Below are positions 1 to 35,520 of a DNA stretch of 35,520 nt, one piece after another. Origin of the DNA: an uncultured Eubacteriales bacterium (GTDB lineage: Bacteria; Bacillota; Clostridia; Peptostreptococcales; Anaerovoracaceae); assembly GCA_902774265.1 (NCBI GenBank), contig CACYHR010000021.1, positions 1-35,520 on the forward strand, read 5' to 3'. The notes beneath the pieces were generated by a model, which was not told the origin of the DNA, did not search any database, and saw only the letters and a list, made by a program, of their open reading frames with translations. The stretch's first letter is position 1; each line of letters opens with the position of its first letter. The position numbers and the translations under genes are program-made.

Positions 1-74
1 TGGCAGTCGCAAAGAAAAACAACAGAGTGGTGCAGCAAAAGCACCGGAATGAAAGGAGCTAGATATGGCAGCTA
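1..74. repeat. Terminal direct repeat (circular join)
   Basis: Bases 1-74 are identical to bases 35447-35520, running from the leader through the ribosome binding site into the first codons of the PC4-like gene. A perfect repeat confined to the exact ends of a window is what a circular molecule gives when assembled with overlap. The unique circle is then about 35,446 bp. A genuine terminal repeat of a linear element is the alternative, but no linear-plasmid genes are present. Confidence 0.93.
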
Positions 75-301
75 ACAACAATTCAAACGTGACATTCGAA
101 ATCAAAAGGCACTGCGGCGTTATCGAGGAGAACGCTAATTCCGGCTGGAGACGCGAGGTCAACATCGTGTCCTGGAACGGCGGGACTCCCAAGTTCGATA
201 TCCGCGAATGGTCACCGGACCACACCAGGATGACGAAGGGGATCACCCTTAGCTATGAGAACGCGGCGAAGGTCGCTGATATCCTCAGGACGAACCTGTG
301 A
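65..301 (+). CDS. YdbC/PC4-like ssDNA-binding protein
   Basis: A 78-residue protein of the YdbC family, bacterial relatives of the eukaryotic coactivator PC4/p15. The central stretch EVNIVSWNGGTPKFDIREW followed by KGITLSYENAAKVADIL matches the beta-sheet and C-terminal helix typical of the family. Known members are homodimers that bind single-stranded DNA without strict sequence preference, so a plasmid role in replication, repair or transfer intermediates is likely (inference). The start is well placed: AAAGGAG lies 7 nt before ATG 65. The gene is complete only because the sequence is circular; its leader is at 35118-35510 and contains two terminator-like hairpins. The next gene follows after a hairpin at 316-346. 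Confidence 0.85.
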   Translation: MAANNNSNVTFEIKRHCGVIEENANSGWRREVNIVSWNGGTPKFDIREWSPDHTRMTKGITLSYENAAKVADILRTNL

Positions 302-315
302 GTGTCTATGGGTGT

Positions 316-346
316 CCCGGCGGGGGTTAGAGGATCTTCCGCCGGG
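316..346 (+). terminator. GC-rich hairpin after the PC4-like gene
   Basis: CCCGGCGG (316-323) and CCGCCGGG (339-346) form a perfect 8-bp stem with a 15-nt loop. No U-tract follows, so it may be a weak terminator, an mRNA-stabilising 3' end, or part of the leader of the next gene. A second small hairpin, ACCTC-TTC-GAGGT, lies at 366-378. Confidence 0.45.
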
Positions 347-438
347 ATCCCGATTGTATGTAATGACCTCTTCGAGGTATAAGCAGTTTCATCGTATGAT
401 ATACTCTTTTCAAAGGGTATGTTCAGAAGGAGGAAATG

Positions 439-3129
439 ATGAAATTCAAAAGGTTGTTTTCAGTCGGGATCCTCTCGACAGCGCTGATATTCAGCACCCT
501 TGTGTTCTATCCTGCCGCAGAGGCAGCGACCGGACTGAACGTCAGCAGTCACACGCAGCAGGAGATAGAAGCATATATCAAGGCTTCCGGCGTCACGACC
601 AGCACGGCAACGACATATGCGACCACGCCTGTGAAAGATACTGTTCGCGGTGATCTGAGCTCACAAACAAAAAACGATGCGCTCGCGATGCTCAACAACG
701 TCCGCTATATAGCTGGACTCGATCCTGTCACACTGGATGCCGGCTATGGTGATCTGGCACAGGCGGGAGCATTCGTGAACATGTCGATAGGAAAGCTCAC
801 GCATTATCCGAACACTGATGCGTCAAGACCGGCAGGTATGTCTCAGGCAGACTGGGAAGCCGGCGTCGAAGGAGCCGGAAAATGTAATCTGGCCAGTGGA
901 TACAAGATCGTTGCCGCGGCTCTTGGATGGACTTATGACAGCGATTCGGGCAACATAGACCGCATAGGCCACAGAAGATGGTGCCTCAACCCGAAGATGG
1001 GAAAGACAGGCTTCGGGTCGGCCGGTGCGTACTCGGCCATGTACAGCCTGGACAGATCCGGTTCCGGCAGTCAGACAAATGTGGCATGGCCTGCAGCCAA
1101 CATGCCTGTAGACTATTTCGGCAAAAACATCCCGTGGTCGCTCAGTGTCGGCAGCACTGTCAACAAAGCGGGCGTTACAGTGAAACTGACCCGCGTCGGT
1201 GACGGAAAGACCTGGACCTTCAGCGGATCCGAATCATATTCCACATCATCAGCTAAATATTTCAATGTGAACAACGACGGATACGGTCAGAGCGGCTGCA
1301 TAATATTCCGTCCGGACGGTATCAGCGGCTATGAGGACGGAGACACGTTCAATGTCGAGATAACAGGTGTCGGCAGCGGCACGATCGCATACACTGTCAG
1401 GTTTTTCGACACATCAGCAGCCGAACAGCCGGAACATGACTTCGAATTTGTCAAGATGGACGATGATGGATATAAAAGCGACTGTGTCATCAGATGCAGG
1501 GACTGCGGCATCACCAAAACAGTAGCTGTACCTTACGACTACTACATGATGTGGTACATCAGCGGTAAATATGATAAGCAGGTCCTTGACGGAGAGTTCT
1601 GGATCCTATCGTCCGATACGATAAAGTATCAGCTGGGACAACGTAATTATTATTCTCCGCTGAATGAATATTATGACGATGTGGTCCTCGAGGCAGCCGA
1701 TCCTGCGAACTGCGTTATAAAGCAGGACAGAAAAGATAAGTATTCGGGAACTGTGACCATAAGTAAATCCGGTGTATATACTATAAAAACTTGGATGAAA
1801 TACAATCCTAACATAACTCACACATGCATCATCCATGTAAGGGACAATGAACAATGCTCTCATACACATACAGAGGTGCGAAACGCAAAGGCTGTCACTT
1901 GCATAAACAAAGGCAGGACAGGAGACACGATATGCAGCGATTGTGGGAAACTTCTAGTCGCCAGTACCGATATTCCCGCAGAAGGACATAAAACAGAAAT
2001 CCGTAAAGAGACAATAACTCAAGCCACGTGCACTACACCGGAAAAGTACAGGGAAATAGAGCACTGCACGATATGCGATCAGGACCTGACTATCTGGACC
2101 AGACAGGGGAAGAAAGATCCTGACGCTCATACTGATATAGTCAAAGATGCGGCAGTATCCGCCACATGCACCCAGAACGGCAAAACGGAAGGCAGCCACT
2201 GCGCTGCATGCGGCAAAACGATCGTGGCTCAGAAGTCCGCACCGGCGACAGGACATGACTGGGGTGAATGGACCGTGGTGGTACCGGCAACAAAGACTGC
2301 GGAAGGTGTGGAGCAGCGCGTATGCAAAAAAGATCCGTCCCATGTTGATGTACGATCCATACCTAAAACTGATCCTTCGCCTGAAGGAGAAGGCGGTGAT
2401 CCGGATCAGAAGGATTCGGAAACCACAGAGGACACCTCAGCTGCTGATACCGAAAAGATAATCAGCATCATCCCTGCGAATGTTTCTCTGGAAAGCAGTA
2501 ACGCCATAGTGGCTGCACGCAAAGCTTATGATGCCCTCAGCACAGAACAGAAAGAGAAGGTGGATCCTTCACTTCTCGGAAAACTCCTCGCTGCTGAAGA
2601 TTCTCTGGCGAAGGCCGTTGTATCCGCTGTCATGGATCTTCCGGAATCCGCCGGTCCGGATGACGAACAGGCTGTGGAGCGTATATACAAAATATATGAT
2701 TCTATGACGGACAGCCAGAAAGCTCTGATAGATCCAAAGGCTCTTACCAGACTCGATGATGTAAGAGATTCCATCTCCGGATCCAAGGAGTACGAAGCCG
2801 CAGTGGAGCAGGCGGCCTCATTGAGAGACAGTACTTTCACACTGAAGTCTAAAGCAGGAAGAAAAATGCTCGTTATTCTCAGCCCGCTTTCAAAGGATAC
2901 CGCTTATCAGGTGAGATACAGCACCAGCAGTAAATTCACTAAAAAGTCCACAAAGACTGTGAACGTGAAGGCCGGAAAAAAGACTGTGACTTTTAAGAAG
3001 CTGAAGGCTAAGAAAAAATACTATGTGATTATCAGACCAGTGAGTCAGATCCAAAATAAGGCAACAGGTGAAATTTCGAAGGTATATGGTTTCTGGAGCT
3101 CAGTTAAAAAAATCAAGGTAAAAAAATAG
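439..3129 (+). CDS. Large secreted CAP-domain protein with CxxC repeats and FN3-like end
   Basis: About 896 residues. The N-terminus (basic start, hydrophobic core, then PAAEAA) is a Sec signal peptide of about 30 residues. Residues 70-225 resemble a CAP/SCP domain, with KLTHYP and the IGHRRWCLNPKMGKTGFG stretch common in clostridial CAP proteins. Residues 345-640 carry CxxC modules (CRDCG, CSDCG, CTICD, CAACG) spaced like small metal-binding or disulfide ribbons. An acidic Ser/Thr/Glu linker follows, then two helical repeats of the YDxLTxxQK type, then a lysine-rich FN3-like domain ending VYGFWSSVKKIKVKK. That last module is shared with the secreted protein at 18574-19350. ATG 436 and ATG 439 are adjacent; AAGGAGG fits 439 slightly better. 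There is no LPXTG anchor. The role is unknown, plausibly surface or matrix attachment. Confidence 0.8.
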   Translation: MKFKRLFSVGILSTALIFSTLVFYPAAEAATGLNVSSHTQQEIEAYIKASGVTTSTATTYATTPVKDTVRGDLSSQTKNDALAMLNNVRYIAGLDPVTLDAGYGDLAQAGAFVNMSIGKLTHYPNTDASRPAGMSQADWEAGVEGAGKCNLASGYKIVAAALGWTYDSDSGNIDRIGHRRWCLNPKMGKTGFGSAGAYSAMYSLDRSGSGSQTNVAWPAANMPVDYFGKNIPWSLSVGSTVNKAGVTVKLTRVGDGKTWTFSGSESYSTSSAKYFNVNNDGYGQSGCIIFRPDGISGYEDGDTFNVEITGVGSGTIAYTVRFFDTSAAEQPEHDFEFVKMDDDGYKSDCVIRCRDCGITKTVAVPYDYYMMWYISGKYDKQVLDGEFWILSSDTIKYQLGQRNYYSPLNEYYDDVVLEAADPANCVIKQDRKDKYSGTVTISKSGVYTIKTWMKYNPNITHTCIIHVRDNEQCSHTHTEVRNAKAVTCINKGRTGDTICSDCGKLLVASTDIPAEGHKTEIRKETITQATCTTPEKYREIEHCTICDQDLTIWTRQGKKDPDAHTDIVKDAAVSATCTQNGKTEGSHCAACGKTIVAQKSAPATGHDWGEWTVVVPATKTAEGVEQRVCKKDPSHVDVRSIPKTDPSPEGEGGDPDQKDSETTEDTSAADTEKIISIIPANVSLESSNAIVAARKAYDALSTEQKEKVDPSLLGKLLAAEDSLAKAVVSAVMDLPESAGPDDEQAVERIYKIYDSMTDSQKALIDPKALTRLDDVRDSISGSKEYEAAVEQAASLRDSTFTLKSKAGRKMLVILSPLSKDTAYQVRYSTSSKFTKKSTKTVNVKAGKKTVTFKKLKAKKKYYVIIRPVSQIQNKATGEISKVYGFWSSVKKIKVKK

Positions 3130-3142
3130 TGTTGAAGTAAGG

Positions 3143-3168
3143 AGCGCTCTGTCATACGGCAGAGCGCT
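3143..3168. terminator. Bidirectional terminator between convergent genes
   Basis: AGCGCTCTG (3143-3151) pairs perfectly with CAGAGCGCT (3160-3168), giving a 9-bp stem and 8-nt loop. It lies between the end of the secreted CAP protein and the 3' end of the small-protein operon on the other strand. Only a weak T-rich tail follows on the plus strand. Confidence 0.7.
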
Positions 3169-3187
3169 GTTCATTTCAGAAGCTATC

Positions 3188-3397
3188 TCATTTACCAATT
3201 TGGATTCCCTGCATGATCATCCTGGAAATACTGTCAGCGATCGTCACAGAATCAGCTGCCAGAATGGATGCCGCATGGAGCCTCAGATAATCTTTCTCCT
3301 CATCAGATTCGTCAATGACATCCTCCACAAGCATCCTTATAGCTTTGAGATTTATATTTATATAATTTATCCCAACCTCAAGATTCGTGTCATCCAT
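3188..3397 (-). CDS. Small helical protein, last gene of small-protein operon
   Basis: A 69-residue acidic protein with no domain I recognise. It opens MDDTNLEVGINYININLK and looks almost entirely alpha-helical (hydrophobic heptad-like spacing through SILAADSVTIADSISRMIM). The start is ATG 3397, where GAGGAG sits 5 nt upstream; an earlier in-frame ATG at 3418 lacks a good site. It ends a minus-strand series of five similarly sized genes (4324 to 3188). It resembles the 72-residue neighbour at 3491-3709 in length and helical layout, with an early I-x-I/I-x-x-N pattern, so a divergent paralogue is possible. Function unknown. Confidence 0.6.
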   Translation of the reverse strand: MDDTNLEVGINYININLKAIRMLVEDVIDESDEEKDYLRLHAASILAADSVTIADSISRMIMQGIQIGK

Positions 3398-3490
3398 TAT
3401 ATCTCCTCGTGTTTTCATATATAGGGATCTTTATAGCCGGTGGCTTCCATTGTGTGATTTACTTAAAACCATCAAATTAACATTTACAGA

Positions 3491-3709
3491 TCAGTATTCG
3501 TAGTCCACATCGCCTTCCTCAAGCCTGTAGACAGCCTCTATCATCCTGTCCTTGAATCTCTGCTGCTCCTCGGCGAGAGACATGATGATGTAAGACAACT
3601 GCTCCAGATGATACGGCATCTCATATGGGATGTTCTGTGCGAGATACTCTATAGCCTCGGCATTCGCCATTATGATCCCTATATCTGTCTCTATATCCAA
3701 TGCCTTCAT
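3491..3709 (-). CDS. Small helical acidic protein
   Basis: A 72-residue protein starting MKALDIETDIGIIMANAEA and ending in an acidic tail, EEGDVDYEY. It is predicted helical throughout; no family recognised. The start is set by AGGAG 8 nt before ATG 3709 and by a 4-nt ATGA overlap with the stop of the preceding gene (3706-3912), which suggests translational coupling. A longer reading from 3838 would overlap that gene extensively and lacks a binding site. Confidence 0.62.
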   Translation of the reverse strand: MKALDIETDIGIIMANAEAIEYLAQNIPYEMPYHLEQLSYIIMSLAEEQQRFKDRMIEAVYRLEEGDVDYEY

Positions 3710-3912
3710 GATCGTTCTCCTATGTATCCGGGATCCCGGGAAGAAGCCTTTTTCAAAGCCTCCTGCAGGATTATATCCGGATCTTTTCCCGTCATCACTG
3801 ATATGTCCTCCGCCACCGCGAATGCGGCGGACAGACATTCCTTCAGCATTCTTGATGCGAGCAGCTTGTCCGCGTGAATGGTATATTTATCATCGATATT
3901 GACCATTATCAT
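3706..3912 (-). CDS. Small helical protein, paralogue of the 65-aa protein upstream
   Basis: A 68-residue protein with pattern IDDKYTI...RMLKECL...AEDISVMTGKDPDIILQEAL. This aligns by eye with the gene at 4127-4324 (IDGKYYI...TLLKELI...ADDIAEIYGLDRKKVLAEAI), so the two are paralogues. ATG 3912 follows an AGGAG site; a second ATG two codons later is possible. The gene starts inside the preceding gene (stop 3890) and its stop overlaps the next start as ATGA. Function unknown. Confidence 0.65.
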   Translation of the reverse strand: MIMVNIDDKYTIHADKLLASRMLKECLSAAFAVAEDISVMTGKDPDIILQEALKKASSRDPGYIGERS

Positions 3913-4072
3913 AAAAACCGTCTCCTCTCCTCGCTCTCCGCATAACCTCCATCTCACCGATGTAGATATCCGGATCGAAATATATGTCCGCGCCTCTTAC
4001 GATCATGTCATCGCAGATCCTGATCGCTGCATCCACACCGATCATTTTTTCTTCCAGTATATCTATATCCAT
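3890..4072 (-). CDS. Small protein in helical-protein operon
   Basis: A 60-residue protein, MDIDILEEKMIGVDAAIRI..., with GAAAGGAA 6 nt before ATG 4072. The first half looks helical and the C-terminal third is basic (RRARRGDGFYDNGQYR). It overlaps the start of the next gene by about 20 nt, consistent with one polycistronic message. No family recognised. Confidence 0.58.
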   Translation of the reverse strand: MDIDILEEKMIGVDAAIRICDDMIVRGADIYFDPDIYIGEMEVMRRARRGDGFYDNGQYR

Positions 4073-4126
4073 TCCGGATTCCTTTCATGAAGAGTCCCAA
4101 TACCGCTTTTCACTGACAGCAGCGGA

Positions 4127-4324
4127 TCAGTGTTCATCTATCTGAAGCGTATATATATCAGCGATAGCTTCCGCAAGCACTTTTTTTCTGTCCAGACCGT
4201 ATATTTCCGCTATATCATCCGCAAGCATCGCCACCGTGCGTATAAGCTCTTTGAGCAGCGTTCTCGGAGCTCTGCCACCGGTCGATTTTATGTAGTATTT
4301 ACCATCGATGTGAGCCAGCAACAT
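4127..4324 (-). CDS. Small helical protein, first gene after the IS110 element
   Basis: A 65-residue protein, MLLAHIDGKYYIKSTGGR..., paralogous to the gene at 3706-3912 through the IDxKYxI, LLKE, ADDI and LxEAI positions. GGGAGGA lies 7 nt before ATG 4324. The IS110 element ends only a few tens of bases upstream, so the operon's original promoter may now be on the far side of the insertion; the sequence TTGACTATATA just inside the element edge could supply part of an outward promoter (inference). Function unknown. Confidence 0.62.
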   Translation of the reverse strand: MLLAHIDGKYYIKSTGGRAPRTLLKELIRTVAMLADDIAEIYGLDRKKVLAEAIADIYTLQIDEH

Positions 4325-4344
4325 TTTTATTCCTCCCTATATAG

Positions 4345-4851
4345 TCAAGTGTTTTTTCTTGAAAAATCAACGCTTTCAAGAATCATCTACCTCATGAATG
4401 AGCCTGATCTATGGGCTTCTCCTTGTATCTGGTACGAGAATAGAGAGTTTTGGGTATACAAAGTAGAACGTCTGTCATTTTCCGCTCTTCCTGGCCATCG
4501 TATGCCCCTTTCACTCTATGGCAGCGAACCTCCCGTATCTACCAGGATCACCTTCTCTTGAGAAGAAGGGTCCTAACTTCCTTCGTCCCGCCTACCCATA
4601 AACAGGGTGCCAGCCCAGCTCCTCTACAGGGTCATGCCCTACGGAAATTATTCCTGCCGGCTACTGGCTCATTCTTTGTTGTTTAAGTTCTTGCTGACCT
4701 CAGTTTCCATGCTGCGGCACCTTTCGGCGGACGTTTCCCGCGCACTTATTCTGCTGTCATCCCGGCTCGTGACCGGAACCGGATCTCCGCTCATGCAGCT
4801 GCCCGGTTCTGGCCGCGAGCAGTAATAACGGTTACTTCTATTCTCCCTTCC
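4345..4851 (-). ncRNA. Candidate bridge/seek RNA region of the IS110 element
   Basis: About 500 nt downstream of the transposase stop carry no convincing gene on either strand but several stems: CCGGAACCGG/CCGGTTCTGG (4773-4782/4803-4812, one G-U), CTTCTC-TT-GAGAAG (about 4552-4565), and TTCTTGAAA/TTTCAAGAA (4356-4364/4374-4382). IS110-family recombinases are guided by an RNA encoded in one non-coding end of the element; in the IS1111 subgroup it lies 3' of the transposase. The long 3' flank here fits that arrangement. Assignment is by position only; I could not identify target and donor loops. Confidence 0.45.
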
Positions 4852-6138
4852 TTATGCCCTCAGCAATGCAGGATGCTTTATGTCACTCATCATCTTTGAT
4901 GGATCGTACTCCCTGCCTGTCGTCAGCAGCATGTAGAACAGTCGCACCAGTTTACACGCTATCGCGATCATGGACTGCATCTTCTTCAGCGGATTCTGCT
5001 CCCTCGTAGTGTAGTAATGATGGATACCCTTGAATTCAGGATTGTGTGCTACTACTGAGACTGCCGCCTCATACAATACGTATCTAAGATGCTTTCTTCC
5101 TCTGTAACTTATGTGACTTTCGCCCTTGTGTTTACCCGATTCGTTCTTAACGATCGCATAGCCTGCCAGCTTCTGTATCTGTCTGGGGTCATCGAAACGC
5201 CTGATGTCCCCGACTTCTGCTATGAAGCCTGTCACTGTCTTCATTCCAACACCTTTGATCGCAAGTACATTATCTATGTAGGGAATCTCGATCATAGCTG
5301 CCTCGATCAGCTTCATCAGCTCTGCTTCGCGCTCCACATACATCTCATAGTCGGAGAGCAGCAGTCTGATCTCTATTCTTGCAGCTTCTTTGGCTTCGCG
5401 GCTTCCAACGCTGTGCTCCGCTGCCTCTACCAGGGTCTTCGCCCTCTTGATCCCGACAGCTCTGAGTTTTGCGTCTCGCCAGATCTTGTTAACGCCTTCA
5501 ATGCCAAGTGCTGTGATGTCTTCCGGGAGCGGTGCCTGCTTAAGGATCATTATTCCGCTGATGGCCCATGTATCCCCGTAAACGTCTTTGTAATTCGGAA
5601 AATATATGCTGAACCATCTGGCGATCCTGTTCTTGAGCCTCGTGATCTCGCTCTGCGCCTGTCTCCTCATCTCAGAAAGACTTCTGATCTCGGCGTATAT
5701 CCCGTCCGGTATATATGGATGGATATACCTGCCTTCATTCACCAGTCCCGCTATTACCTTTGGATCCTTTCGATCATTCTTAGATGGGTTATTGTCATCC
5801 AGTTCCTTTGACTTCTTGACATGATGAGGATTTACATGGACCGGCTTCATGCCATTGCTCTGAAGGAATCTTCCGAGATTTATCCAGTAATGTCCTGTTG
5901 GCTCCATGCCAGGGATCACTTCTGTCTTGCCGTGCTTCGTCTTCATCTCGTTGATCCAGGTAAGAAACGTCTCAAACCCTTCCTCATTGTTGTTGAACTC
6001 CAACGGCTTTCGGGAATATTCGTAGTTCCTCCAGTCGAATGCTCTTGCAAAGTGAGTCTCACTGCCGACATCGATCCCTATGATCAAAGTTTTTTCAGTA
6101 ATAGCTGCGATTTTTGCGTTCTGTGTGTTAGACTTCAT
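4852..6138 (-). CDS. IS110-family transposase/recombinase
   Basis: A 428-residue recombinase with the two IS110 domains. The RuvC-like DEDD domain shows IIGIDVGSETH (first Asp), GMEPTGHYW (Glu) and KNDRKDPKVIAGL (Asp pair). The C-terminal Transposase_20 domain shows AIKGVGMKTVTGFIAEVGD, then GKHKGESHISYRGRKHLR, where the serine nucleophile of the family is expected. Length is usual and the frame is intact, so the element may be active. The ribosome binding site (AGAGAGG, 8 nt before the ATG) is inside a stem (6142-6214). The family moves DNA by RNA-guided recombination through a circular intermediate. Confidence 0.93.
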   Translation of the reverse strand: MKSNTQNAKIAAITEKTLIIGIDVGSETHFARAFDWRNYEYSRKPLEFNNNEEGFETFLTWINEMKTKHGKTEVIPGMEPTGHYWINLGRFLQSNGMKPVHVNPHHVKKSKELDDNNPSKNDRKDPKVIAGLVNEGRYIHPYIPDGIYAEIRSLSEMRRQAQSEITRLKNRIARWFSIYFPNYKDVYGDTWAISGIMILKQAPLPEDITALGIEGVNKIWRDAKLRAVGIKRAKTLVEAAEHSVGSREAKEAARIEIRLLLSDYEMYVEREAELMKLIEAAMIEIPYIDNVLAIKGVGMKTVTGFIAEVGDIRRFDDPRQIQKLAGYAIVKNESGKHKGESHISYRGRKHLRYVLYEAAVSVVAHNPEFKGIHHYYTTREQNPLKKMQSMIAIACKLVRLFYMLLTTGREYDPSKMMSDIKHPALLRA

Positions 6139-6141
6139 TGT

Positions 6142-6214
6142 AGATACCTCTCTGTTCGTATTAGATTTGCCAACTGTGGTGGGTCAGCAAAACTAATCTT
6201 ACTCCGAGGTATCT
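6142..6214 (-). promoter_or_regulatory. Hairpin covering the transposase ribosome binding site
   Basis: AGATACCTC (6142-6150) pairs perfectly with GAGGTATCT (6206-6214). Inside it ATTAGATTTGC (6160-6170) pairs with GCAAAACTAAT (6187-6197) with one mismatch. The outer stem contains part of the Shine-Dalgarno sequence of the transposase. Read-through transcripts would fold it and block translation, a device known from several IS families. It could instead be part of an end structure or guide RNA. Confidence 0.6.
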
Positions 6215-6295
6215 TTCTTTTCCATTCACCTGCCTTTCTTTGCTTCCCTCATTTATATCTTACAGGAAGCTCCTTTTATCATCTGCAGTACTTTC

Positions 6296-6535
6296 TCAAT
6301 TGCTCAAAACATGAAGTGTGCCGGATCCATGTCCCATAAATTCCAGAGAATTGTCCTCCTGCAGCATTTGTAACAGAACTGGCTTGAGATCATCCGATCC
6401 ACATCCTGCATCTATCGCAAGAGTGCCTAGCACTGCGTTGCATACCTGTGAAAGTTCTATCAGAAGAGCATCAAGTGGTTCCATTTTGCCAGTCTGCACA
6501 GTTATTTCTTCTCCTTCGGATAATATTCTTATCAT
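6296..6535 (-). CDS. Small helical protein upstream of the IS110 element
   Basis: A 79-residue protein, MIRILSEGEEITVQTG..., with LDALLIELSQVCNAVLGTLAIDAG and LKPVLLQMLQE, resembling the paralogues at 3706-3912 and 4127-4324 (helix, small residues, then a second helix). GAAGG lies before ATG 6535; the longer reading from 6643 has no good site. It was probably the first gene of the small-protein operon before the insertion. Function unknown. Confidence 0.6.
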   Translation of the reverse strand: MIRILSEGEEITVQTGKMEPLDALLIELSQVCNAVLGTLAIDAGCGSDDLKPVLLQMLQEDNSLEFMGHGSGTLHVLSN

Positions 6536-6816
6536 TGAGCTACCTTCTTTCTCCTTATTGATTGAGTGATGATTGATGCAGCCGGTTGCAAGTCCAATAT
6601 GCGACTCATAGGGTGCGGTTTCAACCCCGATGTAGGATTTCATTCAAAAAATGTCGGATTTCATGAGAAATAATATTATCGGTAAACAAAATGCCATTAT
6701 TATAAATAATATGGGTTTGGATGTTTGTAGTTTCATATTAATGTTTATATTGTTCATACAAAACTGAAATTCCTTACAAATATCAAGGCCTCAAAAATTT
6801 TTGGGCTGCGAAAAAA

Positions 6817-6994
6817 GGGACAAAAATCCAATTAAAGTGGACAGAAATCCAATTAAAGTGGATGAAAATCCAATCTTGGGAGGACAAAAATCCAATTTCA
6901 GGGGGACAAAAATCCAAAGACTGAATAAACAGATTCGCAGCTGAGAAAATAATTTTTCGGCTGCGTATCTAAATAAAGTGGACAAAAATCCAAT
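6817..6994 (+). repeat. Iteron array, plasmid replication origin
   Basis: Six direct repeats of consensus GTGGACAAAAATCCAAT, all in one orientation, at about 6817, 6837, 6858, 6880, 6902 and 6978. The first five are spaced by roughly two helical turns (20-22 bp). The sixth follows a 30-bp dyad (CGCAGC at 6936-6941, GCTGCG at 6960-6965, with GAAAA/TTTTC inside). An AT-rich stretch (6650-6790) lies on the far side. This is the layout of Rep_3/RepB-type theta origins. No confident DnaA box was seen. Confidence 0.88.
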
Positions 6995-6997
6995 AAG

Positions 6998-7038
6998 GTG
7001 GATTGCTATATTGATTAAAATCCACTTTTTGGTAGAAT
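6998..7038 (+). promoter_or_regulatory. rep promoter with overlapping operator dyad
   Basis: TTGATT (7011-7016) and TAGAAT (7033-7038) are spaced 16 bp. GTGGAT (6998-7003) and ATCCAC (7020-7025), the iteron core in inverted orientation, overlap the promoter, as in Rep_3 plasmids where Rep dimers repress their own gene. If this promoter is used, transcription would start at or next to the ATG at 7045, implying a nearly leaderless message. Confidence 0.5.
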
Positions 7039-7044
7039 AGGAAT

Positions 7045-7809
7045 ATGGATGCGATAACAAAGAATCAAATAGAAAAAGAAAGATTGAGTAAGGATCGTAA
7101 TGCATTGGTCGTAAAATCCAATGTACTGCTTAAAGATGCCAGATATAAACTCAGTGCGACAGATCAGAAGGTCATCATTTTTCTGATATCCAAAATCATC
7201 GCAGATGATAAAGATTTCAAGCACATGAGGATGTCTGTGCAGGAATATTGTGATCTTACGAACATTACGAGAGGCGGCAATAGCGATAAAAAAATAAAAG
7301 ACAGCATCAAAACCTTATCTGACAAATCCTGGTGGTTTAAGGAAAATGGCGATGAAACACTGTTCAGGTGGATAGACACGGCAAAGATCACAAAGGACGG
7401 CTATATAGATATAGTTCTGAGCGACAGTCTTAAGCCATATCTGCTTGAGCTTGAGAAAAATTTTACAAAATATGAATTGATCAATGTCCTGACGCTTAAG
7501 AGCAAGCACTCAATTCGCCTTTATGAGCTCTTTAAATCAAATCTATGGCTTCATAAGTGGAAAGTATCCATTGCAGACATCAAAGAGATTCTTAACATAC
7601 AGGACAAGTACAAGGAATATAAAGATCTAAATAAACGTGTGATTGCGCCTTCTGTGAAAGAGATAAGCAAATACACAGACATAAAGGTTGAGTATGAACC
7701 GATAAGGACCGGACGATATAACACTGACTTGATTTTCTATATCGAGGAAAAACGGGGGTATCAGATGACCTGGGAAACCATTCTCAATCAGGAGAAAAGA
7801 CTTGGATAA
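7045..7809 (+). CDS. rep: Replication initiator, Rep_3 (RepB-type) family
   Basis: A 254-residue initiator of the Rep_3 superfamily (two winged-helix domains). The N-terminal part (NVLLKDARYKLSATDQKVIIFLISKI) is typical of the first domain. The segment INVLTLKSKHSIRLYELFKS marks the domain junction and KYTDIKVEYEPIRTGRYNTDLIFYI the second winged helix. It should bind the iterons at 6817-6994 to open the origin and, as dimers, repress its own promoter. Spacing from the iterons, length and frame are normal. The ribosome binding site is weak (ATAGGA 3-4 nt before ATG 7045), fitting low expression or leaderless start. A terminator at 7806-7840 separates it from the convergent coupling-protein gene. 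Confidence 0.93.
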   Translation: MDAITKNQIEKERLSKDRNALVVKSNVLLKDARYKLSATDQKVIIFLISKIIADDKDFKHMRMSVQEYCDLTNITRGGNSDKKIKDSIKTLSDKSWWFKENGDETLFRWIDTAKITKDGYIDIVLSDSLKPYLLELEKNFTKYELINVLTLKSKHSIRLYELFKSNLWLHKWKVSIADIKEILNIQDKYKEYKDLNKRVIAPSVKEISKYTDIKVEYEPIRTGRYNTDLIFYIEEKRGYQMTWETILNQEKRLG

Positions 7810-7840
7810 ATGGTCGGGAGAAGGATCCCCGGCCATTTAT
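7806..7840. terminator. Bidirectional terminator between rep and the mobilization operon
   Basis: ATAAATGG(T)CGGG and CCCGGCCATTTAT form a long stem around a short loop. A-rich sequence on one side and T-rich on the other let it work for both convergent transcripts. It overlaps the last codon of rep. Confidence 0.72.
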
Positions 7841-7849
7841 TATGCAAGA

Positions 7850-9247
7850 TCAACGAGATCTACGGTAAGACTTTTCCTGAAAGAAATACGCCTTGCGCAG
7901 TTTAAGATTTTGTCCCCGACAAAGGATAACAGAGTGACTGGTCAGGTGAGCAAAAGTCTCCGGAAGGTAGTTAGGCACCTGTCTGAAAGAACCAGCAGAT
8001 TGATTGCCAACAGGATCCCGGATATCATCACGGACGGAATGAGTGCCGGCCTTGCGGCTGAAATATTCCTGTGAATCCGGCTCCGTGACTTCACATAAAA
8101 CATTTATCCGGCAGTTATCGATGATCTCACGACGGACATTCTGTCCGTAATTACGGTCAAGCTGGCTGAGGGATTGAAGCATTATCATGACTCTTACCCC
8201 TCTTTTCCGATACTTCTGAAGCAGAGGAGTTATATCCAGATGCCTGAATGTGGCAAATTCATCCAGAAGAAGGAGGAGTCTTCTTCTGGTTTTTTCCGGT
8301 GGCCTTGCGGAGAGATATGAAAGCAGCTGACCTACTACCAGCTCCACCGCCGGTGCGGTCTGCTCCAGCATGGAGTCCGGGATCACGAAGAACACATTCC
8401 TGTATTCGATGCTATCTGCCGTCATACAGCGTTCGCCTATGAAAGGTCGCCTGAAAGAGCTGCGCATCCTTTCAGACGCGAACAGAGAGACGGCCACATC
8501 CGCGGCACCTTTCGCACCGGCTGTGTTCCTCTCGCTGGCACCTTCGAACTGACTGATCCGTTTGACCGCTTCCTTATAGCCGAACTCATCTATATCTGTG
8601 AACAATTTTGCATAACTCGAGCTTACTATCCTGTCGCAGATATCGCTGAAATCGAGATCCTGATGGTAGTAGGTGAGGAACGCGGCCTCAAGGATATCCC
8701 TTCCACGATCCTCGAACCATTTGCCCGCATCAGTGGAATCCGACTCCGGAAGGAGAGTGCGGACCAGTCGTATAACAGCCTCGTCCTTCTCGATAGGATC
8801 TGTGATACAGTCGATGGAAGCGAACACATTGTAAGGTATAGTATCAGGATCCAGAGGTTCGAAGATCAGACAATCGGTCCGATCAACGTTTGAAGAGATG
8901 TCTCCGCTTATATCGATAGCGAAGAATCCGGTGTTGTAGCCGTTCCATGTGCGGAGCGAAGCTGTTCCTACCGCAGTGGATTTGCCGCTTCCGGATCCCC
9001 CGAAAACGGCAACATGATCCTCGCTTTTAACAGGTGAATATACCCGTAGAAAGCCGAATTTTTTTCCGAGTATGATGCCGTGCGCCTTGTCGGCAGTCGC
9101 CACTTTGAAGCCGGCTTTCCTGCACTTGTAGAGCAGCACGGCTGCATCTTTTATAACATAAACGACCGATAATATAAGGATCGTGATCACGAAAATAATA
9201 ACAGAGTGATCTCCGATCCAATCAAAGATCGTGTAAGGCATATCCAT
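7850..9247 (-). CDS. VirD4/TraG-type coupling protein
   Basis: An ATPase of the type IV coupling-protein family, about 465 residues, shorter than most relatives. Visible features are one membrane segment near the N-terminus (HSVIIFVITILILSVVYVI), Walker A VFGGSGSGKST, Walker B RLLLLLDEFATF, and the following KRGVRVMIMLQSLSQL stretch typical of TraG/VirD4. It would bring the relaxase-DNA complex to a conjugation channel, which the plasmid itself lacks. AGGTGG fits ATG 9247 (4 nt) or ATG 9241 (10 nt); a longer reading from 9361 overlaps the relaxase gene and is unlikely. The start lies immediately after the relaxase stop (TGAGATG), so the two are translationally coupled. Confidence 0.87.
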   Translation of the reverse strand: MDMPYTIFDWIGDHSVIIFVITILILSVVYVIKDAAVLLYKCRKAGFKVATADKAHGIILGKKFGFLRVYSPVKSEDHVAVFGGSGSGKSTAVGTASLRTWNGYNTGFFAIDISGDISSNVDRTDCLIFEPLDPDTIPYNVFASIDCITDPIEKDEAVIRLVRTLLPESDSTDAGKWFEDRGRDILEAAFLTYYHQDLDFSDICDRIVSSSYAKLFTDIDEFGYKEAVKRISQFEGASERNTAGAKGAADVAVSLFASERMRSSFRRPFIGERCMTADSIEYRNVFFVIPDSMLEQTAPAVELVVGQLLSYLSARPPEKTRRRLLLLLDEFATFRHLDITPLLQKYRKRGVRVMIMLQSLSQLDRNYGQNVRREIIDNCRINVLCEVTEPDSQEYFSRKAGTHSVRDDIRDPVGNQSAGSFRQVPNYLPETFAHLTSHSVILCRGQNLKLRKAYFFQEKSYRRSR

Positions 9248-9248
9248 C

Positions 9249-10265
9249 TCACCACCTGCTTCTTTCCGTCTCATGCTCTTTTTCATAAGATCTGTCCCAT
9301 CTGCTGACAGCATGGCTGCGAGCCTGATCCTGCAGTTTTTCAAGTTCCCTGACCCGTTCATGCAGCTTCGAATTCTCGTTTATGAGGCCTGATACAACTT
9401 CCACTGAAAGCCCTCTGTCGAGAGTTTTTCCGGTCTGTCTGGTGATTTCCTTGAGCTGATCGACTGTCAGACTTATGCCTCCGCCGCCCTTGTAGACGGT
9501 GCATTCGAAGCCGTGTTCATCCATCCATTTTTGGTAAGCCGGGTGGAAATCATTGAAAAATTTACGAGTGATAAAGCTGTCTTTAGGCATGAGTTTCTTC
9601 TCGAATCTTTCCGAATCGAGCCTGCGCATCCGGGTGAAGCACCACCTCGCATCGTCCCTCGGCAACCCCAGGACACGTCCGATTTCCTGGATGGTCTCGC
9701 GTTCTCTGGCCTTATCAGACCGCCTTTCATATCTCACCACAGCGGTGTAACAGTCCTGCAGCTGCTGCTGAGAGAAGTGAATATCGTATTTATCCGCTAC
9801 CTTCCTCGCGCCGTCTGTGAACTTGGTTTTAATATCTGTATACTTCGGGTTTTCCATCTCCGGAAATGTGAATACATAATGCAGATGTTCCGCTCCGAGC
9901 TCGTCCCTGTGTACTGCGGCGAGCAGACAGCGGGTATCATCACCACCGAAATGATAATGATTGAGGAACTCATAAGTGCTTCTGAAGAAGTCTTCTATCC
10001 TCTCAGGAGCGAGATCTGCAGGAGCCTGTGTGGACCATTCAGCAGCCGTCACAGTGCTGCCTTCTCTGTAGTAAACATCACTTAAAAGTCCCTTGTAATA
10101 GTCCATGCAGTCGTGCGAATTACGTCCGTGATCATCCGGAGACAGGACATAATTAAGGTGACTTCTGGACGTGTCGATGTCTTCATTCCTATAGACATCA
10201 CGCTCTCTGAGGTCGTGCCTGAACGCGCCGATTGGAGAGCCGTGTATACTTGCGCATGAAGCCAT
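9249..10265 (-). CDS. mob: MobV-family relaxase
   Basis: A 338-residue relaxase of the MobV (Mob_Pre) family. The N-terminus has FRHDLRERDVYRNEDID followed by RSHLNYVL, the family's motif I region. Motif III is AAVHRDELGAEHLHYVFTF, giving the metal-binding HxDExxxxHLH pattern (one residue longer than the usual HxDE-PHxH spacing). The C-terminal third is a charged coiled coil (LINENSKLHERVRELEKLQDQ). The enzyme should nick at an oriT, which in this family usually lies just upstream of the gene; that region (10291-10753) is packed with inverted repeats. AAAGGAGG 8 nt before ATG 10265 fixes the start. It is followed directly by the coupling-protein gene. Confidence 0.9.
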   Translation of the reverse strand: MASCASIHGSPIGAFRHDLRERDVYRNEDIDTSRSHLNYVLSPDDHGRNSHDCMDYYKGLLSDVYYREGSTVTAAEWSTQAPADLAPERIEDFFRSTYEFLNHYHFGGDDTRCLLAAVHRDELGAEHLHYVFTFPEMENPKYTDIKTKFTDGARKVADKYDIHFSQQQLQDCYTAVVRYERRSDKARERETIQEIGRVLGLPRDDARWCFTRMRRLDSERFEKKLMPKDSFITRKFFNDFHPAYQKWMDEHGFECTVYKGGGGISLTVDQLKEITRQTGKTLDRGLSVEVVSGLINENSKLHERVRELEKLQDQARSHAVSRWDRSYEKEHETERSRW

Positions 10266-10290
10266 GATCGCTTCCTCCTTTTCTCTTTAT

Positions 10291-10753
10291 CATTGAGCGG
10301 ATACTGTCACGCCGTCCCTTCGGGAAACGCGTGTGAAGAGCTTTTGTCAAAGTTGTCAAAAGCTCTTCGCGATCGACCAGGGTCGATGCCTCCGCTCAAT
10401 GAACATCGAACAGTCGTCGCTGGTAACAGTTCCTTGCGTATCGAAAAAGTCTCCACGCAGCGAAACTACAAGGTGGAGGTTTTCCGCGGAGGCGGAAAAC
10501 CTCACCGCTCCTTTCAGTCGCTCACCTTGCCTCGCCGTTCCGCCGGCGGGGCGACGGCAGCCCTTATCAGGGTCGCGGAGGGCCGCTCCCGAATAAGGCC
10601 TGATCCGGGGGAGCTCCCCCGGCGTGACCATCCCCCGGAAGGTCACTGCCCCCTTGCGCCGCCCGCGGAAAACCATATTATCTTCATACATATATAGAAA
10701 TTCGCGGGCAGGCTCAGGAGGCGCTCCGCGCCGGACTCCCGGAAGAGGGAGTC
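10291..10753 (-). other. Highly structured non-coding region, candidate oriT or structured RNA
   Basis: About 460 GC-rich bases between the 126-aa gene and the relaxase hold at least eight inverted repeats: CATTGAGCGGA/TCCGCTCAATG (10291-10301/10391-10401) enclosing GAAGAGCTTTTG/CAAAAGCTCTTC (10335-10346/10357-10368) and ATCGACC/GGTCGAT (10372-10387); AGGTTTTCCGC/GCGGAAAACCT (10477-10487/10492-10502); CCTTAT/ATAAGG (10562/10593); palindrome CCGGGGGAGCTCCCCCGG (10605-10622); GTGACC/GGTCAC (10624/10641); GCCCGCG/CGCGGGC (10661/10703); GACTCCC/GGGAGTC (10734/10747). The first block folds like a cloverleaf closed by an 11-bp stem. Position suggests oriT; the amount of structure also allows a large non-coding RNA or a long 5' leader of the mobilization genes. 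Confidence 0.6.
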
Positions 10754-10757
10754 AAGG

Positions 10758-11138
10758 TCAGCTGCAAAGAGCAGCCTTCACATCGACGGGGTAGTCCGTC
10801 TGTATGTACTGGACCGCGCTGAGATCGATGAGACCGCTTTTGTCGACATAGCAGGAGTCATTCGCGTAGTAGAACATGAACGCCTGGTTCTTGTAATCCT
10901 CATCCGTTGCGATCAGGATCCCGGACAGATGGAGTTCCCTGTCAGGGGTCACCCTGATCACGAACAGGATGTCGTCCCTCACGACGTAGACATGGTTCAG
11001 AAGAACGAATTCGTCATCGACCGCGGCGCAGCCGAGGATGACGGATCCGCTGAGAAGATCATCCGCGAGATGATCCGGGGACAGTATGATACTGCCGGCA
11101 GGGATATCCGGGATATTGATGTTTTTTGATTCGGACAT
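10758..11138 (-). CDS. Unknown acidic protein of the mobilization block
   Basis: A 126-residue acidic protein, MSESKNINIPDIPAGSIIL..., predicted mostly beta-strand (VILGCAAVDDEFVLLNHVYVV, ILFVIRVTPDRELHLSGILI) with a helical end. No family recognised. GAAAGGAGG 9 nt before ATG 11138 makes the start secure. It lies between the RHH gene and the structured region, in the same direction as the relaxase, so it may belong to the same transcript. A sequence TATTAT-like -10 about 60 nt upstream could give it its own promoter. Confidence 0.6.
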   Translation of the reverse strand: MSESKNINIPDIPAGSIILSPDHLADDLLSGSVILGCAAVDDEFVLLNHVYVVRDDILFVIRVTPDRELHLSGILIATDEDYKNQAFMFYYANDSCYVDKSGLIDLSAVQYIQTDYPVDVKAALCS

Positions 11139-11284
11139 GAAAAAGCCCTCCTTTCGTGGATTTAGGATAGAAGGGCCTGAAAGATGATATAATACTAAAC
11201 GAGCCCTTCATCCTTTGATGAATGGTTTACGTACAGGCGCTCCCTGACTGTTTGGCGACGGCGGGGGCGCTTATTTAATTGGAG

Positions 11285-11923
11285 CTAATCGCTCATTTTT
11301 TCAAGGATGAAGGTCTGCTCCATCATCCTCATGATCTCGATAGCCTCGAACGGATCGAATGGCACGGATGGCTCCGCGAGATAGATGTATCTGATCAGAA
11401 TCTCGTATGCGTCAGGATCGTCCCACACAGAGTTCCAGGCGCTCACTATAGCCTTCACCAGAGCTCCGAGATCCACATCCGGAGCCTCGGTGGTGTCTCT
11501 GGCGGACAGCCCCAGTTTGAAGGCGTATGCCGCCACACGGGATATCATCCCCTGATCGTCAAACGTATATGCTTTTCCGCCGGATGTGTCGTAGTGGCTC
11601 AGGATCGCCTTGATCGCGGAATCGTTCTTCAAATGATTGCCTCTGAGCCAGCTCACCGCTCTTCTCACGGCGGTGCATGCGACAGCTTCCGGCACCTCGG
11701 GAACGATCCTCGCTCCGCCCGGCCCTTTCCAGTCCTGCAGCTCATTTGAGATAGTGTCCAGCAGATACAGGGCTTCAGTGTGAAGAGTCCCGTACTGCGG
11801 CAGGATATAGCTGGTGATCGCGTCGGATATGAACGCGGACATCTTCCTGCTCTCAGCCATATCCTTGAAGTATCCCAGGATGGTCTCCGCTCTGGAACTC
11901 GTATTGAATATTCTTCTAGCCAT
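11285..11923 (-). CDS. RHH-type DNA-binding protein, possible regulator or relaxosome accessory
   Basis: A 212-residue protein whose first 40 residues (MARRIFNTSSRAETILGYFK...MSAFISDAI) look like a ribbon-helix-helix fold: one basic strand and two helices. The rest is helical and unassigned. Small RHH proteins beside relaxase genes often bind oriT or repress the mobilization promoter, so either role is plausible (inference). AAGGAGG 6 nt before ATG 11923 fixes the start. The promoter region upstream (11944-12019) is shared with the divergent primase leader and contains an inverted repeat, a candidate operator for this protein. Confidence 0.62.
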   Translation of the reverse strand: MARRIFNTSSRAETILGYFKDMAESRKMSAFISDAITSYILPQYGTLHTEALYLLDTISNELQDWKGPGGARIVPEVPEAVACTAVRRAVSWLRGNHLKNDSAIKAILSHYDTSGGKAYTFDDQGMISRVAAYAFKLGLSARDTTEAPDVDLGALVKAIVSAWNSVWDDPDAYEILIRYIYLAEPSVPFDPFEAIEIMRMMEQTFILEKMSD

Positions 11924-11943
11924 GACTGCCTCCTTAAAAAAAT

Positions 11944-12019
11944 TTAACAAACTTTGAAAATATGATATAATATATGTAATAAAACATATAATAATTTATG
12001 TTATACTTTATTATATCAT
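11944..12019. promoter_or_regulatory. Divergent promoters with inverted repeat
   Basis: On the plus strand TTAACA (11944-11949), 16 bp and TATAAT (11966-11971) form a near-consensus sigma-70 promoter, with the same -35, spacing and -10 as the promoters at 13629 and 16198. ATGATATAAT (11962-11971) is repeated inverted as ATTATATCAT (12010-12019), giving a minus-strand -10 for the RHH gene and a 10-bp dyad 38 bp apart that could be an operator. Confidence 0.65.
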
Positions 12020-12044
12020 GTATGTGAAGGAAAGCAAATAAAAA

Positions 12045-12070
12045 TCGCAGCCGGAAAAACAAAGCTGCGA
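12045..12070 (+). repeat. CTGCGA hairpin motif
   Basis: TCGCAGC (12045-12051) and GCTGCGA (12064-12070) form a 7-bp stem around a 12-nt A-rich loop, near the start of the primase leader. It uses the same GGCTGCGAAA-type sequence found at the origin and upstream of several other genes. Confidence 0.5.
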
Positions 12071-12098
12071 AAAATAATGGATCTATAAAAAAAGAACA

Positions 12099-12229
12099 CC
12101 CGCTGCACGGATGTCCCCCTGAGAATAACCGAGTTATCCTCCTTAGTTGGCACTTAGATTATAGCTCATTTGACGCCAAAAGTCAAATTCCGGAGGGACC
12201 TTGCAGCGGGGGACTGCGAGGTTTTTTTG
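12099..12229 (+). promoter_or_regulatory. Attenuator leader, copy A (primase)
   Basis: It carries the conserved core GAGTTATCCTCCTTAGTTGG and following CACTTAGA (12131-12158). The core is flanked by the pairing TGAG..TAA/TTA..CTCA (12120-12128/12159-12168). A terminator, CCTTGCAG-loop-CTGCGAGG (12199-12221), is followed by seven T. An upstream strand CCCGCTGCA (12099-12107) is perfectly complementary to TGCAGCGGG (12202-12210), which covers most of the terminator's 5' arm and loop, so the two folds exclude each other. The terminator overlaps the 5' end of the longest primase reading frame. Confidence 0.68.
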
Positions 12230-13480
12230 GAAGCGATACAAATACAACTCAATCACAACACGCCGCGTGATTTCGCGGAGCTTCATTACGAATACGATCC
12301 GGATCACATCGGAGCAGTCCATATATGGAAGAGAGCCCCCGGAGACGCGGGACCGAGGTATATGGAAAAGGTCAGGGTGGACGATCTTGAGGACCGTCTT
12401 GAGAGCCTGGAGTACGATGAAAGCAGAGATCTTTACATTACCGCCAACAGCTTCGTAAGGTACAGAAGGGATATGGACGATCTTTATACCTTATATAACA
12501 TCGTGATCGATGTTGATGTTCATGACGGCTTCGGCTCTCTTCCGGACTGCTGGGCGGGGCAGCTCGAACGCGCGGTGAGAGACCGCGTGACGCTGCCTGA
12601 TCCGAACACCGTCGTGCATACCGGCCGCGGGCTGCAGCTCTGGTGGGCGATAGAGCCGGCGTCATACAAGGTCGTGCCGATGTACAGGAAAGCCGTCAGA
12701 TGGCTGACAGGCGAGGTCAGGGCCGCGATAGGGACGGTGGCATCACCCGGGCTGAGAGAAAAGGCTGATGTCGACAGCGCCGCGTCAATCAACGCCGCGG
12801 GCCTGTTCAGGCTGCCGGGAAGCTTCAACACGAAGTCCGGGACATGGGGATACTTCGAGATACTCCATTACAGAAGACTCAAGCTCGGCGATATATGCGG
12901 CGAACTCAGCGTGAGGAATACAGCGGGCAGCAGAAATCCCAAGATCCCGAAAGGCGGCCTGCCTGTGATCGCGGCGGCGGCCTCGCGTGAGGAATCTCTG
13001 ATGACTCTCATATCCGTAAGGGACGCGGAGCTGAACAGCGAGACCAGGGACCTGATATTGTTCTGCGACTACTGCGTCTGGTCTGAGATCATCCATGATC
13101 ACGAGGACATTATGGAGCATCTCAGGAGCCTGAACAGACTCTTCAGAGAGCCTCTTAGCGAGGCGGAAATGGCGGCGTACATGAGCACCGCCAGGAGGAA
13201 GAGATACAGGATCACGAATGCGACGATCATAGACAAGCTCGCTATCACAGCTGAGGAGCAGAGGATCATCGGTCTGTATCCCAATCGCCGGGAGATGGAA
13301 AGAGAGGCTCGACGCGATGCTAAACGCCTCAGGAACGAGCTGATCACCGGGCTCGGTGAAAAGGGCCTCACACATGCGGAGATAGCGATGCAGGCGGGAT
13401 GCAGCGTCAGGACGGTCGAGAGGATCCTCGCGTCCGGAGCTGTGAGGACGCGTGACATACGCGGAGCCGCGTGCGGATAG
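12227..13480 (+). CDS. Archaeo-eukaryotic-type plasmid primase with C-terminal HTH
   Basis: A protein of about 418 residues (436 if read from TTG 12170). Motifs fit the AEP primase superfamily: LYNIVIDVDVHDG (catalytic acidic pair), VVHTGRGLQLWW (nucleotide-binding loop) and FRLPGSFNTKSGTW (third motif with the R-x-PG-x-x-N-x-K pattern). The C-terminus has a helix-turn-helix, GLTHAEIAMQAGCSVRTVERIL. It probably primes plasmid DNA synthesis together with the helicase at 13824. There is no ATG near the N-terminus. TTG 12227, just after the terminator with GCGAGG 5 nt upstream, is my preferred start; TTG 12170 would place the terminator inside the gene and lacks a binding site. Confidence 0.75.
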   Translation: MEAIQIQLNHNTPRDFAELHYEYDPDHIGAVHIWKRAPGDAGPRYMEKVRVDDLEDRLESLEYDESRDLYITANSFVRYRRDMDDLYTLYNIVIDVDVHDGFGSLPDCWAGQLERAVRDRVTLPDPNTVVHTGRGLQLWWAIEPASYKVVPMYRKAVRWLTGEVRAAIGTVASPGLREKADVDSAASINAAGLFRLPGSFNTKSGTWGYFEILHYRRLKLGDICGELSVRNTAGSRNPKIPKGGLPVIAAAASREESLMTLISVRDAELNSETRDLILFCDYCVWSEIIHDHEDIMEHLRSLNRLFREPLSEAEMAAYMSTARRKRYRITNATIIDKLAITAEEQRIIGLYPNRREMEREARRDAKRLRNELITGLGEKGLTHAEIAMQAGCSVRTVERILASGAVRTRDIRGAACG

Positions 13481-13496
13481 AGGATCTCCCGGGACA

Positions 13497-13662
13497 GGGC
13501 ATTATATAGTGCGGTTTTGGCGGGTTTTCCGGGCTGCGGATCATCAGCTGGAAAAAAATAGAATCAGCATAAAAATTTATAATATAATATAAGTAGAGGT
13601 TAGGTCAATAATTTTTTTCAAAAAAGACTTAACAGTTTTTCGAAACATGGTATAATCAGAAT
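13497..13662 (+). repeat. Duplicated intergenic cassette, copy 1
   Basis: About 165 bp from GGGCATTATATAGTGCGG through TTCCGGGCTGCGGATC, an AT-rich block (TATAATATAATATAAG) and the TTAACA-N16-TATAAT promoter is nearly identical to 16076-16235. The first 16 bases also occur at 33058-33073. Each cassette begins shortly after a stop codon and ends at a promoter, so it looks like a mobile or recombining promoter unit. Confidence 0.8.
13629..13656 (+). promoter_or_regulatory. Promoter of the helicase leader
   Basis: TTAACA (13629-13634), 16 bp, TATAAT (13651-13656). The transcript would start near 13663, just before the first hairpin of the attenuator leader. Confidence 0.8.
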
Positions 13663-13674
13663 AGGTACAGCAAG

Positions 13675-13803
13675 ACGCCCGATTCGGGCGTTCGAGAGAC
13701 AGCCGGGTTATCCGTCCTTAGTTGGCGCTTTGGAACAGGCTCTCTGCCGTAACGGCATGACGACCCGGCTTCCCAGATCTGTCTGGAGCCGGGTCTTGTT
13801 GTG
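13675..13803 (+). promoter_or_regulatory. Attenuator leader, copy B (helicase)
   Basis: Hairpin ACGCCCG-ATT-CGGGCGT (13675-13691) is followed by the conserved core (13705-13734, containing TCCTTAGTTGG). The core is flanked by GAGAG/CTCTC (13694-13698/13740-13744). A strong terminator pairs GACCCGGCT (13762-13770) with AGCCGGGTC (13787-13795) over an inner CCAGA/TCTGG stem, followed by TTGTTGT. The same octamer AGCCGGGT occurs at 13701-13708 and can instead pair with ACCCGGCT (13763-13770), destroying the terminator. That is a textbook terminator/antiterminator switch. Confidence 0.78.
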
Positions 13804-13823
13804 CAATTACGAAAGGAGACCAA

Positions 13824-15194
13824 TTGAATAACAAAAACAACAACAAAGAAGCAAAGATCGAAACCACTGAGAGGATATTCTTTGATGAGCTGACGGAGGG
13901 ACAGCGTGAGGCCATGACAGCGGCGCTTGCAGGAGAGAGCCTGTTCATTACAGGAGGAGCGGGTGTAGGGAAGAGCTATCTGACGTCCCGGATCGTATCC
14001 GTGCTGCAGGCGAGCGGACGGAAGGTTCTGGTCACAGCTCCGACGGGCGTCGCGGCGAGCCTGATCGGCGGCGCGACAGTGCACAGAACCTTCGATGTGC
14101 CGCTGTATATGTCATGGTGCGCGAAGCCGCATGTAAGCAGGAATTCGGCGGCCTATATCGCGGACACGGTGGTCATCGACGAGATATCGATGTGCAGGAT
14201 CGATGACTTTTCCTATGTCATAAAAGCCATAAGACAGGCCGAGAAGAAGAGACGGAGACCTATGCAGATCATCGTCATCGGAGACTTTCTGCAGCTGCCG
14301 CCGGTTATGAAGAACCCGAAAGACAACAGCGTTTCTCTGAGAAAGATCCTGTCCACATACTATGGGATCGAGCTGGATGAGGGCTACTCGTATCTCGCCG
14401 ACGCGTGGAGTGCATGCAACTTCAGAGTGATAAACCTGACGGAGGTGGTCAGGCAGAAGGATGAGGCAGAGATAGAGATCCTGAACGGCATAAGGATGGG
14501 AGACAGATCGATGCTCTCGAGACTGAGGCCGGCAAGCAGGCCGATGCCGTTCCCTGATGACAAACCGGCGATAAAGCTGTGCGGAACCAACAGGACCGCG
14601 GAAAAGTTCAACAGAGAGGCGCTGAACAGGCTCTCGGGCAGGGAGTTCGTGTATCACTCATTAGTCGAAGGGATAGTCGAGGAGCAGGACAAGCCTGCTC
14701 CTGATGAGCTGAGACTCAAGGAGGGAGCCAGAGTCATGATACTGATCAACGATAGCGGCGGACGGTTCTGCAACGGTGATATGGGGACCGTCCTTAATCT
14801 GGACAAGATAAGCATCGATGTGATTCTCGATTCGACCGGCGAGGTGATCAGATTCTTTGGTAACTGCTGGGAGATCAGGGAGTATTTCGTCGAGATGGGC
14901 AGAGACAGGAAGCCGGACCTCATCCAGAAGGTCACCGGCCGTTTCACACAGATGCCGTTCAAACTCGCGTACGCGATCACGATACACAAGGCGCAGGGCC
15001 AGACTCTCGAGAGAGCCGAGCTCATACTCGGAGACGATCCCGAGATATTCGCGCCGGGCCAGCTCTATGTGGGACTGTCGCGTGTGAAGAGCCTGAAGGA
15101 TCTTTACATAAGCGGCGATCCGAGGAAGGTCGATACGCTCGCCGATGGACGGACTCTGGCGATCTATAAGGAGATAGAGGACTTGCAGCAGTGA
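13824..15194 (+). CDS. Pif1/RecD-like superfamily 1 helicase
   Basis: A 456-residue DNA helicase with the SF1B motifs in order: Walker A FITGGAGVGKSYLTS (about residue 44), motif Ia VTAPTGVAASLIGGATVHRTF, Walker B VVIDEISM, motif III VIGDFLQLPPV, the 2B-linked IHKAQGQTLERAE, and motif VI QLYVGLSRVKSLKDLYI. This is the Pif1 layout, a 5'-to-3' helicase. Start codon TTG 13824 follows AAAGGAG at 7 nt; no ATG is available. It follows the primase and its own attenuator leader, so it is probably an accessory replication helicase whose expression is set by that leader. Confidence 0.9.
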   Translation: MNNKNNNKEAKIETTERIFFDELTEGQREAMTAALAGESLFITGGAGVGKSYLTSRIVSVLQASGRKVLVTAPTGVAASLIGGATVHRTFDVPLYMSWCAKPHVSRNSAAYIADTVVIDEISMCRIDDFSYVIKAIRQAEKKRRRPMQIIVIGDFLQLPPVMKNPKDNSVSLRKILSTYYGIELDEGYSYLADAWSACNFRVINLTEVVRQKDEAEIEILNGIRMGDRSMLSRLRPASRPMPFPDDKPAIKLCGTNRTAEKFNREALNRLSGREFVYHSLVEGIVEEQDKPAPDELRLKEGARVMILINDSGGRFCNGDMGTVLNLDKISIDVILDSTGEVIRFFGNCWEIREYFVEMGRDRKPDLIQKVTGRFTQMPFKLAYAITIHKAQGQTLERAELILGDDPEIFAPGQLYVGLSRVKSLKDLYISGDPRKVDTLADGRTLAIYKEIEDLQQ

Positions 15195-15276
15195 ATGGTC
15201 CTCTCCGCCGCCCCGGAACGAGGCGGCGGAGAGACTGCGGACGCATACACAAAGATAAGGTAACAGGAGGAATGAG

Positions 15277-16059
15277 ATGATAGACAAAGAAGGTATTTAC
15301 CTTGATGAAATATTCTCCAACGGGCCTACCGATGAGGATATAGACTACGCGGTCCGTCACATGGACATGAACAGGCCCGAGAGGAAGAGGACGCGCAAAG
15401 AACGTGCGGTCGAACGGAGAGAGCGCATGATCCTCAAGGGATACACCAGGGCTCTCGAGATAGACAGGTTCACCGGATGCGGCCAGGTGCCTATAGGAAG
15501 CGAGATACCAGAGAGCCCGGTCGAGTTTCCGGCAGCCGAGCTTCCGAGAAGAGCGAATAATATAAGAAAATTGCAGGCGTTGACGGAGGCGTTCGGGCTC
15601 AGAGGCGAGATAATCGAGAATTACATGAACGGGATCGTGAGCATCATGTATCTTGACAGTAATGAGAAAGGGCACGTGCTGACGCTGGATGACGATGATG
15701 AATTCAAAAAGGCCGCGACAAAGATGGTCAGAAAGTACGACATACTTCCGATAGCAGGACTGAAATTCGACGGCCAGGACGCCCCGGTGTTTCTGGCTGA
15801 CGATGTACACGTCGTGGGAGGAGTCGATCCGTTCGGATGGGGATACTCTTTAATGTGCAGGGATTTCCGTTTCTGCGGATATATCTGGTACAGGAATCCT
15901 GAGACGAAGAAGATGGAGCTCTACTTCAGTTCCGGGATCATGGCGGATGTGCATGACGGTATCATGTATCCGGTCGCGGCTTTTCCGAGACTGGCCGCGA
16001 AAGACGGGCATATGCCGTGGGACATCACGGAGCAGCTTAGACTGACTCAGATATATTAG
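15277..16059 (+). CDS. Unknown protein downstream of the helicase
   Basis: A 260-residue protein with no domain I recognise. The first 60 residues are charged and helical with a basic patch (RPERKRTRKERAVERRERM). The rest alternates helices and strands and ends in an aromatic-rich region (VDPFGWGYSLM, FCGYIWYRN, MPWDITEQL). AGGAGG 6 nt before ATG 15277 fixes the start. It lies 82 bases after the helicase stop in the same direction, so it is probably cotranscribed; a GC-rich inverted repeat (GCCGCC/GGCGGC) in the gap may be an intercistronic hairpin. Confidence 0.62.
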   Translation: MIDKEGIYLDEIFSNGPTDEDIDYAVRHMDMNRPERKRTRKERAVERRERMILKGYTRALEIDRFTGCGQVPIGSEIPESPVEFPAAELPRRANNIRKLQALTEAFGLRGEIIENYMNGIVSIMYLDSNEKGHVLTLDDDDEFKKAATKMVRKYDILPIAGLKFDGQDAPVFLADDVHVVGGVDPFGWGYSLMCRDFRFCGYIWYRNPETKKMELYFSSGIMADVHDGIMYPVAAFPRLAAKDGHMPWDITEQLRLTQIY

Positions 16060-16075
16060 GGAGCGGGGCATTATA

Positions 16076-16235
16076 TAGTGCGGTTTTGTCGGGTTTTCCG
16101 GGCTGCGGATCATCAGCTGGGAAAAAATGAAATCATCGTAAAACTTTATGATATAATATAAGTAGAGGTTAGGTCAATAATTTTTCTCAAAAAAGGCTTA
16201 ACAGTTTTTCGAAACATGGTATAATCAGGATAGGT
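16076..16235 (+). repeat. Duplicated intergenic cassette, copy 2
   Basis: Second copy of the 13497-13662 cassette, again starting just after a stop codon with GGGCATTATATAGTGCGG and ending with the TTAACA-N16-TATAAT promoter (16198-16225). Differences from copy 1 are scattered single bases and short indels, so this is an older duplication rather than an assembly artefact. Confidence 0.8.
16198..16225 (+). promoter_or_regulatory. Promoter of leader copy C
   Basis: TTAACA (16198-16203), 16 bp, TATAAT (16220-16225); same as the promoters at 11944 and 13629. The transcript would start near 16232. Confidence 0.8.
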
Positions 16236-16246
16236 GAATATATGAG

Positions 16247-16375
16247 GCACCCTTCACCGGGGTGCGCGCGGGAATAGCGGAGTGATCCTCCTTAGTTGGC
16301 ACTTTGGACATGATCTCCCGGCCGTATCGGCGTATCGACACGGCTTCCCGCGCAGGCTGGAAGCCGTGTTTTATT
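16247..16375 (+). promoter_or_regulatory. Attenuator leader, copy C
   Basis: Hairpin GCACCC/GGGTGC (16247-16265) is followed by the conserved core (16279-16308, with TCCTCCTTAGTTGGCACTTT). The core is flanked by CGGGA/TCCCG (16269-16273/16316-16320). The terminator is an 11-bp stem ACACGGCTTCC/GGAAGCCGTGT (16338-16348/16359-16369) followed by TTTATT. GCGCGGGA (16266-16273) can instead pair with TCCCGCGC (16346-16353) in the terminator arm and loop. The 140 nt between this terminator and the next start hold no gene that I can support. Confidence 0.75.
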
Positions 16376-16516
16376 GCGCCAAATCACAGAAAGAGGGAGA
16401 GAGCATGACATGATCTGATCAACTTGAACAGGAAAACACTTTATAGAGTCTGAGTAAAACATAAGCAGTAAATGTGAGGCTGTCCTACCGGCTTTACGGG
16501 GTGAAAGGAAATAATA

Positions 16517-17230
16517 ATGAACAACCAAAAAATCAAATCAATAACAGTACCCGAAGAAGTGATCGGAACAAGAACAAAGCACGGTTTCTATGAAGAATAT
16601 GAGATGACGGAAGACCTGATCAGAAAATCTGACGGCCAATATATCCTCAAAAGAGAATTCTGCGGTTATCCCGGTGAAGTAAACGCTGTGCGCAGCGAGT
16701 TCATCAAAAATCATGCAGAAGTTGAGATCAGCCCCGAGGAAGCAGAAAGATGGCTGGACAGAAAGAACGCACCTAAAGCAACGGTATCAGCGGAGGACCT
16801 GTATCCTTCAGGCATAACCGGAATGTACTTCACCTATTCCGGAGAGGCCCCTGCCACCTACGACGGCAGCTGGTTCAGATCACTGCTGGAGGAGACCGAT
16901 CACAATGCTTTCCGCATAGACATAGCCGTTGGCTGCAGCGTCTACAACGAGCGCGGCAGATACTGGGAAGATATGTCTGATGTCATAACGGTGGAGTCGA
17001 TACTCGTTCAGTGCGGAACATCTACAGATGAGATTTACGAAGAAATCGTCACCGTTCTTAAAAATTATCGCAAGAACCATATTTTCAAAGAACATACAGC
17101 GTTCACAGAGAGAATCACAGTTATAGGCGATGATTGCACGGAGATTGGATTCGCCGAAAGCAGCGAACTTCCTGCGATTTATAACAAAATGGCCGAAACC
17201 ATCGAGGATTTCGATGTCCTCGGATGGTAG
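16517..17230 (+). CDS. Unknown acidic protein behind attenuator copy C
   Basis: A 237-residue acidic protein, MNNQKIKSITVPEEVIGTRT..., with no domain I recognise. Residues 1-70 look like strands and short helices; the stretch HNAFRIDIAVGCSVYNERGRYWEDMSDVITVESI suggests a mixed alpha/beta fold. GAAAGGA lies 8 nt before ATG 16517. It carries its own promoter and attenuator leader of the same type as the primase and helicase, so it is probably regulated with the replication genes. Confidence 0.62.
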   Translation: MNNQKIKSITVPEEVIGTRTKHGFYEEYEMTEDLIRKSDGQYILKREFCGYPGEVNAVRSEFIKNHAEVEISPEEAERWLDRKNAPKATVSAEDLYPSGITGMYFTYSGEAPATYDGSWFRSLLEETDHNAFRIDIAVGCSVYNERGRYWEDMSDVITVESILVQCGTSTDEIYEEIVTVLKNYRKNHIFKEHTAFTERITVIGDDCTEIGFAESSELPAIYNKMAETIEDFDVLGW

Positions 17231-17239
17231 GACGGCATC

Positions 17240-17390
17240 CCCGCATAGCGACGGAGGCGAAAAGCCTCCGGTAATGCGGGCGGCCGGGCGCAAACCCGGA
17301 CATACCTAACGCACTCAGGGAACAATGTAGAAAGGCGAATGGCTATCACGGCACGAATCGGCGGAAATCGGGCACCGCCTGCCGTTTCTT
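17240..17390 (+). other. Structured 3' region ending in a terminator
   Basis: CCCGCAT/ATGCGGG (17240/17274) encloses CGGAGGC/GCCTCCG (17252/17264). CCGGG/CCCGG follows (17284/17295). ACGGC..GGCGG/CCGCC.GCCGT (17348-17364/17375-17385) runs into TTCTTATT as an intrinsic terminator. The unpaired middle (about 17300-17345) is purine-rich. It could be the 3' UTR of the gene at 16517 or a separate small RNA; no gene is seen in it. Confidence 0.5.
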
Positions 17391-17448
17391 ATTCTGATAT
17401 ACCCCATAATACCTTTTTCTTAAAAAAATCGCTTAGAACGCAAATTTC

Positions 17449-17524
17449 GGCGGTGTCATAATTCAGAATATTTGACACCGCCCGCAAAGCAACGTAAAAT
17501 CAAGGCGTAGAGCGGTGTCATAAT
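17449..17524 (+). promoter_or_regulatory. Candidate res site of the serine resolvase
   Basis: GGCGGTGTCA (17449-17458) and TGACACCGCC (17473-17482) form a 34-bp dyad with 10-bp arms, the size of a resolvase dimer site. A direct repeat of its left half, GCGGTGTCATAAT, recurs at 17512-17524, just before the gene. Resolvases normally bind several such subsites next to their own gene. Confidence 0.72.
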
Positions 17525-17554
17525 TTATATTCATTAACGAAAGGCCAAAACGAC

Positions 17555-18127
17555 ATGAAATACGGGTATGCAAGGGTCAGCACACAGGGGCAGGCCCGCG
17601 AGGGCAACAGCCTCGAAAAACAGGAGCAGGATCTGCGTGCGGCAGGCGCTGAGAAGATATATGCGGATGCATTCACCGGCAAGCGGATGGATCGTCCGGA
17701 GCTGCAGAAGCTGCTCAAAGAGATACAGACCGGCGATACGCTCATAGTCACGAAGCTGGATCGTTTTGCACGCAGCATCGGATCCGCGAGCGAGCTGATA
17801 ACGGATCTCATAGACAAGGGCGTCACCGTTCAAGTCCTGAATGTAGGTATTCTGGATAACAGTTCAGTCAGCACACTTTTTAGGAATATGCTGCTGTCAT
17901 TCGCACAGTTTGAGAGAGACATGATCATCGAGCGCACACAAGAGGGCAGGGCCATTGCCAGGCAGAAGGAAGGATACAGGGAAGGCCGCAAGAAGAAATT
18001 CACGACTAAGCAGCTTGATCATGCTATGGAACTGCTGGAAGAGAATTCCTATAGAGAGGTAGAGCAGATCACCGGTATAAGCAAAAGCACTCTGATAAGA
18101 GAGCATAAGACAAGGATGAAAAAGTAG
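17555..18127 (+). CDS. Small serine recombinase (resolvase)
   Basis: A 190-residue resolvase/invertase. The N-terminal domain starts MKYGYARVSTQGQ with catalytic Ser9, then KLDRFARSIGSASELI and the long E-helix region ERDMIIERTQEGRAIARQKEG. A C-terminal HTH, EVEQITGISKSTLIREHK, completes it. It would resolve plasmid multimers or cointegrates at the dyads just upstream, and may repress itself there. The stop codon lies exactly at the edge of a group II intron remnant on the other strand, so the last residues may have been altered by that insertion. Confidence 0.9.
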   Translation: MKYGYARVSTQGQAREGNSLEKQEQDLRAAGAEKIYADAFTGKRMDRPELQKLLKEIQTGDTLIVTKLDRFARSIGSASELITDLIDKGVTVQVLNVGILDNSSVSTLFRNMLLSFAQFERDMIIERTQEGRAIARQKEGYREGRKKKFTTKQLDHAMELLEENSYREVEQITGISKSTLIREHKTRMKK

Positions 18128-18570
18128 GCGAATGAATTGGTTTTCATCCGCCCCTTGTCAAACCGTACGTGCGCTACTAACGCATACGGCTTTCCTTCTC
18201 TTTGCTAATGAACTGCTCCACTATCGTTACCTTGCGTATGCGTAGCTGAAGAATCGTCTTCTATCTCTGCGATCACGCTTCCTGCTTCTTATTCTTGCAA
18301 GAAACTCATCTACTGTAAGGTTGGGCTCTCTCATTTGCATTGCCATGTAATCTCCTGTAACAAGTCCCATGGTCTTTACAAAAAAGTCGTTACCATACTT
18401 GACCGTCAGCAGTTTGCCGTCTCTTTGCACCGCAGTTTTCTTCTCTCTGTTAGCGAAGTTAACGCGCAGTCGTTGCCTCACATATCCGTCGAGGTCACCA
18501 TATCTGCGCTTTGCTTTGCCGTGGAATTTCATGCCTCTCTTCCTGCACTCGAGCAACTCATTTCTACATT
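18124..18570 (-). mobile_element. Group II intron remnant (3' end only)
   Basis: On the minus strand, 18192-18159 reads as a domain V hairpin: AAGCCGTATGCG, a short loop, then CGCACGTACGGTTTG, with the AGC triad and two-base AC bulge typical of domain V. It is followed by a domain VI-like stem (GGCG..ATGAA/TTCAT..CGCC, 18152-18127) and preceded by the end of a maturase gene. Domains I-III and most of the reverse transcriptase are missing, so the copy is 5'-truncated and inactive. Its 3' end abuts the resolvase stop codon. Confidence 0.72.
18227..18556 (-). pseudogene. Group II intron maturase, C-terminal fragment
   Basis: A 109-residue fragment, KRRYGDLDGYVRQRLRVNF then KYGNDFFVKTMGLVTGDYM and a basic tail (ARIRSRKRDRRDRRR). 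The first stretch resembles the C-terminal (domain X and beyond) end of group II intron-encoded proteins. The reverse transcriptase domain is absent and the fragment ends a few tens of bases from the next gene. Domain V follows 35 bases after the stop, as expected in an intron, which supports the assignment more than the protein does. Confidence 0.6.
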
Positions 18571-18573
18571 TAT

Positions 18574-19350
18574 CTATTTAGTTTTCACTAGTTTCTTTGA
18601 GCTCCATGCCGAATAGTAAGTCTTACCATCGATAGTCCTGACCACCCTGACTCTTACATAATATTGCTTCTTTTTTGAAAGGTTCTTAATGGTTTTGCTA
18701 CTGTTTCCCGAAGAAACATTTACAGTCTTAGCCTTACTCCATGCATAGTCGCTGTATGTGCTTTTCTTTGTATACTGAACCTGATAAAAAGACGCATTTG
18801 ATTTTTTATCCCATTGTACTCTGAAACCTTTAGTTCTAGCTTTTACAGATGTAAGAGTTGTCTTTCCTATAACATACTTCACGATAAAGTGATACGAACT
18901 ATCATATTGTCCAGCACCAAAAGCATATGTGTTTATATAATATTTCTCACCATAAACCAGACCAAATTTAACAGATGCAGTAGGTTTATTATATGGATTA
19001 ACTTCAACGCTAGCTAACTCATTTGTACTGTCAGATATGCTTATTCCGGTTCCAAGCGCGGAATTCGTTGAGTCATCATGCCACAAAACCAGCTCAGCAT
19101 TTCCTGATAACGGAGCTGTAAAACGGAAGTAATCATTATCTTGATAATACCCATTATTGCGATTAACAAACTGTCGTTCACCATATACTGTAGTACCAAC
19201 TTCTATTATATTAGCCTCATTTCTATTATTATTTGGCTCTGTCTCATCTGCAGCAGCATATATTTCCAGCGGTGCCATCATAATTACCGTTAACATTATA
19301 ATTGCTATGATTACACCACTAGTTTTCTTTAAAAAGCTACTCATAAGCAT
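18574..19350 (-). CDS. Secreted protein with PPC-like and FN3-like domains
   Basis: A 258-residue exported protein. A signal peptide (SSFLKKTSGVIIAIIMLTVIMMAPLEIYAAA) is followed by a domain opening ETEPNNNRNEANII with DNDYFRFTAPLSGNAELVL, the pattern of pre-peptidase C-terminal (PPC) domains. A C-terminal FN3-like module ends YYVRVRVVRTIDGKTYYSAW. The same terminal module closes the large CAP protein at 439-3129. AGGAGG 9 nt before ATG 19350 sets the start; ATG 19344 is possible. It lies amid mobile-element remnants and is more AT-rich than the replication genes, so it may be separately acquired cargo. Confidence 0.75.
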   Translation of the reverse strand: MLMSSFLKKTSGVIIAIIMLTVIMMAPLEIYAAADETEPNNNRNEANIIEVGTTVYGERQFVNRNNGYYQDNDYFRFTAPLSGNAELVLWHDDSTNSALGTGISISDSTNELASVEVNPYNKPTASVKFGLVYGEKYYINTYAFGAGQYDSSYHFIVKYVIGKTTLTSVKARTKGFRVQWDKKSNASFYQVQYTKKSTYSDYAWSKAKTVNVSSGNSSKTIKNLSKKKQYYVRVRVVRTIDGKTYYSAWSSKKLVKTK

Positions 19351-19426
19351 ACTTGCTTCCTCCTGTAAACTACTCATTTGTTAGACAACAGAATAACAAA
19401 AATAGGTATATTAAAATATCCCTTTG

Positions 19427-19693
19427 AGTTGTGAATATTCCGGGGCGATGAAAGCGACTGTCCGGCAAAATGGAAATCACCCGTCCGATGACAAGGAATC
19501 ACCTTAAAACAGCTTGGTTGCCCTGAGCCATATGCAGTGTGGCTTGTCAAGGCCTTGTCGCCAAAGGCGGTGCTTGCAGCCTTGATAAGACATACTGCGT
19601 ATGGCAAGATCATTTTGCTGATTTCCTACGACCGGAATCTTGATTTCCTGAGTCCGGACAATTGCAGGAAAACACGCCGGAATACTCAGTTGT
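19427..19693. mobile_element. MITE-like non-autonomous element, 255 bp, with 6-bp target duplication
   Basis: AGTTGT occurs directly repeated at 19427-19432 and 19688-19693. The enclosed 19433-19687 has matching inverted ends: GAATATTCCGG and TGTCCGG then GGAAATCA on the left, and on the right the reverse of GAGTATTCCGG, TGTCCGG and GGAAATCA at the same spacing. There is no gene inside. Multipart ends of this type are seen in the IS21 family, so a derivative of such an element is possible. Confidence 0.72.
19527..19605 (+). ncRNA. Long hairpin inside the MITE-like element
   Basis: Left arm 19527-19553 and right arm 19579-19605 form a 27-position stem with 23 Watson-Crick pairs, three G-U pairs and one mismatch. 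The 25-nt loop holds a further CGCC-AAA-GGCG hairpin. All three non-Watson-Crick pairs are G-U on the plus strand (they would be A-C on the minus), which suggests pairing kept at the RNA level on the plus strand. Confidence 0.5.
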
Positions 19694-19862
19694 AGTAGTT
19701 TCGATAAAAGAACCATCAAAGAGTTGTATCTTTAATAGTCTGCCCTATTTACTAGATAGAATAGAGTCTATTCGATTATAGCAAAAGCGCATCTTTTGCG
19801 CAATAAAACCGCTGCTTTCAATCAAAAGATGCTGCCATTGCTTTTTCTGATACCATTTCCGA

Positions 19863-19897
19863 TATACGAACTTTGTCTGTTGAAAATACGAACTAAG
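19863..19897 (+). repeat. Direct repeats before the recombinase
   Basis: ATACGAACT occurs twice about 23 bases apart just upstream of the tyrosine recombinase. In the same 200-base gap lie the near-palindrome GAATAGAGTCTATTC (about 19759-19773) and a GCGCA/TGCGC hairpin. These could be recombinase core sites or an operator. No gene is seen in 19694-19905. Confidence 0.4.
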
Positions 19898-19905
19898 CAA
19901 GGAAA

Positions 19906-20461
19906 ATGGCTAACAAAACAACGATCGCGCTCACGCGTGAACAGTACACGAAAATAATAAATACCATGAGATCCGGAGGAGAGCATTTCCGGCCGAACGA
20001 CCGCGTAGCGACCGCGCTCGTCATGGAGGCGAACCTCGGGATGCGTATAGAGGACATCCTCAGACTGCGTCTTAAGGATATCGTCCGAGACGGTGACAGA
20101 TACCGGCTGGATATTACTGAACAGAAGACCGGAAAAAAAAGAGTGTTCACGGTACCGTTCCCGATATATGAACATCTGCAACTATATGCTTTGAAGAGAG
20201 GCATACCGGAAACAGCGCGACTGTTCCCTGTCACCGAGAGAGCTGTCCAGAAACATCTGCAGGTATCTGGGATATGAGAATATAGGGACACACTCGTTCC
20301 GAAAGTTCTTCGCTACGGAGATTTACAAGAACAATAACTATAACATAGTTTTGGTCCAGCAGCTCCTGCAGCACAGCTCCGCCGCTGTTACACAGAGGTA
20401 TATCGGGATCTCCATTGCTGAGATTGAGGACGCGCTGCAGAAGCATATTGAGCTGATATGA
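19906..20461 (+). pseudogene. Tyrosine recombinase, frame-broken
   Basis: A short catalytic-domain-only integrase. The first frame (19906 to the stop at 20277) has NLGMRIEDILRLRLKDI with the first catalytic Arg and TEQKTGKKRVFTVPFP. The stop is reached in a changed frame. From about 20264 the +1 frame continues YLGYENIGTHSFRKFFATEI (HxxR box), then LLQHSSAAVTQRYIGI (the H/S and catalytic Tyr region), to TGA 20459-20461. The two halves together make one ordinary recombinase of about 185 residues. No -1 slippery heptamer is visible, so an indel of recent age is more likely than programmed frameshifting. A sequencing error is possible. Confidence 0.8.
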
Positions 20462-20542
20462 AGAGAGTTCATACCGTGAACGCTTTTCTATACCGGCATT
20501 AGCAAATGCACGCTTATCAGAGAACATCGGCGAAGAACAGAA

Positions 20543-20568
20543 AAGGACGGGCAATAACTCCCGTCCTT
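20543..20568. terminator. Terminator between recombinase and SHOCT gene
   Basis: AAGGACGGG (20543-20551) and CCCGTCCTT (20560-20568) form a perfect 9-bp stem with an 8-nt loop and A/T-rich flanks; it can serve both convergent transcripts. Confidence 0.75.
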
Positions 20569-20616
20569 TATAAAGTGACATATTATTCATTGTGTTATGT
20601 TTGTAATGATTCGTTA

Positions 20617-21468
20617 TTATATTCCCAGTAACTGCTTTTTTTTCATCTCAAACTCTTCAGCAGAAATAATGCCATCATCCAGAAGAGATTTAAACTTTCT
20701 TATTTCATCCGCAGCATCGATTGCTCCCGAAACAGGGGTTGTTGTTTCGGACTCTATTTCATTGACTATCAATTGTAATTTGGATAAAAGGTCTTGTCCA
20801 ATCTTCATACAGGAAATATAAGTGGAACTGTTTTTCTTCACTTCCGTATTATTTATGAGGTAAATATAAAAAGCTGGAGCGTCATAGTTTTTCATCGTAA
20901 TTTTTACAAACAGCTGGTTGCAGGTTGCCTGACCTTTTCTTGTAGCAGCCCCTACAACGGCACCCGCACCACCAAATAAAATACCGCCAGTTAAAGCACG
21001 CCCTAACCCTCCACTGGCAATGCTTCCTCCGTTTTCAATCAACTCGAAATCTACAATTTGATCATATGAAAACAAGTGGAAGCATTCAGGGGTATAGTTC
21101 TTTTGCGGATGAGAGCATAGAGCCATTGTCTTGCTTTTATCATCGAATTTTGTTTGAAGACATGGTGTTGCAGTTGGCTGAAAAGCCTTGATTTTCTCAA
21201 TCTCTTTACGCCGTTTATCTACATATGCTAATAGTTGTTCTGTAGTCATGCCCGCGGCAACACGCACCATACCTGCATTATTCCCTGTATATCGAACAAC
21301 ATTCTTAAAGAAGCAATCCTCGCATATATTGCCATCGGCAACTTTAATTTTGTTGGAAAAGATTCCCAGAGAAGTATGGCATATCCGGCAAGTTTTCGAT
21401 GCCGCTTGTGTTTCTAAAAACTGTTCTCTTTCTTTTTGTGCAAGCCTTACTGCCTCATAGTCATTCAT
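20617..21468 (-). CDS. DUF4428 and SHOCT domain protein
   Basis: A 283-residue protein. Near the N-terminus CRICHTSLGIFSNKIKVADGNICEDCF is a four-Cys zinc module of the DUF4428 type. A glycine-rich stretch in the middle (GRALTGGILFGGAGAVVGAA) could insert in a membrane. The end, ADEIRKFKSLLDDGIISAEEFEMKKKQLLGI, is a SHOCT helix pair. Such proteins are common in Clostridia, usually of unknown role, sometimes on phages and plasmids. AAGGAG 6-7 nt before ATG 21468 sets the start. It stands alone between two terminator-like hairpins. Confidence 0.8.
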   Translation of the reverse strand: MNDYEAVRLAQKEREQFLETQAASKTCRICHTSLGIFSNKIKVADGNICEDCFFKNVVRYTGNNAGMVRVAAGMTTEQLLAYVDKRRKEIEKIKAFQPTATPCLQTKFDDKSKTMALCSHPQKNYTPECFHLFSYDQIVDFELIENGGSIASGGLGRALTGGILFGGAGAVVGAATRKGQATCNQLFVKITMKNYDAPAFYIYLINNTEVKKNSSTYISCMKIGQDLLSKLQLIVNEIESETTTPVSGAIDAADEIRKFKSLLDDGIISAEEFEMKKKQLLGI

Positions 21469-21633
21469 TTTGTTCTCCTTTACATATATGTTAGACGGTT
21501 TTATACTCCCCCGTATCTGCAATTAAACTTTAGCTTATTTTGGTAACCTTTCCTGGCATCAATTATACAGTATATGAGACAGATTCTGATACACTTTTGA
21601 TGAGGTCAGATTTAACCCAATCAAACCAATAAA

Positions 21634-21676
21634 AACATCCCCACCGGAATCCATTTTCAGGCAGGGATGTTTGTTT
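21634..21676 (+). terminator. Terminator-like hairpin
   Basis: AACATCCC (21634-21641) pairs with GGGATGTT (21664-21671), followed by TGTTT. It lies upstream of the HTH gene and would stop plus-strand read-through. The 200 bases between here and 21865 hold otherwise only the promoter region. Confidence 0.55.
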
Positions 21677-21789
21677 AGGTATTATATGGAGTTTTATATG
21701 AAGAAAAGTATTGTTCTGTTGACACTGATAGTATACCTTAGTTGCCTTAACCGGAGCTTAAAGGTTCAGAAAATCTGTGCCAAAATTCC

Positions 21790-21850
21790 GGGCTGCGAAA
21801 TTTTTTCTCGGCTGCGAATATGATATACTTGTCCCATAATATATTGGGAC
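21790..21850 (+). promoter_or_regulatory. Promoter and operator of the small HTH gene
   Basis: Two direct GGCTGCGAA motifs (21790-21800, 21809-21818) precede a TATACT -10 (21824-21829) and a 20-bp dyad GTCCCATAATATATTGGGAC (21831-21850) that covers the expected transcription start. A dyad there, in front of a DNA-binding protein gene, suggests autorepression. Confidence 0.5.
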
Positions 21851-21864
21851 GAGGAGGGCCTACT

Positions 21865-22266
21865 ATGGCAACACGAACAACAAAAGCTGAACTTGAAGCT
21901 GAGATAACCCGTCTTCGGGCAATCATTTCAGATCAGAATCGTCGAATCGATGAATTGCGTGAAATTGGACTTACGTCTGAAGCCAGACAGAAGCTACAGA
22001 TGGAGCTTGATGCGGCTCATGCATACGAGCGTGTCCTCAAAGGCATCAATGAACGACTCGAGGCAGAGAACGCAGCTCTGCGGAAACAGCTGGCAGAACT
22101 CTCAGATCATGTTCGTCCTCAATCAAGACTCGGCCGGAAGTCTACCGTGACGGATGAAATGAAGTCTGAGATCCGTGCAAGATCTGCGGCCGGCCAGTCG
22201 ATCAGGATGATTGCGGAAGCTTTGGGGATAGGAAAAAGCACAGTTCATAGAGTCCTTCAAGGATAG
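21865..22266 (+). CDS. Small coiled-coil protein with resolvase-type HTH
   Basis: A 133-residue protein. Residues 5-85 form a long coiled coil (KAELEAEITRLRAIISDQNRRID... to NERLEAENAALRKQLAEL) and the end is an HTH, GQSIRMIAEALGIGKSTVHRVL, like those of resolvases and transposases. No catalytic domain is present, so it is a DNA-binding protein, probably dimeric. AGGAGG 8 nt before ATG 21865 fixes the start. The hairpin ATGGGGA/TCCCCAT (22327-22346) downstream resembles terminators or nick-region stems of other mobilizable elements. It may regulate plasmid genes or be a leftover accessory of another mobile element. Confidence 0.7.
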   Translation: MATRTTKAELEAEITRLRAIISDQNRRIDELREIGLTSEARQKLQMELDAAHAYERVLKGINERLEAENAALRKQLAELSDHVRPQSRLGRKSTVTDEMKSEIRARSAAGQSIRMIAEALGIGKSTVHRVLQG

Positions 22267-22326
22267 CGCAAGATTCGCCAGAGAATACGAAAACTCTTTT
22301 TGAGGTTTTCACAGCCTGGCCTCTTG

Positions 22327-22346
22327 ATGGGGATTGCGCTCCCCAT
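22327..22346. terminator. Hairpin after the HTH gene
   Basis: ATGGGGA (22327-22333) and TCCCCAT (22340-22346) form a perfect 7-bp stem with loop TTGCGC. A T-rich tract does not follow directly. It could be a terminator or an oriT-like stem from another mobile element. Confidence 0.4.
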
Positions 22347-22408
22347 GCCCTCTTTAGGGTCATTCTGACTTTGTTAAACATTTCAAAATATACTACTTGA
22401 TTGATTAT

Positions 22409-23008
22409 CTATTTAAAAATTGCTTTCATCAGATCCGGCAGACATGCCTCCAGAATTTGTGCAGAGCTGTCTACCAGTCTCCAGTTTCTTTCCGGAGATG
22501 GAGTCTTGTGTCCGTGGAAAAGATTGTTTCGGACCTGATATATGTAACTGAATAAAATTCTTATGCGCTTCAGAGGTGCTATATCATCGTCTATCAGATC
22601 GATGTGTCCAGCAACAATGTCTGCACATTTTCTTCTGTTATAGACTCTTGATCCTACAGCAGCATACAGTCTGTCAGTCAAGGCATGTTCTGATTCATAG
22701 CTCCAGTCGAGTTCCGGAGCGCGTACATCTTCAGCCATGACTGGTGATTCCATAAACACATCAAGATAGTCTGCATTGAAGTCCACACATGATATGAATA
22801 TATCGGAATGACGCCTGATAAAATCCATGATTTTATCCCGGTCAGACCCTATATCTTCTGCATCATAGTTATACAGCTGGTTGAATGTGATCCAGTAGGA
22901 TATAAAAGCATATACCGAATCACTTTCCCTGCTGCCTCGATCGAACCATTCTCTGGCGATTATGAACGGGGCCTCGTCCGTGTGTACTGGCGCGAACTTT
23001 CGATTCAT
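22409..23008 (-). CDS. HEPN-like protein of the restriction operon
   Basis: A 199-residue mostly helical protein. Near residue 160 it has YQVRNNLFHGHK, the R-x4-H motif of HEPN domains (R, N, N, L, F, H), followed by a final helix. HEPN proteins include ribonucleases used in toxin-antitoxin and abortive defence, but many are catalytically silent. The start codon overlaps the vsr stop (TAATG) and GGAG is inside the end of vsr, so it is translated with vsr as the last gene of the operon. A second-line toxin or an accessory of the restriction system is possible; no antitoxin candidate adjoins it. Confidence 0.6.
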   Translation of the reverse strand: MNRKFAPVHTDEAPFIIAREWFDRGSRESDSVYAFISYWITFNQLYNYDAEDIGSDRDKIMDFIRRHSDIFISCVDFNADYLDVFMESPVMAEDVRAPELDWSYESEHALTDRLYAAVGSRVYNRRKCADIVAGHIDLIDDDIAPLKRIRILFSYIYQVRNNLFHGHKTPSPERNWRLVDSSAQILEACLPDLMKAIFK

Positions 23009-23448
23009 TAGAGCAGCTCTCCTTTATTGACAAGAGTCTTCTCAAGTTCATTCTGAACTCTATGCATGGTAATCTCAAACAATTTAGCATTGATCTCACA
23101 TTCCCAGACGATTATCACATGCCAGCCGGCTGCTTCAAGTGCACGGACATGTTCCTGATCGCGCTCAACATTCCGGGAGAACTTCGTCTCCCAGAACTCT
23201 GTCCGCGTCTTCGGCATGGTCGTATATTTACATCCATGCCTGTGCCAGAAACATCCGTGCACAAAAATAACCGTCTTATATTTCGGAAGGACTATGTCCG
23301 GCTTACCGGGAAGCCTTTTATCATTTTTACGATATCTGTAGCCATGCGAAAACAACCATGAACGAACTCGTAGTTCGGGCGCAGTATCCTTTCCCTTAAT
23401 CTGAGACATATTATAGCTTCTGACTATCGGGTTGTGTACATCTGCCAT
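23008..23448 (-). CDS. vsr: Very short patch repair endonuclease
   Basis: A 146-residue Vsr-family mismatch endonuclease. MSQIKGKDTAPELRVRSWLFSHGYRYR is the N-terminal family signature. PGKPDIVLPKYKTVIFVHGCFWHRHGC contains the catalytic Asp and the His/Cys metal and DNA contacts. Vsr nicks 5' of T in T:G mismatches that arise when 5-methylcytosine deaminates, so it protects the target sites of a C5 methyltransferase. Two such enzymes lie upstream in the same operon. The start is 15 bases from the IS4 element, whose insertion separated vsr from mcrC. Confidence 0.92.
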   Translation of the reverse strand: MADVHNPIVRSYNMSQIKGKDTAPELRVRSWLFSHGYRYRKNDKRLPGKPDIVLPKYKTVIFVHGCFWHRHGCKYTTMPKTRTEFWETKFSRNVERDQEHVRALEAAGWHVIIVWECEINAKLFEITMHRVQNELEKTLVNKGELL

Positions 23449-23623
23449 CTGAGTTTCTTCTCTTATAACTCAAACTTCCCACAAGGGAATTGACCTGAAC
23501 ATATTGAAATTTCAACGTTTATTCGAGATAGATTCATGTTTTTGACATAAATAAGGCACTGATTTCTGGTAAAATAAGTGTAGGAAAAAACAACCCATAA
23601 TACCGAAAGGAGTGCCTACACTT

Positions 23624-25039
23624 ATGTTACATCAAAACACGGATAACATAAACACCTCAAATGAAATTTTCATAAGTTTTATCAGCGCAATTAAGGAACT
23701 TAAGGTCAGTAAGATCCTTAATACATGCGGAATCCGCAAATTAGCCAGAAGAATTGATGGTGAGGCATCTGCTGAGAAGAGAACAGCATGTGAAATATTT
23801 CAGTTTCTTCTCATAATGGTATTTCAAGGCTGCAATCTGCACCGTTTTCTTGGCTCCAAGAAGCAGGATATAGCATGCTCAAAGAGTACGTACCATCGTT
23901 TTCTGAATGACTGTCACTACAATTGGCGCAGATTTGTAACGATGCTTGCAGCCAATGTAGTGGCCAGCATAGATCGGTTGACTGACAATAACAGATTCAA
24001 AGCGTTTGTTCTCGATGATTCCGTCATTGGACGTAAGCGAAGCAAACGTGTGGAGTTGCTGTCATATGTATTTGATCATGTGGCAGGTAAATCAGTCAAA
24101 GGCTTTAACCTTCTCACGCTTGGATGGACTGACGGATTCAGCTTTATACCGGTAGCGTTCAATATGCTGTCATCTGCCAAAGCGAGCAAACGCCTGAACA
24201 ACATTAACGAATCAATAGACAAGCGTACAGTTGGCTACAGAAACCGCAAAACAGCTATCATGCGGAAGCCGGATGCTGCAATAGCGATGATCCGAGAGGC
24301 GTTGGATGCCGGCATCTTCGCTGACTATGTCCTTATGGATACATGGTTTACCAATGAGCCTTTCATTAAACGCCTGCGCGATGAAGGTCTTGATGTGATC
24401 GGCATGCTTAAAGACAACCGCCAGTTGTACCACTACCGTAATAAGCTTATGAATCTCCGTACACTTGCCGCACATCATGTGCGCATGGTCGGTGACAATA
24501 ACCTTCTCGGATCAGTGGTCGTTCGTACGCATAAATGCAGCATACCAGTTAAGCTCGTATTTGTAAGGAACCGCAATAAACGCAACGAATATATCATTAT
24601 TTTGTCCACGGACTGCGCTCTTTCTGATGAAGAGATAGTACGCAGATACTCAGCACGCTGGTCGATAGAGTGCTGTTTCAAAGTATGCAAGAGCATGTTG
24701 AAGCTCGGTAAGGAATTCCAGCCAGTAAACTATGATACAACAGTCTCCAGTACAGCTTTAGTGTTTACCAGGTTCATCATCCTTGAATGGATCCGTCGGA
24801 AAAACTCTGATTATAGAACTATGGGCGATCTATTCTTCCTTATTTATGAAGAAGTACGTGACTTAGAACTAAGTGATGCTCTCGAAAAACTGGTATCAAT
24901 ACTGGCAGTTGGCATAGCTCAGGGCAGAATACAGGTCGATGAAGTTATTCGAGCGGAACTCCTGGACTGGTATATTTCTCAGCCGATATTTATTCAGAGT
25001 TTATGTCAGTCACAATTGTTTAAGGGATCCTTGTGGTAA
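23624..25039 (+). CDS. IS4-family transposase
   Basis: A 471-residue DDE transposase. LDDSVIGRKRSKRVELL has the first Asp, DYVLMDTWFTNEPFI the second, and RRYSARWSIECCFKVCKSMLKLG matches the Y-2-R-3-E-6-K signature of the IS4 family exactly. The frame is intact. AAAGGAG is 11 nt before ATG 23624; a GTG at 23612 overlaps that site and is unlikely. Full-length gene and paired ends suggest a functional element. Confidence 0.92.
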   Translation: MLHQNTDNINTSNEIFISFISAIKELKVSKILNTCGIRKLARRIDGEASAEKRTACEIFQFLLIMVFQGCNLHRFLGSKKQDIACSKSTYHRFLNDCHYNWRRFVTMLAANVVASIDRLTDNNRFKAFVLDDSVIGRKRSKRVELLSYVFDHVAGKSVKGFNLLTLGWTDGFSFIPVAFNMLSSAKASKRLNNINESIDKRTVGYRNRKTAIMRKPDAAIAMIREALDAGIFADYVLMDTWFTNEPFIKRLRDEGLDVIGMLKDNRQLYHYRNKLMNLRTLAAHHVRMVGDNNLLGSVVVRTHKCSIPVKLVFVRNRNKRNEYIIILSTDCALSDEEIVRRYSARWSIECCFKVCKSMLKLGKEFQPVNYDTTVSSTALVFTRFIILEWIRRKNSDYRTMGDLFFLIYEEVRDLELSDALEKLVSILAVGIAQGRIQVDEVIRAELLDWYISQPIFIQSLCQSQLFKGSLW

Positions 25040-25147
25040 CATAAGTTCAGCAATCGAATGCCCAATGATGAAACACAGCATTACCAGGTTCTAATACAAT
25101 GTCATGTTTAATACTCGAAATACTATAACTTAAGAAAGGAAAACGAG

Positions 25148-25303
25148 ATGAAAATTATAATCACTGTCTGTATCATTGCCTTCTCGTTACTATTTTTGGT
25201 TATTCGCTACTCAGAAAAAAGCAAAGGAAGATCATACAGTTTCAAGGATTTTCTTCTGGAACTGTTTAATCACGGCGGAGATGGCAGTAATTACAAAAGA
25301 TAG
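25148..25303 (+). CDS. Small membrane protein inside the IS4 element
   Basis: A 51-residue frame: an N-terminal membrane segment (MKIIITVCIIAFSLLFLVI), a basic stretch (RYSEKSKGRS) and a polar tail. AAAGGA lies 8 nt before ATG 25148. It is between the transposase stop and the right end, so it would be a passenger. IS4 elements normally carry only the transposase, which makes a second small gene unusual; it could be a chance frame. Confidence 0.45.
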   Translation: MKIIITVCIIAFSLLFLVIRYSEKSKGRSYSFKDFLLELFNHGGDGSNYKR

Positions 25304-25448
25304 ATGTTCGTTACTTTACAACTGGCTGAAGCAGGCTTGACTCAGTACTGATTGATTCAAATGTCAAGTCTTATAAAAAGCAGGCATCAACATTAGCTAT
25401 TTAAATGCAATGGCACGTTATTTCTTATGGGAAGTTTGAGTTATAATA

Positions 25449-26558
25449 CTAATTCTCCCGAATACCAGCTTCCTGCAGCCTGCTAAGGAAATCCAGGAGA
25501 TCTTTTTCTATTGATTGCCATTCAGAATTAAGATCAATTGTCTTTACAATAATACGGGTTGATTCAATTGCAAATATGCTGCCTAAAGACAAATTATGTT
25601 CAACCATAGGATACAACAGTGCCCCGATTTTCTTCCCATTATATTCACTATCTTGAATATAACCTCTTATCTGATCAAGATGTATCCTTCTGATTCGTTC
25701 ATCTCCATTGCCCCTGTAAGCATTTACCAATGTTTTACTGTAATACTTTGCATCCATTATCATCTGTAAATGGGATTGCTTATTTTCAATTACTATATCT
25801 GTTCTCCTGTCTCCGGGGTTCATATCGATATTAAACAGATCTCCGTATAATTCTTCTGCTGATTCTTCCATATGCCAGTTGATCTTAGGTGCGTGTACTT
25901 TGTATATATTCTTATCAAGGTGTATTCTGTAAAAATTCAAGATAAACTTTTCAAAGACTTTTTCCATCTGTTTATCTCTTGAGAAATCGCTGAAGGTTGT
26001 CAATCCGCTCTCTTCATTTATACTGGTATTTTCATAGAGCATAATCGCAATGTTGATTAGAAGCTTATAGGTGACATTATTTTTGTTGAAAATCAGCTTG
26101 CGTCTTGTCTCTTTTGTTGGAGCTGTAGCAGCTATTCCATCAAAATACACAGCCTGTTTCTTTAAAAGCTTTTTTGTCTCCGCATCTACAGACATGTTAC
26201 GCAACAGAGAATCAATTGTATATTTGAGGATCTGATTAAACAGGTCGTCTTTTGAGTACTCGTCAAATGTGCATATAAGTCGTTTTCGCTGATTTGATAG
26301 TTTTCTGATACTGTCCTGTACAAGAATTTTACCGCGAAGAGTTATTATTTCTTCCGATCTATCTATATACGAACGATGGAAGCCCGATCTTATGAGTTTT
26401 CCTATCCCAAAAGAAAACACTCTGGCAAGCAAATTATTTGCGTCATCATAATCGTCTGATGAAAAATCAAAATCATCAGCAATTGACAGAATGTTCCATG
26501 CATAACAGAGCATGTAAAAAATATTTCTTATCGGAATAGGTCCTCTGCTTTTACTCAT
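25449..26558 (-). CDS. McrC-like restriction subunit
   Basis: A 369-residue protein starting PIPIRNIFYMLCYAWNIL, the McrC family signature. A PD-(D/E)xK nuclease core lies in the C-terminal half (RRTDIVIE then QMIMDAKYY). McrC subunits supply the DNA cleavage of McrBC-type complexes when joined to the NTPase. It starts 3 bases after the McrB stop; start ATG 26558. An IS4 element lies 2 bases beyond its stop codon and leaves the protein complete. Confidence 0.88.
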   Translation of the reverse strand: MSKSRGPIPIRNIFYMLCYAWNILSIADDFDFSSDDYDDANNLLARVFSFGIGKLIRSGFHRSYIDRSEEIITLRGKILVQDSIRKLSNQRKRLICTFDEYSKDDLFNQILKYTIDSLLRNMSVDAETKKLLKKQAVYFDGIAATAPTKETRRKLIFNKNNVTYKLLINIAIMLYENTSINEESGLTTFSDFSRDKQMEKVFEKFILNFYRIHLDKNIYKVHAPKINWHMEESAEELYGDLFNIDMNPGDRRTDIVIENKQSHLQMIMDAKYYSKTLVNAYRGNGDERIRRIHLDQIRGYIQDSEYNGKKIGALLYPMVEHNLSLGSIFAIESTRIIVKTIDLNSEWQSIEKDLLDFLSRLQEAGIREN

Positions 26559-26561
26559 AGT

Positions 26562-28427
26562 CTATCTAAGCAACTCCCTAATACAGTCTTCTGCTTTTGA
26601 TTTATCATCCCACCAGTATTCTTCGAGTAACGGGGCTATTTCATAATCAATAATAGTCTTATACCATTCAGAGTCCGACTGATCTTTGAGCGGTTTTTTA
26701 CAGAAGTAACTATGACCTATACAGAATCCTTCACCTAATCCGGAGTTGTCCTCATCTGCTATCTTTTTATTCAGATCAATTAATCTTTCTATAACTTTGT
26801 CAGCTATATTCCTGTCTTTGAGAATGCTCTTGAGATAAATTTGAAACTTCTCATTTCCGAAAGCAGGCTTGATATTGTAAAAACTGAATCGACGTCTAAG
26901 AGCATAATCTATCATTGCAAGGCTTCTATCCGCAGTATTCATCAATCCTATAAGATAGAGATTTTCCGGTACAGAAAATTTCTCGTCTCTCTTATAAGCG
27001 AGTGTCACAGCATTATCCGGCCCTCTTTTATCTCCTTCTATAAGCATCATAAGCTCTCCGAAAATTTTACTCAGATTTCCTCTGTTGATTTCATCTATGA
27101 TAAAGAAATACTTCCTTTCTGAATCCTTTTCAGCTTTCTTACAGAACTCATAAAAGACTCCCGGTATAAGATCAAAAGAATCATCGGACGGTTTATAGCC
27201 CATAATAAAATCTTCATAACTGTAGTTCTGGTGGAATTGTATTTCCTCTACCATATTACGATTCTTTTTTCCGATTAGGGAATATGCAAAACGCTTCGCA
27301 AGGTATGTTTTGCCGACTCCGGGCGCACCTTGAAGAATAATATTTTGCTTATAGAAAAGAAGTCTTTTTAGTTTCTCATATTCGGCAGGGTCAATAAAAA
27401 CATCATTCAGGAAATCCTGCATTGTGTAATCTTTAGCATTTTGTTCAGCAACCAGTGTTTCTGCTATCTCATTCTGTTCACGGAGGTACTTTTCGTACCA
27501 TTTTAATGCAGTACTCAGCGATCTGTTGCTGCAGGCAATATTAACTTCTTCAAAATCCGGATGATTTCTGATCATCTCCTTGATGTCTGAAAATACAGCT
27601 GGATCCGTAATATCAAACAAATTCTCTAAATCCGGGAAATCCGATATATCAATCAGACCGCAAACTCTTTTCAGTGCATCGCAATTATTATTGATGGTTT
27701 TCTGAGCAGGAGTCCTTCCTTGACTGTTTTGCTGATTTCCCATCCATTTTCTGAACTGTTTTTCATTATCGTTGTTTCCAGATTCTAAGTATTCGGTTTC
27801 CGACTCGTGTACGCAGCTATCAGCATTCACAACTGTTACAGCATTTGAGGCTCTGAAAAACTTATTATTCAGCAAGCTGAGATTATAACTTCCTTCAGAT
27901 TCTTTTTTTATACCACACGCTAAATACCGCATAGATCTGAAATACTTCAGCAGAATAAAATAGTCTCCCTCATGAAGATTCTCACGGAACAATTTAAACG
28001 CCGCACCATCATAATTCAGTAGGGATAACTGGATTTGGTCGCTTTGATTTGCACGCTTACTGCGGAAAATACACATATCAGACTGCAGATAATCATCCCC
28101 TGTCATAAAGCTGCTTATTCCGAGGTACTCACAATTACTTCGACTTAACTCCACACATACTTTTAGTACAAAGTATTTTTTCAAATCTTCGTTTACTATT
28201 TTGCCGTCATCATTATAGAAATACCCGTCAGCACTCAAACGAGGAAAAATATCCATTTGTTCGCCCGTAATGGCGATATGAGTCTGATTGGTGCGACGAC
28301 CCTCATCTAATGTATTAGATGCAGCCAGCTTTTTTACTATCAGACCGTCAAAATCATCTGAATTGATGACCGTGCCGTTCTGCCATAATACATGCGCTAC
28401 AGTACTAACAGCTTCTTGAAAATTCAT
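26562..28427 (-). CDS. McrB-like AAA+ NTPase restriction subunit
   Basis: A 621-residue protein. The N-terminal half (about residues 1-230) is unlike E. coli McrB and probably holds the DNA-recognition domain. The C-terminal AAA+ module has Walker A QGAPGVGKTYLAKRF (about 363), Walker B FFIIDEINRGNLSKIFGEL (about 440) and the McrB-type GLMNTADRSLAMIDYALRRRF motif. It should assemble as a ring, translocate DNA on NTP hydrolysis and drive cleavage by McrC. Its start overlaps the methyltransferase stop by 4 nt. In LlaJI-like systems this pair restricts unmodified rather than methylated sites. Confidence 0.9.
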   Translation of the reverse strand: MNFQEAVSTVAHVLWQNGTVINSDDFDGLIVKKLAASNTLDEGRRTNQTHIAITGEQMDIFPRLSADGYFYNDDGKIVNEDLKKYFVLKVCVELSRSNCEYLGISSFMTGDDYLQSDMCIFRSKRANQSDQIQLSLLNYDGAAFKLFRENLHEGDYFILLKYFRSMRYLACGIKKESEGSYNLSLLNNKFFRASNAVTVVNADSCVHESETEYLESGNNDNEKQFRKWMGNQQNSQGRTPAQKTINNNCDALKRVCGLIDISDFPDLENLFDITDPAVFSDIKEMIRNHPDFEEVNIACSNRSLSTALKWYEKYLREQNEIAETLVAEQNAKDYTMQDFLNDVFIDPAEYEKLKRLLFYKQNIILQGAPGVGKTYLAKRFAYSLIGKKNRNMVEEIQFHQNYSYEDFIMGYKPSDDSFDLIPGVFYEFCKKAEKDSERKYFFIIDEINRGNLSKIFGELMMLIEGDKRGPDNAVTLAYKRDEKFSVPENLYLIGLMNTADRSLAMIDYALRRRFSFYNIKPAFGNEKFQIYLKSILKDRNIADKVIERLIDLNKKIADEDNSGLGEGFCIGHSYFCKKPLKDQSDSEWYKTIIDYEIAPLLEEYWWDDKSKAEDCIRELLR

Positions 28428-29866
28428 GACAATGCCTCCGTCAAATACTTCTTTATTGCTCTCGCGATAGCCCTCCCCAAAAGAGGCGGAACGGAATTGC
28501 CTATCTGCATATAAGTCTTCGTATACGATCCCCTGAAAAAATAATCATCCGGGTATGACTGAATCCTGGCCGCTTCACGCGGAGTCAGTCCTCTCGCCTG
28601 TGTCGGATGTATATACATGTTGCAATCGAATTTCATATGGGCAGTAATTGTTTTACTTACCTTGTCCATTTCCAGTTTATAATATTTGTCTTTAAAAATA
28701 TCGTTCCGTCTTGCATACGGCATAATATCTGCAATCTTCGGGTCATCGGACCGGTCGCCCTGTTCCAGTCTGCCGAATATCTCTATATCTCTGTCATTAT
28801 TATATCTGGCCTTATGATTGCATACCACCGAGATATTCCTTCCGCTGTTGATCATATCAATATATTCATTTGTTACATTGTTCAGATTCCTTTCAATCAA
28901 ATATCCGGATGTATCTGATCCCTTTTCAGTTGCATTTTTTACCCTTGATGCCTCAAGCTCCCGCAGACCGAAAATCGCATCCTTCAAATAATAATCCGGT
29001 ATCGTTTCTGAATAGTGGTGAATCTCACCAAACACTTCCCGATTGTCAACTCCAATGCGATTCCCAATATATATAAGGCGTTCCCGGTTCTGGGGTACAC
29101 CAAAATCCTTTGCATTAAGCACTTCATAATTTACTTCGTACCCAATCGCCTCGAAATCCTCTTTTACCTGTGGTGCAACAGAAATCATTCCTTTGACATT
29201 CTCCATTACGAAAAATGCAGGGCTGACTCTTCTGACCGTTTCCACGAAACTCTTATACAGATGATTCCTCGGATCATCTATGAGACGCTGCCGGTTCGCC
29301 ATACTGAACCCCTGGCATGGCGGGCCGCCTACAATTATGTCGATGTCGATACCCTCTACCAGTTTTTCAAGGTTGTCCGTTATCTGCTGTATATCTCCTT
29401 TAACAATATGTGATCTTGGCGTCTCCGGATGGTTGTGAGAATAAGTGTCTATGCAGCATTCTTCTATATCATTAGCCAATGCAGTTATGAAACCTTCCTG
29501 TGTGAATCCGAGTGATAATCCGCCGGCACCACAGAACAGATCAATCATTTTTGGTGACGTTTCCGAAGTTTCTTTTCTGCGATTGTTAATATAATGATTA
29601 CAGTATTTTCTGACAGTACAAGCCTTACACGGAATGATTTGATTATTGCAACTGAATGCCAGACGGGAAAAGGCATCTTCCAATTCTTTACTATTATTTA
29701 TTTCAGAAATAATATGCACTGCCCTGCTGTTAAGATAATCATCCTCGGTAACACAGGTGAATCTCGCCAGACAATCATGATAATTTCTGTCGGATTCGTC
29801 CGGGCAACCACATTTTATAAATGCGATTATTTCTTTAACATCTTTTTTATAATCCATTATTCCCAC
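28424..29866 (-). CDS. C5 cytosine DNA methyltransferase 2, with Cys-rich N-terminus
   Basis: A 480-residue methyltransferase. Catalytic motifs: MIDLFCGAGGLSLGF (I, about residue 107), DIIVGGPPCQGFSMANRQ (IV, catalytic Cys), FFVMENVKGM (VI), GVPQNRERLIYIG (VIII) and QIGNSVPPLLGRAIA (IX/X). The first 95 residues add about ten cysteines and histidines (CGCPDESDRNYHDC, CKACTVRKYCNHY), a likely zinc-binding extension. The start at 29866 overlaps the end of methyltransferase 1 by 10 nt. Two different C5 enzymes in one operon suggest an asymmetric target with one enzyme per strand. Confidence 0.93.
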   Translation of the reverse strand: MGIMDYKKDVKEIIAFIKCGCPDESDRNYHDCLARFTCVTEDDYLNSRAVHIISEINNSKELEDAFSRLAFSCNNQIIPCKACTVRKYCNHYINNRRKETSETSPKMIDLFCGAGGLSLGFTQEGFITALANDIEECCIDTYSHNHPETPRSHIVKGDIQQITDNLEKLVEGIDIDIIVGGPPCQGFSMANRQRLIDDPRNHLYKSFVETVRRVSPAFFVMENVKGMISVAPQVKEDFEAIGYEVNYEVLNAKDFGVPQNRERLIYIGNRIGVDNREVFGEIHHYSETIPDYYLKDAIFGLRELEASRVKNATEKGSDTSGYLIERNLNNVTNEYIDMINSGRNISVVCNHKARYNNDRDIEIFGRLEQGDRSDDPKIADIMPYARRNDIFKDKYYKLEMDKVSKTITAHMKFDCNMYIHPTQARGLTPREAARIQSYPDDYFFRGSYTKTYMQIGNSVPPLLGRAIARAIKKYLTEALS

Positions 29867-30789
29867 TCTCCTAAATCTTCGAGAGTTTTTCTTACTGCTT
29901 CGGCAACAGCTCTGGATACATTCACGGTTACCGCATTCCCGAACTGTTTATATGCCTGTGAATCTGAGACGGGTATTATGAATGAATCTTCAAACCCTTG
30001 AAGTCGAGCGCATTCACGAGGCGTTAATCTCCGGACTTTTCCGTTCTGTGTCACATAGTTATCCTGACAAGCCCTGTGCATTTTTGCCATTGTTGCACAA
30101 AGTGGTCTTGCGACTGGAAGATCTATTTCCGATTTTGCTTTATATCCGCCTGTTCCATTAGATAAAATGGTTGGAAGAATCTTATCAGAAAGAAAATATT
30201 TAGCAGGAACATTTTGCTCGAGTCTGTCCTGCAAGGTAACTTCCAGCGGCTTCTTTTCCGGATATTCAAATTCTGCTTCAGAATTTGAGAAGCAGACAAT
30301 GTAAGTACGATTTCTCGTCTGTGGGACTCCGTAATCTGCAGAATTCAGAACATCTACAAACACTTTATACCCAAGATCATCCCTAAGTATTCTCTCGATT
30401 GTTTTAAAAGTTCGACCTCTATCATGAGTTCGTAACGCTCTGACATTTTCTAGAATAATAGCTTTTGGCTTCTCATCTTTATTAATCTTGTCTTTGATTA
30501 TCTCGGCAATTCGGAAGAACAGAGTTCCCCTAGCATCTTCAAAACCAAGCTGATCTCCCATCATACTGAATGCTTGACATGGAAATCCTCCGATTATTAC
30601 ATCGGAATCGGGAATATCTGGCAAATGGATTTGATTAATATCTCCCAAAATAATGGGATTACTATAATTAGCGGAATAGGTTTGGACTGCGTATTTATCA
30701 AAATCATTGGCCCATATAACATTGAAACCGGCATCTTCAAAACCTTTATCCAAGCCACCAATTCCACTGAATAGCGATACTACTTTCAT
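29857..30789 (-). CDS. C5 cytosine DNA methyltransferase 1
   Basis: A 310-residue methyltransferase starting MKVVSLFSGIGGLDKGFEDAG (motif I). Motif IV is VIIGGFPCQAFSMMGDQ with the catalytic Cys, motif VI is IILENVRAL, motif VIII GVPQTRNRTYIV and the end QFGNAVTVNVSRAVA. AAGGAG 6 nt before ATG 30789 sets the start; the longer frame to 30951 lacks a binding site. It is first in the operon, so DNA is modified before the restriction subunits accumulate. Confidence 0.93.
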   Translation of the reverse strand: MKVVSLFSGIGGLDKGFEDAGFNVIWANDFDKYAVQTYSANYSNPIILGDINQIHLPDIPDSDVIIGGFPCQAFSMMGDQLGFEDARGTLFFRIAEIIKDKINKDEKPKAIILENVRALRTHDRGRTFKTIERILRDDLGYKVFVDVLNSADYGVPQTRNRTYIVCFSNSEAEFEYPEKKPLEVTLQDRLEQNVPAKYFLSDKILPTILSNGTGGYKAKSEIDLPVARPLCATMAKMHRACQDNYVTQNGKVRRLTPRECARLQGFEDSFIIPVSDSQAYKQFGNAVTVNVSRAVAEAVRKTLEDLGEWE

Positions 30790-30835
30790 TGCTATCTCCT
30801 TGTTGATTTTTATTCTATAACTCCCACTCGCCTTT

Positions 30836-30864
30836 ATTACATAAAAATACAATTTGTTGATCAA
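30836..30864 (-). promoter_or_regulatory. Promoter of the restriction-modification operon
   Basis: On the minus strand TTGATC (30864-30859), 17 bp and TGTAAT (30841-30836) lie about 45 bases before the methyltransferase start. Moderate match only. Confidence 0.4.
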
Positions 30865-30944
30865 ATCCCATTCGGTCAAGAGCATATTTAATGTTGTCAT
30901 TTCTAAAATGGTTTTGATAATATCAGCAATTCTCAATCTTTTAG

Positions 30945-30980
30945 AATTCATTAATTCATAATTTATATAATTAATGAATT
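30945..30980. repeat. AT-rich inverted repeat beside the partition genes
   Basis: AATTCATTAATT (30945-30956) and AATTAATGAATT (30969-30980) form a perfect 12-bp dyad with a 12-bp spacer between the RHH partition gene and the restriction operon. It could be a terminator or a centromere-like site. Confidence 0.5.
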
Positions 30981-30987
30981 GTATATT

Positions 30988-31398
30988 TTATGAATATATT
31001 TTTTCAACTACAAGCTCTCGAAGTATTTCGGCAACAGCTTTCTTATGCTTCTTTGCATAGATAGAGAGATCCAGCTTCACATCTTCCGGAAGATAAAACA
31101 TAACAGCGGCCTGATTGTCTTCCATTTTCTTGGAAACATCTTTTTTTGACTTCTTGGATCTGCCGGATTTCCTAGCTGGACTTTTCATTTTGCCGTTGTC
31201 GTTAGACCCTACTGTGATTTTTTCTGCTGTCTCTACCAGCGGTTCTTCGGACGATCCGATGTTTTCCTGCTTTTCGCCGGATGGCAAATCATCAGGATCT
31301 GTATTGCCGAGAATAGTTTGCGTCCCCATCAGTCTGCTCTGAGCCTCCTGGACATATTTGTTAAAATTGTTGGATTTCTTTTCGTTCTTAGTTCCCAT
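30988..31398 (-). CDS. RHH-type centromere-binding partner of ParA
   Basis: A 136-residue protein: a long disordered, acidic then lysine-rich N-terminal part (residues 1-90), then a ribbon-helix-helix at the end (AAVMFYLPEDVKLDLSIYAKK then VAEILRELVVEKIYS). Type Ib plasmid partition loci pair a small ParA with such an RHH protein, whose flexible N-terminus stimulates the ATPase. The start overlaps the parA stop (ATG 31398), so the two are coupled. Confidence 0.75.
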   Translation of the reverse strand: MGTKNEKKSNNFNKYVQEAQSRLMGTQTILGNTDPDDLPSGEKQENIGSSEEPLVETAEKITVGSNDNGKMKSPARKSGRSKKSKKDVSKKMEDNQAAVMFYLPEDVKLDLSIYAKKHKKAVAEILRELVVEKIYS

Positions 31399-31982
31399 TA
31401 CTTCACCTCTATATCTTTCAAACCGAGTACGTATTCAACCGCCTCAATGAGGACTTGAATATATGCGGCAGCCTCACTCTTCTTATATTCCTTGTGATCC
31501 AATATCGAAATACCTTCCAACGCTGCTTGTGTAAAGCCTTCAGATTTGGGAATTCTGTAAAATAGGGAGTCAGGAAAAGAAGATTTGAACCATTGCTCAA
31601 ACTCTGTTGATGCACGATAGCGATTCCATTCATTGAGCACATAGAATACCGGAACTTGAATATTGTTACGTTTAATCAGCTCAATCATCGTAAGAAATGG
31701 CTGAAGATCACGTGGGGTCATCTTGGTTGGAATGATTATGAGGTCCGCATCTTTCATCCATTCAAGTAATTTTGGTTGCAATGCGCCTGGAGTATCGAGA
31801 ATTGTTATATCTGCATCCTCGTTTATTATCTGCGGATGTACTCGCCCTCCCTGCTGATCGAGATCGATCAGGGAATAACTGACTCCCTCTCTATCAAAGG
31901 CAAAGCTTATCTCGTCACAGACCAGAGTCTTGCCTACGCCGCCCTTCTGATTACAGCACAGAATAGTCTTTTTTTTATTCAT
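31398..31982 (-). CDS. parA: ParA-family partition ATPase
   Basis: A 194-residue deviant Walker ATPase: CCNQKGGVGKTLVCDEI (residues 9-25) with the signature first Lys, YSLIDLDQQGG, ITILDTPGALQPKLLEW and the later PTKMTPRDLQPFL. It lacks the N-terminal HTH of type Ia ParA proteins. It moves or positions plasmid copies with the RHH partner downstream. No strong binding site is seen: GAGAGGGTATTATG has GAGAGG 6 nt before ATG 31982. Confidence 0.9.
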   Translation of the reverse strand: MNKKKTILCCNQKGGVGKTLVCDEISFAFDREGVSYSLIDLDQQGGRVHPQIINEDADITILDTPGALQPKLLEWMKDADLIIIPTKMTPRDLQPFLTMIELIKRNNIQVPVFYVLNEWNRYRASTEFEQWFKSSFPDSLFYRIPKSEGFTQAALEGISILDHKEYKKSEAAAYIQVLIEAVEYVLGLKDIEVK

Positions 31983-31989
31983 AATACCC

Positions 31990-32100
31990 TCTCTAAATTC
32001 AAAAGTTCATAAATTATTGAATTAATAAAATATAAAATTTATAAAATATTGAATTCAAGAATTATTTATTTATATAAAAATAGAATTATTGAATTATATA
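31990..32100 (-). repeat. AT-rich repeats upstream of parA
   Basis: ATTGAATT occurs at 32016, 32048 and 32088, with inverted relatives (AATTCAA at 31996 and 32052) in a stretch made almost only of A and T. Type Ib loci carry their centromere as short repeats upstream of the ATPase gene and bind the RHH protein there, which also represses the promoter. This is the likely parS/parC and promoter region. Confidence 0.6.
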
Positions 32101-32201
32101 AGTGAAGTATATTCTTACAACGCAATGATGTCAATTAAATGTGATTCGTTGTCGCATAAACCAAACATCAACGAAATTGATTTATTATCCGCTCTCCCTA
32201 C

Positions 32202-32223
32202 ACAGCCCTCCGGGGCTGTTTTT
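32202..32223 (+). terminator. Intrinsic terminator early in the radC leader
   Basis: ACAGCCC-TCCG-GGGCTGT (32202-32219) is followed by TTTTT. It stops plus-strand transcription about 330 bases before the RadC-like gene. 32224-32554 contains further small stems (GATGGAT/ATCCATC near 32375; AGCGG-ATG-CCGCT followed by CTTTT at 32481-32497) but no gene I can support. Confidence 0.75.
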
Positions 32224-32554
32224 AGTGTGCCTCTATCACACTCTTATTTTGCGTTTTAAGGTCGATTTCACCACAGATGAGGAAATCCTTGTTTTGTACA
32301 TAAAAATCGCTCAAATCGAAAATTTTCGCCACCTGAGAGGTATCAGAAAGCACCCTTATATCCAAGCTGCTCCTGATGGATCTGTATCCATCTTTCCGGG
32401 CTGCCTGCACGAGTCTCCGCGTCATCCAATGCATACACCGCATAGGGTCGAGATGAACGGCCTGTGTCCGCCCTTGCGCCAGCGGATGCCGCTCTTTTCG
32501 TTTGCTGTCAGCCCCGGAAAAAACGCCGGGATGGGGAAGTGAAAGGAGACGAAT

Positions 32555-33007
32555 ATGTTCAGAGTCAATCGTTACGAGATGGTCGCAGAGAAGATTCAAG
32601 GGTACAACAGCGATGTAATAAACAAGTCATTCAATAATGCTGATAACGTCGCTCAATTTTTAATTTACAACCTCGATATCGGCAAATACCTGCAGGAACG
32701 CTTCCTGGTTTTTCTTCTCGACTCAAAAAATGCCGTCAGCGGACTGTTTGAAATTTCAAGGGGATCGCTGAACTACTCGCCGGTACACCCGAGAGATGTG
32801 TTCTGTCCGGCTGTGCATATGTGTGCCGCCGGTATCATCGTCGCTCATAACCATCCGAGTGGAGACCCGACGCCAAGCCGCGAGGATATAGAGGTCACGA
32901 ATCGACTTATCGAAGCCGGCAGGATCCTAAGTATCCCACTCATAGACCACGTTATAGTAGGGGATAGGTGCTGGACAAGCCTGAAATCAGAGGGCTACAT
33001 CATCTGA
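32555..33007 (+). CDS. RadC-like JAB-domain protein
   Basis: A 150-residue JAB/MPN protein of the RadC family: AAGIIVAHNHPSGDPTPSREDIEVTNRLIEAG carries the HxHPSGDxxPSxxD metal site, and IPLIDHVIVGDRCWTSLKSEG closes the domain. The upstream helix-hairpin-helix part of chromosomal RadC is missing, as in many plasmid, phage and island versions. The biochemical role of RadC is unsettled; mobile-element copies often lie near anti-defence or DNA metabolism genes. AAAGGAG 7 nt before ATG 32555 sets the start. Confidence 0.85.
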   Translation: MFRVNRYEMVAEKIQGYNSDVINKSFNNADNVAQFLIYNLDIGKYLQERFLVFLLDSKNAVSGLFEISRGSLNYSPVHPRDVFCPAVHMCAAGIIVAHNHPSGDPTPSREDIEVTNRLIEAGRILSIPLIDHVIVGDRCWTSLKSEGYII

Positions 33008-33024
33008 TATGCATATCTGCAACA

Positions 33025-33046
33025 CCCCGGGGCTCCGTCTCCGGGG
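33025..33046 (+). terminator. Hairpin after the RadC-like gene
   Basis: CCCCGG (33025-33030) and CCGGGG (33041-33046) form a 6-bp stem with a 10-nt loop just after the stop codon; no T-run follows. A third copy of GGGCATTATATAGTGC (33058-33073) comes next. Confidence 0.45.
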
Positions 33047-33058
33047 ATCACTTTCACA

Positions 33059-33400
33059 GGGCATTATATAGTGCCATTTTGTCGGTTTCATACTAAGCCC
33101 GCCCCGCGGCGGATACAGTGCTGTTCACAGTTCCGTATCCGCCGCTCCCGACCCCTGCAAGGCAGCGCATGCATCCGTATATCAGAGACGCATGCGCCCA
33201 AGATGAGGTCTTTGCAGGCAAAGACTGTATTATGCTCTTCGTTTTGCTGGAGGCTCATTCTGCCGCGGCCTGCGGATGCTGTGAAGGTCGTACCTGCTGA
33301 AGGTCTCCACCTTTTGACCCTGACGGCACAGCCTCCTTGTCCGCATTTGTATCAGCCATCAGCAAAACGCGAGAAAACCGCTGACGGAGCGGTGATTGGA
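33059..33400 (+). other. Structured leader of the 105-aa gene
   Basis: About 350 non-coding bases with GCGGCGGATAC/GTATCCGCCGC (33106-33116/33135-33145, perfect), GCGCATGC/GCATGCGC (about 33156-33197), and CTGCAA (about 33146) against TTGCAG, the latter also part of GTCTTTG-CAGG-CAAAGAC (about 33209-33226). The two uses of TTGCAG exclude each other, which is the hallmark of a switching leader. No gene is seen. Confidence 0.5.
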
Positions 33401-33414
33401 AAGGAGTCACAGCG

Positions 33415-33732
33415 ATGATGCACTATCACGACACAGTAAAAGCAATAGGTCTTGAGCTTGAAAAGAAGGGAGCTTACAGGTTTTTTGACCTCGATGAGGA
33501 GGATTATCACGACATCTACGACATCGAGTACACGCTCGACAGCGACCTCGACCTGATAGGAGCCAGGATTGCCATAGCCGTGGGCGGTCCGACTATCCAT
33601 GTCGACACCCGCACAGGAACCATATCCCTGCATCACGGCACTCAGACAGCGTACTGGTACCTCAGCGAGGAGACAAGAGACGATGTGGACAGCTATTTTC
33701 GAGAGTTATATGAGATGAGAAGGGGAGCGTGA
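33415..33732 (+). CDS. Small acidic protein, unknown
   Basis: A 105-residue strongly acidic protein (YRFFDLDEEDYHDIYDIEYT... then LDLIGARIAIAVGGPTIHVDT). No family recognised. Very acidic small plasmid proteins are sometimes DNA mimics or anti-restriction factors, but nothing specific supports that here. AAAGGAG 8 nt before ATG 33415 is a good site. A stem GGGGAGC-GTGA-GCTCCCC overlaps the stop codon. Confidence 0.62.
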   Translation: MMHYHDTVKAIGLELEKKGAYRFFDLDEEDYHDIYDIEYTLDSDLDLIGARIAIAVGGPTIHVDTRTGTISLHHGTQTAYWYLSEETRDDVDSYFRELYEMRRGA

Positions 33733-34200
33733 GCTCCCCGGAACGCGGCGCCGCTCCGGTGGTGCCTTAATTCTTATGATCCCGCCCGGTCCCGGAGCCA
33801 GTCTCTCCCACCCACCCTCCATCGAGCCTGGACACCGGAACATCCACACCCTTGGGAGCAGGATCCAGGCCTTGTCAGAGCCTTGCTCCGCTCGATGCTC
33901 GTGTCACGCAGGATATGACTGTTACGTTCCTGCACAAGTCATCCCTGCGATCCCCTCGCCGGAAAACGAAGCCTCCTCCGGAGCCTTTCTGTCTCGTATC
34001 GTCCCATAAATCAGAGCCCGTTACGGGACATCGTGTGATGTTTTCCTGCTTGCTCCAAGGAGTTTACGCGGCTCGGGGATACTCCAAAGGGTGCGGCCGG
34101 AGGCCTCTTCCTCTCTTTACGCCAAGCAGGCAAAACAAATGCCGGGGCACACAGCTAAAGCTTTATTTTTCAGGCCTTTAAGGGCAGAAAGGAAACCGTT
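33733..34200 (+). other. Structured leader of the DUF5688 gene with pseudoknot-like pairing
   Basis: CATCGAGC (33820-33827) pairs with GCTCGATG (33890-33897), enclosing GGAGCA/TGCTCC (33855-33860/33884-33889). GACAC (33831-33835) inside can pair with GTGTC (33901-33905) outside, so the two pairings cross as in an H-type pseudoknot. Further stems lie downstream. About 470 bases hold no gene. Confidence 0.45.
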
Positions 34201-35076
34201 ATGAGAACTACATTCGACAGATTCGCACAGACCGTTATCACTGAAATGAGAGCCATGCTCCCTGACTATGAGATCAGCCGCATGGATATCGTAAAACTGA
34301 ATGACATAGTCCTTCATGGTGTGACCGCAAGACATGCGGACAGCAGTTCGGCACCGACACTGTATCTCGATACAGCGTTCGAAAGCAGAGAGAGTGCCGA
34401 GGACACAGCCAAAGGTTTCGTGAACGCCATACTCAGCGCACCTGAGGCTCCGATGACAGCAGAGGATGCCGGTTCTCTGAGATTCGACAAGATCAGAGAT
34501 ATGCTGACAGCAAGGCTGATTGACACGGAACTCAATCACAGATTCCTGCAGGAGCATCCGTTCCGAGAGATAGGAGCCGGACTCGCCCTCATCGCTGAAG
34601 TCGATCTCGGGAACGGATACAGATGCGTCATAACAGACAGCCTTGCTGAGCAGTACGATATGGATGAGGTATTCGACACAGCTCTCCGCAACATGCAGAG
34701 CAGACACCCTGCGAAGATGCTGAGTCTCGCAGGCGCACTGACCGGAGAAAGCGGTAACGCGCTCGAAGGCGAAGCGGAAGCCGACCCGATGAGCATTCTG
34801 ACGAGTGACGGAGCGGAATGCTTCGGCGCTGTGGCAATAGCATACGATGATATGCCTAAGAGGATTTGGGAAGTCTTCGGAAAGGACTCTGATTATTACA
34901 TACTCCCGAGCAGTCTCCATGAGTTGATCATCGTGCAGGACACCGACAGCATAAACCTTGAGGAACTCAGGGAAATGGTCATCACTGCCAACAGGACGGT
35001 GGTAGACCCGGCAGACAGGCTGAGCGACAGCGTTTTCAAATACACCGGAGCAGACGGTCTGCACCGTGTAGCATAA
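34201..35076 (+). CDS. DUF5688-family protein
   Basis: A 291-residue protein that fits the DUF5688 family, common in Lachnospiraceae and related Clostridia and often on mobile elements. It opens MRTTFDRFAQTVITEMRAMLPDYEIS. The middle has NHRFLQEHPFREIGAGLALIAEVDLG, and the end GKDSDYYILPSSLHELIIVQD then NRTVVDPADRLSDSVFKYTG, which is the conserved C-terminal block. Function unknown. GAAAGGAAA before ATG 34201 and the terminator at 35084 delimit a single-gene unit. Confidence 0.75.
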   Translation: MRTTFDRFAQTVITEMRAMLPDYEISRMDIVKLNDIVLHGVTARHADSSSAPTLYLDTAFESRESAEDTAKGFVNAILSAPEAPMTAEDAGSLRFDKIRDMLTARLIDTELNHRFLQEHPFREIGAGLALIAEVDLGNGYRCVITDSLAEQYDMDEVFDTALRNMQSRHPAKMLSLAGALTGESGNALEGEAEADPMSILTSDGAECFGAVAIAYDDMPKRIWEVFGKDSDYYILPSSLHELIIVQDTDSINLEELREMVITANRTVVDPADRLSDSVFKYTGADGLHRVA

Positions 35077-35083
35077 CGGTAAA

Positions 35084-35117
35084 GGGCGAGGGGAGACATC
35101 CCTTCGCCCGGTTTTTT
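35084..35117 (+). terminator. Intrinsic terminator after the DUF5688 gene
   Basis: GGGCGAGGG (35084-35092) pairs with CCCTTCGCCC (35100-35109; one G-U) and is followed by GGTTTTTT. Classic intrinsic terminator. Confidence 0.88.
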
Positions 35118-35203
35118 GTGTTTCCCGCCCCGCTTGCGGACTAACAGCTGAACGCATGTTGTCCATCCAGCTCCCGCCCCAGTTGTATCAGATGATTTTC
35201 TCT

Positions 35204-35234
35204 GCTGCGAAAATAAAATTCCGGGCTGCGAAAA
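35204..35234 (+). repeat. Paired GGCTGCGAAA motifs
   Basis: GCTGCGAAAAT at 35204 and CCGGGCTGCGAAAA at 35221-35234. The stretch AAAATTCCGGGCTGCGAAA is identical to that at 21782-21800, in front of the small HTH gene. Possibly a shared regulator site. Confidence 0.55.
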
Positions 35235-35311
35235 CGCAACCTGTATGTTTCCCGCCCCTGAGATCTTTGTCATATACCGACCGATCTCTCCCAACCCTTA
35301 TTTCAGCGGAT

Positions 35312-35337
35312 ATCCTGCACAGGCAGGATCATTTTTT
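35312..35337 (+). terminator. Attenuator-like terminator in the PC4 leader
   Basis: ATCCTGC-ACAG-GCAGGAT (35312-35329) is followed by CATTTTTT. It lies about 200 bases before the start of the PC4-like gene, in its leader, so transcription would need to read through it or start later. Confidence 0.7.
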
Positions 35338-35366
35338 ATGGCGTTTTTCTTTTGCTCCAAGCCTAC

Positions 35367-35446
35367 CACAGCCGCGGCCATCCACCGTCAAGGATGAAGC
35401 ATGCACTCCGGAGAGTGTCCTTGACGGAGCCGCTTGCTGTGCCTTT
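35367..35446 (+). promoter_or_regulatory. Long multi-segment hairpin in the PC4 leader
   Basis: CACAGC/GCTGTG (35367/35436), GCGGC/GCCGC (35374/35429), GTCAAGGA/TCCTTGAC (35387/35418) and CACTC-CGGA-GAGTG (35404/35413) stack into one 75-nt stem with small internal loops, followed by CCTTTT. It could be a second attenuator or a protein-binding RNA. A small GGTGC/GCACC stem follows before the ribosome binding site. Confidence 0.6.
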
Positions 35447-35520
35447 TGGCAGTCGCAAAGAAAAACAACAGAGTGGTGCAGCAAAAGCACCGGAATGAAA
35501 GGAGCTAGATATGGCAGCTA

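Follow-up and report, generated by a model that had tools for sequence, protein, structure and literature searches.

The question raised by this locus is what signal is read by a short core that is repeated in the leaders of three genes on an apparently circular plasmid of ~35.4 kb, which holds all three copies. Coordinates refer to the window, the whole stretch of 35,520 nucleotides that was analysed. An earlier note on this DNA had named four options for the signal (small molecule, plasmid protein, antisense RNA or ribosomes); the evidence favours the antisense option, because the strand opposite the first core carries what looks like a gene for such an RNA.

The three genes are a probable RepB-like primase gene (417 aa; 12227..13480, plus strand), a PIF1/Dda-like helicase gene (456 aa; 13824..15194, plus strand), which is followed by a 260-aa gene of unassigned kind (15277-16059), and a 237-aa gene (16517..17230, plus strand) with no family above cut-off. 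Their leaders are designated A, B and C. The primase was assigned from weak family matches only, namely ~22-31% identity to plasmid genes by tblastn (two among those listed were annotated with a DNA-primase RepB domain) and weak matches to primase/replication PHROGs, and no primase family was found in Pfam for the 417-aa protein. Its start codon (TTG 12227) and likely ribosome site (GCGAGG) were both placed by eye. No family match was found for a 212-aa protein encoded divergently from leader A, and no Cop-type repressor was identified on the plasmid; structure predictions for the 237-aa and 212-aa proteins were too poor for use (mean pLDDT of 51.7 and 40.0, respectively). The Rep3 initiator gene (7045-7809) is without the core. 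The genes under the proposed control are primase-like, helicase and 237-aa, and the replication initiator expected of a pT181/pIP501-type system is not among them.

The pattern TCCTTAGTTGGC-R-CTT occurs at exactly three sites in the assembly of the window (12140, 13715 and 16289, all on the plus strand), which bears out the three-copy core of the earlier note. The copies extend over 12124..12155 (core A), 13698..13730 (core B) and 16273..16304 (core C) of the plus strand, with identities of 82% for A/B, 91% for A/C and 79% for B/C. A 26-nt version of the core with ≤ 3 mismatches matched A and C and had no match in 100 shuffles; core B was missed by this version because it carries an inserted base. 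A 15-nt core pattern is uninformative when 3 mismatches are allowed (shuffle mean of 1.24), and all three sites are nonetheless exact. Readings of the core as a small ORF, an oriT, or a 16S/tRNA mimic were dropped by eye.

Sequence and folding both support three related transcription attenuators, one ahead of each of the three genes. A promoter of the form TTAACA-N16-TATAAT precedes each leader (plus strand; 11944..11971 for A, 13629..13656 for B, and 16198..16225 for C), as had been claimed; those of B and C adjoin the leader, and in A the promoter begins 155 nt ahead of 12099, where the attenuator portion of that leader starts. A terminator hairpin stands between leader and gene in all three cases, at 12199..12221 in A (followed by U7, the 3′ arm also containing the likely primase ribosome site GCGAGG), at 13763..13794 in B (followed by CTTGTTGTGC), and at 16338..16369 in C (followed by UUUAUU), the U-tract being good in A, fair in C, and weak in B. 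Upstream of each lies a complementary pre-emptor (antiterminator) strand: 12099..12107 pairs with 12202-12210 in A and falls within the antisense duplex, 13701..13708 pairs with 13763-13770 in B and overlaps the core, and 16266..16273 pairs with 16346-16353 in C, where it abuts the core and the helix covers the top of the arm plus the loop. This pairing of terminator and upstream strand, also part of the earlier description, was borne out by folding, with pair probabilities of 0.92-1.00 between pre-emptor and 5′ arm in all three leaders before the 3′ arm is made. A generic terminator scan listed none of the three hairpins, the loops of B and C being over the scanner limit. The antiterminator helices (9, 8 and 9 bp in A, B and C) were equalled in 5, 6 and 5 of 300 shuffles, respectively. 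Sequestration of the terminator arm of B by any upstream part (49 of 300 shuffles) and pairing of the terminator arm of C with the target region (57 of 300) are not unusual.

An apparently complete small-RNA gene lies opposite leader A, on the minus strand. A promoter, TTGACT-N17-TATAAT (12158..12186, minus strand; quality 11/12), is placed to produce an RNA of ~65-68 nt (12087..12154, minus strand) with a predicted start at 12154 or 12151 and a predicted end at 12087. This RNA comprises a 5′ seed with GCCAACUAAGGA, a 9-bp hairpin (12141-12121), a terminator hairpin (12120-12090), and U7 (12093-12087). The locus folds at −25.3 kcal/mol on the minus strand versus −8.6 kcal/mol on the plus strand, a gap of 16.7; among 1773 windows of 71 nt (step of 20), the gap outside 12000-12230 had a maximum of 14.3 and a mean of 3.4, and the largest of all (16.3) was the same antisense locus in another register. 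Six promoters of 11/12 quality occur in the window on both strands, three of which are the leader promoters, and 19 of 2000 random 100-nt neighbourhoods reach this quality. Pairs of promoter plus terminator at 11/12 number two in the window (the antisense gene and leader C) and none in 20 shuffled windows; at 9/12, shuffled windows average 0.35. The antisense promoter is absent from leaders B and C (best 7 and 8/12, the commonest random best being 8), and by sequence an antisense gene with its own promoter and terminator lies opposite leader A only. The earlier note had overlooked this apparent gene.

The block conserved among A, B and C ends ~1-4 nt from the predicted antisense start, with one further shared base beyond. 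Given that only a few bases separate the end of the core from the predicted 5′ end of the RNA, the core is likely the target of that RNA. In the proposed mechanism, an antisense RNA encoded by the plasmid would land on the core. This RNA would be transcribed opposite the primase leader, on the minus strand, with its start where the core has its 3′ edge and its stop ~68 nt on at its own terminator. Without the RNA, the nascent pre-emptor strand would pair with the terminator 5′ arm (or with arm and loop) and transcription would enter the gene; with the RNA on the core, the pre-emptor strand would be covered or displaced, the terminator would form, and the gene would be off. The RNA would act in cis on core A and, through its conserved 5′ half, in trans on cores B and C (seed targets at 13715-13730 and 16289-16304, respectively). 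The output at B would be the helicase, perhaps together with the following 260-aa gene, and that at C the 237-aa gene, so that a higher copy number would lower all three outputs together. The anatomy of the antisense gene, the complementarity of the three targets, and the alternative folds with their shift on pairing come from sequence and computation. The RNA is presumably produced and its pairing presumably fast enough, leaders B and C would be expected to respond in the cell, and copy-number control would presumably be the purpose. Cis control of leader A by the antisense RNA is very probable. Our preferred reading, a countertranscript attenuator of the pT181/pIP501 type in which a single RNA controls A in cis and the two other leaders in trans, is reasonably probable, and the full three-target version of the control is given a similar, moderate degree of confidence.

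Pairing between this RNA and the leaders was calculated in silico, using folding registers and leader ends that were picked after the sequence was seen. The 5′ half of the antisense RNA paired with C at −54.9 and with B at −52.7 kcal/mol; the best of 1012 windows clear of the three leaders reached −30.5. As an antisense common to the three leaders, the RNA of A performs best, at −50.5 for B and −53.3 for C, hypothetical antisense RNAs of B or C giving −38.8 to −44.5 on the other leaders. Just before completion of the terminator, the antiterminator helix had a probability of 0.99, 0.98 and 1.00 (A, B and C), which fell to 0.00 with the RNA; the energy gains were −75.7, −28.2 and −18.7 versus −5.2, −16.3 and −9.5 for the best of 60 shuffled RNAs. 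The conserved 5′ half by itself brought this probability to 0.00 in all three leaders, and the diverged 3′ half abolished the helix in A only (B stayed at 0.98 and C at 1.00). Among 190 other 68-mers of the plasmid, 2, 26 and 2 lowered the antiterminator below 0.5 in A, B and C, respectively; one acted on two leaders and none on all three. In the full leaders, the terminator probability rose with the RNA from 0.00 to 1.00 in A and from 0.60 to 1.00 in C, where only about half of the pre-emptor strand is bound by the RNA itself (probability of 0.50). Leader B is the weakest case. Its antiterminator is lost with the RNA, and is also opened by 17 of 100 shuffled RNAs; by equilibrium folding, its terminator probability is 0.78 with and without the RNA, and control at B would therefore need to be kinetic.

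The pairing of one RNA with three leaders bears directly on an improbable alternative, in which antisense control operates in cis at A alone and leaders B and C are duplicates that lost the antisense promoter, their cores being remnants or otherwise used. Confinement of the antisense promoter and U-tract to A agrees with such a history, and the promoter block of B and C, at 94% identity, is a sign of duplication or conversion. The core has nevertheless stayed 79-91% identical while the neighbouring sequence between start site and core lies close to the shuffled level (47, 42 and 55% for A/B, A/C and B/C versus shuffled means of 44, 43 and 46), and the RNA of A removes the antiterminators of B and C in silico. 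Over the 16 positions of the seed target, C differs from A at none and B at one, where a G-U pair is retained, which also speaks against remnants. Less favourable to the preferred reading, three of the eight substitutions that distinguish B and C from A break the pairing and five retain it by G-U, besides two gap positions in the comparison of A with B. Five of the six transitions retain pairing (p ~0.11 under a coin-toss model, one being possibly shared by descent).

A still less probable explanation than A-only control is a cis-acting RNA element: a small molecule or a protein would read the core, the minus-strand RNA being incidental or a second layer. Such an element would be consistent with an AGU-UGGC-RCU hairpin that each full leader forms in its minimum-energy fold, though the short fold of B lacks it, with the one change in this hairpin, which pairs on the plus strand (U-G) and not on the minus strand, and with the TTGGA common to B and C beyond the antisense start. 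However, by eye, pairing in two helices of A is better on the minus than on the plus strand, the core goes no further than the predicted start of the antisense RNA, and a covarying stem around the core, on which the earlier note had relied, was no better than chance when the three sequences were tested against shuffled flanks (flanking helices of 4, 5 and 5 bp, matched by 43, 17 and 21% of shuffled flanks). The supposed change of AGT/ACT to GGT/GCT is likewise not one stem altered on both sides; the A-to-G changes of core B sit at separate places, and its hairpin strand is still AGT. The earlier idea of an attenuator family survives as three related attenuators and not as an aptamer-like RNA core held by covariation. 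The leaders had no Rfam family at gathering score. With E up to 5 allowed, sub-threshold matches were obtained to BjrC68 in leader C (21.6 bits, gathering score of 39, E of 0.03) and to NiCo-AnGGAG on the minus strand of B (22.6 bits, gathering score of 64.5, E of 0.21), both over the terminator part, and were rejected as chance. A DNA role for the core, whether it bound a plasmid protein or served the primase as a single-strand initiation site, is very unlikely: three same-strand copies amid primase-like and helicase genes would suit it, but every copy lies at a similar place between promoter and terminator, and a putative antisense RNA gene stands opposite one of them.

Homologues of the core were searched for in several overlapping genome samples and none was found outside this plasmid in the scopes given here. 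The exact core pattern matched 10 stretches of viral_contigs and a looser pattern 35 (one of them among the earlier 10), with one match each and none with the leader anatomy by eye. Several of these viral_contigs matches resemble a stop codon plus ribosome site on the opposite strand. A scan of genome_contigs gave one stretch, on a Bacteroidales contig in which the anatomy was not seen by eye. With one mismatch, the core pattern was found in 6 of 148 relatives including its own genome; the other 5 (6 sites, one genome having two on different contigs) were without the anatomy by eye. The covariance model R1 was run on 393 genomes from the order, at E up to 0.1 and under stricter filters, and recovered the three known copies plus 8 weak matches; on 391 genomes from the class, at E up to 0.001, it recovered the three copies only. 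The 8 weak matches (20.6-24.5 bits) were judged to be chance after inspection.

By DNA similarity, plasmids had no match to the 4.5-kb stretch or to core C, and phages had none to core C and one 82-base match (77%) to the 4.5-kb stretch, inside the helicase gene. Primase relatives were confined to the own genome among 296 of the family and absent from viral_contigs; plasmid records held 56, all < 60%, the best among 20 listed being 30.5%. Helicase relatives at 1e-40 were found in the own genome only among 295, and plasmid records held 249, all < 60%. No relative of the 237-aa or 260-aa protein was found in viral_contigs, nor of the 237-aa protein in plasmids.

To our knowledge, the plasmid antisense RNAs that control replication each act as one RNA on one leader. 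An arrangement in which one antisense RNA controls several attenuated genes is a single-input module. It is a finely balanced judgement, leaning slightly in favour, that the locus is a natural module of this kind, in which one antisense RNA sets three attenuators, feedback falls on the replication machinery as a set instead of on the initiator, and selection to pair with the single RNA preserves the core. If true, the plasmid would have a copy-number brake with three outputs, and primase and helicase would be under feedback alongside a Rep3 initiator without a target.

The closest known system is pT181, in which an 87-nt antisense RNA (RNAI) is encoded opposite the repC leader, a pre-emptor strand pairs with the 5′ arm of a terminator just upstream of the gene, that terminator contains the ribosome site, and antisense pairing frees it (PMC5703833, PMC4878617). 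The predicted ~68-nt antisense RNA, the pre-emptor strand, and the terminator with a ribosome site in leader A are alike; the target here is primase-like and not an initiator, two extra leaders are predicted trans targets, and no sequence relation between the two systems was found. In pIP501/Inc18, the 136-nt RNAIII likewise ends transcription of a replication gene, repR, within its leader, but does so with the repressor CopR as partner (PMC4981023). RNAII of pMV158 is also a short antisense RNA, whose single-stranded 5′ tail is important for binding, and differs in that translation of repB is blocked and not transcription (PMC4485353). RteR of CTnDOT, a small RNA of a mobile element, represses the tra operon (PMC9299015) and differs in controlling transfer genes. 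Judged by titles and abstracts, no description of one plasmid antisense RNA driving several attenuators was found. As far as the literature was searched, the mechanism is already known and its new feature is the action of one antisense RNA on three attenuators. If the three-target reading is true, the plasmid has made an antisense device into a small regulon via target copying, which would resemble the RNA-only networks engineered from pT181 attenuators and would be a natural counterpart of the engineered single-input modules named there (PMC4878617).

The window appears to be a single, complete circular plasmid (about 35.4 kb), read as such because the same 74 bases stand at both of its ends; it is contig C21 of a 110-contig, 3.26-Mb assembly. 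Genes for a Rep3 initiator, a MobV-like relaxase and a coupling protein were found on it, and a GGACAAAAATCCAAT-type repeat occurs four times 5' of the Rep3 initiator gene (6818-7002), its copies being 74-100% alike and likely iterons. The genes behind leaders A, B and C encode a probable RepB-like primase (the matches are weak), a PIF1/Dda-like helicase and a 237-aa protein of no known kind in family comparisons, respectively. Directly 3' of the 237-aa gene, a type-P5 twister ribozyme (Rfam RF02684) was matched above gathering score at 17242-17299 on the plus strand (39.4 bits), and a group II intron (RF00029, 40.8 bits, barely above gathering) was matched at the end of a serine-recombinase gene (18119-18194, minus strand). 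A defence-like cluster at 23008-30951, interrupted by a DDE transposase, includes a Vsr endonuclease, an AAA_5 ATPase adjoining an McrBC component (25449-28427) and two C-5 cytosine methylases (28424-30951).

The repeated core described in the earlier note was recovered as the 16-nt TCCTTAGTTGGC-R-CTT, which occurs at three sites in the assembly, all on the plasmid and all on the plus strand. Over 32-33 nt (12124-12155, 13698-13730 and 16273-16304) the cores of A, B and C are 79-91% identical, whereas identity from start site to core is 42-55%, near the shuffled level (means 43-46%, maxima 56-62%). The core has therefore persisted in leaders whose sequence 5' of it has diverged beyond recognition, with the three copies sharing one molecule and so not counting as independent evidence of selection. 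Past the core, B and C are 71% identical, and A is 49% identical to B and 51% to C. Up to the start site, B and C have promoter blocks (13497-13666 and 16066-16235) that match at 94% over 160 nt; beyond it, identity falls to about chance as far as the core, a boundary too sharp for duplication to be the whole explanation. A near-palindromic GGGCATTATATAGTGC element occurs three times on the plus strand (13497-13512, 16066-16081 and 33059-33074), shortly 3' of the primase, 260-aa and RadC-like genes, and two of its copies open the promoter blocks of B and C. No relatives of the core outside the plasmid were found in the sequence collections searched.

The covarying stem proposed around the core found no support. 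With core and geometry held fixed, the best flanking helices were 4, 5 and 5 bp in A, B and C; shuffling the flanks gave helices at least this long in 43, 17 and 21% of cases, and random places had them in 51, 16 and 16%. No Rfam family reached gathering score in the leaders; under relaxed settings two matches appeared below threshold, both over parts of terminators and taken as chance.

A putative antisense RNA gene lies opposite leader A. Its promoter, TTGACT-N17-TATAAT, was located on the minus strand at 12186-12158, with a predicted start (12151-12154) that coincides with the final core bases and a -10 box placed where A diverges from the TTTGGA common to B and C. The approximately 68 nt behind it (12154-12087) fold into three hairpins, one of 3 bp, one of 9 bp and one a terminator with U7, at -25.3 kcal/mol versus -8.6 on the plus strand; by eye, where helices of leader A contain an A-C mismatch on the plus strand, the minus strand has G-U instead. 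Among 1773 plasmid windows, the largest strand difference (16.3) fell on this locus, in another register, and the largest outside leader A was 14.3, so that the locus ranks first by a margin that is not wide. Promoters scoring 11/12 with a terminator no more than 160 nt downstream numbered two in the window (this locus and leader C itself) and none in 20 shuffled windows. A generic scanner detected the antisense promoter but not the terminator. A GC-rich hairpin followed by a T-rich stretch, seen by eye on the minus strand (12047-12069) and facing the divergent 212-aa gene, may be a further terminator downstream of the antisense RNA.

No comparable antisense promoter was detected in B or C, where the best scores were 7/12 and 8/12; the commonest best score in random neighbourhoods was 8/12. 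For the 5' half of the antisense RNA of A, the pairing energy is -52.7 kcal/mol with B and -54.9 with C, compared with -30.5 at best elsewhere (1012 windows, those overlapping the three leaders set aside). When hypothetical antisense RNAs of B and C are compared with it, the RNA of A is still the one that pairs best across the leaders, by 6 to 14.5 kcal/mol. Five of the eight substitutions from A to B or C retain a G-U pair and three break pairing (A and B also differ at two gap positions); counted in the other direction, one of eight keeps it. This asymmetry fits, though by itself it does not reach significance.

All three leaders were confirmed to have an upstream strand, the pre-emptor (12099-12107, 13701-13708 and 16266-16273), that can pair with the terminator 5' arm, or in C with the upper part of that arm plus the loop. 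Its position relative to the core is not constant; each copy lies inside or adjoining the sequence with which the antisense RNA can pair. Partition-function folding of transcripts cut where the terminator 3' arm begins gave antiterminator pair probabilities of 0.92-1.00, with leader ends and folding registers picked after the sequence had been seen, transcript ends predicted, and start codons and ribosome sites assigned by eye. When the upstream part was shuffled (n = 300), helices as long as those between target region and arm or loop (9, 8 and 9 bp) arose in 5, 6 and 5 shuffles. Observed sequestration of the 5' arm was reached in 12, 49 and 6 of 300 shuffles for any upstream part and in 5, 9 and 57 for the target region, making B unremarkable by the former measure and C by the latter. 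On paper, these folds would constitute an attenuation switch in the three leaders.

In co-folding with unfinished leaders, the 68-nt RNA lowered the antiterminator probability from 0.99, 0.98 and 1.00 to 0.00 in A, B and C. Its conserved 5' half alone did the same in all three; the 3' half abolished the antiterminator in A only, leaving B at 0.98 and C at 1.00. Other plasmid 68-mers pushed it below 0.5 in 2 (A), 26 (B) and 2 (C) of 190 cases, one affecting two leaders and none all three, and shuffled RNAs did so in 3, 17 and 3 of 100. In finished leaders, terminator probability was 0.00 (A) and 0.60 (C) without the antisense RNA and 1.00 in both with it; in B it was 0.78 either way. Given this unchanged value, a poor U-tract and an antiterminator disturbed by many sequences, B is the weakest of the three.

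In the excerpts of PMC5703833 and PMC4878617, pT181 has an antisense RNA of 87 nt that is complementary to its repC leader and permits stem-loop IV to form; this stem resembles a terminator and is predicted to contain the ribosome site, and without the RNA a pre-emptor pairs with its 5' arm. RNAIII of pIP501 is described in part of PMC4981023 as acting similarly, jointly with CopR. Engineered pT181 attenuators wired as single-input modules are mentioned once in the PMC4878617 excerpt, and listings of the open literature yielded no natural plasmid counterpart. As far as these excerpts go, leader A has identical parts in identical order and by analogy would work like pT181 and pIP501. The plasmid here differs from both, as they are described there, in that the target gene is not the initiator and in that the target site is also present on two further leaders.
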